The notes under the pieces were generated by a model. The model saw nothing but the letters and a program-made list of their open reading frames with translations. It searched no databases and was not told where the DNA came from. Below are positions 1 to 64,000 of a DNA stretch of 64,000 nt, in pieces (position 1 is the stretch's first letter; the number at the start of each line of letters is the position of its first letter). Position numbers and translations under genes: made by a program. The stretch is from a virus: positions 1-64,000 of the IMG/VR virus record IMGVR_UViG_3300007504_000005, one strand, 5' to 3'.

Positions 1-110
1 GGCTCGATATCCACATCGAGCCGGAGGACCACGATCCTGAGCTACTGAAGTCTCTGGAGGAAGCGAAGACCCTCATGGACGGGCTCTCGAGGGCTCGAGC
101 CGGACGCTAA
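1..110 (+). CDS. 3' end of an unidentified gene
   Basis: The window opens inside a reading frame whose codons start at position 3 and which ends at TAA 108-110. About 35 residues are visible; they are charged and probably helical, with the stretch ELLKSLEEAKTLMDGL and a basic end. A gap of 41 bases separates it from the helicase gene. Too little is present to name a function. Its position just before a helicase suggests it belongs to the replication/recombination operon, which is inference only. Confidence 0.6.
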   Translation, partial: LDIHIEPEDHDPELLKSLEEAKTLMDGLSRARAGR

Positions 111-151
111 CCTCTCTTGCACACGGTATCTCTACTCCTCGGAGGGGATAC

Positions 152-2518
152 GTGCGGAAACGTGGAATCTACAGTGGGACCGTAGTCGCTCTGGTCTACG
201 AGTCGGAGGACTTCCGGATAGTCAAGCTCCGCCTGGACACGGGCGGGATGTCCGTCACGGCCAAGGGTGACTTCTACGCCCAGACCGTCCGCATCGGGTC
301 CTGGGTCTCGTTCGAAGGCCGCTGGGAAGAACACTCCCAGTACGGACGCCAGCTACAGGTTCTGCGCAGTCCCATCTGCCTCCCCCATTGGACGGATGAG
401 TCGGTCCTCGCGGCGCTCACCGCCCACGGCGTTGGGCCCACACTTCGGATGAAGCTCCGCGTCCATGCGATCGAGACCGACCTCTCCCTGAAGGAACTCC
501 TCGACTCAGGGAACCTGTCGGGCTCTGATCTGGATCCCGACCACCAGGATCACATCCTCTCCCGCTGGAGGGCCCTCCGGACCTACATGGACGCAACCAT
601 GTTCCTGGAGGAGGTGGGCATCCCGCCGAAGGCGGTCGGTCCTCTCATGAAGAGGTTCGGGAACGAGCTCTCCCAACGCTTGACCGAAGATCCCTGGATC
701 CTGGTGCGTCTGGCCGGCCTCACCTTCGAGCAAGCTGACGGGGTCGCCCTCCGTCTGGGTGTCTCTCTGGATTCGCCCAAGCGGATGGAAGGGGCTGTCC
801 TCTCCATCCTACAGGATCTCACCCGACAAGGCCATGTCTTCGGCACGGTCGGCCAGCTCAAGTACGAGACCCTGAAGTTGTTCCCCGATACGTTCACTGC
901 GGAGAAGCTTGCCAACGCTATCCGCGCCCTGGCGGGGGACAATCAGGTCATCGTGGACAGCAAAACCCGTCCGGGGATCTTCGCCATCTATCTGCCGTGG
1001 TTCCATGAGATGGAGCAGACGTGCGTAGAGGAGATCCAGGACCGGATGTCCAACCCCCCGCGCGCCGAGGAGCTCGTCCAAGCCCTGTCCATCTTCCTCT
1101 ACGAGGGGCCTCCTCAGCTTACTGACCATGAGAACGAGCCGGATTTCACTCCTGAGTTCCTGGCCCGCCTCGCTTTGCAGTCATGGGCTCGGGGGAACTC
1201 CCTTGCCCTGTCCGATTCCCAGATGCAGGCAGCGGTCCTCTCGATCATATCCCCGATCTTCATCCTCACCGGCCTGCCCGGGACCGGTAAAACGACCACG
1301 CTCCGTGCTGTCGTCACCGTCCTCAAAGAGGCTGGTGTCCGGTTCACCCTCGTGGCCCCCACAGGCATCGCTGCCAAGCGGATGTCCTCCCTCGCCGGAC
1401 ACCCCGCCTACACGGTCCATCGAGCCTTCGGGGCGGCTGGCCATCGGAAGGACGACGATCGGGAGGCTGGATACACGGGAGTCAAGGGGGCTCGCCGTCC
1501 TGCCGACCCTCGGATGAAGAAGGGAGGCAAGGACTGGGAGTTTGGGCCGGATAACCTACACCCGTCCCAGGTCATCATCGTCGATGAGACCTCGATGCTT
1601 GACCTACACCTCCTGTACCGGATCCTCTCCGGTACGCGGTCGGACTGTCGAATCGTGTTCGTCGGCGACCCCTTCCAGCTTCCGAGCGTGGGGGCTGGGG
1701 ATGTCCTTCGGGACATGGCCAAGTCCGACGTATTCCCCCATGTCCACCTGGATGAGATATTCCGGCAGGACGAGGCGTCTGGGATTGTCCTTGCGGCGCA
1801 TAGCATCAACGCAGGGAAGACTCCCGCCAAGAATCTCCCCGACTTCAACATGATCCGGGAAGCTCGGGAGAAGCACGCTGCCGAACGGATCGTTGAGATC
1901 GCTGAGCATCTGTATGCGGCGCGGATCAACTTCCAGGTCCTCTCCCCGCGCCACGGTGGGGATGTAGGGGTCACTGCCCTGAATGAGGCCCTCCGTCGTC
2001 GGCTCAACCCGGCGCTCCCGGGTCTCGTGGATATCCGCCTTGGTGGGGATGTCGTTCGGGAGGATGACCGAGTCATGGTCACTCGCAACGACTACCAGAG
2101 GGAGGTGTACAACGGAGACGTAGGGAAGATCAGCATGATTGACCGCCGGGCGCGGGAGGTCTCTGTCAAGGTCTTCGAGCCTCCGGGAGTCCCCGACCGA
2201 ATCGTCCGCTTCCCCTTCTCAGGTCCGGATGGAGCCTCTCGGACTCTCCGGCTGGCCTATGCCCAAACGGTCCACAAGTCCCAGGGGCAGGAGTACGATG
2301 TCATCGTTGTGCCTGTCCTCCGAAGCTTCGGTCGTCAGCTCCAGAGGAACCTGTTCTACACGGCGATCACTCGTGCCCGCAAGAAGGTGTTCCTGGTGGG
2401 CACCTGGGACGCTTTCTCCCGTGCTGTGCAGAACAACACAGCGGAGGAGCGGAACTCCCTACTCCGAGACCACCTATCCAAGATCGTCACGGTTTCCGGG
2501 CTCATCTCGGAGGCGTAA
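152..2518 (+). CDS. RecD2-like superfamily 1 DNA helicase
   Basis: A 788-residue ATP-dependent 5'-3' DNA helicase of the RecD/RecD2 type. An N-terminal OB-like region (about 1-75) is followed by a helical region. The P-loop GLPGTGKTT lies at about 374-382, Walker B IIVDETSMLD at about 474, and the C-terminal helicase motifs AYAQTVHKSQGQ and FYTAITRARKK at about 705-750. Length matches RecD2 proteins. The start is GTG at 152, with GGAGGGG at 141-147. It probably unwinds DNA ends or forks alongside the recombination genes downstream. No RecB or RecC partner is present, as is usual for RecD2. The family call is strong; the precise role in the phage is inferred. Confidence 0.9.
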   Translation: MRKRGIYSGTVVALVYESEDFRIVKLRLDTGGMSVTAKGDFYAQTVRIGSWVSFEGRWEEHSQYGRQLQVLRSPICLPHWTDESVLAALTAHGVGPTLRMKLRVHAIETDLSLKELLDSGNLSGSDLDPDHQDHILSRWRALRTYMDATMFLEEVGIPPKAVGPLMKRFGNELSQRLTEDPWILVRLAGLTFEQADGVALRLGVSLDSPKRMEGAVLSILQDLTRQGHVFGTVGQLKYETLKLFPDTFTAEKLANAIRALAGDNQVIVDSKTRPGIFAIYLPWFHEMEQTCVEEIQDRMSNPPRAEELVQALSIFLYEGPPQLTDHENEPDFTPEFLARLALQSWARGNSLALSDSQMQAAVLSIISPIFILTGLPGTGKTTTLRAVVTVLKEAGVRFTLVAPTGIAAKRMSSLAGHPAYTVHRAFGAAGHRKDDDREAGYTGVKGARRPADPRMKKGGKDWEFGPDNLHPSQVIIVDETSMLDLHLLYRILSGTRSDCRIVFVGDPFQLPSVGAGDVLRDMAKSDVFPHVHLDEIFRQDEASGIVLAAHSINAGKTPAKNLPDFNMIREAREKHAAERIVEIAEHLYAARINFQVLSPRHGGDVGVTALNEALRRRLNPALPGLVDIRLGGDVVREDDRVMVTRNDYQREVYNGDVGKISMIDRRAREVSVKVFEPPGVPDRIVRFPFSGPDGASRTLRLAYAQTVHKSQGQEYDVIVVPVLRSFGRQLQRNLFYTAITRARKKVFLVGTWDAFSRAVQNNTAEERNSLLRDHLSKIVTVSGLISEA

Positions 2519-2545
2519 CGGTGGGGAACCCGAACCGAGGATCCC

Positions 2546-2761
2546 ATGGCCCCTTCCCTGACCGACTCCGATCTCCAGACCTGTACGGATACCTGGTGGG
2601 CCCTCCAGGATCCCTGTGAGGACTCCGACTGCCAGAACAGTCGCTTCGGATGCGACTGCAAATCCAGCAGGCCGGTTGTTCTCTCCTTTGGATACGCGGA
2701 CGTCCACCAGGACGGCTCCGTCACCGTTTACGGGGGTGTCATCGCCAACGTCGGTGCGTGA
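2546..2761 (+). CDS. small cysteine-rich hypothetical protein
   Basis: A 71-residue protein starting at ATG 2546, with GAGG about 6 bases upstream. The N-terminal half holds five cysteines (TCTDTWW, DPCEDSDC and CDC), suggesting a bound metal or a disulphide-stabilised fold. The C-terminal half (RPVVLSFGYADVHQDGSVTVYG) looks like beta strands. I do not recognise the family. It lies 27 bases after the helicase gene and 56 bases before the exonuclease gene, in the same direction. The coding call rests on the ribosome-binding site, position and reasonable composition. Confidence 0.55.
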   Translation: MAPSLTDSDLQTCTDTWWALQDPCEDSDCQNSRFGCDCKSSRPVVLSFGYADVHQDGSVTVYGGVIANVGA

Positions 2762-2817
2762 ACTGTCCCGTTTGGGTAGCGGTAACGGTAGGAACGCCTG
2801 TTCAATGCAGGTGATGT

Positions 2818-3516
2818 ATGCCCGATGCTGCTCCCCGTGACGGGGACTCGATCGTCTTCTTTGACATCGAGACCGTCCAAGTTCCGCAGAATGACCCTCT
2901 CTGGCTTCGCCTCAGCGCCCGGATACAGCGGCTGCCTGGCGAATCCGAGGAGGACTTCGAAGAGCGCCTGGGGAACATCCACCGCAAGACGACCCTGAAC
3001 CCGGCTCTCGGTCGGGTCTGGATGATCGGCTATGCGGTCAACAAGGGAGAGCCCAAGGTGCTCCTCGGGGATGGCTCCCTTGGAGAAGAGAAGCGGATCG
3101 TATCTGAGTTCCTGGGATTCCTCAAGGACACCCCGCGCTTCTGGCTGGCTGGACACAACATCTTGGGGTTTGACATCCCGTTCCTCCAGGTCAGAGCCCT
3201 CCATCACGGGCTGGGGAGGGAGGCTGCTGTCCTCGGCCGCGTCACGGAGAAGCCTTGGGAGCGTCGAGCAATCGACACCATGAAGCTCTGGCCGCGGACC
3301 TCCAATGACCGCTCTGCCTGGCGGGAAGGGCTGTCTGGCCTGGGGAAGCTCAGCACCATCTGCCATGTCCTTGGCATCCCTCTCCAGGAGGGAGTCATGG
3401 GCGAGACCATCTACGATGCGTTCAAGGCGGGAGACACTGGGGGCGCGGTAAAACACGTTCGGGAAGATATTGAGCAGATTCGTGAGGTGTTCCGTCGCCT
3501 CTGGCCTCTTCGGTAG
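2818..3516 (+). CDS. 3'-5' exonuclease of the DEDD (DnaQ/PolB-exo) family
   Basis: A 232-residue stand-alone 3'-5' exonuclease. Motif I is VFFDIETV (catalytic D and E, about residues 14-20). Motif II is GHNILGFDIPFL near residue 113, which carries the third acidic residue. The C-terminal DIEQIREVFRRL resembles motif III. The layout matches predicted exonucleases related to the proofreading domain of family B polymerases, without a polymerase domain. It could proofread for a separate polymerase or trim DNA during recombination. ATG 2818 follows AGGTGAT. The upstream spacer holds tandem CGGTAAC/CGGTAG at 2780-2791. Confidence 0.8.
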   Translation: MPDAAPRDGDSIVFFDIETVQVPQNDPLWLRLSARIQRLPGESEEDFEERLGNIHRKTTLNPALGRVWMIGYAVNKGEPKVLLGDGSLGEEKRIVSEFLGFLKDTPRFWLAGHNILGFDIPFLQVRALHHGLGREAAVLGRVTEKPWERRAIDTMKLWPRTSNDRSAWREGLSGLGKLSTICHVLGIPLQEGVMGETIYDAFKAGDTGGAVKHVREDIEQIREVFRRLWPLR

Positions 3517-4086
3517 GTGTCCATGACCCAGGTTCAGGTCCATCCCTTCCTCCTGGCGGAGGATATCCAGAAGTGCGTGGTCCAGGTGGGCCGGGATATC
3601 CGCGCACACTACGGAGAGGGGACCGTCATCGACTGTGTGGTGGTCCTCACTGGGGCCTTCACGTTTGCCTCAGATCTGGTCCGCCAGATTGGCTCTCCTC
3701 TCCGTCTACATTTCGTCCGGGCGGCCTCCTATCAGGGCACCACCAGCACTGGGAACGTTCGGGTCTCGACACCACCTCGCCTCTCGGAATGTCATGTCCT
3801 CCTGATCGAGGACATCGTGGACACAGGCCAGACCCTGGACAACCTTCTTCGGGAGTTCCGGAACGTCCTTCCCAAGAGCCTCCGTGCAGTTTCTCTGTTG
3901 GACAAGCCCTCACGCCGACTCCCAAACAAGCCAGGCCCTGACTTCACCGGGTTCATCATCTCCGACTCTTTCGTGGTGGGCTACGGGATGGACTGGAACG
4001 AGAGGTATCGGGAGCTCCCCTACATCGGCATCATAGGACCCTCCGAGAAGCGGTCTGCTCTCATACCTCCAGAGGACTCTACGTGA
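3517..4086 (+). CDS. hypoxanthine/guanine phosphoribosyltransferase-like enzyme
   Basis: A 189-residue type I phosphoribosyltransferase. The PRPP-binding loop VLLIEDIVDTGQTL is near residues 93-106. The C-terminal SFVVGYGMDWNERYRELPYI matches the purine-binding end of hypoxanthine phosphoribosyltransferases (HPRT). Such enzymes convert hypoxanthine or guanine plus PRPP into IMP or GMP, so the gene probably supports nucleotide salvage. GTG 3517 follows the exonuclease stop directly; ATG 3523, two codons later, is an equally possible start. The last bases overlap the next gene by four. Confidence 0.85.
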   Translation: MSMTQVQVHPFLLAEDIQKCVVQVGRDIRAHYGEGTVIDCVVVLTGAFTFASDLVRQIGSPLRLHFVRAASYQGTTSTGNVRVSTPPRLSECHVLLIEDIVDTGQTLDNLLREFRNVLPKSLRAVSLLDKPSRRLPNKPGPDFTGFIISDSFVVGYGMDWNERYRELPYIGIIGPSEKRSALIPPEDST

Positions 4087-4940
4087 CCACAGCGCAGCTT
4101 CCGGTCGTCAGCCAGGATTCCGTCAATCGCATCTTCTCCCGTCTCTCCCAGATGGAAGTGCAGCTGGACGCGGATCCTCTCATCTATGGGCCCAAGCGCC
4201 TCAACGGCAAGGTCGCTCAAGCTCGGCGCCTGCTTTCCGAAGCGGAACTCCTGTTCCAACGGATTTCCCACTGGCAGCAGCAGTACCGAGTCGCCCATCG
4301 TACTGTCAACGCGACTCTCGATCTGGAGGTCAAGGATCTCCTGGCGAATGATCCCGAGGTGCGCGCCGGGCGCAACCTGAACACATCCGTGGCGATCGCT
4401 CACATGAAGAAGCGGCCTCTGGTGGAAGAGGTCCAGCGCCTGGAGGGAGTTCTCCAGGACCTCGAGGCCATCCAGACGGTCGTCAAGGCCAAGCGGTCGG
4501 ATCTCAAGGACACCCAGGCTCGCATCCGAGACCAGATCAAGCTCTGTCACGAGGAGCTTGGGCTCGGTGGTCACTGGGGCTCCGCCCGCGCCCCGCAGGA
4601 CGATTCCTCCCGGCCGCGAACCGGTCACACTCTCCGAGACCTGCTGGACATCTGGCAGCGGGGGGAAGACCCCTCCCAGACCCCTGTGCGGGGAACTCCC
4701 GCCCCAACTCCTGCCCCCGCCCCTACGCCTGCTGTAGAGGCTCCCACAGAGGAGTCTCCTTCAACGGAGACCAAGGCAGGGTTCCGTGACCTCACGGTTC
4801 TGGATGGGGGGAAGGACGGAGAGGAGCCTCTCAAGGATCTCCTGGGAGATGAGGAGCCCGGGGCCAAGCACTTCCCCAGAGATGGCCGGGTAGGCTCCCA
4901 ACAGGAGATCGATGACCTCCTGCGGGGGCTTGATATCTGA
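4083..4940 (+). CDS. coiled-coil protein, possible UvsY-like recombination mediator
   Basis: A 285-residue protein starting at GTG 4083 and overlapping the preceding stop (GTGA). Residues 1-160 are helical and charged, a layout that recalls UvsY recombination mediators. A linker rich in Pro and Ala (about 200-225) leads to an acidic tail ending EIDDLLRGLDI. Its position just before a candidate ssDNA-binding protein, RuvC and RecA fits a recombinase-loading role. The UvsY suggestion rests on architecture and context only; a structural role is possible. Confidence 0.45.
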   Translation: MTTAQLPVVSQDSVNRIFSRLSQMEVQLDADPLIYGPKRLNGKVAQARRLLSEAELLFQRISHWQQQYRVAHRTVNATLDLEVKDLLANDPEVRAGRNLNTSVAIAHMKKRPLVEEVQRLEGVLQDLEAIQTVVKAKRSDLKDTQARIRDQIKLCHEELGLGGHWGSARAPQDDSSRPRTGHTLRDLLDIWQRGEDPSQTPVRGTPAPTPAPAPTPAVEAPTEESPSTETKAGFRDLTVLDGGKDGEEPLKDLLGDEEPGAKHFPRDGRVGSQQEIDDLLRGLDI

Positions 4941-5044
4941 AACGCTGTCAGATCAGTCCCGACCCGGTAACCACATGCATGGTGCAAAACTCGCCCCAAG
5001 GGCACACCAACCAGCGCCATTACAACAAGTGAGGATGAGAAACT
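4941..5044 (+). other. 104-base spacer before the candidate SSB gene
   Basis: This is one of the longer non-coding gaps in the early region. It begins with an imperfect inverted repeat around 4931-4958 (TGATaTCTG paired with CAGATCA), contains CCGGTAAC at 4964-4971, and ends with GTGAGGATGAG, which provides the ribosome-binding site for ATG 5045. No clear promoter hexamers or T tract are seen. A separate transcript start for the following, strongly codon-biased gene is plausible but unproven. Confidence 0.3.
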
Positions 5045-5815
5045 ATGTCTGACGGATTCATGGACTTCAGCACCAATCTGGGCGACGACGACGTTCGCTC
5101 CAAGGGCGGACGCTTCAAGGCCAAGGACGAGACCACCTACCGCGCCAGCATGGGCTGGCTCTCCGTACCCACCATCAAGGACGGCAAGGTCGTCGCCTGG
5201 GATGACGAGGCGGCCTTCCCCGCCGAGGGTGGGATCCACCCGGACGCGAAGATCCGCTACACGGGCTGCGATCGCGTCTACATCAAGGGCTGCGGCTACG
5301 TGATGTATGCCGGCCCCGCCTACGCCAAGTTCCTGGGCGGCAAGAAGCCTCGTACCACGGTCGCCACGATCATCGTCCTCTGGCCGACCGACTCCGAGGG
5401 TGATCTCGACGAGGCGAAGTTCAAGGCGGGCAAGGGCTGGGATGTCAAGTCCTTCGTCTTCGACCTGGGCAAGTACAACGACATCAAGGCCAAGGACAAG
5501 CGATTCGCTCTGACCAGCCACGACATCTCCATGGCCTGCCCCGAGAACGGTTCGGAGTTCCAGAAGCTCCAGTTCACTCCCGAGGGTGAGAGCCTGCTTC
5601 GCATGGTCCTGGAGTCGGAGAACCCCCACTTCCAGGAGGTCGCTCGCCGCATCCGCGCCGACATCGCTGGCGTGGCTCTGACCATCCGTGACGACGTCGC
5701 CCGCTTGATGACCGTGTCCGAGATCGAAGACAAGCTGTCCGGGAAGGAGAACTCCCCCGCCAAGTCGAAGTCCCTCACCTCGGGTGACGTGAAGAGCCTC
5801 CTGGGCGGTCTCTGA
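5045..5815 (+). CDS. candidate single-stranded DNA-binding protein
   Basis: A 256-residue protein with very G/C-ending codon use, suggesting abundant expression. Residues about 30-150 look like a beta-rich core with aromatic residues. The C-terminus ends in a linker rich in Ser and Lys followed by a conserved-looking tail (SLTSGDVKSLLGGL). Abundance, beta core, flexible tail and location between a coiled-coil mediator candidate and RuvC/RecA all fit a phage ssDNA-binding protein. I see no diagnostic family motif, so the function is inferred. Confidence 0.4.
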   Translation: MSDGFMDFSTNLGDDDVRSKGGRFKAKDETTYRASMGWLSVPTIKDGKVVAWDDEAAFPAEGGIHPDAKIRYTGCDRVYIKGCGYVMYAGPAYAKFLGGKKPRTTVATIIVLWPTDSEGDLDEAKFKAGKGWDVKSFVFDLGKYNDIKAKDKRFALTSHDISMACPENGSEFQKLQFTPEGESLLRMVLESENPHFQEVARRIRADIAGVALTIRDDVARLMTVSEIEDKLSGKENSPAKSKSLTSGDVKSLLGGL

Positions 5816-5821
5816 GCCCAG

Positions 5822-6523
5822 GTGCTGATTCTCGGGGTAGATCCCAGTCTGACCGGATACGGCTGGGCTCTCCACGATACGGAGGCCCCCGTTGGGACGG
5901 CAGCGCGCTGTCCTGATCGGGGGCGCTTCTCTACGTCGGCGCGGATGGAGTTCATCGATCGCTACGTCTTCCTTCGGGAGAGTCTCGATCAGGTACTCCG
6001 CCGCGCCCCCCATGATCGAGTAGGTCTGGAGCAACCTGTCTTCGGGAACCTCTACTCGGAAGGGATGTATGGGCTGTTCCTCTTCACCTGTGAGGCCCTG
6101 AAGAGGAACAACTGCGATGTGGTCCTATGGACCCCGCTCCAAATCAAGGCCCACGCTCGGGACTCCATAGATCGCCCTCCGAAGTGGAAGATGGAGAAGC
6201 CCGATATGGTGGAAGCCGCCCGGAATGAGACCGGTGGCGGCAAGTGGAACCACAACGAGGCCGACGCGTACCTATGTGCGGTGCTGGCTGGCCGGTTCTG
6301 GAAGCTCCACGCAGGGGAGATCTCAGTAGATGATCTGACCCCTACCGAGAAGAGATACTTCACCCGAGTGTGGAACCCCAAACGTGGGAAGCATGCCGGG
6401 AAGACGATCAAGACGGGAACCCTCCACCGAGAGGATGACCGATTCTTTCTATGGTCCAGAGGGAGGGAACCATCACATGGCAAAGAACAGCAGGGCTCTC
6501 AGGGGCTCCAAGAGCCCACTTGA
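5822..6523 (+). CDS. RuvC-like Holliday-junction resolvase
   Basis: A 233-residue RNase H-fold nuclease. The first catalytic motif is LILGVDPSLTGYGWAL (Asp 7), followed by VGLEQPVFGN (Glu near 70) and the C-terminal HNEADAYLCAVLAGRF with the last acidic pair near 148. This is the RuvC order of acidic residues, and the length is close to RuvC plus a C-terminal tail of about 50 residues. It starts at GTG 5822, six bases after the preceding stop. The product would cleave branched DNA made by the RecA-like protein before packaging. Its last 47 bases overlap the recA-like gene. Confidence 0.8.
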   Translation: MLILGVDPSLTGYGWALHDTEAPVGTAARCPDRGRFSTSARMEFIDRYVFLRESLDQVLRRAPHDRVGLEQPVFGNLYSEGMYGLFLFTCEALKRNNCDVVLWTPLQIKAHARDSIDRPPKWKMEKPDMVEAARNETGGGKWNHNEADAYLCAVLAGRFWKLHAGEISVDDLTPTEKRYFTRVWNPKRGKHAGKTIKTGTLHREDDRFFLWSRGREPSHGKEQQGSQGLQEPT

Positions 6524-7703
6524 CGCGGCTCGCGCCTATCTACACTCGAAGCAGAAGAAGGTCTACGAGAACGCCCGCGTTCGGCTGAGCGACGAGGACC
6601 TCAAGGAGTCCTTTCCGCATCTCCCCTCTGGCTGTGATGTCATCGACTTCCTCATCGGGGGAGACAAGAACGAGTTCGGGGTGGCGCCCTGTCCGGGGTT
6701 CCCTCGGGGTCGGGTGGCTCAGATTTGGGGTCACGAGTCCGCAGGGAAGACGACCGTGGCTCTCACGTGCTGTGCATCGGCCTGTGAGTTCATCCACCAC
6801 AATGGGCGTCCAGGCAGCGCTCTCTACATCGACTGGGAGAACGACATCGTTCCCTGGTACGCGCGGGCCCTCGGGGTCCCTACCTCCGATGAGTCTCGGT
6901 TCGAGCTCCTCCAGCCGGAGACCCTCGAGGACGGCATCAAGTTCGCCATGACCTATGCAGCGGCGGGTGTCGATCTCATCGTCTTCGACTCGGTCGGCGC
7001 TGCTGTCCCTCGTCGTCTCGCCGAGCGGGATGCTCTGGATACTGCGGAGCAGGGCAAGATGATGGAGCTCCAGGCTATCTGGTCCCAGGAGCTCCCCAAC
7101 CTCAAGAGGGTCATTGCCCAGACCGGAACGGCGGTCATCGGCATCTCCCAGACTCGCGCCTCCATGGCCAAAGTGGGGAAGCAGACCAAGCCTCAGGGTG
7201 GCAACGCCTGGAAGTTCTACTCCTCGGTGCGGATGGAGCTCCGCCGGGTCCAGAACGAGAAGTCCAAGAGGTTCAACGCGCTGAAGCACACCGCCGAAGA
7301 GCGGGTGGTCGGCGGCGTCATCAAGGCCCAGCTGGTCAAGTGCAAGATGTCCCCCAACCAGGGCCGCGAAGAGGTCTTCTACATTCGGTGGGGGGAGGGG
7401 ATCGACAACGTTCGTACCACCCTCGAGGTCGCCCGGTGCCACGGCATCATCAAGAAGAGCGGCAGCTGGCTCGCCTGGGAGGACTGCCCTGGCGGCAAGT
7501 TCTCCACCCAGGGAACCGAGAAGTTCCGGCAGCACCTCATCGACAACCCGGACAAGTACGACATCCTCCACGCACGGGTCCAGCCTCTCCTGGGACAGGG
7601 CCTCGCGGACGAGTTCGAGGACGAGGAGGTCTTCGACCTGGATGACGTCGACGGGATCGGCGCGATCCTGGCCGGAGCCGCCAAGGAAGAGGGCGGCGAG
7701 TAG
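6477..7703 (+). CDS. RecA-like recombinase
   Basis: A 408-residue RecA/UvsX-family ATPase for strand exchange. The P-loop GHESAGKTT is at about 85-93, ALYIDWEN follows, Walker B DLIVFDSVGA is at about 160, the L1/L2 region includes GISQTRASM and KPQGGNAWKFYSS, and the core ends with IRWGEGID. The C-terminal tail is acidic. The reading frame is open further upstream, but ATG 6477 with GGGAGG at 6461-6466 is the convincing start and gives the sequence MAKNSRALRG. It belongs with the RuvC, SbcC/SbcD and Cas4-like genes as a recombination module. Confidence 0.9.
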   Translation: MAKNSRALRGSKSPLDAARAYLHSKQKKVYENARVRLSDEDLKESFPHLPSGCDVIDFLIGGDKNEFGVAPCPGFPRGRVAQIWGHESAGKTTVALTCCASACEFIHHNGRPGSALYIDWENDIVPWYARALGVPTSDESRFELLQPETLEDGIKFAMTYAAAGVDLIVFDSVGAAVPRRLAERDALDTAEQGKMMELQAIWSQELPNLKRVIAQTGTAVIGISQTRASMAKVGKQTKPQGGNAWKFYSSVRMELRRVQNEKSKRFNALKHTAEERVVGGVIKAQLVKCKMSPNQGREEVFYIRWGEGIDNVRTTLEVARCHGIIKKSGSWLAWEDCPGGKFSTQGTEKFRQHLIDNPDKYDILHARVQPLLGQGLADEFEDEEVFDLDDVDGIGAILAGAAKEEGGE

Positions 7704-7731
7704 AGTCTCCTCCCGGTAACTCGAGGGATAG

Positions 7732-8961
7732 ATGCCTGTCCGCGTCCGGATCAAGAACTTCCAGTCCATCGCAGACGCGGATCTGCAGATATCGGGGTTC
7801 GTTATCATTACAGGCCCCAACAACTCGGGGAAGACGGCGGTCCTCCGCGCAATCCGGGGTGTGTTCACGAACCCGCCTGCAGGACCTCTCCTCCGGTCTG
7901 GTGCCTGCTACCTCTCGGTCCATCTCACCTTCGATGACGGCACAGATATCATCTGGGAGAAGGGCTGGGAGAAACCCTTCCAGAAGGGGCCTGGCGTCAA
8001 CCGCTACATCCTGAATGGACAGACCCTCAGTTCCGTGGGTCGCAAGGTCCCTCCTGAGATAGAGGATTTGGGGGTCCGGAGTATCCAAGCCGCTTCCCAC
8101 TGCATCTGGCCGCAGGTGGCATCCCAGTTCACAGGCCAGTTGTTCTTGGTCAACCGGCCTGGCTCTGCCATCGCAGAGGCCCTATCCGATGTCTCCCGGG
8201 TCGGGCAGCTGACCGCAGCCATGCGTCTCTCCGAAAGTGAGCGGAGGACTGCTGATAATGAGCTCCGGGTTCGGCGCAAGGATGTCAAGGCCCTCACCTC
8301 CGAGGTGGCCAAGTACGACGGCCTTGAGGGGGTCCGGGCCCTCGCGGACGCAGCCAAGCAGGGCCGCGAGGCATCCGCACAGGCTGCTGAGAGCCTCGAG
8401 ACCACCCGTTCCCTACAGCGTAGGTTCAAGGACTCAGCAGCCTCTGTACAGGCGTTTTCGGGCTTCGACCCAGGCGTCCTTCCTCCTGCTGACACACCCC
8501 GGACGATACGGGATCTCCAGGCTCGGATACACCAGTATCGAAGTCTGTCCAGTCGTCTGTCCCGAGCCCTGGCAGAGGACGATCTCTACAGTAGCTTCTG
8601 GGTCCAACTACCAGATGCTTCCCGGGCTTCCCGGATCGGGAAGGGCCTGCGTCGCGTCCGGGGATTCCACTCCCGGCATCAGGCTCTACAGAGGGAAGCG
8701 CAGGTATTCTCCGATACCCCCATGCCGGCACTTCCTGATGAGACCGCATCCCGAGAGGTAGGCGCGCGGCTCTACGAGACTCGGCGACTTGCCCGGTTCT
8801 ATGGGCGGGCCGGGTCCGAGGTATCGGGCTGGGAGTCCGATCTGAGCAGAGCACGAACCCAACACCAAGAGGCGGTGTCCCTGGTGCAGAATCTCCTCGG
8901 TAAAAGAGGCCTCTGTCCTACCTGCGGGACGGTTTGCCAAGAACACCCAGGGAGTCTATGA
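7732..8961 (+). CDS. SbcC/Rad50-like ATPase, N-terminal half ending at the zinc hook
   Basis: A 409-residue protein with the N-terminal ATP-binding lobe of SbcC/Rad50 (gp46 in T4): the P-loop GPNNSGKTAVL is at about 28-38. A long helical, coiled-coil-like segment spans about 165-390. The protein stops 11 residues after a hook motif CPTCG (Cys 395 and 398). The signature motif, Walker B and H-loop expected in a complete protein are absent; they occur in the separate gene at 12745. The ATG follows CGGTAAC at 7714. The two proteins probably assemble with the SbcD-like nuclease into one DNA-end-processing complex. Confidence 0.8.
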   Translation: MPVRVRIKNFQSIADADLQISGFVIITGPNNSGKTAVLRAIRGVFTNPPAGPLLRSGACYLSVHLTFDDGTDIIWEKGWEKPFQKGPGVNRYILNGQTLSSVGRKVPPEIEDLGVRSIQAASHCIWPQVASQFTGQLFLVNRPGSAIAEALSDVSRVGQLTAAMRLSESERRTADNELRVRRKDVKALTSEVAKYDGLEGVRALADAAKQGREASAQAAESLETTRSLQRRFKDSAASVQAFSGFDPGVLPPADTPRTIRDLQARIHQYRSLSSRLSRALAEDDLYSSFWVQLPDASRASRIGKGLRRVRGFHSRHQALQREAQVFSDTPMPALPDETASREVGARLYETRRLARFYGRAGSEVSGWESDLSRARTQHQEAVSLVQNLLGKRGLCPTCGTVCQEHPGSL

Positions 8962-9287
8962 TGAACCGCGCCGACGCGATGAGATTGATCAAGGATGTCA
9001 TTGCCAAGGAACTCGGGATCAACATCCCCGTGGTTGGGGACGTCCTGGATATCCAAGGCACCGAGTGGGTCATGGCGGGCTTCAACGACGCCTTGCCGGG
9101 TTGGATCCAGGTCCTCCGGAAGGAGGTGTACGAGGAGGTCCGGCAAGGAGACGAGGCTGTCATCATCGACGGCACGTGGGCCTTCTATCCGCCGCTTGCG
9201 CGGATTGCCCAAGAGATGAACACGCTCAGGACTGAGAACCCGGAACGCCTGCGTGCCATCTTCCAGAAGATGGGCCTGTCTGTATGA
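8958..9287 (+). CDS. hypothetical protein between split sbcC and sbcD
   Basis: A 109-residue protein. ATG 8958 overlaps the preceding stop and has AGGGAG at 8949-8954. It begins MMNRADAMRLIKDVIAKELG and looks like a mixed alpha/beta soluble protein, without cysteine clusters or membrane segments. I do not recognise it. It lies between the Rad50-like N-terminal gene and its nuclease partner, with overlaps on both sides, so co-translation with that complex is likely, but its role is unknown. Confidence 0.6.
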   Translation: MMNRADAMRLIKDVIAKELGINIPVVGDVLDIQGTEWVMAGFNDALPGWIQVLRKEVYEEVRQGDEAVIIDGTWAFYPPLARIAQEMNTLRTENPERLRAIFQKMGLSV

Positions 9288-10300
9288 TCAGCTTCGTCTG
9301 GCGCACAGACGTTCACATCTCCGACCGGGCTCCTTCTTCCCGGACGGACGATTGGACCGAGACTGTCCTGGGGAAGCTGGGCCAGGTACGGGACGTCGCG
9401 CGCCGCGAGAAGGCGGCTGCTATCCTGGACGGCGGAGACTTCTTCCACTTCAAGTCTCCGAGCAAGAACTCCCATCGGCTGGTGCAGAAGATCGCTGTGC
9501 ACCACGCCAACTATCCCTGCCCGGTCTACTGCACCCCAGGCAACCATGACTCGGTCTACGGGGACTACAGCTTCCTCCACCAACAGCCCCTGGGTTCCCT
9601 GTATGCCGCCGGAGTCTTCAAACGGCTCTACGATGCCCATGAGGCTGAGTTCGTAGAGAACACGGACCTCGGCCACCTGGGCCACTTCCGCAACATCAAG
9701 GTTCGGGTGGTCGGCATCCCCTACCATGGCCCACGCTACGAGATGGAGAGGTTCACCGGGATCACTCGCGGGGATGAGGATATCCTCATCTGCGTGGCGC
9801 ATGTCCTTGCCTCGTCTACGGGGGGCAAGATGTTCGAGGGTGAGGACATCATCCGCTACTCGGACCTGATGGGGACCGCTCCTGACGTGTTCTGTTTCGG
9901 CCACTGGCACATGGACCAGGGGGTCACCCGGATCAAGGATAAGACGTTCATCAACGTAGGGTCCCTCACCCGAGGTTCCCTGTCCCAAGATAACGTCCAG
10001 CGCCAGCCTGCCTGTGTGGTAATCCGATGTATCGAGGGACACGGAGGGAACAAGGCCCGTGTCGGAACTGAGGTCGTTCGGCTCAAGGTAGGCTCCGCCG
10101 AGGAGGTGTTCGACGTGGAGGCCCGACAACGTCAGGTCCAGCGCCAGGTTCAGATGGATACCTTCGTCGAGAGCATCCGTTCCTCTCTGGCGCCTCGGAA
10201 CCCGGGGGATACGGTGGAGGATGCTCTCCGCGCCGTAGAGAACGTGCCGGATGATGTTCGGGAGCGCGCTCTTGGGTTCCTGGAGCGCGCTGCTCGGTAG
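9284..10300 (+). CDS. SbcD/Mre11-like calcineurin-type nuclease
   Basis: A 338-residue metallophosphoesterase, the nuclease partner of SbcC (gp47 in T4). The metal-binding motifs appear in order: TDVHISD near residue 8, GGDFFH near 49, GNHDS near 86, AHV near 172 and GHWHMD near 206. The C-terminal third is helical and may contact the ATPase. It probably processes DNA ends for recombination and replication using the ATP-driven split SbcC proteins. The start ATG 9284 overlaps the preceding gene by four bases. Confidence 0.87.
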   Translation: MISFVWRTDVHISDRAPSSRTDDWTETVLGKLGQVRDVARREKAAAILDGGDFFHFKSPSKNSHRLVQKIAVHHANYPCPVYCTPGNHDSVYGDYSFLHQQPLGSLYAAGVFKRLYDAHEAEFVENTDLGHLGHFRNIKVRVVGIPYHGPRYEMERFTGITRGDEDILICVAHVLASSTGGKMFEGEDIIRYSDLMGTAPDVFCFGHWHMDQGVTRIKDKTFINVGSLTRGSLSQDNVQRQPACVVIRCIEGHGGNKARVGTEVVRLKVGSAEEVFDVEARQRQVQRQVQMDTFVESIRSSLAPRNPGDTVEDALRAVENVPDDVRERALGFLERAAR

Positions 10301-10326
10301 AGTGTGGGGGTTCCCCAGGAGCCCCC

Positions 10327-11256
10327 GTGGATCGAGACTCAGCGTGGTATTGGAGCCATATCTCCAAGTATGAGGCCTGCCCCCGCCAGTTACTCTGGCA
10401 CAAAGGGTGGGAGGGCATAGATCTTGGACGTGGCGAAGGGAAGGGGAGACCTTTCCCTGATGTGCGGAGGTCTGAGCACCACCCCTTGATGGGGAAGGTG
10501 ATCCAGAAAGTTGTAGAGCGTCTCTACAACGAACAGCACTACATGGACCCTGCGCGTCTCCGGATCCGCCTGGAGGCCATGGTAGAGCGAGAGTTCGAGC
10601 GAATCCTTCGCAAGACCTATCTGGACACCCGGATGCCCAAGTCCGAGATGAAGAAGGTCTGTCACGACGGGGTCCAGGGCTACCTCCGAACGATGAAAGC
10701 CCACAAGCTCCTCGGGACCTATGCCCGTGCTGAGGTCCACCTACTGGGGTGGATCAAGAAGTGGACCAAGGTGGGCGGCTACGCGGACATGATCATCCGT
10801 CGGGAGGACAACGGTGTCACTATCCTTGACGGCAAGAACACCAAGAACAAGGACAGCGCGAACCCTGATCAGCTGAGGTTCTACGCATTGCTGTTCTGGC
10901 TCTCCTACCGAGAGCTCCCCGACCGGCTCGGGTTCGTCTGGTACAGGTATCCTCACGGGACGGAGACCCCCAACGAGGACGGCTCAACCACTCTTGAAGA
11001 AGGGGTTACGTGGGTTCCCTTCACCCGAGAGGACTTGCTCGGCCTGGCTGACCGAGCAGTGGCTGCGAGGAACGGTATGCGCAAGCACCACTTCGAAGCT
11101 ACTCCGGAACCCTCCAAGTGTCGCTACTGCGATTTTCAGCCGGTCTGTCCCGAACGCCAGGAGCAGATCAAGGCCAACGCCAAGAACCGGACAGGCCCGG
11201 AGAAGCCTCCCGAGCTCGAAGGATCGAGCGGGGGATTCATAGACTTCTCCATGTGA
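10327..11256 (+). CDS. Cas4/RecB-like PD-(D/E)XK nuclease with a probable iron-sulphur cluster
   Basis: A 309-residue exonuclease-type protein. The nuclease core shows VGGYADMII (about 150) and TILDGKNTK (D-x-K, about 166-174), followed by DQLRFYALLF as the QhxxY-like motif. One cysteine near the N-terminus (YEACPRQ, residue 18) and three at the C-terminus (KCRYCDFQPVC, about 264-273) match the four-cysteine 4Fe-4S arrangement of Cas4 and AddB nucleases. It starts at GTG 10327. It probably degrades or resects DNA ends. No CRISPR genes are nearby, so an adaptation role is not supported. Confidence 0.8.
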   Translation: MDRDSAWYWSHISKYEACPRQLLWHKGWEGIDLGRGEGKGRPFPDVRRSEHHPLMGKVIQKVVERLYNEQHYMDPARLRIRLEAMVEREFERILRKTYLDTRMPKSEMKKVCHDGVQGYLRTMKAHKLLGTYARAEVHLLGWIKKWTKVGGYADMIIRREDNGVTILDGKNTKNKDSANPDQLRFYALLFWLSYRELPDRLGFVWYRYPHGTETPNEDGSTTLEEGVTWVPFTREDLLGLADRAVAARNGMRKHHFEATPEPSKCRYCDFQPVCPERQEQIKANAKNRTGPEKPPELEGSSGGFIDFSM

Positions 11257-11297
11257 GTGCAGAACCGGTAACCCATCCTCTCCCCATTGGAGGACGT

Positions 11298-11567
11298 GTG
11301 TCCCTCGACGATAGACTGGCTGCAGCCATCAGAGACCGAGATCAACTGGCTGCGGAGGTCCAACGGATCGAGGGTCGGAAGCAGGCGGCGGAAGAAAACC
11401 TCGCCACCGTCCGTCAAGAGATCCAGGAAGCGGGTCTCGACCCAGACCGCCTGGACGCTACCATCTCCCAGCTCGAACAGGCGTACGACAAGAGCGTCAC
11501 CGAGTTCGAAACCCAACTGAGGGCCGCCCAAGAAGCCCTCGAACCCTACAAGGATGCCACCAGATGA
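11298..11567 (+). CDS. small coiled-coil protein before the sliding clamp
   Basis: An 89-residue, almost wholly helical protein starting at GTG 11298 with GGAGG at 11289-11293. It reads as two coiled-coil segments separated by a short break (GLDPDRLD). This is the shape expected of a hairpin coil or a hook-adjacent segment of an SbcC protein. Because sbcC is split around this locus, it might be a third, relocated coil fragment. That is speculation; it could equally be an unrelated helical adaptor. CGGTAAC lies upstream at 11266-11272. Confidence 0.55.
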   Translation: MSLDDRLAAAIRDRDQLAAEVQRIEGRKQAAEENLATVRQEIQEAGLDPDRLDATISQLEQAYDKSVTEFETQLRAAQEALEPYKDATR

Positions 11568-12748
11568 AGATCACTGTTGCGAAGCCGGACCTGGAAGCTG
11601 CCCTCTCTGTCGCCCGTCTCACCACCGGCTCGAGCACGGACCTCTCCGCCCACTACCTGTTCCGGGTCAAGGAGGGCCGCGCTGAGGTCCTGTCCTTCGA
11701 TCTCCGGACCTTCTCCTGCGCTTCCTTCGTCGCCAACGCGGATGAGGACGGTCAGTTCACCGTGGAGGCTTGGCGCCTCGACAAGTGGGTAGCTTCGGTC
11801 TCCAACGGCGTGCTGGAGTTCAGCACCGCCAAGAAGGGTGAGGTCGTCGCGAAGGGCGGCCGGAGCCGTGTTCGGTTCCGTTCCTTGGACGCCAATCGAT
11901 TCCCCTTCTGGGATGAGCTCATTCCGAACTCCACTTCCCATGGGAAGGTCCGGGCCAACAACCTGGTCCGCGCCTTCTCGGCCTGCCGCCCCTACATCTC
12001 TGATGACGACACCGTCAAGCCGGAGATGTGTCAGATCGAGGGCATCTCCGGGACCCTCTACGCCACCGACCGCACCGGTCTCATCATGGTGGACCTCCGG
12101 GCCCTCCCCGACATCAACCTCCGGATCCCGGGCAAGGATCTCCCCTCGGTGGTCAAGTTCCTTTCCTCCAAGGATGTGCGGAACGACGAGGTCGAGGTGA
12201 AGACCTTCGAGCGGAGTTCCGACGGACGTGGGGGGCGCAGCATCCTGTTCATCAGGGGCGACGGGGCCTATGTGGGCGTGGCCGAGCCCTTCATCCCGCT
12301 CAACAAGATCAAGATGGACCGCGATGCTCCGGCAACGGCGGTCCTCAACCTGAACTGGGAGGAGTTCTCCGCTGGAATGGCAGTCCTCCTGGCGGGAGCC
12401 CCCAAGAGCTGGAGCGCGGTCACGTTCATCTACGATCACGAGAAGGAGCAGGTCTCCCTCCGTCTGCCCTGCGAGGCCGGGGGCTTCTCCGAGTATCCCC
12501 TCCAGTCAGCGTCCGTTGAGGATGACCAGAACCTCAAGGACCCGATCTGTATCCGGACTCGGTACCTGCAGGGCATCCAGTCTCTGGCAGGATCCAACGA
12601 CCTGCGTCTGCGCATCTACGTCTTCCCCCAGGGCGGCTACTTCTCATTCCAGTGCGAGGATGAGCCCCCAGACGGTATTCCCGTCGAGGAGAGCACCTCC
12701 AACGTGTACTTCGTCGTGATCATCTGGCAGGACGAGGATGAGATTTGA
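11564..12748 (+). CDS. DnaN-like sliding clamp
   Basis: A 394-residue protein resembling bacterial beta clamps in length and layout. The N-terminus MKITVAKPDLEAALSVA matches the first helix of DnaN. A central LYATDRTGLIMVDL corresponds to the conserved ATDxxRL strand of domain two, and RIPGKDLPSVVKFLSS to the following helix. The fold would encircle DNA and tether the polymerase. A DnaX-like clamp loader gene at 16195 supports this. It overlaps its neighbours by four bases on each side. No DNA polymerase gene is in the window. Confidence 0.7.
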   Translation: MKITVAKPDLEAALSVARLTTGSSTDLSAHYLFRVKEGRAEVLSFDLRTFSCASFVANADEDGQFTVEAWRLDKWVASVSNGVLEFSTAKKGEVVAKGGRSRVRFRSLDANRFPFWDELIPNSTSHGKVRANNLVRAFSACRPYISDDDTVKPEMCQIEGISGTLYATDRTGLIMVDLRALPDINLRIPGKDLPSVVKFLSSKDVRNDEVEVKTFERSSDGRGGRSILFIRGDGAYVGVAEPFIPLNKIKMDRDAPATAVLNLNWEEFSAGMAVLLAGAPKSWSAVTFIYDHEKEQVSLRLPCEAGGFSEYPLQSASVEDDQNLKDPICIRTRYLQGIQSLAGSNDLRLRIYVFPQGGYFSFQCEDEPPDGIPVEESTSNVYFVVIIWQDEDEI

Positions 12749-13380
12749 GCGCGGAGCTCGATTCCCTTCTGGAAGAGACCCTTCGACTTGAGACCCTCCG
12801 GGACTCGGCCAAGCAACGGCTGCGCCAGCACCGGATACAGGTCCTTCGTCTCGAAGGAGAGTCCGAGACCCTGTCTCGAGTGGCGGACTTGTTCCGCTAC
12901 CTGGTAGACAGGGAGGTCATCGATAGCGCCAAGACAGCGGAGGGTCTCCTCACAGAGGGTCTCCGTGCGATCTTCAATGATATGGACCTGAAGGCCAAGG
13001 CGGTCGTGGACATACAGAGAGGGAAGGTCTCCGTAGACTTCCTCACCATCCAGAGGCACGCGGACGGCTCCGAAACCGAGGGCTCAAGCGTGGAGGCCTA
13101 CGGAGGGTCGGTGGCTGCGGTGCAGTCGGTTCTCCTTCGGCTGGTGGTTATCACTCGCAGGGACCTCCGCCCCCTCCTTCTCCTGGACGAGAGCTTGGGG
13201 GCTGTTGCTGAAGACTATGTTCCTCGGGTGGGGGAGTTCTTGTCGGTCTTAGCCCAGAGACTTGGAATGGATGTGCTCTCCGTGAGCCACAACCCGGTAT
13301 TGGTGGACTCGGCCACCAGTGCGTATCGGATAAAGAACGTTCGGGGGGCTGCGACCTTCTCCCGAGTGCGTTCCCGGTGA
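12745..13380 (+). CDS. SbcC/Rad50-like ATPase, C-terminal half
   Basis: A 211-residue protein carrying what the 7732 gene lacks. It has a short N-terminal coil (about 1-50), the ABC signature segment YGGSVAAVQS (about 119-128), Walker B LLLLDESLGAV (Asp 148, Glu 149) and an H-loop VLSVSHNP near 182. It starts at TTG 12745, overlapping the clamp stop, with GAGGATGAG just upstream. It is far too short for a full SMC-type protein and has no P-loop. It most probably pairs with the N-terminal protein to build the ATPase head. Confidence 0.8.
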   Translation: MSAELDSLLEETLRLETLRDSAKQRLRQHRIQVLRLEGESETLSRVADLFRYLVDREVIDSAKTAEGLLTEGLRAIFNDMDLKAKAVVDIQRGKVSVDFLTIQRHADGSETEGSSVEAYGGSVAAVQSVLLRLVVITRRDLRPLLLLDESLGAVAEDYVPRVGEFLSVLAQRLGMDVLSVSHNPVLVDSATSAYRIKNVRGAATFSRVRSR

Positions 13381-14183
13381 AGACCCCAGGTCAAATAGCG
13401 CAGAAGCTCAAGCAGATCCGGTTCCGCCGGACCAAGCGTGAGCTCTCCAGGCTCCTCAAGGAATCCGGAGCCAACTGTGCTCACAACTTTGAGGCATCCG
13501 CTCGGAATGTGTCCCTCCGGGTCTGCCGGTTGGACGAGAAAGCCTGTGACTCTCGTTTCCGTGACCGCTCCAAAGAGTGCGGGAAGTTCCAGCAGAGACA
13601 CACGGCGGAGGATCTCAAGAATAGTCTCCGAGATTTCTTCGCAGAGGCTTCCCTGGAGGACCTATCCATCCGGTTCCCTGTGGTGGCTATCCTCCAGTGG
13701 GTTCTCGAGGGGGAAGATGTCCCGGGAGCCCCCAATCAGAATCCGTTCCCCTCCGCTGAGATTGAGGGCCGGATGGTATGGGCCGAGACCGAGGAAGACC
13801 TTCAAACCGTCGCTCAGGCTCTCAAGGACGAGGAGGACCGGGCGGACGATCTCCACCAGCGGATCATGGAGATGAACAAGGAGATCTCCATCAGCCCCTC
13901 GGACTCCCTTCAGCAGTTCAGGACCGCCGTCATACAGTTACGGCAAGACGTGCGGACTGCCGAGTACCGGGCTCGTACGGGGATGGGGCTCGCCCAGGCG
14001 TTGGCCAAAGCTCTCGATGAGGACTACGATCCCCTATCTTCAGAGGATCCCGACAAGGCGCTCCAGGAGCTCACCACGACTCTCCTCAATAAGGCAGAGG
14101 AACTGATGCGTCCGCCACCGAGCCCCCCGGCTCCCCAGGCCTCCTTCCAGTGGTGGAACCCTCTCACCTGGGTTACTCGATGA
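13377..14183 (+). CDS. hypothetical protein with N-terminal cysteine cluster
   Basis: A 268-residue protein starting at GTG 13377 inside the preceding stop. Four cysteines lie between about residues 33 and 68 (GANCAHN, RVCRLDEKACDS, KECGKF), so a metal-binding module is possible. The rest is helical and acidic, with a heptad-like stretch about 140-205 and a tail rich in Pro and Trp. I do not recognise the family. It is translationally coupled to the SbcC C-terminal half and to the next gene. Confidence 0.6.
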   Translation: MKTPGQIAQKLKQIRFRRTKRELSRLLKESGANCAHNFEASARNVSLRVCRLDEKACDSRFRDRSKECGKFQQRHTAEDLKNSLRDFFAEASLEDLSIRFPVVAILQWVLEGEDVPGAPNQNPFPSAEIEGRMVWAETEEDLQTVAQALKDEEDRADDLHQRIMEMNKEISISPSDSLQQFRTAVIQLRQDVRTAEYRARTGMGLAQALAKALDEDYDPLSSEDPDKALQELTTTLLNKAEELMRPPPSPPAPQASFQWWNPLTWVTR

Positions 14184-14776
14184 ATGTCCTGACGCAATAC
14201 GTCGCCTCCAAGAAGGGAGAGAAGACCCCTTTCATGATCGAGATCCCCGTGGCTGCGGAACTCGAGGGACCGTTCCTGGTATCCGCTGCAGGCAAGAAGC
14301 GCGACCTGATGTGGGTGGAGAACAAGTTCCCCAACAGCAGCATCCGGGCAGGAGTCCGCAAAGCTGCGACGGCGTTCCTGTTCCGCCAGGCCCTCGAGCA
14401 CGTCTCCGAGATGTCTCAAGAGTGTGGTTGGGGCAGTGTCCACCCAGATACGGCAGAGGGCCTGTCCTCCGCTCTCCAACACCTACAAGACTACGACCTC
14501 GATGAAGTCATCGTTCTCTACGGAGACGGTTACGACAAGTCCCATATTCCAGAGGATGTTCCCTGCCACAAGGAGCTCTGGGTCCCCAAGGGATGGGCGG
14601 TGGTGGTGCCTCGGGACCGCTCCTATGTTGGGACTACTGTGGTGTTCGATGGGGGGTGGGTAGGGATGGTGGTCCACAACGCTGCTCGCGGTATCGGATT
14701 CTCCATTCCTGAGTCCAGCGGTAACTCTGCTGAGGCGGGGGAGTCGGGTGAGGGAATGGCTGGGGGGGATGATTGA
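14180..14776 (+). CDS. hypothetical protein
   Basis: A 198-residue protein. ATG 14180 overlaps the previous stop (ATGA), so translational coupling is likely. It looks like a soluble alpha/beta protein; the C-terminal half has several hydrophobic strands (WAVVVPRDRSYVGTTVVF), and the end is an acidic tail rich in Gly and Ser. I recognise no catalytic motif. It lies directly before the primase gene and overlaps its 5' end, so a replication role is plausible from context only. Confidence 0.6.
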   Translation: MNVLTQYVASKKGEKTPFMIEIPVAAELEGPFLVSAAGKKRDLMWVENKFPNSSIRAGVRKAATAFLFRQALEHVSEMSQECGWGSVHPDTAEGLSSALQHLQDYDLDEVIVLYGDGYDKSHIPEDVPCHKELWVPKGWAVVVPRDRSYVGTTVVFDGGWVGMVVHNAARGIGFSIPESSGNSAEAGESGEGMAGGDD

Positions 14777-15476
14777 GTCAGGAGCCCGGGACCTACCCGA
14801 AGAGCTCTATGGCCACGTCCTTGGTAGGGGTCTCCCGCTACCGCTGATGAGGGAGATGCGGGTCGGGATAGTTCGGCCAGAGAACACCCCTGCCCCGGAC
14901 CCTGTGTATCGCAAGAGGAATGGCCCCTGCGGTGAGTATCGCGCCGGCTGGCTGGCTATTCCGTTCTGGTCTCCCACGGGGGAGATCCTCGGGGTTGAGT
15001 ACCGGACCTGGGGGGACCAAGAGAAGCTGGTCAAAGAACACCGTCTCGACGAGGCTCAGTTCTCCCCTGTCTTCATTGGTCTGGTCCCCTCGACTCTCCA
15101 ACGAATCTGGGATGGCGGGGATGTCTGGCTGGTCGAAGGGGCCTTTGACATTGCGCTCCAGCACGCTCTTCCAGAGAAGGATGTGGTCCTGGCATGTGGG
15201 ACCGCTCGGGTATCCCGGCGCCAGGTGGACTTCATCTCCCGGATCCTCTCCCCCTACGCGACAGTCTATGTGGCGTTCGACATGGACTCCACGGGCCAGA
15301 CGCAGATGGAGGGGTTTATCGAAGAGAAGTCCGGTCGCAGGATCCCCGGGGTAATAGAGCGTCTGAGCCGGGCGGGCGCACATGTGATCCCTGTCAGGTA
15401 TCTCGGAGGGAAGGATCCGGGAGCAATCTGGGAGCGTGGAGGGAAAGAAGCCCTCCGCCAAGCATTCAATCTGTAG
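14748..15476 (+). CDS. DnaG-type primase, TOPRIM domain
   Basis: A 242-residue protein with a TOPRIM catalytic core: DVWLVEGAFDI (catalytic Glu near 130) and VYVAFDMDSTGQ (DxD near 178-180), followed by GGKDPGAIW. It lacks the N-terminal zinc-binding domain and the helicase domain of full-length primases. It is therefore a short TOPRIM primase-like protein that may rely on other partners. GTG 14748 after GGGGGA is taken as the start; ATG 14769, preceded by a G-rich run, is an alternative. Its start overlaps the preceding gene. Confidence 0.75.
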   Translation: MREWLGGMIESGARDLPEELYGHVLGRGLPLPLMREMRVGIVRPENTPAPDPVYRKRNGPCGEYRAGWLAIPFWSPTGEILGVEYRTWGDQEKLVKEHRLDEAQFSPVFIGLVPSTLQRIWDGGDVWLVEGAFDIALQHALPEKDVVLACGTARVSRRQVDFISRILSPYATVYVAFDMDSTGQTQMEGFIEEKSGRRIPGVIERLSRAGAHVIPVRYLGGKDPGAIWERGGKEALRQAFNL

Positions 15477-15490
15477 GAGGAAGCCCTCGA

Positions 15491-15988
15491 ATGGGTATCT
15501 ACAAGGCAAACACGGAAATCCACGACATCATGAAGCGCCTGGTCCGGGCCAACCACCCCGACCTGGTCGACCACCTCGAAGAGATCGTGGTCGCCTTCAA
15601 GGACAAGGCGGGCAAGAGCGGAGGCCAGGTCATCTACGGCCAGCGCTCCAAGGTCAGCGACGTGGTCAACGCTCTGGCAGGGGAGGATTTCAAGTTCATG
15701 CTCCTGATCGGTGCGGACAAGTGGTCGGAGGCGCTCACCTCCCGCCAGCAGGAAGCCCTCCTCGACCATCTCCTCTGCGGCTGTGGATCCGAGTTCGACG
15801 AGAAGTCGGGAGACTACAAGCTGCGTCTGTACGCTCCGGACATCGTCGCCTACCGCGAGAACGTCGAGCGGTACGGGATGTGGTTCCCTCGAGAGGAAGA
15901 GGAGTCGGACCAGCCTCCCATCGATCCCGTGGCTGCCTCTGTCACGGGGGATGATGCGGATGGCGATGAGGGCGGGGACGACGAATGA
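15491..15988 (+). CDS. phage metallopeptidase-fold protein without the active site
   Basis: A 165-residue protein with a clear AGGAGG ribosome-binding site before ATG 15491. The core (WSEALTSRQQEALLDH, then a D-G loop, then VERYGMWFP) follows the pattern of the putative phage metallopeptidase family, which normally reads DHELxH and ends with hDieeF...RHGLW. Here the motif is DHLLCG (residues 92-97): the catalytic Glu is Leu, the second His is Gly, and the third ligand is replaced by YAPD. A protease activity is therefore unlikely; a binding or structural role is inferred. The tail is acidic. Confidence 0.65.
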   Translation: MGIYKANTEIHDIMKRLVRANHPDLVDHLEEIVVAFKDKAGKSGGQVIYGQRSKVSDVVNALAGEDFKFMLLIGADKWSEALTSRQQEALLDHLLCGCGSEFDEKSGDYKLRLYAPDIVAYRENVERYGMWFPREEEESDQPPIDPVAASVTGDDADGDEGGDDE

Positions 15989-16185
15989 CCTCCCCATGGA
16001 GCTCCCGTGCGGCCTGGCGGAAGGATGAGGAGTTCGTCTCATGGCTCCGTGACCGGGGGTATCTCGACCCGAACACTGTCGTGGACGCTTCGGTCATCCA
16101 GGAGTTGTTCTCTGCCTGGAAAGCAGGGAAGGCTGCAGCTGCCAAGACGGTAGTAGTAGGCTCCGTGGATACGATCAACATGTAG
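15985..16185 (+). CDS. small hypothetical protein
   Basis: A 66-residue protein starting at ATG 15985, which overlaps the previous stop. It is soluble, with a tryptophan-rich N-terminus (MTSPWSSRAAWRKDEEF) and an Ala-rich helix near the end. No family is recognised. It lies between the metallopeptidase-fold gene and the clamp-loader gene in the same operon. The call rests on overlap-type coupling and the absence of a better frame. Confidence 0.5.
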   Translation: MTSPWSSRAAWRKDEEFVSWLRDRGYLDPNTVVDASVIQELFSAWKAGKAAAAKTVVVGSVDTINM

Positions 16186-16194
16186 GGTCGCTCT

Positions 16195-17607
16195 GTGAGC
16201 TTCGACACCACCTATCGCCCCTACAAGTACTGCGATGTCCTCGGCCAAGAGGCGACTACTGCTGTCCTTCAACAGTACGTCGCGGAGGGTAGGGGATACC
16301 ACCAGTCCTATGTGTTCTGTGGCCAGCATGGCTCGGGGAAGACCACCCTGTGTCGGATCTTGGCCCGCGCGCTCCTATGTCCCAGTGCTCGAGGGAACGG
16401 AGGGAAGCCCTGTGACGGGTGTGAGTCCTGTCTCACCATGATCGCAGGAGAGCCACACGAGGGATTCGAGGAACTGGACGCCGCGTCCAAGTCTGGGAAA
16501 GCTGATCTCGCTCGAGTAGTGGAGGACGTCAAGTACGCGACCTTCTCTGGGCAGCGGCGCATCTACCTGTTCGACGAGAGCCATCGGCTCTCCAAGGCAG
16601 CCCTGGATATCCTCCTGAAGCCTATGGAGGACTGTGTCCCCGGCACTCAGGAGAAGAAGCTCGTCTGCCTGTTCTCCACTACTGAGCCTGAGAAGATGCG
16701 GTCTACGGTCTTCTCCCGCTGTGCCCCCGCGTTCGTCATTCGCCCGGTGGGTCCTGAGGCTATCGCGGAGCGACTCGCCTACGTCTGCGAACAGGAGCTC
16801 CTTGAGTACGACAGCGATGCCTTGGTCACTCTCGCTGAGTCCTGTGACTCCCACATCCGGGATGCCCTCAAGCTCCTCGAAGGCGTCTCCATGCTGGGCG
16901 GGGTCTCCGCAGCGAGCGTCTCCAAGTATCTCCGCCTCGATGCGAACCAGATGGCAGTGGCGCTCCTGCAGGCCCTCGGTACGGACCTCCCAGGGGCTGT
17001 TGAACGAGTCCTGGAGATCTCACGGGAGGTATCCCCTTCCGTCGCCTACCGGCGTATTGCAGAGGCCTCTATGGTCGCCTACCGGCATCACCTCGGTGTC
17101 GGAAAGATCCCGACTCGGTGGGGGTCCGAGGATGTCAAGAGGGTGGCGGAGATGGGTTCTGCTCTCCTCATGATCTCCTCTCGCTTTGCTGCCCCTCCGC
17201 ACCGCCCCTCGGACCACACCCTGGTCTTGGACGTAGGGTCCGTGTTCCATGCGCTGAAGGGACAACCCGTCTTCTCGGTTCCCTCGGATACCTCGATCAC
17301 GGTTGCTGCAGTCCCAGCAACCGCTTCTCCTTCCCCCACACCTTCCCCAGTCTCGACCCCCACCCCGGAAAAATCTGCTCCCTCTGCTCCCTCGGCTCTC
17401 CCCTCTGCGGGTAATGGTACAGAACCGAGTGTTGCAAGAACCACTGGTGGGGTGTGGATTGATCCACGTGCTATTGGGAATGGGCCGGGACGAGAGGCTG
17501 CCCAATCAGGGGAAATCTCTGATTCCCTGTCTCTCTCCCCGGAGACTTTCCGTGAGCTGGTGCAGAACCATTTGCGGAGGTTGATGCGTGGGGGACGGAC
17601 GGGATGA
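16195..17607 (+). CDS. DnaX-like clamp loader subunit (gamma/tau type)
   Basis: A 470-residue AAA+ ATPase. The P-loop GQHGSGKTTL is at about 43-52. A zinc module follows with Cys at about 62 and the cluster CDGCESC near 73-79. The Walker B-type segment is YLFDESHRLS near 125. Sensor 1 region LFSTTEPEKM and the arginine-finger SRC motif (TVFSRCAP) near 180 are present. The C-terminal third has a Pro/Ser/Thr-rich linker and a short basic end. It should load the DnaN-like clamp of the same phage. No separate delta or delta-prime gene is recognised here. The start is GTG 16195. Confidence 0.88.
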   Translation: MSFDTTYRPYKYCDVLGQEATTAVLQQYVAEGRGYHQSYVFCGQHGSGKTTLCRILARALLCPSARGNGGKPCDGCESCLTMIAGEPHEGFEELDAASKSGKADLARVVEDVKYATFSGQRRIYLFDESHRLSKAALDILLKPMEDCVPGTQEKKLVCLFSTTEPEKMRSTVFSRCAPAFVIRPVGPEAIAERLAYVCEQELLEYDSDALVTLAESCDSHIRDALKLLEGVSMLGGVSAASVSKYLRLDANQMAVALLQALGTDLPGAVERVLEISREVSPSVAYRRIAEASMVAYRHHLGVGKIPTRWGSEDVKRVAEMGSALLMISSRFAAPPHRPSDHTLVLDVGSVFHALKGQPVFSVPSDTSITVAAVPATASPSPTPSPVSTPTPEKSAPSAPSALPSAGNGTEPSVARTTGGVWIDPRAIGNGPGREAAQSGEISDSLSLSPETFRELVQNHLRRLMRGGRTG

Positions 17608-18130
17608 GCGGACCTGGGTTGTATTTGAGCTGACGTCCTCTGGTGATAAAGCGGCCTCTGCGGGCTTGCTGGAAGCACATCTCCGACTGCAGTTCAAGTC
17701 CGATCTCGAGGTCTTCATCCCGTATATCTCCTTCACCTATGGAGGGCGCACGACGCTCTTCAACGTGATGGAGGGATACGCTTTCGTAGAATCCGGCTAC
17801 CCTGAACGGGCGTACCTGGAGTTCGCGGCCGAATCTCCATTCCTGAAGCAGGTGCTCCACACTACAGGGAGCTCCTTCTTCCCTGCTCTGATGACAGTTC
17901 CCCACAGGAAGGTCCTACAACTACAGGACCAACTTGGGAATATGATCGCCGTCGAGATAGAGACGGGGATGGACGTCGTTGTTCGACAGGGGATCTGTAC
18001 AGGATTAGCAGGGCGGGTCTTGGGGGTTGACGATAACAACGCCCAGGTTCTCTTCACCATGAGGACGCTCAAAACAATCCGTTCCATCCCCCGGCAAGCC
18101 CTCTTGCCAAAGGAGATCGACGATGAGTAG
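17588..18130 (+). CDS. NusG/Spt5-like transcription elongation factor
   Basis: A 180-residue protein with the two-part layout of NusG. An NGN-like domain (about 8-105) begins WVVFELTSSGDKAASAG and includes FVESGYPERAYLEF. A C-terminal KOW-type domain (about 127-172) includes VVVRQGICTGLAGRVLGV. Length is typical for NusG. Such factors bind RNA polymerase and change pausing or termination. Its 20-base overlap with dnaX and 8-base overlap with the next, sigma-like gene suggest a compact transcription-control pair. Start GTG 17588. Confidence 0.7.
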   Translation: MGDGRDERTWVVFELTSSGDKAASAGLLEAHLRLQFKSDLEVFIPYISFTYGGRTTLFNVMEGYAFVESGYPERAYLEFAAESPFLKQVLHTTGSSFFPALMTVPHRKVLQLQDQLGNMIAVEIETGMDVVVRQGICTGLAGRVLGVDDNNAQVLFTMRTLKTIRSIPRQALLPKEIDDE

Positions 18131-18731
18131 CTACTGGGGAGGACAGCTCCTCAACGATCCCCACGATATGGAGAAGTTCTTCTCCACCGACCAAACCCTC
18201 GGCAGCCTCCCCACGGTGCGGGAAGAACTCCAGGGAGAACGCATCGGGCAGATGGAGGTAGTTCGCGCTCTCCTTCATCGTATCCCACCGAGGGAGGCGG
18301 ATTTCATTGAGCTCTACTACTTCAATCGTCTCCGTCAGACCTCGATCGCCCACTTGTTCTGTGTGAGCCAACCGACGGTGTGCTACCGGCTCCAGAGGGG
18401 GGCTGCTCGGTTGAAGTTCCTCATCTCTCTTCCCGAATACACCAAACAGGAGCTCGAGGATGCGCTTCTCGGTTCCGTCTCCTGTCCTACCGACCGGAGG
18501 ATCATGGTGCGGATGGTCAAGACGACCTGCCAAAGCGAAGTCGCCCGTGAGCTCGGCGTTACGCAGGGCTTCGTCCGGCACCGGTTCCTTCGGACTATCG
18601 AGCGTTTGAAGTTGGTCCGTGGGATGGAGAAGTTCGTGGATCTCTTCTCCAAGGTCGCTGCGAATCCCAACATCCTCAAGAACACCTCTCGGTCCGCGTG
18701 GCCGGAAGAGGTCATTCACAGCATCTACTGA
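18123..18731 (+). CDS. sigma-70 region 4-like transcription factor with two helix-turn-helices
   Basis: A 202-residue protein. Residues about 55-100 (IPPREADFIELYYFNRLRQTS, then FCVSQPTVCYRL) match the helix-turn-helix of sigma region 4. A second one lies at about 122-160 (MVKTTCQSEVARELG, then VTQGFVRHRF). There is no obvious region 2, so it may be a late sigma-like factor or polymerase-binding activator rather than a full sigma factor. It follows the NusG-like gene with an 8-base overlap and sits just before the virion genes, a logical place for a late-gene activator. Confidence 0.65.
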   Translation: MSSYWGGQLLNDPHDMEKFFSTDQTLGSLPTVREELQGERIGQMEVVRALLHRIPPREADFIELYYFNRLRQTSIAHLFCVSQPTVCYRLQRGAARLKFLISLPEYTKQELEDALLGSVSCPTDRRIMVRMVKTTCQSEVARELGVTQGFVRHRFLRTIERLKLVRGMEKFVDLFSKVAANPNILKNTSRSAWPEEVIHSIY

Positions 18732-18778
18732 CGTCTCCAATATCCGAGCTATGGGAAGGGCCACGGCAGGAGTTGCGC

Positions 18779-19093
18779 GTGGCGAAACATGTCCCATCTG
18801 TTGTTCGGGTTGCCCTGGCGAAAAGGGTCGCAGAGCGGTGGGTCCGGGAAAACTCCCGTGCGGAGTACCGACTCTCTGTTTTCGGGATGGGCGGTGGGAT
18901 TCGCAACCTCCCGTCTCTCATGAGGTCGTTTCGGGACGGGTGTAGCAAGCTCGGCTCCTTGGAGTCTGTGTCAGACTTGGGCATCTTTGTCCGAGGAGAC
19001 CGGATGGACCTCCGAAGCGCGGACCGGGAGAAGCTCGCCGCGCTTGACAAGTGGCTCACCAAGAAGGGGTGTGAAACCTCTGGGGTCTGGTAG
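18779..19093 (+). CDS. hypothetical protein at the start of the virion region
   Basis: A 104-residue basic protein. GTG 18779 is chosen because GGCAGGAG lies six bases upstream, although the frame is open further. Residues 1-50 look helical and the centre holds a Gly-rich loop (FGMGGGIRN). No family is recognised. It ends exactly where the next gene begins. Its position between the transcription factors and virion genes suggests a structural or regulatory role, unproven. Confidence 0.55.
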   Translation: MAKHVPSVVRVALAKRVAERWVRENSRAEYRLSVFGMGGGIRNLPSLMRSFRDGCSKLGSLESVSDLGIFVRGDRMDLRSADREKLAALDKWLTKKGCETSGVW

Positions 19094-19516
19094 ATGCAGC
19101 TGGCCCAAGCAGAGTTCACGTACACCTCGGTCGCCGGGTCCGACACATACACATTCACAATTGTACAGAATTCGGCAGGGAAGATCCTGGTCCGGGACAT
19201 CCAGGACCCCTACGGCATGGTCGTCTCTCCGTATACCCAGATCCCCCAATCGGTCACGGATGACATCGCCTCGGCGATGACCCAGGTGGAGGATATCTTG
19301 GCTGTCTCCAGTTCCATCAACGGCACCCTCACGTTTGCTGCGGAGACCTCCAAGAGCGTCACGTTCTCAGAGGCCCTCTCGGGAACGGACTACCGAGTGC
19401 ATCTCTCCTCTGATCTCTTCACGGCCCTTCGGATTACCAGCAAGACGGTCTCTGGGTTCACAGTTGAGGCTGCTGCTGTGGTGACGGGATCCGTCGGGTA
19501 CGACGTCCTCCTGTAA
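19094..19516 (+). CDS. small virion protein with adhesin-type beta domain
   Basis: A 140-residue beta-rich protein starting at ATG 19094, immediately after the previous stop. The C-terminal 65 residues (from NGTLTFAAETSKSVTFSEAL through SKTVSGFTVEAAAVVTG) form a compact domain that reappears at the C-terminus of the 37254 beta-helix protein. This pattern is common at the ends of phage tail fibres and small virion appendages. It is probably a fibre or head-decoration component. Confidence 0.55.
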   Translation: MQLAQAEFTYTSVAGSDTYTFTIVQNSAGKILVRDIQDPYGMVVSPYTQIPQSVTDDIASAMTQVEDILAVSSSINGTLTFAAETSKSVTFSEALSGTDYRVHLSSDLFTALRITSKTVSGFTVEAAAVVTGSVGYDVLL

Positions 19517-19561
19517 CCGGTAGCCTCACTATCCTCTACGGACCCCAGAATTGGAGCCCTC

Positions 19562-20260
19562 ATGTCCAGCCATCTCCTCCCCTTCGAAGTTCGCCAGATC
19601 CAGGCGTCCCTCACCACTCATCGTGCTCGCTTCAAGGAAGGTCCTGAGGGCAAGAAGGAGTTCAAGAAGTGGCTGTCCGAGCAGTCCAAGGACTTCCAGG
19701 ACACCTGGAAGGAGATGAAGGACAAGTATGGCGACCAGATCAAGGCCGCCTCTGATGAGCCGGCGGGGGACAAGGTGGCCTCCCTGGACGACCAGATCCG
19801 CCTCCGCATCGCCAACCGTCTCAAGGCGCGCTCTACGGAGATCCGCCGGCAGGCAGAGCTCATTCAGGAGCGCGCTGTACTGATCGCTGCCTCGGTGGAC
19901 GGCACTGTCTCCGACAAGACAGCGGGGGAGGTCTCCTCCCACATCTGGCAGCTCGAGCAGGGGCTGGAGAACTGGCTGTACAAGAACCTGCGCTGGACGG
20001 AGCTTCGCCACCTGGACAGGGCCATCGGCCAGTTCATCCAGGCAGTCGAGGCTGCAGAGCAGCGCGCCTACACGGACCAGCTCAACCGCAACGCGTCTGA
20101 GGTCCAGGACACCATCGGGGAGACCAAGTCTGGTCCTCTGACCCTTCCGGACAACAAGGAGGGGCTGGAAGGCCAGTTCACCCAGAAGGACCTCTCCGAG
20201 CTCCTCGGAGAGGTCGGTGGCGCCAAGAAGGCTGCCGAGTCCATCACTTGGATCGACTGA
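19562..20260 (+). CDS. helical hypothetical virion protein
   Basis: A 232-residue, largely helical, highly charged protein starting at ATG 19562 with TTGGAG upstream. Residues 20-60 are rich in Lys and Glu; 75-175 form long amphipathic helices; no catalytic motif is visible. Codon use is strongly G/C-ending, so the product may be abundant. It opens the segment leading to the Dps-like, ParB-like and sheath genes. A structural role is inferred from location. Confidence 0.55.
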   Translation: MSSHLLPFEVRQIQASLTTHRARFKEGPEGKKEFKKWLSEQSKDFQDTWKEMKDKYGDQIKAASDEPAGDKVASLDDQIRLRIANRLKARSTEIRRQAELIQERAVLIAASVDGTVSDKTAGEVSSHIWQLEQGLENWLYKNLRWTELRHLDRAIGQFIQAVEAAEQRAYTDQLNRNASEVQDTIGETKSGPLTLPDNKEGLEGQFTQKDLSELLGEVGGAKKAAESITWID

Positions 20261-20269
20261 AGAACTGAT

Positions 20270-21169
20270 GTGCTTGACTTTGACCCGCTCCAGGGATTCC
20301 GTCCCGTCCGGATCGCCGGTCTGGTCCTCCCCCAAGTGTCTGTGATGACCTCCAAGACGGCGTATCGGAACCTACATCCGGACGCCCAAGTAGGGCTGTT
20401 CAAGACTCTGTCCCGGGTCCTCGCGGTGCTTCGGGCCCAGAGCATGTCCTACCAGACCAGCCATTGGCAGGTCTCAGGCCCCAACTTCTACGGAGATCAT
20501 CTCCTGTTCGATCGGCTCTACGGTTCGGTCACCGTGCAGATCGATCAACTCGCCGAGAAGCTCGTCGGGTTCCTTGGCTCTCAGTCTGTCTCTCTGGCTC
20601 CTCAGCTCGAACTGATCCAAGGTCTCTGCGATCACTGGGGAACGATCTCCAACCATGCCGAGCGGGGGCTCCTCTCAGAGTCCGAGCTCCAGGCGTCAAT
20701 CAAGGCTGCCCACGACTTCATCACGGAGACTGGCGCCGGAACCCTTGGACTGGATGACTGGCTCATGTCGACCGCCAACGCTCACGAAGAGAACTCGTAC
20801 CTCCTCCAGCAGACCATCGCTCGGGTAGCTGCGGCTGCAAAGGGGAAGGAGGCCGTAGCGGCTCCCGCTCCTGTGGCTCCCTCTGCCGAGGATCTGTTCT
20901 TCGACAACCCGGAGCGACGTGAGGTTCGGGAGTTCAGTGAGGCCAAGGCTCTGACAAACGACCCAGAGGTTGCGGCTCCTGCGGGAGCCCAGGATGGGAT
21001 TGATACCTCTCCTGCTCAGGCGGTATCGGATGCGAACGCAGCTCCTCCGACCGTGAGCGAGATTCTTGAGAGCCAAGATGATGAGGGCCTCTCTACTCTC
21101 ATCCGATACAAGACCTCGGAAGGTCCCCTCACGCTGGAGACCTGGGCCGCCGAGCTCTCGGAGGAATGA
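20270..21169 (+). CDS. Dps-like ferritin with a long C-terminal extension
   Basis: A 299-residue protein whose residues about 35-190 match Dps mini-ferritins. His 65 (TSHWQVSG), His 77 (GDHLLFDRLY), Asp 92 and Glu 96 (IDQLAEK) reproduce the exact 12-15-4 spacing of the Dps ferroxidase ligands. Dps proteins oxidise iron and can bind or shield DNA. About 110 extra residues follow, rich in Ala/Pro and acidic, ending ETWAAELSEE; these might attach it to the particle. GTG 20270 is used; the internal ATG 20345 would still keep the ferritin domain. It overlaps the ParB-like gene. Confidence 0.8.
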   Translation: MLDFDPLQGFRPVRIAGLVLPQVSVMTSKTAYRNLHPDAQVGLFKTLSRVLAVLRAQSMSYQTSHWQVSGPNFYGDHLLFDRLYGSVTVQIDQLAEKLVGFLGSQSVSLAPQLELIQGLCDHWGTISNHAERGLLSESELQASIKAAHDFITETGAGTLGLDDWLMSTANAHEENSYLLQQTIARVAAAAKGKEAVAAPAPVAPSAEDLFFDNPERREVREFSEAKALTNDPEVAAPAGAQDGIDTSPAQAVSDANAAPPTVSEILESQDDEGLSTLIRYKTSEGPLTLETWAAELSEE

Positions 21170-22059
21170 TGTCCATTCGCGCCGCGATCACACGTCTCTC
21201 CCATGTCTATCCGAAGGGGTCTCCGGAAAGGCAAGCCCTCCTTCGGTATGCGCGGAGCATCCATGAGGAGCAGGTCAACAGAGCTCTCCGCTTGGATCAG
21301 GTCGACCCGGTGTTGGCCAAGATCATCTCCCAGTCAGGGGACGGGAACAAGGACAAGGTCAATGTCTCCCGGAACTCCTGGTCTGCTTCCTCTCTGAAGC
21401 CCTCCCAGACCTCCATGGTCCTTCCCAAGGCAGTTGGGATGGCCCTCGGGATGCTGGCCTCTGGCAAGGTCGGGGGAGATCTTGGGGCCATCGTATCCGC
21501 TGATCGACACATCATGGACGGCCACCATCGGTGGGCGGCGACCATCCTCGCCTCTGGGTCCAAGGGCAAGGTCGGCGGTTGGGGTGCTGCTCTCGAAGGG
21601 AAGGAGCTTCTGCGTCTTCTCAACATCCTGACCAAGGGTCTGTTCGGTGTTCGCAACGGGAAGCCGGGCAAGGGCAACCTGGATGACTTCACCCCAGCCA
21701 AGGTCAGCGCCCTCCTCCAGAAGTTCTCTGTCGAAGGCATCGGGGGCTCGTTCCCGATCTCGGCAGAGAAGGTCCAGGGAATCCTGATCGACAACTTCGG
21801 GAGTGTGGGGGCCGGGATCGAGCAGATGGGGAAGAACGCCAGCCTCATCTCCAAATCGGTTCCCTCATGGGCTCCTCCGCGGAAGCAGATGCCGGTCATC
21901 GACCCCCAGAACGTTCCCAAGGCGGTCCGCGAGCTGAACCAGGGCAAGGTGGACTGGACACCCCCGTTCAAGCAGGCGTTGGACAAGGCTGCTTCTCTGC
22001 CCGTAGGATCTTCGGAACGACGAGAGATCCTACAGCGATTGGCGGGCGCTCGGGGCTGA
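21166..22059 (+). CDS. ParB/Srx-fold protein flanked by LPxGSxER motifs
   Basis: A 297-residue protein. The core VSADRHIMDGHHRWAATI (DGHHRW at 118-123) is the signature of ParB/sulfiredoxin-like domains, which bind nucleotides and in some members cut DNA. No ParB DNA-binding helix-turn-helix is apparent and there is no ParA gene, so plasmid-type partition is unlikely. The N-terminus carries VYPKGSPERQALLRYA and the C-terminus AASLPVGSSERREILQRL, two versions of a short motif also found in other virion-region genes. It may be packaged in the particle. ATG 21166 overlaps the Dps stop. Confidence 0.7.
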   Translation: MMSIRAAITRLSHVYPKGSPERQALLRYARSIHEEQVNRALRLDQVDPVLAKIISQSGDGNKDKVNVSRNSWSASSLKPSQTSMVLPKAVGMALGMLASGKVGGDLGAIVSADRHIMDGHHRWAATILASGSKGKVGGWGAALEGKELLRLLNILTKGLFGVRNGKPGKGNLDDFTPAKVSALLQKFSVEGIGGSFPISAEKVQGILIDNFGSVGAGIEQMGKNASLISKSVPSWAPPRKQMPVIDPQNVPKAVRELNQGKVDWTPPFKQALDKAASLPVGSSERREILQRLAGARG

Positions 22060-22079
22060 CTGTGCGGTAGGGTCGGCGT

Positions 22080-22544
22080 ATGCCGATCTATGAATACCAG
22101 TGCGACTCCTGTGGGTTCCGTGTGGAGAAGCTTTGGAAGCGTGCTGCGCTCTCCGAAGGGAAGCTCCTGGAATGTAACTGTGGTGAGATCATGCGGAAGC
22201 TGGTCTCCGCCGCGAACCATACGTTCGTGCACCCACCCTCACAGTTGAGAGGTATCGCCCCGCCCAACACGGGAACCTCAGATGACTGGAACATGGACAA
22301 GGCTATTGGCCGGGACTCCGCTCGTCGGTGGAAGGGGATAGAAGGTCGGGGATCGGTCAAGGACTCCGTAATCCGAGATGAGAGGAAAGCGGGGCGTGTC
22401 GTGACTCGAGACCAGTTGGTTCCCACGATGGACGGAACCGGATATCGGGTCATCACCGAGAAGGAACGCGTCAAGGCCAACTCCAATCGTCAAGCCGCGT
22501 TTCAGATCGCCCAAGCAGCCAAAGAGGCTTCTGCTGAGGAATAG
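22080..22544 (+). CDS. FmdB-type zinc-ribbon protein
   Basis: A 154-residue protein starting MPIYEYQCDSCGFRVEKLW, with the second knuckle CNCGE near 38. This is the N-terminal zinc ribbon found in FmdB-family proteins and in many phage small proteins. The remainder is basic and helical. Function in phages is not established; a zinc-stabilised virion or regulatory protein is likely. It lies 86 bases before the sheath gene, and a promoter-like element follows it. Confidence 0.7.
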   Translation: MPIYEYQCDSCGFRVEKLWKRAALSEGKLLECNCGEIMRKLVSAANHTFVHPPSQLRGIAPPNTGTSDDWNMDKAIGRDSARRWKGIEGRGSVKDSVIRDERKAGRVVTRDQLVPTMDGTGYRVITEKERVKANSNRQAAFQIAQAAKEASAEE

Positions 22545-22557
22545 GCCGGTTCTCCGT

Positions 22558-22580
22558 TTATAGAGCTCCACTAAGTCCCA
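22558..22580 (+). promoter_or_regulatory. promoter-like TTTATA element before the tail sheath gene
   Basis: TTTATA at 22558-22563 is followed by GAGC and TCCACTAAG. The same pattern (TTTATA, four or five bases, TCC) occurs in the spacers at 27828, 50079 and 55148, each before a long or apparently abundant virion gene or a homing endonuclease. AT-rich hexamers are rare in this GC-rich sequence, so the repetition is notable. It starts 73 bases before ATG 22631. I interpret it as a phage or modified-polymerase promoter; no matching -35 hexamer was identified. Confidence 0.5.
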
Positions 22581-22630
22581 GGCTATGCCCTGCGGTCAGA
22601 TTACTGAGCTCGTGAGTTTCGGAGTCCCTA

Positions 22631-25600
22631 ATGAGCTTTCCCGGCGACACATACGCTCCTCCGGGCGTATACACCCAGACCTTCTTCGACAATCCCCTCC
22701 AGGGAATCTCGGCCAGTCTCCGGATCCCCCTGCTCCTGGGGACGGGGTCGGAGTCGCTCTTCCAGGACGCCCTTGAGGTGGTCCGGGGTTCGAGCTCTTC
22801 CTCCGACCAGCGGGTCGTGGATGAGGATCTCTCTGGTCGGGCGGTCGTATCCGTCTCCGAGTCTGGGGAGGTCACCCTCGGTGCCTTCAACGGAAGCCTG
22901 AAGCGCGTCCAGGTCAAGAACTTCCCCATCGTCAACGGCAACGGCACGGGGACGACGGCTACCAACTCCTCCAAGATCCGCGTCACCATCGCAGGGAACC
23001 CTGTGGTGGTCCTCGCGATCGATGGAGCCAAGGGCATTCTGACTCTCTCGACGGCCCCCAAGCTGGGCGAAGAGACTCTGGCCACCTACTTCTTCAACCG
23101 CACCGATACGCTGGTCACGGATACCCTGTCCGACCAGGTCACCTCGGATGCTCCCGAGATCTACGGGACGGCGGACCAGAACTACGACATCACCACGGAC
23201 GTGAACGACACCCTTGAGTTCACAGTGGACTCCGAGGATGCGGTCACGGTCACCCTGTCCGAGTCTCCCACTGGTGGCTGGACGGCGGCCCAGATCGCCG
23301 CGTTCATCAACAGCGACGCCTCGGGAACCTCTCTGTCCGCGACGACGGCTGAGGATTCCCAGGGTCGGACGGTCCTGTACCTGACGGCGGACCGGGACAT
23401 CGTGGTGGGCTCCGGCTCGGCGAACACGACCCTGGGTCTGACCACGGGCACCGATACCGCCCGCAACAAGACCTTCTTCACCTTCCAAGGACCCATCGTC
23501 GACGGAACCAACGGGGGCATCACCTCCACCGATCCGGCCGATGTGACAGTGAAGGTGGACGGGACGCAGGTCATCCCCGAGTCCCTGGACGGAGCCTCTC
23601 GCACCTTCACTCTCGGGTTCGCCCCGGAGCCCGGCGCGGTCGTCACCTGTCAGTACTACTTCAACAGCTGGCAGGATACTTTCGACCACCTGCAGCACCG
23701 GAACATCACGGCGATCACCCAGGCGGGTCTGACTCCCGACCGGAAGGACTACACCAGCGGAACCGACTTCATCCTCAAGGACGACAAGATCCTCTGGGGG
23801 ACTGCCTCCCTGGTTGAGTCTGGGGTTCACACCTCTGGGGCGACGTACTTCAACGACACCCAGGTGTCCACGACACTGGTGGATGCACGCCAGTACCTGG
23901 CCGAGTGCGCGGCCTACGTCGACACCTCGGTCAACCCGCCCCTCGAGGATCGGAAGACCTTCACCCTGCCTCTGGTCGCGACGACGGGGAATGGGCGCAA
24001 CTCCCTGATTGACTCCGACACCTTCACCGACGTGGCCAATGGTCGGGTGGGTCTCCCCACCAACCGACCTGATCTCGTCCTGGTCTACTGGGGCTACAGC
24101 CTCAGCGATGCGGTGGAGCGAGGGGCCGTCGAGGTCACCAAGGTCGACTCCGACAACTCTCGGGTGACTCTGGCCAGCGCTGTCCCGGTCGGCGCCTCTG
24201 TCTACGCCACCTTCTACTACAACACCATCCAGGACCAGGAGTACACCCTCACCGTCGATACCGAGGGTGGTTCGGGTGTCGGTGTCTACAGCGTGGCCAA
24301 CGAGGACGGGGACTCCCTGTACACGGCTCTCTTCTCCTCCAAGAGCGCGGGTCTGGCCACCATCCAGATCCAGTTCCCGAGCGGCGCGGAGAGCACGGCG
24401 GATACTCGCTTCGAGACTCCGTTCGATGCGACCAGCTACGTCGGTCCTGTCGAGGAGGACGTCACCGTCACGTTCGCGACCCAGAACGCGACCTTGGGGT
24501 CCTACACCGTCCCCGGTGCCGGACCCTACTACATCGCACCGGGCGCCAGTGACAACTTCGACATCATCGTCGATGGAGCCACCCTGACCGGGGGCCATGT
24601 CGATCTCTCCGACCCGATCGGTTCTGGGTCGGGATTCTTCGCTCAGATGGTGGGCAACGAGATCGAGTACTCCGCCGCATCCGGCGGAACCTCCTTCGTG
24701 GTGGACTCTACCAACAACACCATCGACCTGATGGTGGACGGGGTCCTGCTCAACGCGATCGCTCTGGATGACTCCACCAGCATCACCGCGAGCTTCACCA
24801 ACGTGATCAACCAGGTGGCCTTCGGGGTCTACGGAGCCACGGCTTCCTCCGGCGGGGCGGCGACCATCGTCATCCCGAACGGTTCCTACGCCTCCGGAAC
24901 CGATGACTACTACATCGGCTGGGAAGTGGTTGTCACTGGAGGGCTCGGGGCTGCTGCAACCATCCGGACTGTCACCGACTACGTGGCGTCGACCAAGACC
25001 CTGACCCTGGACGGAGGCACCTACGACGGAACCTCGGTCTTCTCTCTGTACAACCCGGACAACGCCCCCTACATGACGGGAGCCACTCGGTTCCTCTCTG
25101 CGGTCACGATCACGGCAGGGGAGTACGATGAGCTCCAGATCAGCGTCACGGGATCAACGACGGGCCAGACCACTCTCGACTGCGCTGGTGGCGATGCGAT
25201 CGTAGCCGGAACCTACACGACTGCCACGGCTCTGGCTGCTGCGGTCCAGACTGCAATCGACGCGGCGATCTCAACAGCTGCTGCTGCGTGTGTCATCACC
25301 GTTGGAGTAGATACCAGCGGACGTCTGACGTTCTCCCTGATCCCGGACCCGACCGATACGGAAGGTGCGTACCTGGAGTTCGTGGCTCAGACGGCGGGCG
25401 AGGACTTCGCTCTCCTCGCAGGGCTGGACACCGACGCTGCGGCCCAGTCCGGACAGGCCAAGCTGTTCGCGGGCCCCATCGCGCGGGTCTACTCTCTGGG
25501 CGCCTCCCCCTACCTGACCGACCGTATCATCCTCCGCAACCGGCTCATCCCTGGCCAGACCGGCTCGATGGATGGGGAGTTCATCAAGGGCTTCTGTCAG

Positions 25601-27817
25601 CTGGAGGTTCTGGGTGGGACCGGCGCAGAGCAGGCCGGCTTGGTAGCCAAGGACACTGCCGATGCAGGGATCCGCGGGACCATGATGGAGCCGACCATCT
25701 TCGGTGAGGTTGGTATCTCCGGAGGTCAGGTCCCGACGACCACATATGGCGATGCTCGGGACGGTCAGCCGGTCGTGACCTTCTACGCGGATGGTGGGAC
25801 CACTCCCCAGAACAACGTCTTCAAGATGACGTTTGAGGGAACCCCCATCACGGTGGAGTTCACGGACGCCTCCGGAGTCGCGATCGCCTCGGGAAGCTCC
25901 GCTGACGTGCCTCTGGGCCCTGTGGGTTCGGCCAACACGGTCCTGGGCCAGATCAGCGCTGCCATGACGGCAGCGGGTCTCTCCGCCGCTCCGGTCCAGG
26001 AAGGGGCTGGTATCCGTCTCCGTGGTGATCTGACCACGGCGGCCACCAGCATCGTCCTCGGGACTGGCTCGGCCAACGAGATCCTCGGGTTCACCGACGG
26101 TGACTCTGTCGAGCGTGAGACCCTCTCGGTGGATACCCTGGTCTCCGCCCTGATGGCTCACACCAACACGACCCTGTCGGACTCGATCTTCACCTGGGCC
26201 GGGGCCTCCGGATACTTCGCCTTCGCCGCTCTCGCGAAGCGGGTCACGGACTCGGCCAACGCTCAGTACCTGTACCTGCAGAGCCAGGGCAACGCGGGCG
26301 CTGGCACGACCTCAAGCATCGCCATCGACGAGGCCGCCACCGACTCCACTACCCTTCCGGGCACGGGCCTGGGGATCTCCGACGGCGACGGCGGCTCGGG
26401 TGAGGATGCCGTCGACGGCTTCTACGTCACCTCCTCCGATACCGTGAACGGATCCGGGTCCGCAGGAACCTCGGTGTTCAACTCCGGAACGGGCCAGGAC
26501 GGATACGTCGGCCAGACCTACCGTGACTCGGTGACGGGCCTCACCTTCTCGGTTCTCGCTCGAGAGGGGGGCTCTTCCTACCCGGCGGGCCAGACCTTCA
26601 CCATCACCTGTCGGTCTCTGGCGACCACGGACTCCAACCTCCCGACCAACGTGATTCCTGGGGTGGAGCTCATCGTCTCCAACACCTCTGGAATCACGGC
26701 GGGCGACACAGCGGTTGTGTCCACCTTCGACAGTTCCGGAAACTCTCCGGATGTGGGCGACCTCTACTATGTCTCCTACAACTACAGCAAGGCGGACTTC
26801 TCCACTTCCCTGTACACCAAGATGGCGGCCATCGAGGCAGCTTTCGGTGGTCTCTCTCCGGAGAACCCCGCGACTCTCGCCTCGTATCTGGCTCTCCTGA
26901 ACGGTGCGGTCATCCTGGCCATCCGCCAGGTCCAGGCCGATACGGACTCCGACAGCGATGGCGTCAATGACGAGGCCAGCGTCGCTGCGTTCATGTCGGC
27001 TATCGACTCGGTGGCGGGGGCTCTCCCCGGCGGTGCGTATCCGGACACTCTGATCGCTCTCAAGGGCGGGAGTGACACTCTGAACCAGTACCTGGCGCAG
27101 CAGGCCGACATCCAGTCCAGCCTTCGCTATCGTGCGGAGCGCACCGTCATCGCTGGTTGCTCGGCGGGAACGGAGCCTCGCGCGGCAGGGGACCAGGCCG
27201 AGGCCGTCGCCCGTTATCGCTTCCGCCTCGTCTACCCGGACATGTACAACATCACCCTGAGCACAGCGACTGCGGAGAACGAGGAGTTCCTGGTCGACGG
27301 GACCTTCATGGCTGCCGCTCTGGCTGGGAACCGGGCCTCTCCTCGGGTCGATGTCGCGACTCCCTGGACGGGCGCGCGGATCCTCGGTATCGATTCGGTC
27401 GCTCGGGTCCTCGATGCGGTTCAGGAGAACCAGGTTGCGGTTCGCGGTGTCACGGTGATCACTCAGGAGCGCTCCGTCATCAAGGTCCGCCAGGGCTTCA
27501 CGACGGATATGGCGAACAACCTCACCAAGCTCCCGACGATCATCACGATCGCGGACGAGGTTCAGCGTCAGTCCCGGTCCACCTTGGACCGGTTCAGCGG
27601 GATCAAGAACCTGGACGGCGTCACCGGCCAGATCGAGACTCAGCTGAACTCGACGCTCCGTCAGCTGAACAAGGCCCAGATCATTGCGGCGTACACCCCG
27701 TCCACGGCGCAGTCCTCTCCGGACAACCCGACGACGGCAGAGGTGGAGTCCAGCTACGCTCCGGTGTTCCCGCTCCTGTACCTGCTCCTGACGTTCCAGA
27801 TGCGTTCAAGTTTGTGA
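22631..27817 (+). CDS. giant tail sheath protein
   Basis: A 1728-residue contractile tail sheath protein. The N-terminus (YAPPGVYTQTFFDNPLQGIS) and the C-terminal ~350 residues, including QENQVAVRGVTVITQERS and KVRQGFTTDM, are typical of sheath proteins. Between them lie about 1000 residues of beta-rich, Thr/Ser/Gly/Asp-rich sequence resembling several Ig-like or surface domains. T4 gp18 has 659 residues, so this is more than 2.5 times longer. The gene has strongly biased codons and GGAG before ATG 22631. The extra domains probably decorate the outside of the tail. It shows the phage has a contractile tail. Confidence 0.85.
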   Translation: MSFPGDTYAPPGVYTQTFFDNPLQGISASLRIPLLLGTGSESLFQDALEVVRGSSSSSDQRVVDEDLSGRAVVSVSESGEVTLGAFNGSLKRVQVKNFPIVNGNGTGTTATNSSKIRVTIAGNPVVVLAIDGAKGILTLSTAPKLGEETLATYFFNRTDTLVTDTLSDQVTSDAPEIYGTADQNYDITTDVNDTLEFTVDSEDAVTVTLSESPTGGWTAAQIAAFINSDASGTSLSATTAEDSQGRTVLYLTADRDIVVGSGSANTTLGLTTGTDTARNKTFFTFQGPIVDGTNGGITSTDPADVTVKVDGTQVIPESLDGASRTFTLGFAPEPGAVVTCQYYFNSWQDTFDHLQHRNITAITQAGLTPDRKDYTSGTDFILKDDKILWGTASLVESGVHTSGATYFNDTQVSTTLVDARQYLAECAAYVDTSVNPPLEDRKTFTLPLVATTGNGRNSLIDSDTFTDVANGRVGLPTNRPDLVLVYWGYSLSDAVERGAVEVTKVDSDNSRVTLASAVPVGASVYATFYYNTIQDQEYTLTVDTEGGSGVGVYSVANEDGDSLYTALFSSKSAGLATIQIQFPSGAESTADTRFETPFDATSYVGPVEEDVTVTFATQNATLGSYTVPGAGPYYIAPGASDNFDIIVDGATLTGGHVDLSDPIGSGSGFFAQMVGNEIEYSAASGGTSFVVDSTNNTIDLMVDGVLLNAIALDDSTSITASFTNVINQVAFGVYGATASSGGAATIVIPNGSYASGTDDYYIGWEVVVTGGLGAAATIRTVTDYVASTKTLTLDGGTYDGTSVFSLYNPDNAPYMTGATRFLSAVTITAGEYDELQISVTGSTTGQTTLDCAGGDAIVAGTYTTATALAAAVQTAIDAAISTAAAACVITVGVDTSGRLTFSLIPDPTDTEGAYLEFVAQTAGEDFALLAGLDTDAAAQSGQAKLFAGPIARVYSLGASPYLTDRIILRNRLIPGQTGSMDGEFIKGFCQLEVLGGTGAEQAGLVAKDTADAGIRGTMMEPTIFGEVGISGGQVPTTTYGDARDGQPVVTFYADGGTTPQNNVFKMTFEGTPITVEFTDASGVAIASGSSADVPLGPVGSANTVLGQISAAMTAAGLSAAPVQEGAGIRLRGDLTTAATSIVLGTGSANEILGFTDGDSVERETLSVDTLVSALMAHTNTTLSDSIFTWAGASGYFAFAALAKRVTDSANAQYLYLQSQGNAGAGTTSSIAIDEAATDSTTLPGTGLGISDGDGGSGEDAVDGFYVTSSDTVNGSGSAGTSVFNSGTGQDGYVGQTYRDSVTGLTFSVLAREGGSSYPAGQTFTITCRSLATTDSNLPTNVIPGVELIVSNTSGITAGDTAVVSTFDSSGNSPDVGDLYYVSYNYSKADFSTSLYTKMAAIEAAFGGLSPENPATLASYLALLNGAVILAIRQVQADTDSDSDGVNDEASVAAFMSAIDSVAGALPGGAYPDTLIALKGGSDTLNQYLAQQADIQSSLRYRAERTVIAGCSAGTEPRAAGDQAEAVARYRFRLVYPDMYNITLSTATAENEEFLVDGTFMAAALAGNRASPRVDVATPWTGARILGIDSVARVLDAVQENQVAVRGVTVITQERSVIKVRQGFTTDMANNLTKLPTIITIADEVQRQSRSTLDRFSGIKNLDGVTGQIETQLNSTLRQLNKAQIIAAYTPSTAQSSPDNPTTAEVESSYAPVFPLLYLLLTFQMRSSL

Positions 27818-27827
27818 GCCCCGCCAG

Positions 27828-27849
27828 CTTATAGCGACTCCACTTTAGA
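27828..27849 (+). promoter_or_regulatory. promoter-like TTTATA-type element after the sheath gene
   Basis: CTTATA at 27828-27833 is followed by GCGAC and TCCACTTTA, matching the element before the sheath gene at 11 of the key positions. It is located 50 bases before the homing endonuclease start and could drive that gene and the small genes after it. CGGTAAG follows at 27852. Assignment is by similarity to the other three elements. Confidence 0.45.
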
Positions 27850-27857
27850 TACGGTAA

Positions 27858-27881
27858 GGTTATCCTGAACGAAGGATAACC
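27858..27881 (+). promoter_or_regulatory. hairpin that hides the ribosome-binding site of the homing endonuclease
   Basis: GGTTATCCT (27858-27866) and AGGATAACC (27873-27881) are perfect 9-base inverted repeats with a 6-base loop GAACGA. The right arm contains the AAGGA ribosome-binding site and ends one base before ATG 27883. In RNA this would sequester the site and reduce translation. Several T4 homing endonuclease genes are controlled in a comparable way. No T tract follows, so it is not a terminator. Confidence 0.65.
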
Positions 27882-27882
27882 C

Positions 27883-29802
27883 ATGTCGCAACGTGTCTCG
27901 AACCCCAACCGCAGGGTTCCGCACCGCTCTCCCAAGAAGAACCCCACGCCTCCTGATTCTGTTCTAAGGGAAGCGTGGGGTAGGGATCTCCCTCTCAAGA
28001 GGACGGCCCAAGACTTGGGCATTCCTCATGTTCGTCTGAGAAAGAACTGGGTCCGTCTCTTTGGCCTCGATGTTTACAAGGCGAGAGGGAAGAGACTCCA
28101 GGCAGAGTCAGCGGCTCGTGTCTGCAGGGAGAACGCGAAGACCCGGACCTATCGAACCGTTCAGGTTCCTTGCTCGAAGTGCGCTGTCTCCCAGGACCTA
28201 CGTGCAAACCAGGCAGCGCACCTGGACCGGAGCAAGTTCGTCTGTGATGATTGTCGGTACGATCGAGCCTGTCCAGTTTGTCAGAAGAGAGTCTCCGGGG
28301 CTGTGGGCTTGTCCGCCCATCTCTCCCGCTCGAAGGACGAGGCTCACCGAGCCTACCAGGACCAGCAGCGGGCATCCAAGTGGGAGGGGAAGACCGAGCC
28401 TCGGGACTTCGTGACCTGTCGGGAGTGTGGGTTCCGAGGGGAGACTCTCGCCAATCACATCCAGAAGCACGGTCTCACTGCTGCCACCTATCGGGAGAAG
28501 TACGGAGAATCCACCCCTATCCGTTCGGACGCGTGTCGTGAGAACCGGAGTGCGGCTATCAAGAAGGCTCTGTCCATTCAGGACAGGACGGGAACGAAGG
28601 AGACCACTTGCCCTGACTGCGGATGTCCCCATCAGGTGAACAAGCACTACGGTCCTCGTCATGACCACCGCTGTGGAGAGTGTCGAGCCTGGGCAGAGGC
28701 TTTGCGGTGGGAGAATCTTCGGGAACCGTTCGACTACGTGGAGTGTGTAGAGTGTGGCTACCGGGCTGAGAACCTGACCTCTCATATCACGAACGCCCAC
28801 CCCACCTATCGAGAGGACTACCCTGAGGTAGTGATCGTTGCTCTGAACTCACCTATCCGAGACAAGTCCGAACTCCGAGGAAGAGTCCTCTCGGAGGAGA
28901 CCCGACGCCGGATGTCAGTGAACGCGGGTCGGTGGAACAAGGGGCTCACGAAGGACACCCACCCTTCCCTACAGGCTATCTCCGAGAAGATGGTAGGACG
29001 CGTTCCTTGGAACAGAGGGCTCACCCGAGAAACAGATCCCCGAGTCCAGGCCGCAGCAGCCAAGATTCGTCTCTACGTGGGAGAGAACCGGCCGTGGGAC
29101 AACGGTCTCCGTATAGATCTCTCCTCTGAGGACATGGCTCCTGTCCTCGACTCCAAGGGCCGGGTGGATTGGAAGAAGGTTTCGGAGCAGGGTCTTCCCG
29201 GAACAGCTGTTCGCAGATACATGGACGAGCACGACCTCAAGGTCTCTCCTGACAACAGGAGAGCAGCCTCGGACGCTCAGATCATCCGTTTGGACAAGGA
29301 AGTGTTCGAGCCCTTCAAGCTCAAGAACGGCAAAGTTGATCGGCGGAGAGCGGCTGAGGGAATTGGTCATGGAGTTGGAGTCATCACCCGAGAAGCTCTC
29401 CGCCATGGTATAGAAATCGCACATCGGAGGGTTGCCCAACCAAAATGCCTCCAGGCCATCTCCAAGGCCCTTGGAGATTCTACATTCACCGAGGAGTGGA
29501 AGGACTGGAGGTTCGTCTCCTTGAAGGGCTTCCGCTATCGATACGACGGTTTCTTCCCAGCCCACAACCTTGTTGTGGAGTTCCAGGGCTATCAGCACTA
29601 CACCTGGCCCAACCGATACCACAAGAGCTACTCTCAGTTCCTCGCAGGGCGTCAGCGGGACCGGCTCAAGCGGGGGCTCGTCGAGGCTGTCCCGGACTTG
29701 GTGTTCCTGGAGGTTCGGGAGGATGAACCCTACGATGATGTCTCCTACCTCCAGGGCCGTTTAGTTCAGTTGGGAGTTTCCCCTTGCCTCCGCGAGACGT
29801 AA
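27883..29802 (+). CDS. homing endonuclease: zinc fingers, NUMOD3 repeats and Vsr-like nuclease
   Basis: A 639-residue free-standing homing endonuclease. Zinc-finger-like modules occupy about 90-310 (CSKCAVS, CPVCQKR, CRECGFRGETLANHIQKHG, CPDCGCP, CVECGYRAENLTSHI). Two NUMOD3-type repeats follow near 345-395 (NKGLTKDTHPSLQAI and NRGLTRETDPRVQAA). The C-terminus has DGFFPAHNLVVEFQGYQHYT with D...E-x-Q acidic residues, as in Vsr-like (EDxHD) endonucleases. It probably cuts an allele lacking this insertion and spreads by repair. Codon use is less G/C-ending than in the sheath. ATG 27883 is enclosed by a hairpin. Confidence 0.8.
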   Translation: MSQRVSNPNRRVPHRSPKKNPTPPDSVLREAWGRDLPLKRTAQDLGIPHVRLRKNWVRLFGLDVYKARGKRLQAESAARVCRENAKTRTYRTVQVPCSKCAVSQDLRANQAAHLDRSKFVCDDCRYDRACPVCQKRVSGAVGLSAHLSRSKDEAHRAYQDQQRASKWEGKTEPRDFVTCRECGFRGETLANHIQKHGLTAATYREKYGESTPIRSDACRENRSAAIKKALSIQDRTGTKETTCPDCGCPHQVNKHYGPRHDHRCGECRAWAEALRWENLREPFDYVECVECGYRAENLTSHITNAHPTYREDYPEVVIVALNSPIRDKSELRGRVLSEETRRRMSVNAGRWNKGLTKDTHPSLQAISEKMVGRVPWNRGLTRETDPRVQAAAAKIRLYVGENRPWDNGLRIDLSSEDMAPVLDSKGRVDWKKVSEQGLPGTAVRRYMDEHDLKVSPDNRRAASDAQIIRLDKEVFEPFKLKNGKVDRRRAAEGIGHGVGVITREALRHGIEIAHRRVAQPKCLQAISKALGDSTFTEEWKDWRFVSLKGFRYRYDGFFPAHNLVVEFQGYQHYTWPNRYHKSYSQFLAGRQRDRLKRGLVEAVPDLVFLEVREDEPYDDVSYLQGRLVQLGVSPCLRET

Positions 29803-29818
29803 CTCAAACGGAGGTAAT

Positions 29819-30073
29819 ATGGGATACGATCGATCAGTTTGGGACAGTGTGTCGGCTTCGGCTCGTCAGTTGATCCAGGAGCACTTCGGAACTTCTCCGA
29901 AGCAGGTGCCCTACTTCACGACCTGGGACAAGCCGGACTTCGTGGAGACGGACATCCCCCACATCGAGTCGGAGGGTGTGTTCACCACCGGAGAGACCAA
30001 CGGGGAGAAGGCCGTGCGGTGGGAGCACAGCAACCAGGCAGGGCACTCCTTCTTTCTGCCTCCGTTGCCATGA
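29819..30073 (+). CDS. small hypothetical protein
   Basis: An 84-residue protein with a strong GGAGGT ribosome-binding site before ATG 29819. It begins MGYDRSVWDSVSASARQLI and is rich in aromatic residues and acidic positions; no membrane segment or known motif. It follows the homing endonuclease by 16 bases and overlaps the next gene by four. Function unknown. Confidence 0.6.
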   Translation: MGYDRSVWDSVSASARQLIQEHFGTSPKQVPYFTTWDKPDFVETDIPHIESEGVFTTGETNGEKAVRWEHSNQAGHSFFLPPLP

Positions 30074-30330
30074 ACTGCGAGCACCGGTGCAACGAGGTGG
30101 GTGGTCCTTGGATCGCCGAGAACCCTGCCTGTCCTGTGCATGGGGCGGAGGCGGTTCTCGAGAGGGCCATCCATGAGCGAGAGAAGAAGGATCTCACGGC
30201 GCAGGTACAGATTCTCACCCAATGTATGCGCTCTATCACACTCACTCCCTGCTGCTGTCGCGAAAGGATATTCTGTCCCTCGTGTGAGGCGAACAAGGCG
30301 CTGACTCTCGCGGAACATGCCGCCCGGTAA
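30070..30330 (+). CDS. small cysteine-rich protein
   Basis: An 86-residue protein starting at ATG 30070 inside the preceding stop (ATGA). Cysteines cluster at the N-terminus (MNCEHRCNE, ENPACPVHG) and C-terminus (TPCCCRERIFCPSC) on either side of a helix, consistent with zinc binding. The family is not recognised. It is coupled to the 29819 gene. Alternative frames here are short and lack ribosome-binding sites. Confidence 0.55.
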   Translation: MNCEHRCNEVGGPWIAENPACPVHGAEAVLERAIHEREKKDLTAQVQILTQCMRSITLTPCCCRERIFCPSCEANKALTLAEHAAR

Positions 30331-30338
30331 TCCTGGGT

Positions 30339-30704
30339 ATGTCCGAAGTCAACCTCCGACCTCTCCTCCGAACTATCGGCCGTGTTGCTCGGTTCTATCC
30401 AAGCGGACAAGACCGAGGGAGTTGGTCCTATTCGAAGGCGTTCATTCGCCGGAACATGTCTTGGGTGTTCGAGGAAGGCATCGACCTCGGGGAGCTCTTC
30501 AACGCGACCCCTGAAGTACTTCAGAAGTACAGCCTCTCCGCTTGGGGTGGCCTGACTGCTCCCCGAAGAGCAGAGGCCGAGATAGCTCTACAGCTGTTGG
30601 AGGCAGACCAGCCGGTTTCCAAGCAGGAACTCGAGCGTCTCAAACCCGCGCGGAAAGACCACCGACGCAGAAGTTCCCGGAGCAGGAGGCGTCGTCGACG
30701 GTAG
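30339..30704 (+). CDS. hypothetical protein with an arginine-rich tail
   Basis: A 121-residue protein starting at ATG 30339. The first 100 residues look helical. The last 20 are almost entirely Arg, Ser and Lys (HRRRSSRSRRRRRR), suggesting nucleic-acid or membrane-phosphate binding, perhaps to packaged DNA. No family is recognised. It lies eight bases after the Cys-rich gene. Confidence 0.55.
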   Translation: MSEVNLRPLLRTIGRVARFYPSGQDRGSWSYSKAFIRRNMSWVFEEGIDLGELFNATPEVLQKYSLSAWGGLTAPRRAEAEIALQLLEADQPVSKQELERLKPARKDHRRRSSRSRRRRRR

Positions 30705-30728
30705 GATCGCTATCCATGGCATCCTATC

Positions 30729-31379
30729 ATGGAAGATCTCAGATCCATTTCCGTCCGTGTCGCTCGGAGCCACCGCCAAGCTCGAGCCCCAGTGGCTCTC
30801 CTGCGGCAGCGAACTCAGTTCTCCTGTATGGCGACGTCTATGACGATGTGCCTCCGCGCGTTGGGGCATCAGTCCAATGAGGACGAGGTCAACAAGGTGA
30901 TGGGAGCTACTCCTGCACGAGGCGCTTCCTGGGAGCAGGCCCTCGCCACCGCCCAGCACTATGGTTGCCGAGCAACCCTGACCACCCCCTCTACGGTCAT
31001 GCAGCTACAGGGGTGGACGGACGCAGAGAAGCCGGTGATGATCGCGTGGAACCCTGAGGGGCGAGACTGGTCCCACGCTTCCTGTGTGTTCGACGTGGCG
31101 CCGGGTCTTCCAGACCCCATCCCTCCGGAGGCGGTTGTCCAGGGCTCGGGAGAGGGACTCTACATCTGGGTAGCGGATCCGAATATTCCCCACCCTGAGA
31201 AGCTCATCCGCATCGTCCATGAGGACGTGTTCTATTCGAAGTGGTACGAGAAGTGGCCTCGCTATCTGGTGCGCCGGCCTGCCCTCATGTTGGAGAGGGA
31301 GATCACCTCTGGAGGCCGTCAGGTGATGGCATCTTCCGAGTCCCATCCGGAAAGGGCAGCTCGCCTGAACGGGCGGTAG
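30729..31379 (+). CDS. papain-like (C39-type) cysteine protease
   Basis: A 216-residue protein with a C39-like peptidase arrangement: LRQRTQFSCMATSMTM supplies the oxyanion Gln and nucleophile Cys 33, WSHASCVFD supplies His 116, and VADPNI supplies Asp 150. Spacing is typical for bacteriocin-processing and related peptidases. There is no transporter domain or signal peptide. In this location it may process virion precursors or act in the host after injection. The C-terminal tail is basic. It lies just before the small virion gene 31413 and terminase. Confidence 0.6.
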   Translation: MEDLRSISVRVARSHRQARAPVALLRQRTQFSCMATSMTMCLRALGHQSNEDEVNKVMGATPARGASWEQALATAQHYGCRATLTTPSTVMQLQGWTDAEKPVMIAWNPEGRDWSHASCVFDVAPGLPDPIPPEAVVQGSGEGLYIWVADPNIPHPEKLIRIVHEDVFYSKWYEKWPRYLVRRPALMLEREITSGGRQVMASSESHPERAARLNGR

Positions 31380-31386
31380 ATCCGCT

Positions 31387-31414
31387 ATTGGACCTCTCTC
31401 ACGGGAGGTCCAAT
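31387..31414 (+). promoter_or_regulatory. hairpin over the start of gene 31413
   Basis: ATTGGACCTC (31387-31396) and GAGGTCCAAT (31405-31414) are perfect 10-base inverted repeats with an 8-base loop TCTCACGG. The right arm holds most of the GGGAGG ribosome-binding site and the first two bases of ATG 31413. In the mRNA this would block initiation unless the hairpin is opened, for instance by a ribosome finishing the upstream gene or by a protein. Confidence 0.6.
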
Positions 31415-31985
31415 GTCTCGAAGGCTCATCGGAGGGCAGAAGCCGTTCACGGTTCTGGTCGCTCATTTCACCGGCCAGACGGACTCTCGGGGCAACCCGG
31501 TCAAGTCCCGTTCTGCCATGACCATGCAGCATTTCCCCGAAGTGGCTCGGGCCAACGGGGTGGAATCTCTCCCCCATCAGGGAAGGACCCCGGGCCTCCG
31601 GACCCGTGTGGGGCATGCCAGCTTCACCACTGACGGTGTTCCGGTCTCAGCCACGGGGACCATTACCGTCACGGACACCGCTCTCGTACACCCCACCCGG
31701 GTGCACTTGGGCTCCTTCGTCCTGACGGCCGGCGAGGATTTCGCCCTCACGGGAACGACAACGGATGTCGCTCTGGCCCTCTCCAACGCGATCGACAACC
31801 TTCCGGGATACAGCGGGACTCCAGTTGCGAACGTGATCACCGTGTCCGGACCCACCGGTCCTATCGGAAACGAGGCTCTGTTCAAGGCAACGGGGTCCTC
31901 TGCGTATCTCCTCACCTTCTCCCCGACCAACGGAGCCCTGTCCGGGGCGGAACCTGCCATTGGCCCCATCACGAGCGTCTCGTAG
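31413..31985 (+). CDS. small beta-rich virion protein
   Basis: A 190-residue protein starting at ATG 31413. The C-terminal 130 residues (GTITVTDTALVHPTRVHLG, then a loop, then a helix DVALALSNAIDN and strands with GPTGPIGNEALF) follow a domain pattern that recurs in phage tail proteins and is also seen in the 37254 protein. It may be a tail or neck component. A perfect hairpin overlaps its start. No enzymatic motif. Confidence 0.5.
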   Translation: MSRRLIGGQKPFTVLVAHFTGQTDSRGNPVKSRSAMTMQHFPEVARANGVESLPHQGRTPGLRTRVGHASFTTDGVPVSATGTITVTDTALVHPTRVHLGSFVLTAGEDFALTGTTTDVALALSNAIDNLPGYSGTPVANVITVSGPTGPIGNEALFKATGSSAYLLTFSPTNGALSGAEPAIGPITSVS

Positions 31986-31998
31986 GAGAATGGAATAG

Positions 31999-32712
31999 AT
32001 GTCTACAGCAGCCACACCCTATGAGAGTCAGACCAAGAGAGACCGCAAGCGTCTCCTCAACAACCTTCCTGTGGGAACCCGCCGAGTCCGGATTCTCAAT
32101 GCACAGGGGAAGCAGCAGTACAAGCGGCCTGAGGACGTCGACGTCGATCGGGATATCATCCCTCTGAACAAGAACGGTGTCCCCATTGTGATGCGGAAGA
32201 AGCCGGGGGCTCCGGTCAAGACCCGCTCCCAACTCAATCCCCTGTCGTCCCAGATCGGTCAGGTCATGGACGCTCGGGACGAGTGGATCTCCACCAACGA
32301 TCTCCTGTCCCAGGCTATGGATGACGCCTCGGGAGATCCCTTCCTTGACCTTGTGCTGGTCAACATGATCGCGGAGGCCGTCAACATCGAGTTCGAGCGG
32401 GTGGAGCTCCAGCGCCATGGCCAGGGTTCCGATGCTGCGGATCTCTCGACCAAGCGTGCTCGTGTCCTCAAGGCGATCGCTGACCTGGTCCTCAACCGTC
32501 GGAAGATCGCGGACGGGGCTCTGATCGACCTCGACTCTCCGGTCTTCAAGGCGCTGTTCACTCTCCTGCTGGAGACCTTCCGTGAGGCCATGGCCACCGG
32601 AGGCTGTCGCTCCGAGCAGATCGAGCAGACCTTCACCCATATGGTGTCCTCCCTGGATGGTGACTCCTGGAAGGGTGAGGCGCGTGCCCGGATGAAGGAT
32701 GCCTTGAAGTGA
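31999..32712 (+). CDS. hypothetical protein preceding terminase, possible small terminase subunit
   Basis: A 237-residue helical protein with AGGAG before ATG 31999. It is coupled to the large terminase by a four-base overlap, the usual place for the small subunit. The N-terminal 70 residues are basic, and the middle has long helices (NDLLSQAMDDASGDP region) but no clear helix-turn-helix. It could be a DNA-recognition subunit or a neck protein. The assignment relies on position. Confidence 0.5.
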   Translation: MSTAATPYESQTKRDRKRLLNNLPVGTRRVRILNAQGKQQYKRPEDVDVDRDIIPLNKNGVPIVMRKKPGAPVKTRSQLNPLSSQIGQVMDARDEWISTNDLLSQAMDDASGDPFLDLVLVNMIAEAVNIEFERVELQRHGQGSDAADLSTKRARVLKAIADLVLNRRKIADGALIDLDSPVFKALFTLLLETFREAMATGGCRSEQIEQTFTHMVSSLDGDSWKGEARARMKDALK

Positions 32713-34652
32713 GCCTCGCTGACCTGGCTGCCGCGGTCGGTAGAAGGTCCTCCGATCAAGAGGTCACCAAGGTCGCGGATATCATCACCTTCGTTGAGTC
32801 CCCCTGGGGACTGGGGCTCCGCCTGTATCCTGTCCAGAGGGTCATCCTCAAGGCCCACTATGGGATCGCCCTGGATGACAATCCTCACAACTTCCCTCTC
32901 GATGTCCCCATCCCCAAGGACCACCCCGCCTATGACGAGGAGTTGGTCGACGTAGACGGGTTCTACAAGTTCCGCATCCCGATTACGGATTGGCGCCGGG
33001 AGAACGAGAAGTTCTTCACTGAAGCGGGATACCTGGCCTGGCTGTTCAAGCAGGGCCGCTGCAACATCGAGAAGGTGGTTCCGGGCCAGCAGCGCCGAGA
33101 GATGGTCCTCTCGATTGGACGCCGGTCGGGCAAAACCCTCATCACCTCTTGCATCGTCGCATACGAGACCTACAAGCTCCTGCTCAAGCCCAGCGCTCAG
33201 GAGTTCTACGGGGTCTCCCCCTCCAACATCATCCAGCTGATCTCTGTCGCCACGGACAAGGACCAGGCAGGTCTCCTGTACCAGGAAGCCTCCGGCCACT
33301 TCCAGAAGTGCAAGTTCTTCGCCGCCTATGCGGCCAACGCCACCCAGAGCTTCGCTACCTTCCAGACTCCTCATGACATCGACAGGTACGGCACCTACAA
33401 GGACAACAACAAGGCTCGGTTCTCCATCAAGGTCACCTTCAAGTCCTGTGTTGCGAAGGGCCTTCGGGGTGGGAACAATATCCTGGTCGCTCTTGATGAG
33501 GCGGCCCACTTCGGGGAGAAGGGACAGGCTTCGGCAGATGAGGTCTACCAGGCCGTGGAGCCCTCCACCCGAACCTTCTCCCCGAAGACCAAGAGGGACA
33601 AGACTCGCGTGGTCCGGGACCCGAAGACAGGGAAGCCGATGCCCAACGAGGGGCGGATCATCATGATCTCTTCCCCCCTCGGGAAACAGGGTCTCTTCTA
33701 CAAGTCCTATCGTGTGGGATTCGGAGACAACCTGGCGGCGCAGAACATGCTCTGTGTCCGAGCACCTACCTGGGAGGTCAATCCCACGGTCCCCGGAGAG
33801 ACTTTCGTCGGATCGTACCTCAAGGACCCGGCTGTCTTCGCAACAGAGTTCGGGGCTGAGTTCACTGATCGAACCCGGGGTTGGGTCGAGAACGCCAAGG
33901 ATCTGTTGGACTGTGTGGATCCGGATCTCCGCCCCCGCCGCCGCGCGCCGGCTCGAGTCCCCAACTTCATGGGAATCGATGTCGCGCTTGTCGGTGACTG
34001 GTGCTCGTTGGTAATCGGACACAACACCCCAGACAAGCGCGTCGCGGTGGATTTCTACGAGAGGATCCGCGCTGGAGAGGGGGACTACGTCGGGCTGGAT
34101 CGCTTGGAGTTCGAGGACGTCGCTGACTGGATCGCCTACTGGGCAAAGAGGTTCTACATCTACGAGGGGATCTTCGATCAGTGGGCCGGAATCCCCCTGG
34201 AACAAGCCCTGAAGCGCCGGGGGCTGAACCAGCTTCTCTCCGTGACGCACAACCGGAAGCTGTCCAGCCAGATGTACCAGAACCTCAAGAACATGATGCT
34301 GGATCGCCGGCTGGTCCTGTATGACTGGCCCCTCCCTCCCGAGGGCAAGGGACACAGCCCTCTGATCCAAGAGCTCCTGGAGCTCCAGGCAGAGAGGATC
34401 TCCAAGTACGTCATCAAGGTGTCCGCTCCTAACGAGGATGGGAAGCACGACGATATCTCTGATGCCCTCTCTCGCATGGTTTGGTCCGCAGTCAAGAACG
34501 GGGGTCGGGTCAATCGGGTGACTGGCGTATCTCGGAACACGAACCCCGGCTCGGGGGTTCGTTTCGGGAGGGCTCCTCGGATGGCTCGAAGAGGGGGCTC
34601 CCATGTATCCCGTCAGCCTCGGATGGCGAAGCTGGGGTACAGGAGGAAGTAA
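32709..34652 (+). CDS. terminase large subunit
   Basis: A 647-residue DNA-packaging motor. The ATPase has Walker A SIGRRSGKTL near 134-143, Walker B ILVALDEAAHF near 257-267 and coupling motif ISSPLGK near 320. The RNase H-like nuclease has FMGIDVALVGD (Asp near 423), FDQWAGIP and HDDISDALSRM near 580. A basic tail (RMARRGGS, then LGYRRK) could contact DNA or the portal. It cuts and pumps concatemeric DNA into proheads. Start is GTG 32709. Confidence 0.93.
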   Translation: MSLADLAAAVGRRSSDQEVTKVADIITFVESPWGLGLRLYPVQRVILKAHYGIALDDNPHNFPLDVPIPKDHPAYDEELVDVDGFYKFRIPITDWRRENEKFFTEAGYLAWLFKQGRCNIEKVVPGQQRREMVLSIGRRSGKTLITSCIVAYETYKLLLKPSAQEFYGVSPSNIIQLISVATDKDQAGLLYQEASGHFQKCKFFAAYAANATQSFATFQTPHDIDRYGTYKDNNKARFSIKVTFKSCVAKGLRGGNNILVALDEAAHFGEKGQASADEVYQAVEPSTRTFSPKTKRDKTRVVRDPKTGKPMPNEGRIIMISSPLGKQGLFYKSYRVGFGDNLAAQNMLCVRAPTWEVNPTVPGETFVGSYLKDPAVFATEFGAEFTDRTRGWVENAKDLLDCVDPDLRPRRRAPARVPNFMGIDVALVGDWCSLVIGHNTPDKRVAVDFYERIRAGEGDYVGLDRLEFEDVADWIAYWAKRFYIYEGIFDQWAGIPLEQALKRRGLNQLLSVTHNRKLSSQMYQNLKNMMLDRRLVLYDWPLPPEGKGHSPLIQELLELQAERISKYVIKVSAPNEDGKHDDISDALSRMVWSAVKNGGRVNRVTGVSRNTNPGSGVRFGRAPRMARRGGSHVSRQPRMAKLGYRRK

Positions 34653-34655
34653 TCC

Positions 34656-35189
34656 ATGGGCCAGCATTCCAACATAGACGACACCGGAGATGTGGATATC
34701 CTGGTCCGTGGGGATTCCTTCCCTGTGTACGCAGGGCCAAGTCTCCGAGACTCGGGTTGGCGTGGAGGTCTGTGGGTCCAGTATGTGGACGGAGACCAAG
34801 AGTTCACCGTAGAGGTTAGCGACGGGAACTCCGTGGCCGGCTTCCTTCTGGCTCCTTCCGAGACTCGAGTCCCTCCAGGCTCCGTCCAGAACTGGACGTC
34901 TATCCAGCTGCGAAGGCTTCCCGGAGTTACGACTCTATCGAGCGAAGGCCCTCGAGGCTACTTCAAAATGTTCGAGACTGTGGCTCTCTCAGGAGGCACG
35001 CGCTCTGGTTCCGCCATTACATACACCAGGGGGGAGAGCCTCAAGGTCAGCGAGAACGGCCTCCTCTGCAATGACTCGGATAGCGAGCTTGCCCTTGCGG
35101 GAGTTACGGCTCCTCATGTAGTGGGTATCGTATCCTCGCCCCCCTCGACGCGGAATCAGTCCCGTCTGGGTGCGGACATCAAGTACTGA
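34656..35189 (+). CDS. hypothetical virion protein
   Basis: A 177-residue beta-rich protein starting at ATG 34656 with AGGAGG about ten bases upstream. It has a repeated strand-loop character and ends GIVSSPPSTRNQSRLGADIKY. The location between terminase and portal and the composition suggest a small head or decoration component. I do not recognise the family; no enzymatic residues are apparent. Confidence 0.55.
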   Translation: MGQHSNIDDTGDVDILVRGDSFPVYAGPSLRDSGWRGGLWVQYVDGDQEFTVEVSDGNSVAGFLLAPSETRVPPGSVQNWTSIQLRRLPGVTTLSSEGPRGYFKMFETVALSGGTRSGSAITYTRGESLKVSENGLLCNDSDSELALAGVTAPHVVGIVSSPPSTRNQSRLGADIKY

Positions 35190-35196
35190 GGGTGTC

Positions 35197-35517
35197 GTGG
35201 AAAGGAAGGCCCTACAGGATCGGGATGCGCGCGTGGGTTCCCATGTGTTCACCGCTCTTCAAGAGATAGAGTCTGCCATCCGCATCTCTCGCGACCACAC
35301 CCAAACCCGACAAGCGCGGAAGGCGCACCGGGATCTTCTTCATATCCGGGACGGCCTGAAGAGAATCTCCTCCGCATCCCCCAACTGGTCCGATCCGGAC
35401 ACTATTCCTGAAGAGGAATGGTCTCGGAGGGCTCGGGAGAAAAGAGAGCAACGACGGAAAGAGCTCATGGAGAAGAAGCTGAAGCAGGCGACCCAGGCGG
35501 AGGCCTCTGATGAGTAA
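35197..35517 (+). CDS. small helical protein before the portal
   Basis: A 106-residue protein. GTG 35197 is preferred because GAGGG lies at 35187-35193; GTG 35170 would overlap the previous gene. The protein is helical and ends in a highly charged segment (RRAREKREQRRKELMEKK). It overlaps the portal start by eight bases. No function can be assigned; it could be a chaperone for the portal or a minor head protein. Confidence 0.55.
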   Translation: MERKALQDRDARVGSHVFTALQEIESAIRISRDHTQTRQARKAHRDLLHIRDGLKRISSASPNWSDPDTIPEEEWSRRAREKREQRRKELMEKKLKQATQAEASDE

Positions 35518-37210
35518 AGACAAACAGGAGGGAGTCCCTGTAGGGAAGGTGAGTAGCGGCGACGGGAAGAAGCGCGCCAAGACAGGGAAGCCTCGGAAGA
35601 TCATCGTCGGGAGCATGCGTTCTCGGTACGCAGCAGTCGGATCCATGGCCAACACGGTCCAGGGATACGGGGGCAACTTCTACAGTCCTGAGCTCTCCAC
35701 GGACTTCCTCGAGCTTCCCCAGAGCCTCCACGAGAAGTGGGCCTATTACCGGTTCTTCTATGAGAATGAGCCGTTCGTAGGGCAGGCGCTCAATCTTCAT
35801 GTTGAGCTCCCCATCTCCAAGATCCGGATTGGGATCCCCAAGGCCAAGAACCGAGAGATCGCTCTGGCGGCCACCCGGTTCTGCACCAAGTGGGCCCGTC
35901 GGGTTCGTCTCGTAGAGCGCCTCATGTCGATGGTCCACGAGAGGAATCTGATCGGAGAGGCGTTCGTCTGGTTCGAGGATGAGAACCCCGAGATGCCTCA
36001 GGAGGTTCGCCATGAAGCGCGGAGGACCCTGACTACAGAAGGGGAGGCTGTAGAGGAATGGGTCCTCCGTGAGGATGCCGACCAGCGCGCTTCCAAGTGG
36101 CTCCGGAAGAACTACAAGGGATGGACGGACGTCCGGTGTCTCCCTCCGGAGCAGATCCGCTTCGAGTCCTTCAACTTCACAAGCGAGATGCTGTTCGAGG
36201 TCATCCCGGATTCGAAGACCAAGCGCATCGTGGATCGCGCAAAGCAGGGAGATCCCCAGGCCCAGCGGGTCGTCAAGACGATGTCCGCCGATGTGGTCCG
36301 TGCCTGTGTAGAGGGGCGCAATGTCCCCCTGAACACCGACCCTGATGCTGGCTCCTTCATCTACTATCTGGCCAACAAGCGGTCGGACTACCAGGCGCGC
36401 GGGACTTCCATTCTCCAGCGCTGTATCCGTGCTCTTGTCTACCGGGACAAGCTCCGCCAAGCCCAGACCAGCATCGCCTCTCGCCATATGACCCCCATCC
36501 GGATTGTCTGGGGGGAAGACATGAGCGAGGGGGATGTCGAAGATCTGCGCGAACAGGTCGACATGGCGCTGATGGATCCGGACTACTCCATCATCACCAA
36601 CTTCCAGGTCAACTGGGAAGAGATGGGGGCGGACCAGCGTCTGCTGGATCTCAACGGAGAATACGACCTCACCGATCGGCAGCTGTACGCAGGACTCTCG
36701 GTTACCGAGGGTCTTCTCTCGGGGGAGTCCTCCTACTCTGGGGACCGGGCCAACCTCGAGGTCATCAACACTCGGTACATGTTGCTCCGAGAGCAACTCC
36801 AAGCCTTCGTTGAGGACTTCGTGTTCCGGCCGATGTGTGCTCGGATGGGGTTCATCGAGAAGGACGAAGATGGCGAGGATGTGGTGGTAGTTCCCTCCCT
36901 GACCTTCACTCGTCTGGCTCTCCGCGACAACCGCGACACCTTCGATGCTCTGTACAACCTGTACACCAAGGGCAGCTTGGACGTCGAGACCATCCTTGAG
37001 CTCCTGAACCTTGATCCTGTCCTGGTCCGCGAGCGGATCGAACGGGATCTCTGGACTGTCAACGATCCGACCTTCAACGAGGTCCTGCGGGGCATCTACG
37101 GAGATGCGGGTCGTGAGCTCGTTGGATCTACGAACATCCTTGAGGTCTTGGCCAAGGCCCTCAAGCTCGAGTACAACCCGCCCTCTGATGACGGCGACGG
37201 CCGGTTCTGA
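35510..37210 (+). CDS. portal protein
   Basis: A 566-residue portal protein forming the DNA entry ring of the prohead. The family pattern is visible in KWAYYRFFYENEPFVGQALN near 80, the central segment RGTSILQRCIRALVYRDKLR near 297, the long helix with HMTPIRIVWGEDM, and AGLSVTEGLLSGESSYSGDR near 390, which is characteristic of portals. The N-terminal 40 residues are basic, and the C-terminal is acidic. It is placed after terminase, as expected. Confidence 0.88.
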   Translation: MSKDKQEGVPVGKVSSGDGKKRAKTGKPRKIIVGSMRSRYAAVGSMANTVQGYGGNFYSPELSTDFLELPQSLHEKWAYYRFFYENEPFVGQALNLHVELPISKIRIGIPKAKNREIALAATRFCTKWARRVRLVERLMSMVHERNLIGEAFVWFEDENPEMPQEVRHEARRTLTTEGEAVEEWVLREDADQRASKWLRKNYKGWTDVRCLPPEQIRFESFNFTSEMLFEVIPDSKTKRIVDRAKQGDPQAQRVVKTMSADVVRACVEGRNVPLNTDPDAGSFIYYLANKRSDYQARGTSILQRCIRALVYRDKLRQAQTSIASRHMTPIRIVWGEDMSEGDVEDLREQVDMALMDPDYSIITNFQVNWEEMGADQRLLDLNGEYDLTDRQLYAGLSVTEGLLSGESSYSGDRANLEVINTRYMLLREQLQAFVEDFVFRPMCARMGFIEKDEDGEDVVVVPSLTFTRLALRDNRDTFDALYNLYTKGSLDVETILELLNLDPVLVRERIERDLWTVNDPTFNEVLRGIYGDAGRELVGSTNILEVLAKALKLEYNPPSDDGDGRF

Positions 37211-37218
37211 CGGTACGC

Positions 37219-37235
37219 TGCCTATGCCATAGGCA
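37219..37235 (+). promoter_or_regulatory. perfect 8-base palindrome before the beta-helix gene
   Basis: TGCCTATG (37219-37226) and CATAGGCA (37228-37235) flank a single C in the 43-base spacer after the portal gene. A one-base centre is poor for an RNA hairpin loop, so a protein-binding operator on DNA is more likely than a terminator. It lies 19 bases before ATG 37254. CGGTACG lies just upstream at 37211. Confidence 0.35.
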
Positions 37236-37253
37236 GGGACGGAGGCCTATCTG

Positions 37254-38810
37254 ATGGCACAGTCCCCTCTTCTGGTTGACGCTGTACAGATTGAGCCCGG
37301 AGCTTCCGGGACTCGGCTCATCGAACGGGACACCGCTACAGGGGGTCTGGCGTTCTCTGACGCGGAGATCACCACTGCAGTTCTCCTGTCCCAGCTGGTT
37401 GGCTTCCGGGCGATCACCGGAGTGTTCGTCGTGGGGCGCGCGGGCTCGGGGGCCCAGTACACTGCGATCCAAGATGCCCTCGACGCAGTGCCGGATTCTT
37501 CGAGTGCGGCCGCTCCTTCTCTGGTTCTGATCACCGCAGGTGTCTACACGGAGAACGTAGTCATCCAGAAGGATGGTGTGGTTCTCCATGGGCTGGGGGG
37601 CGCCAAGATCTCCAACTCTGGAGATGACGAAACCGTCACGGTATCTGCCTCCCTCGACACCACCCCCCTCAGCGTCGTTCTCCGGGGACTGGAGATCGAG
37701 AACGACCAGGATGGCCGGTCCTGCGTCCGTATCCTGGGGGCAGACACCTTTGCCAGCGGAACCGTCACCTGCAACACAGCACCGCTTGCTGCGGGCGACA
37801 CTCTGACGATCAACGGGAATGTCCTCACCGGGATCGCTGGGACTCGCAACTCAGGTTCGAACAACTTCTCCGTTCTCGGGTCAACCACCACCGCTATCGC
37901 AGCGGAGATTGCAGCGGCCATCAACGATACGGCGAACTCCTTCTCCGGAGATGTGTCCGCGAGCGTCGCTTCGAACATCATCACCCTCCAGGCGGTGACT
38001 GCTGGATCGGGTGGGAATGCCATCACTCTGGCGGACTCTACAACGCCCTCTGGCGGCTTCTCCCTCTCCGGCGCTACCCTTTCCGGGGGTTCCTCCGATG
38101 GGAGTGTGGTAGTGTCCCAGGGACTCCTGGTAGAGTCCTGCACGCTGGTGTCCTCGGGGAACTCCGGCTACCAGATCAACGCGGATACTGCCAATCATAT
38201 CCTGGTCCGCCAAGGCACCTGGAGAGGCTCTGCTTCGACATCCTCTTGTCGCGCTGCGGACTGCGCTTCCCTCCGGGTGTTCGGTGTCGAGTGGGCGAAT
38301 GACTTCGCTCTCTCCTTCGACACGGGGAACGACAACCCGAGCGAGACCCCAACCACCTACGAGGTCCAGACCTGCGGGCGCGTCGGGGATATCGTAGCAA
38401 CTCTCACCTCTGCAGGGGCTCTGGACCTGCGGGAGAACCCAGTCGTTGGGAACCTGACTGTTGGGGGCACTCAGGCTGTCTCCGCTGTCTCCTGTGGGTT
38501 CGGGGATCTGGACTTCTCCGATACGGTGGTCGCCACGCTATCTCGGTGTGCCCGGGGTTCTGCTGTCTCATCCAGCGGGTCCCCGACTCTCGATGAGTCT
38601 CGGATCCTTGGGTCTGTCAGCTTCACTTCCTCTACTCAAGAGTCCGTTGTCTTCGACGTAGAGAACTCCGACGCCGACTACACCGTTGTTCTGGAGAGCC
38701 CCAGTACTGTCGCTTTCGGGGTATCCTCCAAGGCGGCAACTGGCTTCGATATCGACGCAGCCTCCGCGATCACAGGAACCGTCAGCTACGTTGTTCAAAG
38801 GGATACCTAA
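37254..38810 (+). CDS. beta-helix virion protein with adhesin-type C-terminus
   Basis: A 518-residue protein with GGAGG upstream of ATG 37254. Residues about 70-165 (YTAIQDALDAVPD, LVLITAGVYTENVVI, VVLHGLGGAKIS) show the start of a pectin-lyase-type beta helix. A domain rich in Thr/Asn at about 165-285 resembles the 31413 protein. The last 65 residues match the C-terminus of the 19094 protein (GSVSFTSSTQESVVF, SSKAATGFDID). It is probably a head fibre or surface adhesin. No hydrolase active site was identified. Confidence 0.6.
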   Translation: MAQSPLLVDAVQIEPGASGTRLIERDTATGGLAFSDAEITTAVLLSQLVGFRAITGVFVVGRAGSGAQYTAIQDALDAVPDSSSAAAPSLVLITAGVYTENVVIQKDGVVLHGLGGAKISNSGDDETVTVSASLDTTPLSVVLRGLEIENDQDGRSCVRILGADTFASGTVTCNTAPLAAGDTLTINGNVLTGIAGTRNSGSNNFSVLGSTTTAIAAEIAAAINDTANSFSGDVSASVASNIITLQAVTAGSGGNAITLADSTTPSGGFSLSGATLSGGSSDGSVVVSQGLLVESCTLVSSGNSGYQINADTANHILVRQGTWRGSASTSSCRAADCASLRVFGVEWANDFALSFDTGNDNPSETPTTYEVQTCGRVGDIVATLTSAGALDLRENPVVGNLTVGGTQAVSAVSCGFGDLDFSDTVVATLSRCARGSAVSSSGSPTLDESRILGSVSFTSSTQESVVFDVENSDADYTVVLESPSTVAFGVSSKAATGFDIDAASAITGTVSYVVQRDT

Positions 38811-39265
38811 TGCCACGCTTGCGCAAGATTCTCGCTTCTGAGGGGCTGGAGAGAGCCGCTTCTGATCTCCCCAGCGTGTCCTTGGTCAAATCTCAACTGA
38901 AGAGCGCTCTCACGGGGAAGCGTGTCGGGAAGTTCTACGACACGTTCGTAGTGGATGTGCAGGTGATCTCCGACTACGCTGTGGATGTGGTCATTGGCTT
39001 CCGGTGGCGGAACTCGGATCGGGTGGTAGACTCATCCACTGCCATTTTTGATCTTGTGTCTCCAATCAAGAAGCTGTTTCTCGACTTCGTGGCCTCTCAC
39101 GACTGGGCAGAAGGGTTGGGTACTCAAACTTCTCGTGATGGTGTGTACGTCTCGACGCACCGAGATTCCAGAGCCCCCATCTCCCAACCTGAGTATGCTG
39201 TCCTGCGGGCTCGGATCTTCACTCCTGTCGTCATGAGTCGGACCTTCCCGCATCTTCTCCGGTGA
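38810..39265 (+). CDS. hypothetical virion-region protein
   Basis: A 151-residue protein whose ATG overlaps the previous TAA. It starts with RLRKILASEGLERAASDLP, a short motif resembling the C-terminus of the 41819 protein. The middle appears beta-rich and the C-terminus basic. No family is recognised. It is closely followed by the 39272 gene, six bases away. Confidence 0.55.
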   Translation: MPRLRKILASEGLERAASDLPSVSLVKSQLKSALTGKRVGKFYDTFVVDVQVISDYAVDVVIGFRWRNSDRVVDSSTAIFDLVSPIKKLFLDFVASHDWAEGLGTQTSRDGVYVSTHRDSRAPISQPEYAVLRARIFTPVVMSRTFPHLLR

Positions 39266-39271
39266 GCCTCT

Positions 39272-40507
39272 GTGCACTACGAGCTCTCCGATTCCATCAA
39301 GCGTCGGATCATCCTGGAGCTCCGGGAGTTCTGGGCGCAAGACCCCAAGTACAGGGATTCCCTGGTCGGGAACATCCAGGGCCGACACTCATTTGATGAG
39401 AGGCCTCAACAGGCGCTGGTAGTCAAGGGAGCCTCGGCTCTCCCTATCCGATTCTCCGCGGACAACTTCCAGGGGACGGTGGTCTCCTATTGCTCTCTGT
39501 TCAAGACGGCGGCCCAGCCCGGCACCTCTGTGGAATGGGTTCGGGAGGATGTCCGGGCGATCCAGAAGAACGGGGGTGTGTTCCCATCGGAAGCAGGGAT
39601 CTACTACATAGAGGTGCGGCGTGAGGAGTACGCCTGGCAAGGAGTGCCGCGCCAGTACCTGGTCTTCTATGTAGACCCCCTCTTGTCGGTCCTGGACGAA
39701 TCTCCCTCCAAGAGCGCGGTGGATCCCCGGATCTACACAGTGTCTGCAGGGTCCTTTCATCCAGGATCTCTGGCAGTCTATGAGATGCCTGGGAACCTTC
39801 CCCTCACGGATGGGATCAACTTCTCCTCGGACCCCATTACAGGGGAAATCACTCTCGTCCGCCCTCTCCCGACCCAGTCCAGCCTGTCCGTCGACTACAG
39901 GTATGCTGGGACCAGCACAGGCCCCTTCCCTGTAGAGGAGAACGGAGCTAACAACTCAGCGATCCCCGGAGTGATCCTGGCCTTCGGCCGACGCGCTCAA
40001 GAAGGGGATGTGATGGCCGTGCGGGTCTCCAACCTCCGGGAACCTTCGGCGCGGGAGTACGGGGGTCGGTTCGAGGTCTCCCTTGATATCGATGTCCTTG
40101 CTCGGGATGTCCATGCCCAGGCAGAGATAGCGGACCGTACCTTCATGTACCTCCAGGCGGAGCTCAGGGACCGCCTCTCCTTCGAGGGCATCGAGATCGA
40201 TCAGGTCTCCAATTCAGGAGAGGCGGAGGAATCCTACGACGAGAACGAGGACTCCCTCTACTACACCGCTTCCTTGTCTTTGACCATCATGACCAATTGG
40301 TCAATCCGTCTCCCGCTGGGCCCCGCGTTCACTCGAATCATCGCCAACACAGTGGAGGCTGAGCAAATCGCTTCGGCTCTCGATGACGACCAGCTCATAG
40401 ACATGGGATCCTCGACCGGGTTGGTCATGGCAGAGCAGCTGGGTCTCCAGCCCCTGCAGGATCCTTGGTTCCGGAACCGTTCCCGGAACTACGAGATGAT
40501 TCGGTAG
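39272..40507 (+). CDS. structural protein, probably neck or tail
   Basis: A 411-residue protein starting at GTG 39272. A helical N-terminus (ELSDSIKRRIILELREF) is followed by beta-rich domains, one around 195-240 resembling a tail tube-type insertion (PGNLPLTDGINFSSDPITGE), and a C-terminal region with long strands (YYTASLSLTIMTNW). Location between portal-linked genes and other virion genes fits a neck or tail-completion protein. The family could not be identified by inspection. Confidence 0.5.
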   Translation: MHYELSDSIKRRIILELREFWAQDPKYRDSLVGNIQGRHSFDERPQQALVVKGASALPIRFSADNFQGTVVSYCSLFKTAAQPGTSVEWVREDVRAIQKNGGVFPSEAGIYYIEVRREEYAWQGVPRQYLVFYVDPLLSVLDESPSKSAVDPRIYTVSAGSFHPGSLAVYEMPGNLPLTDGINFSSDPITGEITLVRPLPTQSSLSVDYRYAGTSTGPFPVEENGANNSAIPGVILAFGRRAQEGDVMAVRVSNLREPSAREYGGRFEVSLDIDVLARDVHAQAEIADRTFMYLQAELRDRLSFEGIEIDQVSNSGEAEESYDENEDSLYYTASLSLTIMTNWSIRLPLGPAFTRIIANTVEAEQIASALDDDQLIDMGSSTGLVMAEQLGLQPLQDPWFRNRSRNYEMIR

Positions 40508-40544
40508 ATGAACTATCCTCCAGGACCTGTCGCAAGGAGCCAAG

Positions 40545-41096
40545 ATGTCTGACCTGTGGGAAAACCTCCTCGCCGGGCACACCGCGTCCAATCATGAGAC
40601 GACAGTGGATGCCCACCTGTCTCGGTCTCAGCTCACCGCTGCGTCCCTGGTAGATCTCACGGAGCGGGGTCGGGCCTCCAATGCTCTCAAGCTCCCGGTC
40701 TCGGAGGGCACTCGAGTCGCCTTCAAGGGAACCTTGGGTGCAGTGCTCTCGATGACGGATCCTCCGGCACGAGGGGACACGGGAGAGGTGGTGGCGGTCC
40801 GCTCAGGGAAGACTTACATCACCAGTCACGATGGCATGGTCTTCGTGAAGTGGTCCGATGGCAGGTTCCGGCCGACCCACGCTGAGTTCCTCATGATGGC
40901 TCCCCAGGGCCGCACCGGCTCTCATCGGCTCCGGGTGGCATCCCTGGGCGACCTTTCCGGGTTCCTCAAGACCTCCAGTGGCCGGTTGGTCCAGAAGAGC
41001 ACTCGAGACCTCTGGTCTATCCACAAAGATGGGGATGGCGGGGGCTTCGTGGTCGAGCGACTCTTCTCCGGCGATGGCAAGCCCCTCAAGGGATAG
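40545..41096 (+). CDS. virion protein with SH3-like and C-terminal RLF domain
   Basis: A 183-residue protein starting at ATG 40545. Residues about 50-125 form a small beta barrel of KOW/SH3 type (TGEVVAVRSGKTYITSHDG). The C-terminal 50 residues (SSGRLVQKSTRDLWSIHKDG, then FVVERLFSGDGKPLKG) form a compact module that I recall from other phage virion proteins, though I cannot name its function. Its barrel resembles that of the 51095 gene. Structural role inferred. Confidence 0.55.
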   Translation: MSDLWENLLAGHTASNHETTVDAHLSRSQLTAASLVDLTERGRASNALKLPVSEGTRVAFKGTLGAVLSMTDPPARGDTGEVVAVRSGKTYITSHDGMVFVKWSDGRFRPTHAEFLMMAPQGRTGSHRLRVASLGDLSGFLKTSSGRLVQKSTRDLWSIHKDGDGGGFVVERLFSGDGKPLKG

Positions 41097-41108
41097 GGAT
41101 AGAAGAAC

Positions 41109-41303
41109 ATGAAGCGCATCTCCAGAGAGCAGCTTCCAGGCCTCCTCCAGAAGGCTGCGTCGCTCCCCGCAGGGAACCCCGAACGCCGGGCCATCTTGGC
41201 TCGGATCATGCTCGGCGGTCCCATCGTGTTCCAACGCAAGGACATGCAGCGCATCCTCAAGATGCTTGACAAGTCCCGGGACGAGACGCATCTCCTGGCG
41301 TAG
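41109..41303 (+). CDS. small protein with AASLPxGxxERR motif, possibly the 5' part of a broken gene
   Basis: A 64-residue reading frame from ATG 41109 to TAG 41301. It contains KAASLPAGNPERRAILARI, very close to the C-terminus of the ParB-fold protein at 21166. After the TAG the same frame continues with coding-like sequence, meets a TGA at 41352, then runs on into the gene ending at 41810. It may therefore be a separate small gene or the first piece of a gene interrupted by two nonsense codons. Confidence 0.5.
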   Translation: MKRISREQLPGLLQKAASLPAGNPERRAILARIMLGGPIVFQRKDMQRILKMLDKSRDETHLLA

Positions 41304-41447
41304 GCCCGCCAGATGGCTCGATCGATCAAGGACTGGAAGAAGGCCCAGCGTTGAGGTCTCGCGGCGGAGAATGAGAATCTCCATGGCGTCGCGAAGATCT
41401 TCTTCGACCGAGCAAAGGAACTCAACCCAGGGGAAGCGGAATCTCCG
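41304..41447 (+). other. in-frame coding-like sequence containing a second stop
   Basis: Reading in the same frame as 41109 gives 16 codons (ARQMARSIKDWKKAQR), a TGA at 41352-41354, then codons reading GLAAENENLHGVAKIFFDRA and KELNPGEAESP up to GTG 41448. The composition is protein-like on both sides of the stop. No ribosome-binding site with an ATG is placed well in this frame. I read it as remnant coding sequence or a readthrough region linking the genes on either side. Confidence 0.45.
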
Positions 41448-41810
41448 GTGGTCCCTCTTCGGAATACCCGATACCAGGAAGTACACGTCCTTCCGATGGG
41501 CGTCGTGGATCTCAAGACGGGCAACAACAAGGTCTTCAACTACGTCCGGGAGTGGGGTGGCGAGCCCTCTCAGATGACCGTCGCCGAGAACCTGGACAAC
41601 AACCGTCGGGTCCTGATCAACGGTTGGGGATCTCCTTCTGAGCTGTTGCCTCGGGGGACTCATTTCTTCATGTACCATGACCAGACCCGGAGGGAGATTG
41701 GAAGGTTCATCTCCGTCAGTGTGGTCACCGGGGATATGTCTCTCGATCTCCTGGCGCAGACTGCCCGGAAGGCAGGCAAGAACCGGATGTACGGGTACGT
41801 CCTCAAGTAG
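41448..41810 (+). CDS. hypothetical protein, possibly the 3' part of a broken gene
   Basis: A 120-residue frame if GTG 41448 is the start. The protein is beta-rich at first (RYQEVHVLPMGVVDLKTGNN) and ends basic (TARKAGKNRMYGYVLK). The frame is open back to 41355, and the extra residues look genuinely coding, so GTG 41448 may be an internal codon. See the pattern of two in-frame stops upstream. No family is recognised; virion association is inferred from neighbours. Confidence 0.5.
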   Translation: MVPLRNTRYQEVHVLPMGVVDLKTGNNKVFNYVREWGGEPSQMTVAENLDNNRRVLINGWGSPSELLPRGTHFFMYHDQTRREIGRFISVSVVTGDMSLDLLAQTARKAGKNRMYGYVLK

Positions 41811-41818
41811 GAAGGATC

Positions 41819-42151
41819 ATGGATCTCAAGAAGTTCCTCAAGAAGCACGTCGGTCGCAAACGGATCAAGACCAAGAATCTGCTGGGCAAGGACTACCACT
41901 CGGTCAAGGGGAACTTCTCCTATGAGCTGAAACGGGCCCTCGAGAAGGAGGGGTTCAAGGTGTTCGACTCCCACTTCAGCAGCTCGACCATCTACCGGAT
42001 GACCGACGGTACGTTCCACATAGAGCTCTCGTACAGCCCCAGCAACCAGACCACCTCCATCGGCGAGTCCGGGTTGCTTCCTCCGCGGAACCGCGCGGCT
42101 CGTCTGAAGCTCATCCTGGCCTCTGAGGGCTTCGACCTCCCGAAGCGGTAG
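41819..42151 (+). CDS. small basic hypothetical protein
   Basis: A 110-residue lysine-rich protein with GGAAGG before ATG 41819. It begins MDLKKFLKKHVGRKRIKTKN, has a beta-rich centre (STIYRMTDGTFHIELSYS), and ends ARLKLILASEGFDLPKR. The ILASEG end resembles the N-terminus of the 38810 protein. No known domain. It might be a small nucleic-acid-binding or virion protein. Confidence 0.55.
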   Translation: MDLKKFLKKHVGRKRIKTKNLLGKDYHSVKGNFSYELKRALEKEGFKVFDSHFSSSTIYRMTDGTFHIELSYSPSNQTTSIGESGLLPPRNRAARLKLILASEGFDLPKR

Positions 42152-42160
42152 ACCACCTAT

Positions 42161-42196
42161 CAGGACGCAGATGGACAGGAGTCTCCATGCGTCCTG
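42161..42196 (+). promoter_or_regulatory. hairpin enclosing the start codon of gene 42187
   Basis: CAGGACGCA (42161-42169) pairs with TGCGTCCTG (42188-42196), and after a two-base bulge TGGA (42172-42175) pairs with TCCA (42184-42187). The loop (42176-42183) exposes AGGAG, the ribosome-binding site, while ATG 42187 is buried in the stem. This 13-pair structure would control initiation. The right arm extends into codons 2-4. Confidence 0.55.
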
Positions 42197-42825
42197 ACCC
42201 AAAGAAGGTTGCTGCTGCTTTCCTCGCGCAGAAGTCCGGTATGTCTCGGACGGCGGGTGAGGTTCGGTTCGTCAAGGATCGTGGGGGTGACAAGTCCGAG
42301 TGGGGTTGGAACACCCCCGGCCCGTCTGAGAGAGATATCTCGGACAACTTCGTGTTCAACGCGGAGAACCTGAAGCCGTTGGCTTTGGTGATGCGGTCGG
42401 TCCTGATGGGATTGGGCCACGCCACTTCGGCGCACACTCGGATGGTGAAGATCAAGAGCCGGAACGTTAGCCCTGATGGGGCTCTCGGAGGCAAGGGGTA
42501 CATTCAGAAGATCCCGGACCTGCGGCGCCAGCTCATGAACTGTGTCGAGGTTCTCTCTGCGATTTCCGATACCCTGTACGATGAGATCAAGGCCCCTCAC
42601 TGGGATCCCTCCGAGGACAAGATGACTCCACGGGACCGCGACGAGGTTCGTGAGATCGTAGAGGACGCTGAGGAGATCAAGGAAGATCCTGAGGCCTGGG
42701 CGGATGAGCAGGAAGAAGAGCTCGATGAGGAACACGACACCCTCGCTGTCCACAAGCAAGCAAGCCAGAAGGTGAGCTTGCACCGGGTGATCCGGAACTT
42801 CCAGAGGAGCACCGATGTCGGATAG
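42187..42825 (+). CDS. virion-region protein with PxPxxVA N-terminal motif
   Basis: A 212-residue protein starting MRPDPKKVAAAFLAQK, a motif also found at the N-termini of the 45220 and 48189 proteins. The middle is helical and the C-terminal third is strongly acidic (EEIKEDPEAWADEQEEELDE) with a short basic end. No enzymatic motif. The start codon is inside a hairpin. It overlaps the next gene by 11 bases. It may be an internal head protein, by analogy with acidic and N-terminally tagged internal proteins of other phages. Confidence 0.55.
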   Translation: MRPDPKKVAAAFLAQKSGMSRTAGEVRFVKDRGGDKSEWGWNTPGPSERDISDNFVFNAENLKPLALVMRSVLMGLGHATSAHTRMVKIKSRNVSPDGALGGKGYIQKIPDLRRQLMNCVEVLSAISDTLYDEIKAPHWDPSEDKMTPRDRDEVREIVEDAEEIKEDPEAWADEQEEELDEEHDTLAVHKQASQKVSLHRVIRNFQRSTDVG

Positions 42826-45223
42826 CACGATCCACCAGCTGGGCAATGCGGAGCTCCCCGCTGACCTGTTCACGGAGACCCTGGCGAACGGCTTTGGGCT
42901 CGGTGAGTACCCTGACATGCAATACGGAATGGGGTCTCAGTCAGCCGTTGTCCTGCAGGACGGCCCCACGACTGCACCTGCTGTTCCTGACGGTCTGGCG
43001 AAGGGGTCCGCAGAGGATCTCGATCTCCGTTCTCTGATCGCCGAGACCGTCCCCGATCTCGATTGGCTCGACGCCAGCCTCCTGGAGCAGGATCCCGCGC
43101 GCCTTCCGAAGAACCCAACGGACGTGATCCCGGAGCTCGTTGACGCTTGGAGCTCCGACGGCCCTTCTCTCACAGCACAGACTCGAGACCTTTCCCGCGT
43201 TCGGTACGAGGAATCTCTCAAGGAGGGCTCCGGGACTTCCCAGAAGGCTTCCGTCAAGCAGATGCGAGAAGTGGCTTCCAAGGCGATGCGTCGGTCTGTG
43301 ATGGGTCACGATATCGCGACCATCATCCGCGAGGCTCAGGAGTGTATGGGGGAAGAGGCGGCCCGGTTGGAGCCTCTCCTCAAGATGGTCCTCGCTGAGC
43401 ATGGCCTGGCGGGGAATGTGTTCATTCGAGCTGCTGCCTATCCCAAGTACGGGTCGGGCCAGTGGGGAGCCCACCTCCGGAGATATGCACGGGACGCCCG
43501 GTATGTGGTGGTCTCTGAGCGGGATCTCAAGAACGCAACCTGGATCCAGAACGGTCGGTGCTCTCTCACCGGCAAGTTCGCCGTCACGAAGGTCCCCTGG
43601 GAAGAGGCAGTCACCCACTACAAGTCTCGGCTGGCTGGCCGCTCTCCTTCTCGCACTGGTCTGCGTTCTGCGTTCCTCCAGAGGGAGGGTCTCTCCAAGA
43701 AGGCCAACAGCTGGCTTCCACACCACACGGCTGCTGCTGATCGGGTCTCCACTGAGGAGGCGTGGAAGGCGTTCGCGTCGTACAAGCCCGAGGTTCCTCA
43801 GCTTCGGGATCCGAAGGCCGTGCGGCTGGCTTCGGACAAGCGGGCGGCAGAGGAGAAGATCAACTCCCTCGTCGCTCAGGGAGTTCTCCCTGAGGTGGAC
43901 CGGGATCGTATCCTGGCCTCTGGCGCTTCTCCCTCTGACCAGTTGAAGGCGGCAGCTCAGATCGCTGCTCTCCCCAAGGTCTCTGCGTACCAGGGAGTGC
44001 AGAACAAGGCCAACGAGGTCAATCGAGATCTGTATCTGGCGCGGCTCGAGATGAGCCACCTGGCTGCTCAGGAGCGTGTCTCCCGCCTCCGTGTCGAGGC
44101 TTCGCGCCGCTCTCAGGCAGCCATTCAGGACCTGGTGGATCGAAAGATCCTCAAGGCCTCCGAAGCGAAGGCGATGCTGGAGTCCGGCAAGTCGGTCCAC
44201 GCAATCCTCCGCGCAGCAGCCAAGATCTCCCTCATCCGACAGGGTGAGTTCAGCGGCCAGAACAACAACGCAGCTGAGGCGGGAGTCCAGAGGGTTGTCT
44301 CCGGAGCAGAGAAGAACCAGGCTCGTATCCGCACTGCCCAGACCAACATCGACCGTCGTGTCCGGAGGGAAGCAGCGGAGAGTACCCTCGAGGCCCGCGC
44401 CGCCCAGGATCGCGTCACCCGGCTCAAGGCAGGGTATCGGGAGGTCCGCCGGGCGATCGAGGCTGGCGCCCGTGGTCAGGTCCTCAAGAACATCATCGCC
44501 AAGACGTTCCATGGGAACGATGCCGAGATTGGCCGTCGTATGCTCGCTGGCCTCCTGGAGCGCACAGGAGCCCTGAAGGAGCCCACCAAGGCCAACTATG
44601 AAGGGAAGTCCTTCAAGATCCATCAGGCAGAGGCTCGGAAGGCTCGGTTCTCTGGGACCGAAGCCCGGAAGGTCCTGTCTTGGCTCGGCCGGACCCTCTC
44701 TGAGGGCTTCGCAGGGAAGCCCTTGGATGAGCTCATCCAGCGTCGGTTCACTGCTCGGACACGGGAGGCTCTCAAGAGCGAGATCTTCGTAGCTCGGACC
44801 TCCCACGAGGGTGGTGCAGGGTTCGTCTATGTGGACGCCTCTGCGTATGCAACCCTCAAGGGGGTCAAGGGGTGCGAGACCGGGGCCCTCAAGCACCGGG
44901 CGAATCAGATCCCCTCCGTCCTGGAGATGAGCCGGTGCGCTTCTTGCTCCCTGGTCTCGACTCGGGAGAACGGCGAGCGGGTTTGCTCCCTGTACAACAA
45001 GGTCCTGCTCGCCGACGCTCGGGGTCCCGAGATGGACCGCATCCGTTCGGCCAACGTCCAGGTAGCCAACATGAGCCGCGCGGAGCAGACCCAGTCTCTG
45101 TTCGCCGGTGTCTACGATCCAGCGGAGTTCGATCTCCAGAACACCAATCTGGAGGGGATCTCTCCCGGGATGCCTGAGACGGACAAGTTGGCTGAGATCT
45201 TCTTCGAGACGCGACTGCAGTGA
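42815..45223 (+). CDS. large virion-associated protein
   Basis: An 802-residue protein starting at ATG 42815 with GAGGAG upstream. The N-terminal 120 residues are acidic. A globular region of about 180-280 follows (AAAYPKYGSGQWGAHLRRYA). A long helical region rich in Ala/Arg/Glu spans about 320-560. Near the C-terminus there are paired cysteines (SRCASCSLV and ERVCSLYNK) preceded by KGCETGALKHRANQI, probably a metal-binding module. It is coupled to the 2H/topoisomerase fusion gene by a four-base overlap. It is probably an internal or tail protein; function unknown. Confidence 0.55.
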   Translation: MSDSTIHQLGNAELPADLFTETLANGFGLGEYPDMQYGMGSQSAVVLQDGPTTAPAVPDGLAKGSAEDLDLRSLIAETVPDLDWLDASLLEQDPARLPKNPTDVIPELVDAWSSDGPSLTAQTRDLSRVRYEESLKEGSGTSQKASVKQMREVASKAMRRSVMGHDIATIIREAQECMGEEAARLEPLLKMVLAEHGLAGNVFIRAAAYPKYGSGQWGAHLRRYARDARYVVVSERDLKNATWIQNGRCSLTGKFAVTKVPWEEAVTHYKSRLAGRSPSRTGLRSAFLQREGLSKKANSWLPHHTAAADRVSTEEAWKAFASYKPEVPQLRDPKAVRLASDKRAAEEKINSLVAQGVLPEVDRDRILASGASPSDQLKAAAQIAALPKVSAYQGVQNKANEVNRDLYLARLEMSHLAAQERVSRLRVEASRRSQAAIQDLVDRKILKASEAKAMLESGKSVHAILRAAAKISLIRQGEFSGQNNNAAEAGVQRVVSGAEKNQARIRTAQTNIDRRVRREAAESTLEARAAQDRVTRLKAGYREVRRAIEAGARGQVLKNIIAKTFHGNDAEIGRRMLAGLLERTGALKEPTKANYEGKSFKIHQAEARKARFSGTEARKVLSWLGRTLSEGFAGKPLDELIQRRFTARTREALKSEIFVARTSHEGGAGFVYVDASAYATLKGVKGCETGALKHRANQIPSVLEMSRCASCSLVSTRENGERVCSLYNKVLLADARGPEMDRIRSANVQVANMSRAEQTQSLFAGVYDPAEFDLQNTNLEGISPGMPETDKLAEIFFETRLQ

Positions 45224-48189
45224 AGCCGAACCCAGCCCGCGTGGCTGTGCGTTGGGCCGTATCCCAGCAGCAAGCAGCCCCGAAGCCCATGGCGCCCGTT
45301 GGGAAGCCAGGGGTTCATGTGGGTCTGTTCTTCCCCGTCCCCGAGGATATCGCTGATCAGTTCCCGGAGAAGGAGCAGGACAAGTCCAACCCCCACGTGA
45401 CCTTCCTGTATGTGGGAGAGGTGGAAACCTCTCGGGAACAGGAGCTCGTAGAACTGGTCTCCGACTTCTTCCTGGAGCTGCCGGCTATCCGGGCCTCTCT
45501 GGGCCCTATGGACTACTTCCTGACGCCAACCCAAAAGGTGGTGTTCAGCTCGGTCCGTTTCTCCCATGACATCTCGAGTATCCGAGACCAGATCCGGGAA
45601 GCTCTCCTGAAAGCGGGCTTCCGTGTCAAAGATGCCTCCCCTATCCGATGGCATCCCCACGTAACCATCGCGTATGTCAGCCCGGAGGAGAACCTCAAGC
45701 TGGCGCCGCCCAAGGGGTCCTGGGATATCGAGACTGTGCGGGTCTGGGGCTTCTCCAAGGAGCACACGATCCTGTTCGGAGGTGCGGGCCGCCGTCCTAC
45801 CTTCAAGAGCATGTCCCATCGGGTCGCTGCCAAGTACAAGTCCAAGAAGGATGTCAAGGGTCCCGACGGCAAGACCCACACGATCTACGAGTACTCGGAC
45901 CAGCACAACGCGAACAAGGACAAGGACAAATCCAAGAGGGTCGAGAAGCTCCGCCAGAGCCTCTCGAAGCTCCGGAGCAAGTACCGTAAAGGGCTGTCAG
46001 CAGAGGACGCTCGAGAGCGTCTCACGGCCCTCGCCGTTGCTCTGGTAGACTGCACCTACGAGCGCGTCGGGAATGACGGCTCCGCCAAGGAAGGACACTT
46101 CGGTGTCACCGGCTGGCAGAAGAAGCATGTCACCATCTCTGGGAATACAGCCACCTTCAAGTACACCGGGAAGTCGGGGATCGACCACGAGAAAAAGGTC
46201 ACCAACTCCAAGGTGGTCGGGGCTCTCAAGAAGGCACTCGAAGGGAAGAAGCCCGGGGACAAGATCCTTTGCGATGGCGATGAGTGTGTGATCTCAGCCA
46301 CCCAGGTCAATCAGTACCTGTCGGAGTTCGGAGTCACCGCCAAGGATATCCGAGGCCTCCACGCCAACGAGGAGATGAAGAAGAGTCTCTCGGCCATCCG
46401 CAAGAAGGGACCCAAGCTTCCCTCCGACAAGAAGGAGCGGGAGAAACTCCTCAAGGATGAGTTCAAGCAGGCCCTCGAGTCCGCAGCCGAGGCAGTCGGC
46501 CACACCACCTCCATTCTGCGCTCCAGCTATCTGGTTCCGGGTCTGGAGGACAAGTTCATGCAGGACGGAACGGTGATCAACAAGCTGAACAAGGCTGGCC
46601 GTACAAAGACGGCTGCCTTTGACATCCTGCGGCACTGCCCCCACTGTCTGGGGATTGTGTCTGACCTGGCCAAGTTCTGGGATACCTGTACGGACTGTGG
46701 CTACGAGGTCAATCTGGGAGGCTTCTATAATGGGCGTGGTGATGCTCCTCACGGAGGAAAGCCTGTCGAGAGGATGGCCCGCGAAGACGCGTGGCAGCCG
46801 ATTCCTGAGACGGATCCTCGCCTGATCAAGCAGGCCCTGGATACCTTCTCCCAGTACTCCCGAGGTCCAATGATGTGGATCGGGGAGGAAACACGCCTGG
46901 CCACACTTGAAGAGCTCGCCCAGTACCTGGAACGTGTCGGAGCTCCCATCCCTGCCGTTCCCCATACCAAGACTGCTGCGGGGAACCAAGAGGTCATCGA
47001 GGCTCCTCACAACTTCCATCGAGTCAAGGTAGAGCCCCCACGAGCCAAGCGGAAGGTGTACCCGTTCGAGGGCTACATCGACTTCCAGGGCATCCAGATC
47101 GATGTAGAGAACAAGAAGGGGTCCTCTCGCTCCGGGGCGGATCCCGACGGGAACAAGTGGTCTATCAAGATGCACGCCCACTACGGGGAGATCCGTGGGA
47201 CCGAGGGCACCGACGGGGATAAGCTTGACGTCTACGTGGGGGAGAACCACGATTCCTCGGTGGTGGTCGTAGTTCACCAACAGGACCCCAGCACTGGCAA
47301 GTTCGACGAGGACAAGGTCCTGTTGGGATTCGACTCTCCTGAGGAGGCCATCGGTCTCTACAAGAAGCAGTACGACAAGCCAGGCTTCTTCAAGGAGGGC
47401 GAGTTCCTGACCATGCCCATTGGCCAGTTCTGGCGCTGGGTCAACGATCGGAAGAACAAGGGGAAGAAGGTGAAGGCTCGGTACTGGAGACCTCTCTCCG
47501 ATGCTGTCGGGCTCAAGACTGCCAAGAAGGGCTCCTGGCAGGAGAGGTACTGGAAGACTGCCATTATCCACCTCTGGAACGCAACAGACGGAGAGGGTGA
47601 TCTCCGGGGGAATCCCGGTCTTCAGTCGAGCCTGACTCTGTACGAGCGCGCGCTGATACAGGAGCTCTTGATTCATGAGCAGCCCATTCTCCGGACGGGC
47701 GAGCACTACCACGTCCGGGACCACCGACTGGATCCCGAGGCGGTTGGGGAGCTCATCGGCGCAGGATATCTCGAGGAACTGGAGGACGGTTCGGTTGTCG
47801 TTTCTCCGATGTACCACGCCAAGGCACGCCTGTATGGTGGGGGTCTGACTCTGAAGGAGCAGATCATGGCCTACGAGCTCGGGTACGACCACACCAAGTC
47901 TGCTGCGCGTCACGGTCCTCCGACTCAGGTTGGTCTCTCCTCTGTTCTGAAGCGGAAAGGTCTGGAGCCGGTCGATATCTGGTTCGGACAGGTTCGTCCC
48001 CACCGCCGGCCGACGGTGACCAAGCTCGAGGCTCTGCGCACACGCGCCGGAGATATCGTCTACTTTGCCGGGATGGATGGCAAGGGCGAGCCTGTCGTTG
48101 GCCGCACTGAGCGGGAAGCAAAGGAGCTCGCCAACGAGATCGTTAAGCTCCGCCTTCGCCACCAAACCCCAACGATCCACAGCACCTGA
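45220..48189 (+). CDS. multidomain protein: 2H phosphoesterase, topoisomerase IB, zinc ribbon, pyrophosphatase-like
   Basis: A 989-residue fusion. (1) N-terminal motif MKPNPARVAV. (2) 2H phosphoesterase, about 33-190, with NPHVTFLYV (His 59, Thr 61) and HPHVTIAYV (His 147, Thr 149). (3) Topoisomerase IB, about 195-460: ERVGND (Arg 282), KKHVTI (Lys 302), AKDIRGLHA (Arg 378), GHTTS (His 428) and SSYLVPG (Tyr 437), a complete catalytic set. (4) Zinc ribbon with Cys 473, 476, 490, 493. (5) Inorganic pyrophosphatase-like domain, about 608-755, with GTDGDKLDVYVG and FDEDKVLLGF. (6) An unassigned C-terminal region. This fits the polyvalent proteins that phages are thought to inject. Start GTG 45220. 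Confidence 0.85.
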   Translation: MKPNPARVAVRWAVSQQQAAPKPMAPVGKPGVHVGLFFPVPEDIADQFPEKEQDKSNPHVTFLYVGEVETSREQELVELVSDFFLELPAIRASLGPMDYFLTPTQKVVFSSVRFSHDISSIRDQIREALLKAGFRVKDASPIRWHPHVTIAYVSPEENLKLAPPKGSWDIETVRVWGFSKEHTILFGGAGRRPTFKSMSHRVAAKYKSKKDVKGPDGKTHTIYEYSDQHNANKDKDKSKRVEKLRQSLSKLRSKYRKGLSAEDARERLTALAVALVDCTYERVGNDGSAKEGHFGVTGWQKKHVTISGNTATFKYTGKSGIDHEKKVTNSKVVGALKKALEGKKPGDKILCDGDECVISATQVNQYLSEFGVTAKDIRGLHANEEMKKSLSAIRKKGPKLPSDKKEREKLLKDEFKQALESAAEAVGHTTSILRSSYLVPGLEDKFMQDGTVINKLNKAGRTKTAAFDILRHCPHCLGIVSDLAKFWDTCTDCGYEVNLGGFYNGRGDAPHGGKPVERMAREDAWQPIPETDPRLIKQALDTFSQYSRGPMMWIGEETRLATLEELAQYLERVGAPIPAVPHTKTAAGNQEVIEAPHNFHRVKVEPPRAKRKVYPFEGYIDFQGIQIDVENKKGSSRSGADPDGNKWSIKMHAHYGEIRGTEGTDGDKLDVYVGENHDSSVVVVVHQQDPSTGKFDEDKVLLGFDSPEEAIGLYKKQYDKPGFFKEGEFLTMPIGQFWRWVNDRKNKGKKVKARYWRPLSDAVGLKTAKKGSWQERYWKTAIIHLWNATDGEGDLRGNPGLQSSLTLYERALIQELLIHEQPILRTGEHYHVRDHRLDPEAVGELIGAGYLEELEDGSVVVSPMYHAKARLYGGGLTLKEQIMAYELGYDHTKSAARHGPPTQVGLSSVLKRKGLEPVDIWFGQVRPHRRPTVTKLEALRTRAGDIVYFAGMDGKGEPVVGRTEREAKELANEIVKLRLRHQTPTIHST

Positions 48190-50042
48190 TGATTGTCTCC
48201 CCCGAGCGTGTGGCCCGTCTGTTCTTGGCGACCAAGACACGTTCGGAGAAGGAAGAGGCTGAGGCGGAGCGGCTGATCAGGCCCTCTCCGAAGAAGAAGC
48301 CTCCTCGTCGGGATCTGGAACGAGGTCGGGTCAACGATAGCGAGGACGACCCGGACGAGAAGCAGGACAAGAAGGACCGGTCCCACAACTACAAGGACTC
48401 AAGCTTCGACCTGGTAGCTTGGTGGTTCAAGAACGCTCGGGACACCAGTACGGTCAGGATGCGCAAGGTGGATACCGGGCGCGTCGTCGACGTCTCTCCG
48501 GACACTGTCTCTGAGAACCCAGGCGCGTACGAGGAAGTCACTGGGGACGATGCAACAGATACGGACGACGCTGATCCTGATGCAACCGAGGACACCCCTT
48601 CCGACACTCCCAGTTCTGATCCAAAAGGGGATGCCCCTCCCAAGCCTGACCCCTCCTCTCTCCCAGGGCCTACGGACCTCCCGGACAAGGACGCGTACGA
48701 GAAGTTCCGCTCCGATGCCATGGCTCGCTACACAGCCTTGGGGATAGCTGAAGACGAGGTTACTGAGATCTTGGACATGGTCTCGAACCAAGGGGACGCT
48801 GAGGAATCAGTGGTCCTGTTGGATGAGCTCGCGGATACGGCTGCTGCGGAAAAGGCGGACCGAGAGAAGGCCGAGAAGGCCGAGGCCGAAGCTCTCCAGA
48901 AGGAGCAGACCGAGGCTGAAGAGGCTCGGAAGAAGGAGGAGCGGGACAAGCTCACCAAGGATCTCACTCAGGGTCTGCCGAGGGACCAGGAGTCTGCTCT
49001 TGAGAGGTCCCTCGGGAAGCTCTCTCCCGAGCAGTTCCAGGCGTTCTCGGAAACTCTGCAGAACCGGGTGTCTGACCTCAACGCGAGTCGTCCGGACATC
49101 AAAGAGTTCATGGAGGACCTCTCCGCGCGGAAGAAGGATCTCCGGGAAAGCACTGACCCGGCCCGGTTGGGAGAAGCCCTCGCGGCCGTGACCTACTTCA
49201 ACACGGTGGTAGACAACCCTGCTGTGGATCTGGATAACCCTCTTCCGGAGAAGGGAGGGGACGAGCTGGAAGGGGATGCTCTGACTGAGGCCCGGAAGAA
49301 GTCGGTCGAGAGGTCCTCACGTGCAGTAGAGAAGTATCGTGCGATGTCCTCCGAAGATCGGAAACGTCACCTCAAGCGGCTGGACCAAGAGCTCCTGGAT
49401 CTCCCAGACGGATCGCCCCGCCGAGTAGAGCTTGAGGCGATTGAGAAGGGGTTGGGAATCGCTGCTGTCCTCGAAGAGGGAGACTCGGTTCGAGGAGCCG
49501 GCTCTGCAGTAGCCGGAGTCATCCGTGCTGCCGATACAGCTGGGGATCTTGACAAGATCCTATCTCTCTCTGTGTTGGAGAGCACCGATGCCCTGGGTTC
49601 GGATGACCAGCATATCATCCGTGGTGTCTACAACAACCTGGGCTCTATGGATTTCGTAGATGTGGTCGCCAAGGACCACCCCGCCCGTCCCCTCGCTGAA
49701 CTCCTTGCGGACCCGGCGGGGAGCAAGAACATGTCCCGGGCGGACAGGGCGTTCATGAAAGAACTCCTGGTGGATGCCCTAGTCGCGGACACTGCCTTCC
49801 TGGATCCCCTCGTTTCAGGGGAGAGCGAAGGCCTCACGGTCAAGGAACACCGCAAGAAGTCTCTGAAGAAGCGGAAGAAGTTCACCCCATCGACCAAGAT
49901 CCCAACGGACGTCAAGGGCGCTCGTGGTTGGTTCGAAGAGTTCCTCGAGAACCTCTCCGCACCGTTCCGAAAGAAGTCCTCCTCCCACATTCCTTGGGAT
50001 TTCACCCCCTGGAACCCCGAAACCATCACCTTCCAGACCTAA
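48189..50042 (+). CDS. large acidic virion-region protein
   Basis: A 617-residue protein starting at ATG 48189, overlapping the previous stop. It begins MIVSPERVARLFLATK, a motif shared with two upstream genes. Residues about 105-170 are low-complexity acidic and Pro/Thr-rich. A long coiled-coil-like region follows at about 215-290. Around 395-415 is LDLPDGSPRRVELEAI, related to the LPxGSxER motif of other genes. The C-terminal is basic and ends in an aromatic-rich segment. No enzyme domain. It is probably a particle-associated protein. Confidence 0.55.
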   Translation: MIVSPERVARLFLATKTRSEKEEAEAERLIRPSPKKKPPRRDLERGRVNDSEDDPDEKQDKKDRSHNYKDSSFDLVAWWFKNARDTSTVRMRKVDTGRVVDVSPDTVSENPGAYEEVTGDDATDTDDADPDATEDTPSDTPSSDPKGDAPPKPDPSSLPGPTDLPDKDAYEKFRSDAMARYTALGIAEDEVTEILDMVSNQGDAEESVVLLDELADTAAAEKADREKAEKAEAEALQKEQTEAEEARKKEERDKLTKDLTQGLPRDQESALERSLGKLSPEQFQAFSETLQNRVSDLNASRPDIKEFMEDLSARKKDLRESTDPARLGEALAAVTYFNTVVDNPAVDLDNPLPEKGGDELEGDALTEARKKSVERSSRAVEKYRAMSSEDRKRHLKRLDQELLDLPDGSPRRVELEAIEKGLGIAAVLEEGDSVRGAGSAVAGVIRAADTAGDLDKILSLSVLESTDALGSDDQHIIRGVYNNLGSMDFVDVVAKDHPARPLAELLADPAGSKNMSRADRAFMKELLVDALVADTAFLDPLVSGESEGLTVKEHRKKSLKKRKKFTPSTKIPTDVKGARGWFEEFLENLSAPFRKKSSSHIPWDFTPWNPETITFQT

Positions 50043-50141
50043 AACTACTCTGCTGTTCCCGATTCTTGCGGTACCAGTTTTATATGGCTTCCGCTAAAGG
50101 TGAGTCGGCTCAGCCGTCCCTATCTCTGTGGAGACTGTGAA
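50043..50141 (+). other. 99-base spacer with a promoter-like element
   Basis: Nothing coding is seen here. The spacer contains CGGTACC at 50069-50075, then TTTTATATGG and TTCCGCTAAAGGTG. The element matches the one at 55148 over about 30 bases with few gaps. No terminator hairpin with a T tract was found. The following gene starts at ATG 50142. Confidence 0.4.
50079..50102 (+). promoter_or_regulatory. promoter-like TTTATA element before gene 50142
   Basis: TTTATA at 50079-50084 is followed by TGGCT and TCCGCTAAAG. It is preceded by TACCAG, just as TACCGG precedes the element at 55148, so these two sites are the most alike of the four. The downstream gene has highly biased codon use. The interpretation as a late promoter is inferred from recurrence and position. 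Confidence 0.5.
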
Positions 50142-51080
50142 ATGACCAACAAGCTGACCCGGCTCGGTGCTCGGAACCTGACTTCGGCGATGGACAACGT
50201 CGCCGATACGATCCAGACCCACTTCGCTCTGCTGGGCATCGACCCGAAGATCGCCGGGGACTATGCCCTGCGGACCGATCTTCTCTCCGATGTCATCGAG
50301 CGGCGTGCCTCTGAGAACTTCCCCAAGAACGCGGACATGGATCTCTCCGTCATCGGAGAGACCACCACCGCTTCCTCTGTCCCCGGCTACGCAGGGTTCA
50401 CCGCTCAGATCCGTGAGCTGGAGGGCCTCGCGACCCAGGCTGCTGAGATCTCCGCCCAGGTGGAGGAGGCCGTCGGCCCTCTCCTGCGGGAAGGCTCGGT
50501 TCTGGACGCCGGCCAGAAGAAGATCCACAAGGCCATCGTCGACGGGTACAAGCAGCACCTGGGGCAGATCGGAGACATCATCATCGAGCGCAAGACAGCT
50601 CTGGTGGGCGCTCGTGCCCGCCTCAAGGTCACCCAGGTCCGCCGGACTCCCAACCAGGTTCAGGGGGAGCTCCTCACGGCCGTTACTGAGCGCTACGGCG
50701 CTGAGGTCGCTGACTTCATCGCCACCACCCAGTCGGCCCTCCGGGATGCCGAGAAGAACCTGCGGATCGCCTTCAAGGGCTTCGAGCTCGAGCAGCGTGC
50801 TCTCACCGCCTCCGGCAAGACGGCGGGCCTCGCCGATCTTCTGGCCCGGTTCCAGGAGACCCTGTCCAAGACCTGGCAGCGTATCGTTCAGGTGGTCCAG
50901 AACGCCGTCGGTCTGGTCTCCGGGGCGGCCAAGCGCGTCACCACGGCCCATGACGACTTCATGGAGGCCTTCTCCGCAGCACAGTCCAAGGCTGCCTCTG
51001 ATGACGAGGATGCTGAGGACACCGACAAGGAAGCCTCCCAGACCGACAAGGTCGCGGGCCCCTTCAACCTCTTTGCGTAG
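50142..51080 (+). CDS. abundant helical virion protein
   Basis: A 312-residue protein. ATG 50142 is preferred to GTG/ATG-type codons upstream because it begins a compact sequence (MTNKLTRLGARNLTSAMDN). It is almost entirely helical, with very G/C-ending codons, and ends in an acidic tail (SDDEDAEDTDKEASQTDK) before AGPFNLFA. The DTDKEAS segment resembles one in the 53863 protein. It may be an internal head or core protein. No known domain is visible. Confidence 0.55.
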   Translation: MTNKLTRLGARNLTSAMDNVADTIQTHFALLGIDPKIAGDYALRTDLLSDVIERRASENFPKNADMDLSVIGETTTASSVPGYAGFTAQIRELEGLATQAAEISAQVEEAVGPLLREGSVLDAGQKKIHKAIVDGYKQHLGQIGDIIIERKTALVGARARLKVTQVRRTPNQVQGELLTAVTERYGAEVADFIATTQSALRDAEKNLRIAFKGFELEQRALTASGKTAGLADLLARFQETLSKTWQRIVQVVQNAVGLVSGAAKRVTTAHDDFMEAFSAAQSKAASDDEDAEDTDKEASQTDKVAGPFNLFA

Positions 51081-51094
51081 GTCGATCTGATCGG

Positions 51095-51574
51095 ATGACT
51101 CGCTCCGCTTCCAACTTCGTCGACTTCCAGTCTCGGGCTCGTGAGTTCTCCGAAGGGGACCTCGCTGCCCCCTTCGGATATTCCGTGGACCAGGCAGGAC
51201 GGGTCACCAATGTGTGGCCTGCCGTCGGGATGGTGGATGTGGAGTTCGCGACGGGGAACCGTCGTCTTCCGGCAGAGGATCTCCAGAAGTTCACTCCTGA
51301 TGGAGATCCTGACCCCCCGAAGACCAACTCGGTCACCGGACCGAGTTCTACCAAGGTGGCACTCTACTGGGCTCAGCGGGATCGCAAGTATCGGATGTCT
51401 CGTCCTGAGATCATCGATGGTTGTCCCTGCTGCCCTCGCTGCCCGGACAAGCCCAAGCTCAGCCGCGCCATCTACAAAAGGTTGGACGGCGCCAGCGAGC
51501 GGCTCCTCGGTTGCAAGTCCTGTCTCTTCCTGATCAAAAGTTCTGATATCGTCAATATGGGGGGTGGGGGATGA
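51095..51574 (+). CDS. virion-region protein with SH3-like barrel and zinc motif
   Basis: A 159-residue protein starting at ATG 51095. A small beta barrel (AGRVTNVWPAVGMVDVEFAT) is similar to that of the 40545 protein. Cysteines near the end (DGCPCCPRCPDKPK and LGCKSC) form a probable zinc module. Its last residues are KSSDIVN followed by MGGGG; KSSDIVN is repeated at the C-terminus of the adjoining homing endonuclease, suggesting that the original C-terminus was displaced by that insertion. It overlaps the next gene by four bases. Confidence 0.6.
   Translation: MTRSASNFVDFQSRAREFSEGDLAAPFGYSVDQAGRVTNVWPAVGMVDVEFATGNRRLPAEDLQKFTPDGDPDPPKTNSVTGPSSTKVALYWAQRDRKYRMSRPEIIDGCPCCPRCPDKPKLSRAIYKRLDGASERLLGCKSCLFLIKSSDIVNMGGGG
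51536..51556 (+). repeat. copy 1 of the KSSDIVN coding repeat
   Basis: These 21 bases encode KSSDIVN at the end of the 51095 protein. They match 52366-52386, at the end of the homing endonuclease, in 17 of 21 positions, with all four differences at third codon positions. The pair brackets the homing endonuclease gene, as expected of an insertion that rebuilt the interrupted 3' end. Confidence 0.6.
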
Positions 51575-52404
51575 CTCCGGGCATTTATTCCATCCTCAAC
51601 ACCCAGAATGGGAAGAGGTACGTCGGGAGATCCAAGAATATGGAGGCCCGGTGGCGAGGCCATGAACGTTCGCTGGTGGCGGGGTCTCATTGCAACAACC
51701 ATCTCCAGAGGTCCTGGAACCTTTACGGATCCTCCACCTTTCAGTTTGAGATTCTTGAGGTAGTCCCGGATGCGATGACGCGGGCCCACAGGGAAGCGTT
51801 CTGGTGTGGCCACTTCGATACCCACAACCGAGACAAGGGCTACAATATCGGGGATGTCCGGACAGATGAAGGGTCGGTTTACGTTTCAGACGAAGTTCGT
51901 TTGAAACGTTCTGCAGCGCGGCTTGGGAAGACTATGTCGGCAGAGACGCGAAGGAAGATTTCGATCGCCAACAAGGGGCGAAAGAGGACATCTGAGGTTT
52001 GCGAGAGGATTCGGCAAGCACGTACCGGGACCAAGGCTTCCGAAGAAACCCGGAAGAAGATGTCCGTGTCTCGTAGGAAATGGAACCACAGCCCGGAGAC
52101 AGTGGCGAAGATAGCTGACTCCAACCGAGGACAGAAGAGATCCCCTGCCATTTGCCAGGCTATGTCAGAAGCCCGAAAGGGGAGGCCTGGACGCCCTCAC
52201 ACCGCTGAGACCAAAGCCAAGATCTCAGAGAAACTCCAGGGGCAGAAGCGCACGCCGGAGCAGTGTGCGCGGATTTCCGTCTCGAAGCAGGGGCCTCGGA
52301 AACCGCATTCTGAGGAAACCCGGAACAAGATAGCGGCTTCTCTCAGAGCCTATTGGGCTCGGCGGAAGAGTTCCGACATCGTCAACAACCCAAGCTGCGC
52401 ATAG
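51571..52404 (+). CDS. GIY-YIG homing endonuclease with NUMOD3 repeats
   Basis: A 277-residue protein. The GIY-YIG nuclease is at the N-terminus: PGIYSILNTQNGKRYVGRS, followed by the conserved Arg (MEARWRGHE) and the Glu (HREAFWCG). At least five NUMOD3-like DNA-binding repeats follow (for example SAETRRKISIANKGRKRTSE). It ends in KSSDIVNNPSCA, echoing the end of the preceding gene. It is probably a free-standing selfish gene that targets phages lacking it. ATG 51571 overlaps the previous stop, so no promoter of its own is needed. Confidence 0.88.
   Translation: MTPGIYSILNTQNGKRYVGRSKNMEARWRGHERSLVAGSHCNNHLQRSWNLYGSSTFQFEILEVVPDAMTRAHREAFWCGHFDTHNRDKGYNIGDVRTDEGSVYVSDEVRLKRSAARLGKTMSAETRRKISIANKGRKRTSEVCERIRQARTGTKASEETRKKMSVSRRKWNHSPETVAKIADSNRGQKRSPAICQAMSEARKGRPGRPHTAETKAKISEKLQGQKRTPEQCARISVSKQGPRKPHSEETRNKIAASLRAYWARRKSSDIVNNPSCA
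52366..52386 (+). repeat. copy 2 of the KSSDIVN coding repeat
   Basis: In-frame copy of KSSDIVN at the end of the homing endonuclease, differing from 51536-51556 only at silent third positions. Here it is followed by NPSCA and a stop, which may represent the ancestral C-terminus of the 51095 protein. Confidence 0.6.
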
Positions 52405-52405
52405 A

Positions 52406-53863
52406 ATGGCTCACTCCAAGAAAGCATATGCGATGCTCACCCATCCCCGGATCACCGGGCGTGGTTGGGGCAAAATGCGTCGGAAGGCGACGTCCGGGGC
52501 TTCCTCGGCCAACCTGTCGGATCAGGCTCGTCTGATCCTCGGCGGGCCTCTGGATCCCGACAAGTACCTCTTCTCGCACTGCACCATCGTGGCGTCGGTG
52601 GATATCGATCCCGTCCCGGGTGTCCGTATGGGCACTGTCAAGGTAGGGAACTCGACCATTGACCGTCGCTATGGCGACTACTACATCAGGCCCACCAGTT
52701 CCCAGTATGTGAACAACAACGGGGACTCTTGGTCTCGCCCAGTGCTGCTGGCCAGCTATCCGACCTTCGTCGGGGGCCACAACTTCCTCGAGCATGTCCA
52801 GGTTGCCTCCAAGTCCAAGGGCCGGATCATCGATGCGGTCGCTCGGGATGTTGGGGACTCGGTCTACATCGACATCCTGGTCGCGACCAATCGGAAGCAT
52901 GCTTCCCTGATCTCGGACATCAAGTCCGGACGTCTCAACACCCTCTCGATGGGCTGTACCACCGACTTCACGATCTGCACCAAGTGCGGACACGTGGCGG
53001 TGGACGAGACCGACCTCTGCGACCACGTCAAGGTTGCCAAGCTCGACACCTTCCTCGACGAGCGGAACGAGCGTCGGATCATCGCCGAGCTCTGCGGCCA
53101 CATCTCTCACAACGAGACGGGGGGTGTCAACTTCATCGAAGCCAGCTGGGTTGGGATCCCGGCTTTCACTGGCGCGGTGATGCGAAACATCCTGCAGATC
53201 GCCAACCTCGATGAGCGCGAGTCCGAGATTCGCCGGATCCTCGCCAGTCAAGGTCCCTCGTGGTCGGAGGCTGCCATGATGAAGGCAGCCAAGTTCGACC
53301 CCCAAAGGTTCCTGGTTGGACAAGGGGACGAGGACAACGAGGAACAAGAGCCAGAGCCAACCCCGGAGCCCGAGACCAAGGACACTCTCCAGAAGCTCGA
53401 AGATGACCTGGTTGACCGAGTCAAGGACCGCGTGCAGGACCGCCTCCGCTCCGAGATGCGTTCCGATGAGGGTGACAAGACCCTTGGGGACTCCGACTGG
53501 CCCAATGACACTCTGAACAGGGAAGCCCGGACCCGGGTAGCCTCCAACACCCGCCGTCGCTACAAGATCGCGGTGGAAACGGCTCTCCGGCATGCGACCT
53601 CTCAGATCGCTCTCGTCGACTCGGTCGCTCGGATCAACATCGCCCACGATATCCGGATCCCCGTCTCCATCTATCGCGCCGCTCTCGAGGCTGGCTCCTC
53701 TTCTCGCTACGCTGGAACTCAGCAGTACGTGAATCGGATGCAGCACCTCCTGGGTCGCCGCATCAGTCCCGCCGAATTCCGGGTTGTTGTCCGGGTCGGC
53801 TCCCTGCTCTCCCAGTGGGAGCAATTCAACAACCCGCAGTCATCCTCCCCGAGGAGTTCCTAA
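52406..53863 (+). CDS. probable prohead maturation protease
   Basis: A 485-residue protein just before the scaffold-like and capsid genes. The N-terminal ~300 residues include FVGGHNFLEHVQVAS (candidate catalytic His), YIDILVATNRKHASLISDI and GRLNTLSMGC (candidate Ser near 180), matching the His/Ser pattern of prohead proteases. Cysteines (CTKCGHV and LCDHV) suggest a zinc site. The C-terminus, about 315-485, is acidic then helical and could be a scaffold-like extension. It would cleave scaffold and other packaged proteins. ATG 52406 follows the homing endonuclease stop by one base. Confidence 0.6.
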   Translation: MAHSKKAYAMLTHPRITGRGWGKMRRKATSGASSANLSDQARLILGGPLDPDKYLFSHCTIVASVDIDPVPGVRMGTVKVGNSTIDRRYGDYYIRPTSSQYVNNNGDSWSRPVLLASYPTFVGGHNFLEHVQVASKSKGRIIDAVARDVGDSVYIDILVATNRKHASLISDIKSGRLNTLSMGCTTDFTICTKCGHVAVDETDLCDHVKVAKLDTFLDERNERRIIAELCGHISHNETGGVNFIEASWVGIPAFTGAVMRNILQIANLDERESEIRRILASQGPSWSEAAMMKAAKFDPQRFLVGQGDEDNEEQEPEPTPEPETKDTLQKLEDDLVDRVKDRVQDRLRSEMRSDEGDKTLGDSDWPNDTLNREARTRVASNTRRRYKIAVETALRHATSQIALVDSVARINIAHDIRIPVSIYRAALEAGSSSRYAGTQQYVNRMQHLLGRRISPAEFRVVVRVGSLLSQWEQFNNPQSSSPRSS

Positions 53864-55035
53864 TGGCACGTCAGCGCCTCTCATGGATCGAGGAAGCTCG
53901 TCGAGCTTCCGCCCACCCCGCAACCCCCGACGAGGGTCCGGCCTCTCCCGCAGGCAACGGTGAGGACCCCACCGCCGACGCCTACGAGAACGGCGACACC
54001 TCCTCGTGGGCCTCTGACCCGCACCCGCACCCCGGCCCCTACCCGGACAGCGCCCACCCCGCCACGCCCGACGAGGGCTCGGACCACCCGGCCGGCAAGT
54101 CCGCCTCCGACGAGATCTCTCCCGAGACGAACCGTCGCGCCTCCCAGTGCGTCCGCATCGCGACCGCCATGCTCGGCGAGCCCGACAGCCCCGCCAAGGT
54201 CGCCGCCATCGAGGCGCAGGCCATCGAGCTGATGCACCTCCCCGACGCTTCCATCACCGCCAGCCTCAAGCGGCTCGGTCTGGACGGCGACGGTGAGGAC
54301 GACACCGACAAGGAAGCCTCTTCCAAGATCTCCAAGAACACCGACCGGATCGCCCGGCTCGAGCGCGTTCTGATCCGCCTCGCCGACGACGACCTGGACG
54401 AGGAGGCCGCCACCAAGAAGGCTTCGGCTGAGCTGGAGACCCGCGTGGCGCGGCTCGAGCGCATCCTCGTCAAGCTGGCTGAGGAAGACGAGGATGACGA
54501 CGGCGACCGGATCGCCCGGCTCGAGCGCGTTCTGATCCGCCTCGCCGAGGAGGAGGAGGAAGAGGACCCCGCCCCGAAGGCTGCCGCCACGGACAAGAAG
54601 GCCGACGACCTGCTCCTCGAGGAGATGCTCCGCGAAGAGGGGATGCTGGACAAGAAGGCCGACGACCTGCTCCTCGAGGAGATGCTCCGCGAAGAGGGGA
54701 TGCTGGACGAGCCCTGCGGCATGGGTGAGCCCTCCATGGACGAGCCCTCCGGCGACACCGAGCTCGAGATCGATCTCGCTGAGGAGGATCCCATGACCAT
54801 CCTCGCCGACGACGACCTGGACGAGGAGGCCGCCACCGTGCTCGCCTCCCTGTACAGCGAGACCCCCGGCGCGAACCGCGAGGCCGCCACCGAGCCCGAG
54901 CGCCGGCCGCAGCCCAAGAAGGCGAGCACCGGTGCCTCCAGCCTCGGCAACGTCCGGACGGCGTCCAACGACTCCGACGTGGCTCAGCTCGAGAACCTGT
55001 GGAAGTCGGCTCCCGACGTCTCCGCGCTCATCTGA
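53863..55035 (+). CDS. acidic repeat-rich scaffold-like protein
   Basis: A 390-residue protein whose ATG overlaps the protease stop, with GAGGAG upstream. It is very acidic and helical, with repeated segments: DRIARLERVLIRLA occurs at about 161 and 216, ADDDLDEEAAT at about 175 and 316, and a 19-residue unit DKKADDLLLEEMLREEGML is directly duplicated. Codons are extremely G/C-ending. Position between protease and capsid genes and coiled-coil composition fit the internal scaffold of the prohead. It is followed by a strong terminator. Confidence 0.6.
   Translation: MARQRLSWIEEARRASAHPATPDEGPASPAGNGEDPTADAYENGDTSSWASDPHPHPGPYPDSAHPATPDEGSDHPAGKSASDEISPETNRRASQCVRIATAMLGEPDSPAKVAAIEAQAIELMHLPDASITASLKRLGLDGDGEDDTDKEASSKISKNTDRIARLERVLIRLADDDLDEEAATKKASAELETRVARLERILVKLAEEDEDDDGDRIARLERVLIRLAEEEEEEDPAPKAAATDKKADDLLLEEMLREEGMLDKKADDLLLEEMLREEGMLDEPCGMGEPSMDEPSGDTELEIDLAEEDPMTILADDDLDEEAATVLASLYSETPGANREAATEPERRPQPKKASTGASSLGNVRTASNDSDVAQLENLWKSAPDVSALI
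54592..54705 (+). repeat. perfect 57-base tandem duplication in the scaffold-like gene
   Basis: Positions 54592-54648 and 54649-54705 are identical 57-base units encoding the same 19 residues (DKKADDLLLEEMLREEGML). The identity includes silent positions, so the duplication is recent or kept uniform by recombination. Other exact repeats lie within the same gene. Confidence 0.8.
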
Positions 55036-55061
55036 TCGGATCAGGCCACAGAGCCTGATAG

Positions 55062-55103
55062 CTGGCCCGTGGAAGTCCAATCCACGGGCCAGTTCTGTTT
55101 TTT
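55062..55103 (+). terminator. strong Rho-independent terminator
   Basis: CTGGCCCGTGGA (55062-55073) and TCCACGGGCCAG (55081-55092) are perfect 12-base inverted repeats around a 7-base loop AGTCCAA, followed by TTCTGTTTTTT. This is the clearest intrinsic terminator in the window. It should end the protease/scaffold transcript. A promoter-like element downstream at 55148 restarts transcription for the decoration and capsid genes. Confidence 0.9.
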
Positions 55104-55147
55104 AGATGCTGGAGGACTTCTTTTTCCTTCAGACTCCCAATACCGGA

Positions 55148-55170
55148 TTTATATCCGTCCCTGAAGGTGG
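55148..55170 (+). promoter_or_regulatory. promoter-like TTTATA element before the capsid genes
   Basis: TTTATA at 55148-55153 is followed by TCCG and TCCCTGAAGG and preceded by TACCGGA. It lies between a terminator and the genes for the probable decoration and major capsid proteins, the best context for a strong late promoter. ATG 55251 is about 98 bases downstream. Confidence 0.55.
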
Positions 55171-55250
55171 AGCTACTGGCTCTGGCGAAGGGTGGGTCCT
55201 CCCCCCAAGCCTCCTCAACCACTCTCTGTGAACAATGAGCAGGAGAACAA

Positions 55251-55907
55251 ATGCCTCTGCTTGGACAGGCGAGCGGTGGATGGACCGAGTCTTCCTCTGC
55301 CCTTCGGATTCTGCACGTCGGCGTGCGGAACACGGTGGGTCAGCTGGCGGCCGATGCCTTCACCCAGACCAACCCTCCCAACCTGACCACCTCCAGCACC
55401 GTGTCGACCAACGTTGACACCGCCGTGCTGGGCGTCCTCTCCGGATCCGTGGCGTTCACCCGCCCCGACGAGGGCGACAACTACATCGGCGGCCCGTCCG
55501 AGGCCGGCTCCGCGCACGACGCGTTCAACACGTCGCCGCTGGGCCTGTTCATCAACACCGCCGTCGGCAACAGCTTCGAGAACCAGCCGGGTGTGGCCTC
55601 CAACAAGGGCCCCTACACCTCGGCGCAGGGAACCCACGCGTCCCAGCTGTTCGAGACGCAGGCTGCCGCTTCCACCGGTGCCTACACCATCGGTGACGAC
55701 CTGACCTACACCGCCGGCATGGGCCTGATGGCCAGCCGCAACGGCTACCTCGTGCCGACGCACGACTCCGCCGTGGCTGCTCTCAACGCCACCGCCGCCT
55801 GGTCTTCCGAGGTCACCAACGGTCGCACCACCGCCACCACCCTCGCTGTCCTCAAGATGCCCTCGGACTCTACGCAGGCCGAGATCGTCTTCGACCAGCG
55901 CGTCTGA
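55251..55907 (+). CDS. probable capsid decoration protein
   Basis: A 218-residue protein with AGGAG before ATG 55251. It is rich in Ala/Thr/Ser/Gly and beta-prone, lacks a recognisable enzyme motif, and has extreme codon bias like the capsid gene 12 bases downstream. A small, abundant protein directly before the major capsid gene is usually a decoration or cement protein. This function is inferred from position and composition. It carries the segment RPDEGDNYIGGPSEAGS. Confidence 0.55.
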   Translation: MPLLGQASGGWTESSSALRILHVGVRNTVGQLAADAFTQTNPPNLTTSSTVSTNVDTAVLGVLSGSVAFTRPDEGDNYIGGPSEAGSAHDAFNTSPLGLFINTAVGNSFENQPGVASNKGPYTSAQGTHASQLFETQAAASTGAYTIGDDLTYTAGMGLMASRNGYLVPTHDSAVAALNATAAWSSEVTNGRTTATTLAVLKMPSDSTQAEIVFDQRV

Positions 55908-55919
55908 GGAGGGACTACA

Positions 55920-56792
55920 ATGCCCGCAACCAACGCAGTCAAGGCTCGCCTCATCAGCGAGTTCATCGGCACCCAGGCTGGCCGTCACAAGCTCGCCGCG
56001 TCGATGACCCAGCCCCTCCGGCTCCGCCGGGACTACATGGCCGTCGGCCGGAAGACCTTCCTCGTGGAAGAGCTCCCGGATGGCGCGCTGCCCATCTACG
56101 ACAAGGATCCGGACGTCACCGCGTACCTGGTCGGTGAGGAAGGCGAGAACATCGTCGCCGTCACCAAGCCCCGGCGCGTGTCCTTCCCGCTGTTCGAGAT
56201 CGCCTCGAACCCGGAGATCCCGCTGACGCAGATCAAGGAGCGCCGCTTCGACCTCATCGAGCGCGCCCAGGACCTGGCCCGTGCCCAGATCCAGGCCGCC
56301 GAGGACGAGCGCGTCTTCGCGATCATGGACTCGATCGCCACCAACGGCTTCGACTCCATCGCCGGTGGTGAGAACCCCGACATCCCCGTCGTCGCCCCGA
56401 TCTCCGGCGCTGTCCTCGCGGACGCCTTCGCCGCGGTCGAGCAGCACGACCTCCGGGTGGCCCGGGTGTTCATGAACGCCGTCGACTACGCGGACATCCG
56501 CAAGTTCGGCCGGGACATCCTCGACGTCGAGACCCAGCGCGACCTCATCCAGACCGGCCTCATGGGTCGCCTCTGGGGTGCCAGCGTCATCGTCAGCCGC
56601 CTCGTGCCGGCCGGATTCGTCTACATCTGCTGCGAGCCCGAGAACTTCGGTCGGATTCCGGTCCGTACCGAGCTCACGGTCCTCAGCGCCGACGACCCGC
56701 GCGCCCGCACCATTGGCTTCAGCGTTTTCGAAAACTTGGGCATCGGGGCCTTCAACCCCAAGGGCCTCTGCCGCCTGACGATCGCACGGTAG
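55920..56792 (+). CDS. major capsid protein (HK97-fold)
   Basis: A 290-residue protein with GAGGAGGG before ATG 55920. The N-terminus is helical and the remainder has the layout of small HK97-fold capsid proteins: a long central helix (RFDLIERAQDLARAQI), then beta strands, and a C-terminal end GFSVFENLGIGAFNPKGLCR typical of this family's last strands. It has extreme codon bias and is followed by a stable hairpin. It would self-assemble on the scaffold and be processed by the prohead protease. Confidence 0.8.
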   Translation: MPATNAVKARLISEFIGTQAGRHKLAASMTQPLRLRRDYMAVGRKTFLVEELPDGALPIYDKDPDVTAYLVGEEGENIVAVTKPRRVSFPLFEIASNPEIPLTQIKERRFDLIERAQDLARAQIQAAEDERVFAIMDSIATNGFDSIAGGENPDIPVVAPISGAVLADAFAAVEQHDLRVARVFMNAVDYADIRKFGRDILDVETQRDLIQTGLMGRLWGASVIVSRLVPAGFVYICCEPENFGRIPVRTELTVLSADDPRARTIGFSVFENLGIGAFNPKGLCRLTIAR

Positions 56793-56816
56793 TCCAGGCT
56801 CTGCCTGGCCGCCGTC

Positions 56817-56844
56817 ATGGCCGCCCCCTCTCCGGGGCGGCCAT
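56817..56844 (+). terminator. hairpin after the capsid gene
   Basis: ATGGCCGCCCC (56817-56827) and GGGGCGGCCAT (56834-56844) form a perfect 11-base GC-rich stem with a 6-base loop. No uninterrupted T tract follows (AGCTGTGTTGGG), so termination efficiency is uncertain. It may instead stabilise the 3' end of the capsid mRNA. It lies in the 104-base spacer, which also contains CGGTAAC at 56872. Confidence 0.55.
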
Positions 56845-56896
56845 AGCTGTGTTGGGCATTGTGGGATCAAGCGGTAACTCCAACCCTGGAGCTACC

Positions 56897-57694
56897 ATGC
56901 CCACTACCCATTGCCTCCCTCCTGAGTTCCCTGCGGGGTTGGATCTCTTCATCGTCTTCACGGACGGGACGGAGATCCATACGCAGACCACGGGGAGGAA
57001 GTCTGGGATCCCTGGCTTCGCGACTACCCACTCTCTACGCCCGAAGACGTTCGACTATGGGGGGTCCTCCTGGGAGACGGGAGATCTGGTGATCCCTCTT
57101 GATCGGAGGGAGTTCTACCTCACCGTCTACGCTGGGAAGGAATCCAGAGTCCCCCAGCGTAGAGAGATCGCAGAGATGTGGGTCGACGGACGCCACGCCA
57201 TCAGCCAGTACCCCGTCACAATCGAGGAGCGGGAGGGGGAATCCGGTCGGGAGTTCCGCATCATCTCCCTTCGACGAACCCTGGTGGGAGATTGGACACC
57301 TATCGACCAGATCGCCTTCTCCGGCGGGAAGCCTGAGTACTACGGGATCTCTCTGGGAGGGGCCCCTCCCATCCTCCTACAGAAGGTCTCCGACACACGG
57401 GCGATCCCCGAGAGATCCTCTGAAGAACTCCCGTTGGCGGTCCGGGTTCGGGTCCTCCCTATCGGCGCTATCGTCAATGTCAAGACCGAGGCCAAGACTG
57501 TGAGAGGCCAGATCGTCGATGGCTCCACTGACGCAGACGAGATCTACCTCTCTGTGGTGGTAGGGGGATTCCCTCGGGTGTTCTCTCTGGTGATCGACAT
57601 CGAGGTAGTCCGACTCTCCTACAAAGCGGAGGACCTCGAAACCGTGATGGAGATCCAGCTCATCGAACTCCCTCCCGAGATGGAGGTCCAGTAG
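56897..57694 (+). CDS. hypothetical virion-region protein
   Basis: A 265-residue beta-rich protein. ATG 56897 is chosen because CTGGAG lies just upstream; the frame is open to GTG 56849, which would begin before CGGTAAC. The sequence contains FIVFTDGTEIHTQTT and later several strand-forming segments (RVRVLPIGAIVNVKTEA). No domain is recognised. It ends where the cupin gene begins. It is probably a minor head or tail component. Confidence 0.55.
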   Translation: MPTTHCLPPEFPAGLDLFIVFTDGTEIHTQTTGRKSGIPGFATTHSLRPKTFDYGGSSWETGDLVIPLDRREFYLTVYAGKESRVPQRREIAEMWVDGRHAISQYPVTIEEREGESGREFRIISLRRTLVGDWTPIDQIAFSGGKPEYYGISLGGAPPILLQKVSDTRAIPERSSEELPLAVRVRVLPIGAIVNVKTEAKTVRGQIVDGSTDADEIYLSVVVGGFPRVFSLVIDIEVVRLSYKAEDLETVMEIQLIELPPEMEVQ

Positions 57695-58165
57695 ATGGCC
57701 ATGCTCTGGTTGACCAAGCCTTCTCACGGGTTCGGCCGGATCACGTACCTCCGTCTGGGCTGGCGTGGGATTCTCGAGGTCTGTCACGACAAGCTGATCA
57801 TAGAAGAACAGGAGTACATGGAGCGGTGGTACTTCCGCACCTTCCTGTTCCAGATACGGCTCCACAAGATCCTGGCCTCAGACGACCCCAAGCGCCCCCT
57901 ACACGATCATGCGGTGGGGATGGTATCCCTCATCCTCAAGGGATCCTACAGGGAGGAGACTCCCGAAGGGGACTCTTTCTTCAAGGCTCCTGCGATCAAC
58001 GTGATTCCGGCGGCTCGTCCTCACCGGCTCACTCTCGGGCATACTCCGGTCTGGACTCTGGTCCTCACCGGCCGAGCAGTTCGGGAGTGGGGGTTCCTAA
58101 CCCGCCAGGGCTGGATGCATCACGAGCGGTTCTTCGAGAGCCTGGCGGACTCCGAACCTACATAG
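57695..58165 (+). CDS. cupin-fold protein
   Basis: A 156-residue protein starting at ATG 57695, directly after the previous stop. Residues about 55-140 show a cupin barrel: RPLHDHAVGMVSLILKGSY supplies two His (HDH), and PHRLTLGHTPVWTLVLTGR supplies a third. This resembles phage cupins of unknown substrate that are often linked to small-molecule or modification steps. The role here is unknown. Its 3' end overlaps the only minus-strand gene by eight bases. Confidence 0.65.
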   Translation: MAMLWLTKPSHGFGRITYLRLGWRGILEVCHDKLIIEEQEYMERWYFRTFLFQIRLHKILASDDPKRPLHDHAVGMVSLILKGSYREETPEGDSFFKAPAINVIPAARPHRLTLGHTPVWTLVLTGRAVREWGFLTRQGWMHHERFFESLADSEPT

Positions 58166-58547
58166 GGTGTCCGTTCAAGTCTTCCTGATCCCAGGGCAGC
58201 CTCTTCAAGAGAGTGAACCCGTGCGCTTCTGCCATAGCACGGGCCTCGTTGAGAGCCTCCCTGCTGGTATCGAAGGGACCGATCTCTGTCTCGGCGGGGT
58301 CTTGGATGAACCACTTATCCCCGTCGGAGAACACCTCGAACTCGCTCAAGGCATTGGGGTTGGCGGGGGCCAAGCTTGACACGGACTCTCGGAAGGCGTA
58401 GAACTTCCATCCGTTGTCTACCTTGACCGGAGGGAGTAGGGGCTTGAAGACCTTCCCCCTGTCCCGGCGGAGGCTCTCCCTCTCCATGATTGCCCTGTTT
58501 GTGGGGTCGTCCAACAGGGCTGCCATCATTTGGTATCTCTGTGACAT
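58158..58547 (-). CDS. lone minus-strand hypothetical protein
   Basis: A 129-residue protein read from ATG at 58547 to TAG at 58158. The translation looks real: KVDNGWKFYAFRESV, SEFEVFSDGDKWFIQDPAE and SREALNEARAMAEAHGF. It is the only convincing minus-strand gene in the window. It converges with the cupin gene and diverges from the fibre gene, with a 66-base spacer between the two starts that would hold divergent promoters. I do not recognise the family. It may be a separately controlled early or accessory gene. Confidence 0.65.
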   Translation of the reverse strand: MSQRYQMMAALLDDPTNRAIMERESLRRDRGKVFKPLLPPVKVDNGWKFYAFRESVSSLAPANPNALSEFEVFSDGDKWFIQDPAETEIGPFDTSREALNEARAMAEAHGFTLLKRLPWDQEDLNGHPM

Positions 58548-58613
58548 GTAGTACTCTACCGAGAAGGGAAGCGGTTGCTGGCCTATTCAGGAGCCCTCCC
58601 AGAAGGGGTCATC

Positions 58614-61600
58614 GTGGCTGCGAGAATCCAAAGTCTCCGGAATGGTGGAAGTGCCGTAGATGAAGCCAGTCGGGATGACTTGGTCGCTACGGACGTTGTA
58701 GTTGTGTCCTCTCTGGACTCAGCCACGACCTACAACTGGACTCTCGTGTTCGTTCCAGAGGGCTCTGCCGCAACGTTCTCGGGAACCACCACTGCGGTAA
58801 GTCCCGGCTCGTTCACGGTTGACATCCCCGGCCCGTACCTCGTGCGACTTGTCGTAGATTCGGGACTCCCAACTGAGGACACACAGTACGTCCGGCTCCG
58901 AGCACTCACCGAAGAGTTGGGCCTCACACTGGTCGCAGCTGGCGAGCGTCGTGACGGCACCGGCACCATCCCGGTAGATGTGGATCCTGAGGGTTGGGCG
59001 AACGAGCAGAACGCCAATCTGAAGGCTCTTGAGACTGCGGTCACCCTCGCCTCGAGCCCTGGAGTCCCTGAGTTCGTGTTCCGTCCCGGAGGCACCCAGA
59101 CAGGGAACATCTTCACGGACTTCGCTGACCTGTACGCTGCGCTGACCGCAGCGGAGGGGAAGAAGCGTCTCGTCTTCGACAACTCCATCTCCTCGCCTTG
59201 CACGATCCCTGCGGGGGCCTACGATTTCGCGGATACGACCTGGGTGGGCGTGGGCTTCGGCGTCCTCCTTCCGGCTTTTGAGGCCCAGCCGCGCGTCGAG
59301 TTCGCCAACGGGGTGGCGATCACGAACCTGACTCGGATCCAGCACCTTCTGATTGCGATGACTGCGGGAGTGTCTACTCCAATCACCTTCTCGGGGGTGG
59401 TACACATCCTGCAGATCCGGCTGAGCAAGCTCCTGTCGGAGGCTGGCGCCAACCCGCTGTTCGTGTTCTCGGGTGCCGGAGCGCACCTGATGGATCTCAC
59501 CCAGACGGTTCTGGGCGGGAGTAGTCAGGAGGTCATCGACCTACAAGGTACGGTGAGCCTGGGATTCAATCTTCAGGTCCGAAGCCTCATCCAGACTGAC
59601 GCGATCTCCGGGGCGGCGGGGACGTCTCTGTCTAAGACACTGGACGCGTCATCCAGTGTCGCCACCTTGTCGGCTTTCTCCGGAACCGACGCGGGCGACA
59701 CCTTCATGGACGAGGCCGAACGGGTTGGCTTCGACGACTCAGGTCTCCAGCACATCTCCGCAGACGATGTTCAGAAAGCGATCGAGGACATCGATGTCGC
59801 CATCGATGACCCGGCGGGTCTGATCACCGTAGCAACTGCAGGTGCAGACCACACCACCATCGAAGCGGCGCTGGCCGAAGCTGCGGGAGTGGCGTCCCCC
59901 AGCAATCGTATCCTGGTCGAGATCTACCCTGGCGACTACTCAGAGAACAACCCGCTCACGATCCCCGCCTACGTCAGTGTCAACTGTCCGGGCCGACACG
60001 CGGTCACTCGGCTCATTTGCCAGAACTCGGGAGCGGGGCAGCACGGCTTGGTCCTGACCAACGACACCGATGTCGTTGGTATTCAGATCCAGGGAGCTTC
60101 CGGATCGGGTGCAGCGGGATTCCACTTTCCCGCCGCAGCGGCGGATATCGAGCTCCAGGACTGCAGGATTCAGGACTGCGACATCGGTTGGCTGAGCGAG
60201 GCTTCCGCGAACAGTCCGGGCATCAGCGTCAGGACCCCGTTTATCACTGCAGGGACGACTTCCAGCGCCTTCAAGTGCTCTGCAGGCGGCTTGATGAACG
60301 TGGAGGGGGCTCTGGTTCTGGCTGCCGCCACTGTAGGCAAGGTGTTCCACAGCGATGGGGCGAACTCTACCCTCCGAGCTTCGGGCTGTCGAACCAATGG
60401 GGACCTGACGACCCACGCCTGCTACGTCGAGAACACCGGCGAAATGCAGCTCTTCGCGAACTACCACAATGGTGTGGCAACGGGTGTTGAGATCACCGCA
60501 ACGGGGGGGACCCTGGAGTCTTCGGGCTGCACCTTCATCACAACCGGGAGCAGCATCGTACTGGCCGATACGGCGCTGGCTTCCCTGACTGTTCGGGGCG
60601 TGTCGCTGGACAGCTCCACTTTTAGTCTCGGGGCTGCCGCTACCTTCGCAGGGAGCTTCACGGACACGGGGTCCGTATTCCCTGGCTTCAACGCTATCGA
60701 GGAGCTCTGGGCCGGCGCCACGACCATCGAGCGCGTCCCTCTCGCCACCTACACCCGCGAGACTGCGGCGACTGCTTGGGTCGAGGGCGGGTTGGTTACC
60801 ATCAACTCTGGATTCACCCTGGACGTGGCGGCGGGGAAAGGGTTCGTCAACACGGGGACTGGAGTTGTCTACGTAGTATGGAGCGGGCAGCAGGTCATCG
60901 CTTCGGCGGATAGCGACTTCTACGTCTATGTGGATTCAGCGGGGACTGCTTCCCTGGCTGGTACCACCCCGGACCTCGAGACCAACGTCCTTCTCGCGGC
61001 AGGGCGTACCGATGACTCTGTCGTTGCCTTCCTGTCGCGTAACATCGTCCCCTCTCAGTTCCTCCGTTTGCGGCGTCATGAGTGGGTGGCGACAGCTGTG
61101 GGGTCTGTTTGGATCACCGGGCTGGCCGTCACAGAGTACTCAGGACCCAGTCTGCAGTTCCAGGTAGGGGCGGGCAGGTTCTACCAAGGGGATGTCGAGT
61201 ACACAGCTTCTGCTTCCGCCACTCCCTGCGTGTTCAACTACTGGTATCGGGACGGGGCGACTTGGGATGTCACGGTCGCCGCCACTGCTCTGGACGCTAC
61301 CAACTACGATCCCGCCGGGTCCGGGCTCTCTCCGATCACTGCAGGTCAGTGGGTCAAGTGCGCGGTCTACGTCAATATCAACGAAGGCACGACCTATTGG
61401 CATGTCGTGTACGCGCAGGCAGAGTACGCCTCTCAAGTGGCGGCTGAAGGGGCTTCTCTGGCGGTCCCTCCGGAGATCTTCAACGCCAACGCTCTTCCTC
61501 TGGCAGCTTTCGTCTACCAGCAGGGAACGACGGATATCGTTTCCATCCTCGACATCCGACCCTCTATTGTGGCGGAAGGTCCTGGATCAACAGCGGCTCC

Positions 61601-62597
61601 TGCCGAACATTCGGCGCTGGCAAACCTGCATCTCGACGACCACAACCAGTACATGTTGCTGGCGGGCAATGCCGCGCGGAACGCCCTCACGGGTGCGCTG
61701 GATGCTTCCGGAGGCACGATCGTTGTTCCGACTTCCACGAGTCCGGTCCAGACGACCGAGGGCTCTGTAGTTTGGGATTCGGACGATGACGTCCTCACGG
61801 TGGGTGATGGGTCCTCTCGGAAGACCTTGGTGGACACGAACTCCACCCAGACCCTTTCCAACAAGACGATTGTCAATCCGACGATCACCGACCACAGCAA
61901 CGCGACGCATGACCATTCGAACGCAACCAATGGGGGCCTGGTCGTACAGGCGACGGAGACTCTCAGAGGCGCGGCGGAGGTCGCTACCCAGGCGGAGGTC
62001 GACACAGGGACGGATGACGCTCGATTCGTGACTCCCGCAAAACTGGCTGCTGCAGCTACGGTGATCCAGTCGGGACAGGCGGCCGGTGGTGATCTGCAAG
62101 GCAGCTATCCGAACCCTACAGTGGTGCAGGCGTCCACCACCGTCGCCGGCAAGGTAGAGCTCGCGACGCAATCTGAGGTGGACTCAGGAACTGACACCAC
62201 TCGGGCTGTGACTCCTGCAACTCTGGCGAGCGCGCCCCGAAGAGCGGATATCCACATCATAGAGACGGATACGTTGAGCAACATCAGCTCTCCAACCCCG
62301 TCCATCGTGACTGGGATGTCCTGGACACCTCCTGCGGGAACTTGGCTGGTGGTGTTTGATGCGGAGATCGAGGGCCACGGCAACGCTGTGACAACAGTGC
62401 AGATCTACATGGATGCTGCAGCCCAGGGCTATCCTCGCAGAATCTCCATCACCACCAACGATTTCGACTCCATCATGGCACGCGCCCTTGTAACGACGAC
62501 AGGCTCTGAAGTTGTGTCCCTGCAGGCGTCTGTGTCTGCCCATGACGTAGATTTCCGGGGACGCGCGTTGACGCTCATCCGGGTGGGCATCGTATGA
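58614..62597 (+). CDS. large tail fibre protein
   Basis: A 1327-residue fibre. An N-terminal Ig-like domain (SPGSFTVDIPGPYLVRLVVD) is shared with the next gene and probably anchors both to the particle. A pectin-lyase-type beta helix spans about 400-700 (ILVEIYPGDYSENNPLTIP). The C-terminal part contains fibre-type repeats (AEVATQAEVDTGTDDARFVT, QAAGGDLQGSYPNPTV, VELATQSEVDSGTDT) and a terminal beta domain. It probably binds host receptors or polysaccharides. GTG 58614 after AAGGGG is chosen by comparison with the paralogue; TTG 58575 is also in frame. Confidence 0.7.
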   Translation: MAARIQSLRNGGSAVDEASRDDLVATDVVVVSSLDSATTYNWTLVFVPEGSAATFSGTTTAVSPGSFTVDIPGPYLVRLVVDSGLPTEDTQYVRLRALTEELGLTLVAAGERRDGTGTIPVDVDPEGWANEQNANLKALETAVTLASSPGVPEFVFRPGGTQTGNIFTDFADLYAALTAAEGKKRLVFDNSISSPCTIPAGAYDFADTTWVGVGFGVLLPAFEAQPRVEFANGVAITNLTRIQHLLIAMTAGVSTPITFSGVVHILQIRLSKLLSEAGANPLFVFSGAGAHLMDLTQTVLGGSSQEVIDLQGTVSLGFNLQVRSLIQTDAISGAAGTSLSKTLDASSSVATLSAFSGTDAGDTFMDEAERVGFDDSGLQHISADDVQKAIEDIDVAIDDPAGLITVATAGADHTTIEAALAEAAGVASPSNRILVEIYPGDYSENNPLTIPAYVSVNCPGRHAVTRLICQNSGAGQHGLVLTNDTDVVGIQIQGASGSGAAGFHFPAAAADIELQDCRIQDCDIGWLSEASANSPGISVRTPFITAGTTSSAFKCSAGGLMNVEGALVLAAATVGKVFHSDGANSTLRASGCRTNGDLTTHACYVENTGEMQLFANYHNGVATGVEITATGGTLESSGCTFITTGSSIVLADTALASLTVRGVSLDSSTFSLGAAATFAGSFTDTGSVFPGFNAIEELWAGATTIERVPLATYTRETAATAWVEGGLVTINSGFTLDVAAGKGFVNTGTGVVYVVWSGQQVIASADSDFYVYVDSAGTASLAGTTPDLETNVLLAAGRTDDSVVAFLSRNIVPSQFLRLRRHEWVATAVGSVWITGLAVTEYSGPSLQFQVGAGRFYQGDVEYTASASATPCVFNYWYRDGATWDVTVAATALDATNYDPAGSGLSPITAGQWVKCAVYVNINEGTTYWHVVYAQAEYASQVAAEGASLAVPPEIFNANALPLAAFVYQQGTTDIVSILDIRPSIVAEGPGSTAAPAEHSALANLHLDDHNQYMLLAGNAARNALTGALDASGGTIVVPTSTSPVQTTEGSVVWDSDDDVLTVGDGSSRKTLVDTNSTQTLSNKTIVNPTITDHSNATHDHSNATNGGLVVQATETLRGAAEVATQAEVDTGTDDARFVTPAKLAAAATVIQSGQAAGGDLQGSYPNPTVVQASTTVAGKVELATQSEVDSGTDTTRAVTPATLASAPRRADIHIIETDTLSNISSPTPSIVTGMSWTPPAGTWLVVFDAEIEGHGNAVTTVQIYMDAAAQGYPRRISITTNDFDSIMARALVTTTGSEVVSLQASVSAHDVDFRGRALTLIRVGIV

Positions 62598-62623
62598 TCC
62601 AGCATCTTGCAGGAGACCTGTAG

Positions 62624-64000
62624 ATGGCTACTGCATCTATCGAGAGCTCTGTCACCGCACCGGTAGCGAAGCCGAGTGTCATCAATGCGTCTCGGGACGA
62701 CCTTGAGATCAATGATGTAGTCCTGCTGGACTCCGTCAACGCGGGAACCGTATACTCCTGGACGATTGCCTTCGCTCCCGAAGGCTCCACGGCATCCTTC
62801 TCGGGATCCGCTGTCGCCAAGAGCCCTGGTTCCTTCACCGTTGATGTCGAGGGGCCCTATCTCATCCGTCTGGTGTTTACAGACGGAACAGGAAGCACCG
62901 AACAGTTCGTGCGGCTCCGGGCGCTCACCTCCCTCGGGGACCTGAAGCTGGTTGCTGCGGGTGAGGGTGTCTATGCAGTCCCCGTTCCAGTAGACGGAAC
63001 AGCAGCGGGGTGGGCGGACGACCAGAACGGGAACCTCCTTTCTCTCCTCTCTCTGATCACCAAGGCGGGGTCAGGAGGGCGGCTCCTCTATGTGGACCCC
63101 GCACAGGGAGACTACCAGACGATCCAGGAGGCCCTCGACTACGCTCAGACACAGACCCCTACGGCGATTGCTCCGTGGGCTGTCTTGGTCCGTCCAGGCA
63201 CCTACACAGAAGACCTCACCTTCTACTCGCATGTTCACGTCTTCGGGGCCCCTGGGGGTGGGGAGACCAAGGTGGTCCGTATCCAAAACGATACGGCAGC
63301 CCACTCCGTCTTCCTTGCGGGATCCTTGGACGAGGTCAACCTCACGAATCTGTACTTCGAGAATCCCGACACTTCAGCCAATGCTGTACTCAGCCTTTCC
63401 GGGGCAGGAACCCTCACCCTGTCCCAGTGTGTAGTCTCGGCGGAAGGAGGGGCCTCTCCCCAAGGACCTGCTATCCTCACTGCAGGGACGAGCGCTCTTC
63501 GGGTTCGGGGTGGAATCCTCTCCTCGAACTCAGGAGCCTCGGCAGACAGCTATGCGCTCATCGTAGGGGATGGGACAACAGCATCCCTCTGGAATGCGAC
63601 CGTCGATATCCGGGGGATCCATGCCCGGGCAGGGTCGACCCTCGAGCTCCGGGACTGTTCCATTGCGTCGAGCGGCTCCTATGGGATCCGCTCCGAGGCC
63701 GACTTCCTCGATGTTGAGCTCACGAAGATCTCTGGTGCGGCTACCCAAGACATAGCCTTCAATCCTGGCGGGGGTGCCGTTACTGGGGATGTGGTGTCAG
63801 TCATCCGTTGGAGCCGCTTCGGCGCTCTTCTGTATGACACGGCAGGCATCTCAGGGACCACCTCTCTCACTATGGGGAGTGTTGACCACGGGGCTCTCTC
63901 GTTCCCCTCCGGGAACCCTGGAGTCCTCGCAGCTACGGTTCTCTCAAGCACTCAGTTCTTCGACAACACCGCTACGGGACTGGCGGCAGAGAATGTACAG
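62624..64000 (+). CDS. second tail fibre, truncated by the window end
   Basis: An open frame of 459 codons from ATG 62624 (AGGAG upstream) to the window edge. The first ~120 residues are homologous to those of the preceding fibre (SRDDLEINDVVLLD, KSPGSFTVDVEGPYLIRLVF, LRALTSLGDLKLVAAGEG). A beta helix then begins (YQTIQEALDYAQTQ, AVLVRPGTYTEDLTF, VHVFGAPGGGETKVV). The shared N-terminus suggests that the fibres attach to the same site and differ in receptor-binding parts. The C-terminus is outside the window. Confidence 0.7.
   Translation, partial: MATASIESSVTAPVAKPSVINASRDDLEINDVVLLDSVNAGTVYSWTIAFAPEGSTASFSGSAVAKSPGSFTVDVEGPYLIRLVFTDGTGSTEQFVRLRALTSLGDLKLVAAGEGVYAVPVPVDGTAAGWADDQNGNLLSLLSLITKAGSGGRLLYVDPAQGDYQTIQEALDYAQTQTPTAIAPWAVLVRPGTYTEDLTFYSHVHVFGAPGGGETKVVRIQNDTAAHSVFLAGSLDEVNLTNLYFENPDTSANAVLSLSGAGTLTLSQCVVSAEGGASPQGPAILTAGTSALRVRGGILSSNSGASADSYALIVGDGTTASLWNATVDIRGIHARAGSTLELRDCSIASSGSYGIRSEADFLDVELTKISGAATQDIAFNPGGGAVTGDVVSVIRWSRFGALLYDTAGISGTTSLTMGSVDHGALSFPSGNPGVLAATVLSSTQFFDNTATGLAAENVQ

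Follow-up and report, generated by a model that had tools for sequence, protein, structure and literature searches.

We analysed a 64,000-nucleotide stretch of viral DNA (the window) which carries, at 45220..48189, a 989-residue gene combining 2H phosphoesterase, topoisomerase IB, zinc, InPase and further C-terminal modules. Judged by its neighbours, the gene sits in the head module of a huge-phage clade, and we lean towards the reading that it encodes a packaged capsid-cargo polyprotein, which would be cut into separate enzymes and injected. More tentatively, this widespread clade may make modular head polyproteins, in which a portable tag, [RK]VAxR[FYW]L, and a protease site, [KR]xA|[S/A], would let enzyme cassettes be plugged in, co-loaded, cut during maturation and injected, with topoisomerase IB as a near-constant module and RNA-end-repair enzymes as common companions.

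Domains of the 989-residue protein

The frame, assigned by ORF calling, Pfam and PDB alignment, runs uninterrupted from a GTG start at 45220 to 48189 on the plus strand, where all features given here lie. The 3' end of the upstream ORF (42815-45223) overlaps its start, and its final base, 48189, is the first base of the following ATG ORF. A preliminary description had reported a polyvalent-type fusion of four domains here and named Pfam searches as a check. Indeed all four are present: 2H, an entire topoisomerase IB, a zinc module of the CxxC-CxxC type and a phage InPase. PF13563, PF01028 and PF18823 all score above their curated cut-offs, placing 2H, topoisomerase and InPase together in one phage polypeptide. 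Chance does not explain the module assignments: all three Pfam scores clear the curated thresholds, and the topoisomerase (62% identity) and the InPase (81-82%) recur in relatives. Among 22 regions compared, only the window itself and G001, of identical sequence, hold all four modules in one ORF; relative G003 carries 2H on a separate ORF upstream. A PADLOC search (E 0.01) found no defence-family match for the protein or its two neighbours.

The topoisomerase IB domain (residues 207-460, 45838..46599) was placed by Pfam, alignment and Foldseek. PF01028 (Topoisom_I) matches residues 231-432 with E 6.5e-27, passing its cut-off, and PDB sequence matches include Deinococcus topoisomerase IB (2f4q, 5e-13), DNA topoisomerase I (6z01, 3e-11) and the poxvirus enzyme (2h7f, 2e-8). 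Foldseek with the predicted model returned topoisomerase I/IB chains for all of the best 22 matches (top E 8e-13). The profile match is thus significant and Y437 aligns as the catalytic tyrosine, the two points on which the assignment had been said to hang. Of the five catalytic residues proposed earlier, R282, R378, H428 and Y437 are right; K302 is wrong, and the catalytic lysine is K318 (in YTGK). A residue-by-residue alignment pairs K318 with K167 of the poxvirus enzyme, which we take to be the catalytic lysine there. R282, K318, R378, H428 and Y437 are invariant in 15/15 aligned sequences; K302 falls well short of invariance across the 15 and was ruled out. By sequence, then, the R-K-R-H-Y set is complete and the protein is a topoisomerase IB family member with intact catalytic residues. 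Topoisomerases of type IB require no cofactor.

The 2H phosphoesterase domain spans residues about 30-190 (45307..45789) and is recognized from PF13563 and from relatives. PF13563 (2_5_RNA_ligase2) matches residues 50-158 (E 9.5e-13), and the two HxT motifs described earlier lie at 59-61 and 147-149 (HVTF 59-62, HVTI 147-150). The RNA 2',3'-cyclic phosphodiesterase model TIGR02258 scores 35.3 bits (E 1e-8) against a cut-off of 65.7, so the domain is related to that equivalog and lies outside it. A CCA-adding enzyme shares an open frame with 2H in 7/11 2H-bearing relative records compared (two of the seven, G021 and G022, appear to be near-duplicates). Another cargo protein matches CCA and HAD_SAK RNA-repair models and, weakly and below cut-off, tRNA-ligase-CPD. 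These shared frames and the CCA/HAD_SAK protein point to RNA/tRNA end repair as the likelier role of 2H; action on cyclic-nucleotide signals of host defence, raised in the preliminary description, is possible and is not the reading we favour.

The four-cysteine zinc ribbon is present as C473PHC476 / C490TDC493 (46636..46698), and G003 has CPHC and CGDC in the corresponding module (59% identity over 78 residues). Likewise, the InPase-like segment matches PF18823 at residues 617-741 (47068..47442; E 5.8e-41, 140 bits vs a cut-off of 26.8), and by sequence it matches the PDB entry 9b41, a phage protein labelled portal (5e-16). The predicted model of the whole protein has a mean pLDDT of 54.7, with 530/989 residues below 50; it is confident for the topoisomerase alone, weak elsewhere including the 2H part, and was left unused for the C-terminal modules.

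Head module and relatives

The virion-region setting described earlier holds and can be narrowed to a head module: around the gene lie those for a terminase, a portal, a head maturation protease and a capsid protein. The terminase large subunit lies at 32709..34652 (phrog_2, 5e-24) and the portal protein at 35510..37210 (phrog_16240, 6e-27). The head maturation protease at 52406..53863 matches phrog_18299 (6e-13), its best match being phrog_2774, of unknown function (3e-20). It is followed by a putative scaffold protein at 53815..55035, so called from its place and composition, which has 10 [KR]xA[SA] sites and no family match, and by the major capsid protein at 55920..56792 (phrog_2522, 2.5e-49), which is 81% identical to its counterpart in a 485-kb phage. 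Nearer to the gene lie two ORFs with a class II motif (see below) at residue 7, KVAAAFL (42187..42825) and RVARLFL (48189..50042); parts of the latter are fused behind the topoisomerase in several relatives.

In 20/22 head regions, most of them selected for the presence of the topoisomerase, topoisomerase IB is encoded upstream of the capsid gene. It stands between portal and capsid gene in 15/17 regions with a portal ORF, and in 13 of the 20 it has a portal ORF on one side and a protease ORF on the other; by ORF call, G009 and G011 have no protease ORF. A wider set of 31 topoisomerase-bearing contigs, picked by us out of 80 loci, includes 8 in which the topoisomerase is distant from the capsid gene and 3 with no capsid match (the remaining count, 20/31, was made by hand from coordinates). 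The partners of the topoisomerase are shuffled between relatives and comprise 2H, CCA-adding enzyme, HAD, PAP2 and InPase. One scan of viral contigs gave 528 capsid relatives, and a scan with the topoisomerase segment alone returned only its own contig. Of 50,697 named phage records, 6 matched the topoisomerase segment and 1 matched the 2H segment. A genome-contig scan gave 2 contigs, both metagenome-assembled, so it provides no firm host.

Motifs at termini and module junctions

Two short motifs recur in the protein. The repeated junction motifs had been overlooked in the preliminary description, and they suggest a polyprotein, not one multifunctional enzyme. Class I, [KR]xA[S/A], occurs as KTAA at residues 463-466 (46606..46617), where the topoisomerase ends and the zinc module starts, and again at 584-587 (46969..46980), where the zinc module gives way to the InPase module; the homologous zinc and InPase modules of G003 start at KTAA and RTAA. 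KSAA at 893-896 (47896..47907) separates two stretches of the C-terminal part that are modelled with higher confidence, and KTAK at 766-769 (47515..47526), after the InPase, is a variant that misfits [KR]xA[AS]. The pattern is short, and one match, KDAS at 137, lies inside the 2H domain itself. Class II, [RK][VI]A..[FYW], sits at N-termini and module junctions: here as RVAVRW at residues 7-12 (45238..45255) and as RVAAKY at 201-206 (45820..45837), at the 2H/topoisomerase junction, which also holds a [KR]xA[AS] site. The downstream neighbour at 48189 has a class II motif and lacks a class I site.

Class I is directionally enriched, and the 989-residue protein shares it with the scaffold-like and capsid proteins. 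Forward, reversed and shuffled counts of [KR].AS were 86/4/8.6 in scaffold-like ORFs, 54/7/9.6 in protease ORFs and 153/69/60.5 in cargo ORFs, as against controls of 83/72/73, 38/33/39 and 22/19/20. Cargo ORFs were taken mechanically, as plus-strand ORFs of at least 120 aa that precede the protease and, in regions with a portal ORF, follow the portal, not as annotated genes. The capsid protein carries KLAAS in 21/22 cases, in the window from residue 24. Within protease ORFs DDxGG was the top-ranked motif and [KR]xAS forms came second. In the hold-out described below, plain [KR].AS gave 71 forward and 37 reversed matches (shuffle mean 42, max 63). Motifs are rare inside the topoisomerase, 2H and InPase domains, with 1 in 6,823 aa vs 85 in 29,449 aa outside, and the hold-out gave 2 in 10,732 aa of topoisomerase vs 103 in 37,272 aa outside, the reversed control being likewise low within domains (3 vs 26). 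Controls were not all flat: the remainder of G001 holds 11 forward and 2 reversed [KR][TS]A[AS] matches, and for [KR].AS the p218 family shows 0 forward and 16 reversed. The cultured Tunturiibacter phage Tunturi_5 has class I in gp332 (7 forward, 1 reversed) and gp328 (11 forward, 6 reversed) and KLAASL in its capsid protein; the motif is absent from the capsid protein of phage G. From its enrichment in scaffold-like and protease ORFs and its place near the capsid N-terminus, we read [KR]xA[S/A] as the putative site of the maturation protease.

Class II came first in a motif search of 30 cargo proteins, with 28 independent contexts vs 2.3 expected; R/K, V/I and F/Y/W were merged after the motif had been noticed by eye, and the hold-out is the cleaner test. 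Across 124 ORFs class II gave 97 forward, 8 reversed and 6.7 shuffled matches, some of the 97 coming from KIAxDFA, an element repeated in a family of tape-measure-like genes; rest-of-genome controls gave 14/9, 5/4 and 4/1 (forward/reversed). The hold-out came from 82 loci, dropping ORFs below 300 aa and loci sharing more than 85% identity with the discovery set or one another, and its 43 remaining ORFs are new sequences of the same phage clade, not a new lineage. They gave 62 forward and 5 reversed matches (shuffled mean 4.3, max 8). The 49 independent class II contexts include 9 at the N-terminus and 6 at the C-terminus (2.7 expected for each), and RVAARYK/Q stands at residue 11-12 in 6/12 topoisomerase ORFs shorter than 400 aa. 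A motif lies at most 25 aa upstream of the topoisomerase in 30/43 hold-out ORFs vs 3.0 expected, counting hits in that 25-aa interval rather than distinct ORFs; this placement may reflect inheritance along with the topoisomerase. Class II also fits a conserved RVARVFM-type stretch within the capsid protein (19 forward in 22 ORFs). Outside the head region of record LR745208 the loose form stands out little (14 forward against 9 reversed and 10 shuffled), while the strict form gives 6 vs 0 over the whole record, one of the 6 being a 2H protein. Sharing of class II by Bacillus phage G and Tunturi_5 was rejected: none was found in 13 and 8 of their head-region genes, respectively (phage G gp23, which is spliced, was read as one piece and its translation is unsound). 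We read the [RK]VAxR[FYW]L type as a putative capsid-targeting tag.

A proposed cut cargo polyprotein and its alternatives

In the model that we prefer, class II motifs at the N-terminus and before the topoisomerase would act as tags that load the precursor into the prohead, and the head maturation protease, whose gene lies 4 kb downstream, would cut at [KR]xA|[S/A]. Inside the head the 2H, topoisomerase, zinc, InPase and C-terminal parts would then be proteins of their own, which would enter the host along with the DNA. There the topoisomerase could remove supercoils during entry of the long genome and first transcription; 2H could heal 2',3'-cyclic phosphate RNA ends left by host nucleases, together, in relatives, with CCA-adding and HAD enzymes, and/or open cyclic-nucleotide signals; and InPase could clear pyrophosphate or hydrolyse nucleotides.

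We take the precursor to be split since class I sites abound in the scaffold-like and protease ORFs, with one near the capsid N-terminus. These shared sites, placed at module starts, argue against one uncleaved polyvalent protein injected with the DNA, whose junction motifs would be capsid- or scaffold-binding tags for multivalent loading. That reading, which we consider unlikely, can point to P1 DarB (about 250 kDa), packaged via an N-terminal signal, 30 residues being enough to package a reporter (PMC9024508), and to the class II counts, 97 in cargo and none in scaffold-like ORFs, a distribution that would suit a tag. The same distribution, 0 matches in scaffold-like ORFs and 2 in protease ORFs, suggests that tag and cut site differ. 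Class II could itself be the protease site (R-V-A|A/S-R-F), with no separate tag, since 17/49 contexts have A or S at position 4 (16% background) and [KR]xA is common to both classes; however, position 5 is R in 22/49 and position 7 is L in 18/49, neither of which class I demands, and we find this version quite improbable. It is more doubtful again that the gene is an ordinary late or replication-associated enzyme placed in a head operon by chance, its motifs being linkers or recombination scars. The 8/31 contigs with a distant topoisomerase fit such an origin, as does a second, distant topoisomerase IB elsewhere in G003 and G010; the conserved head-module place, the tagged N-termini, the enrichment of head-gene motifs over mostly flat controls and the occurrence of PF18823-type domains on phage portal and minor head proteins speak against it.

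Should the cut-polyprotein model be true, a large, mostly uncultured phage clade would carry a readable code for head contents, and tagged proteins elsewhere in the genome, such as the six strict LR745208 matches, could be predicted as virion cargo. Topoisomerase and RNA-repair enzymes would already be in the host when phage gene expression starts, and the tag-plus-cut-site system could be used for protein delivery by phage heads.

T4 internal proteins have a short N-terminal signal, are matured by protease and are injected, and they are small single proteins. Those with a capsid-targeting sequence are named in PMC9024508, which also describes P1 DarB and other Dar proteins as large head cargo with an N-terminal targeting sequence of >9 and <30 residues, and a P1 capsid protein cut at E120/S121, a specificity unlike [KR]xA[S/A]. 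DarB does not share the class II tag: none lies near its N-terminus, and one internal match falls at 1462. In SPN3US, head proteins including ejection proteins are cut by the prohead protease at a short motif, A-X-E, with Ser preferred at P1'; 13/14 mapped cleavages remove N-terminal propeptides and, in the part of the paper available, none is reported to separate enzymes (PMC10052503). We counted this propeptide pattern against the cut-polyprotein model.

Polyvalent proteins of phages and conjugative elements are likewise multidomain; 2H and InPase are both described among their domains, 2H fused to portal/MuF, and injection with DNA was proposed (Iyer et al. 2017, PMC5512222). In the available part of that paper a topoisomerase appears once, in a reference title, processing is assigned to metallopeptidase domains, and neither junction motifs nor head-protease cutting is seen. 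Jumbo phages with topoisomerase IB include Motura, NCTB, RSL1, Lu11 and PaBG, the enzyme being classed among recombination/topology functions in PMC7824862. The topoisomerases IB of Deinococcus, poxviruses, jumbo phages and Xanthomonas phage PhiXhv-15 belong to the same catalytic domain family as that of the window; unlike these known enzymes, the window enzyme is fused to 2H and InPase modules with junction motifs.

Domain content and catalytic residues of the proposed cargo protein

The proposed cargo gene (45220-48189, plus strand) is an uninterrupted frame with a GTG start, encoding 989 residues. A Pfam search placed a 2H domain at residues 50-158 (E 9.5e-13), topoisomerase IB at 231-432 (6.5e-27) and a phage InPase at 617-741 (5.8e-41), all above cut-off, so that the topoisomerase assignment of the preliminary description now has its profile match. 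PDB sequence matches included topoisomerase IB from Deinococcus and poxviruses, and Foldseek with the predicted model, which is confident only for the topoisomerase and parts of the C-terminus, concurred (best E 8e-13). Catalytic residues R282, R378, H428 and Y437 had been named correctly, and the 2H HxT motifs and the CxxC pairs of the zinc module are present. The catalytic lysine, given before as K302, is instead K318 (within YTGK), which pairs with poxvirus K167 and is conserved in all 15 aligned sequences.

Head-gene neighbourhood and relatives

Near the cargo gene lie genes for the terminase large subunit (phrog_2, 5e-24), portal (phrog_16240, 6e-27), head maturation protease (phrog_18299, 6e-13) and major capsid protein (phrog_2522, 2.5e-49). 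The window's record totals 87,172 bases, and the cargo gene recurs with 100% identity on G001, a contig of 126 kb. For the capsid protein, identity is 81% with its counterpart in LR745208 (a 485-kb phage), 48% with that in Tunturi_5 (309 kb) and 39% with that in Bacillus phage G, and this relatedness makes the window very likely a huge-phage fragment.

Scanning viral contigs with the capsid protein returned 528 relatives, 80 of them retained; among 28 capsid-related contigs tested, 22 carried the topoisomerase segment, of which one contig edge left only the end, and the 2H segment was present in 12. The reverse scan, with the topoisomerase alignment as query, gave 144 relatives (80 retained). 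Capsid matches were found in 28 of 31 topoisomerase-bearing contigs tested, near full-length in 27 of them, and in 20 of the 31, counted by hand from coordinates, the two lay at most 14 kb apart. The Pfam profile detected topoisomerase IB in 18 of 20 chosen records. Topoisomerase IB precedes the capsid gene in 20 of 22 head regions, a figure distinct from prevalence, as most regions were chosen for having it; in 13 of these 20 it lies behind a portal ORF and ahead of a protease ORF. The portal was not reached in five head regions, no protease ORF was recognised in those of G009 and G011, and in G016 and G002 the head region includes portal, protease and capsid but lacks topoisomerase.

Partner domains vary. 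2H and topoisomerase share one ORF in the head regions of the window, G013, G018, G019 and G025. A CCA-adding enzyme occurs in 12 of 20 records (near the cargo in 11 of these). Among 11 2H-bearing records common to both searches, 7 have 2H and the CCA-adding enzyme in one frame. PAP2, HAD_SAK and GNAT are further partners. The 1550-aa cargo protein of L127 (G014; ORF 89-4741) combines CCA-adding enzyme and HAD_SAK RNA-repair domains with a weak tRNA-ligase CPD match, and its gene may represent an RNA-repair kit within one cargo gene. Second, weaker topoisomerase IB matches lie outside the head module at G003:C1:202198-202842 and G010:C1:2905-3552.

Other features of these regions were noted. 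A GIY-YIG endonuclease-like ORF with NUMOD3 motifs (51571-52404) separates the cargo block from the head protease, and 30729-31379 encodes a C39-like peptidase domain (PF13529, 1.9e-6). A small protein of 159-212 aa, encoded at 51095-51574 and by the ORF preceding the head protease in many relatives, carries the motif RVAxAFVKxSLY or KVALYWAxRD in its interior. In G012, G019, G021 and G022 the portal ORF matches in two parts within a single frame of 1100-1172 aa, and in protease ORFs of G010, G015, G019, G021 and G023 (894-1371 aa) the matched parts flank an unmatched stretch; these are possibly inteins in head genes.

Recurrent motifs at protein ends and domain junctions

Six short basic-x-Ala sites mark domain junctions of the window protein: RVAVRW at residue 7 and RVAAKY at 201, which fit class II, and KTAA at 463 and 584, KTAK at 766 and KSAA at 893. 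KDAS at 137, within the 2H domain, is a counter-example. All six fall where pLDDT is below 50, which adds little, because over half of the protein does so too.

A gapped-motif search of 30 cargo proteins, scoring unlike sequence contexts only, ranked class II, [RK][VI]A..[FYW], top with 28 contexts against 2.3 expected, its residue groups having been set after the motif was noticed. In 124 ORFs it occurred 97 times in 49 independent contexts (reversed 8, shuffled 6.7); of the 49, 22 have Arg as the fifth residue and 18 have Leu as the seventh. It was enriched at ORF ends (9 N-terminal and 6 C-terminal versus 2.7 expected each), and the hold-out of 43 ORFs contained 62 instances (reversed 5, shuffle maximum 8). 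Neighbouring ORFs 42187 and 48189 carry it at residue 7. RVAARYK/Q stands at residue 11-12 in 6 of 12 topoisomerase ORFs shorter than 400 aa, and thus the motif seems to be retained upon gene fusion. A conserved stretch within the capsid protein also fits the pattern (19 hits) and is taken as part of the fold.

In scaffold-like ORFs this search ranked another motif first, [KR][KR]AS, and in protease ORFs DDxGG, with [KR]xAS forms directly behind. Forward and reversed counts of [KR].AS were 86/4 in scaffold-like and 54/7 in protease ORFs, compared with 83/72, 38/33 and 22/19 for the remaining sequence of three records. KLAAS lies at about residue 24 of the capsid protein, from the likely start, in 21 of 22. 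Cargo ORFs hold [KR][TS]A[AS] 56 times forward and 14 reversed, and the controls give 21/21, 11/8 and an uneven 11/2. The class I motif, [KR]xA[SA], could resemble a maturation-protease site; herpes-type assemblins likewise cleave after Ala, before Ser. The joint motif is nearly missing within topoisomerase, 2H and InPase domains (1 in 6,823 aa, versus 85 in 29,449 aa outside). In G003, extra sequence separates the zinc and InPase modules. There the zinc-module BLAST alignment starts five residues before KTAAFDI (KTAAFDI in the window), and that of the InPase module exactly at RTAASNQ (KTAAGNQ in the window), so the unit of shuffling looks like the stretch between sites.

A proposed route into the host and known systems

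If class II acts as a capsid-targeting tag and class I as a head-protease site, the gene product would be a polyprotein that is loaded, then cut, then injected. Domains, residues, gene place and motif statistics are observed; from them we infer that the protein is packaged, cleaved and injected, as well as what each enzyme does.

Polyvalent proteins that include 2H and InPase domains have been described (PMC5512222); in the available text of that paper the word topoisomerase occurs nowhere but in the title of a reference. For P1 DarB a targeting sequence at the N-terminus is described (PMC9024508, available text), but no class II motif lies near that end of the protein. The SPN3US protease, as described in the accessible part of PMC10052503, cuts at AXE, mostly in propeptide removal. 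Jumbo-phage topoisomerase IB has been counted among topology functions (PMC7824862, in part), and the accessible text of a 2026 jumbo-phage review mentions neither polyprotein nor prohead (PMC13282480). Among the literature matches listed, in titles and abstract openings and with most subscription papers outside this scope, no description appeared of topoisomerase IB in a head polyprotein or of either motif.

Outside the window, G001:C1:91942-93801 encodes a 619-aa ORF with KTAS and RVAIRF after a Cys/His-rich segment, a candidate for a second tagged cargo of the same virus.
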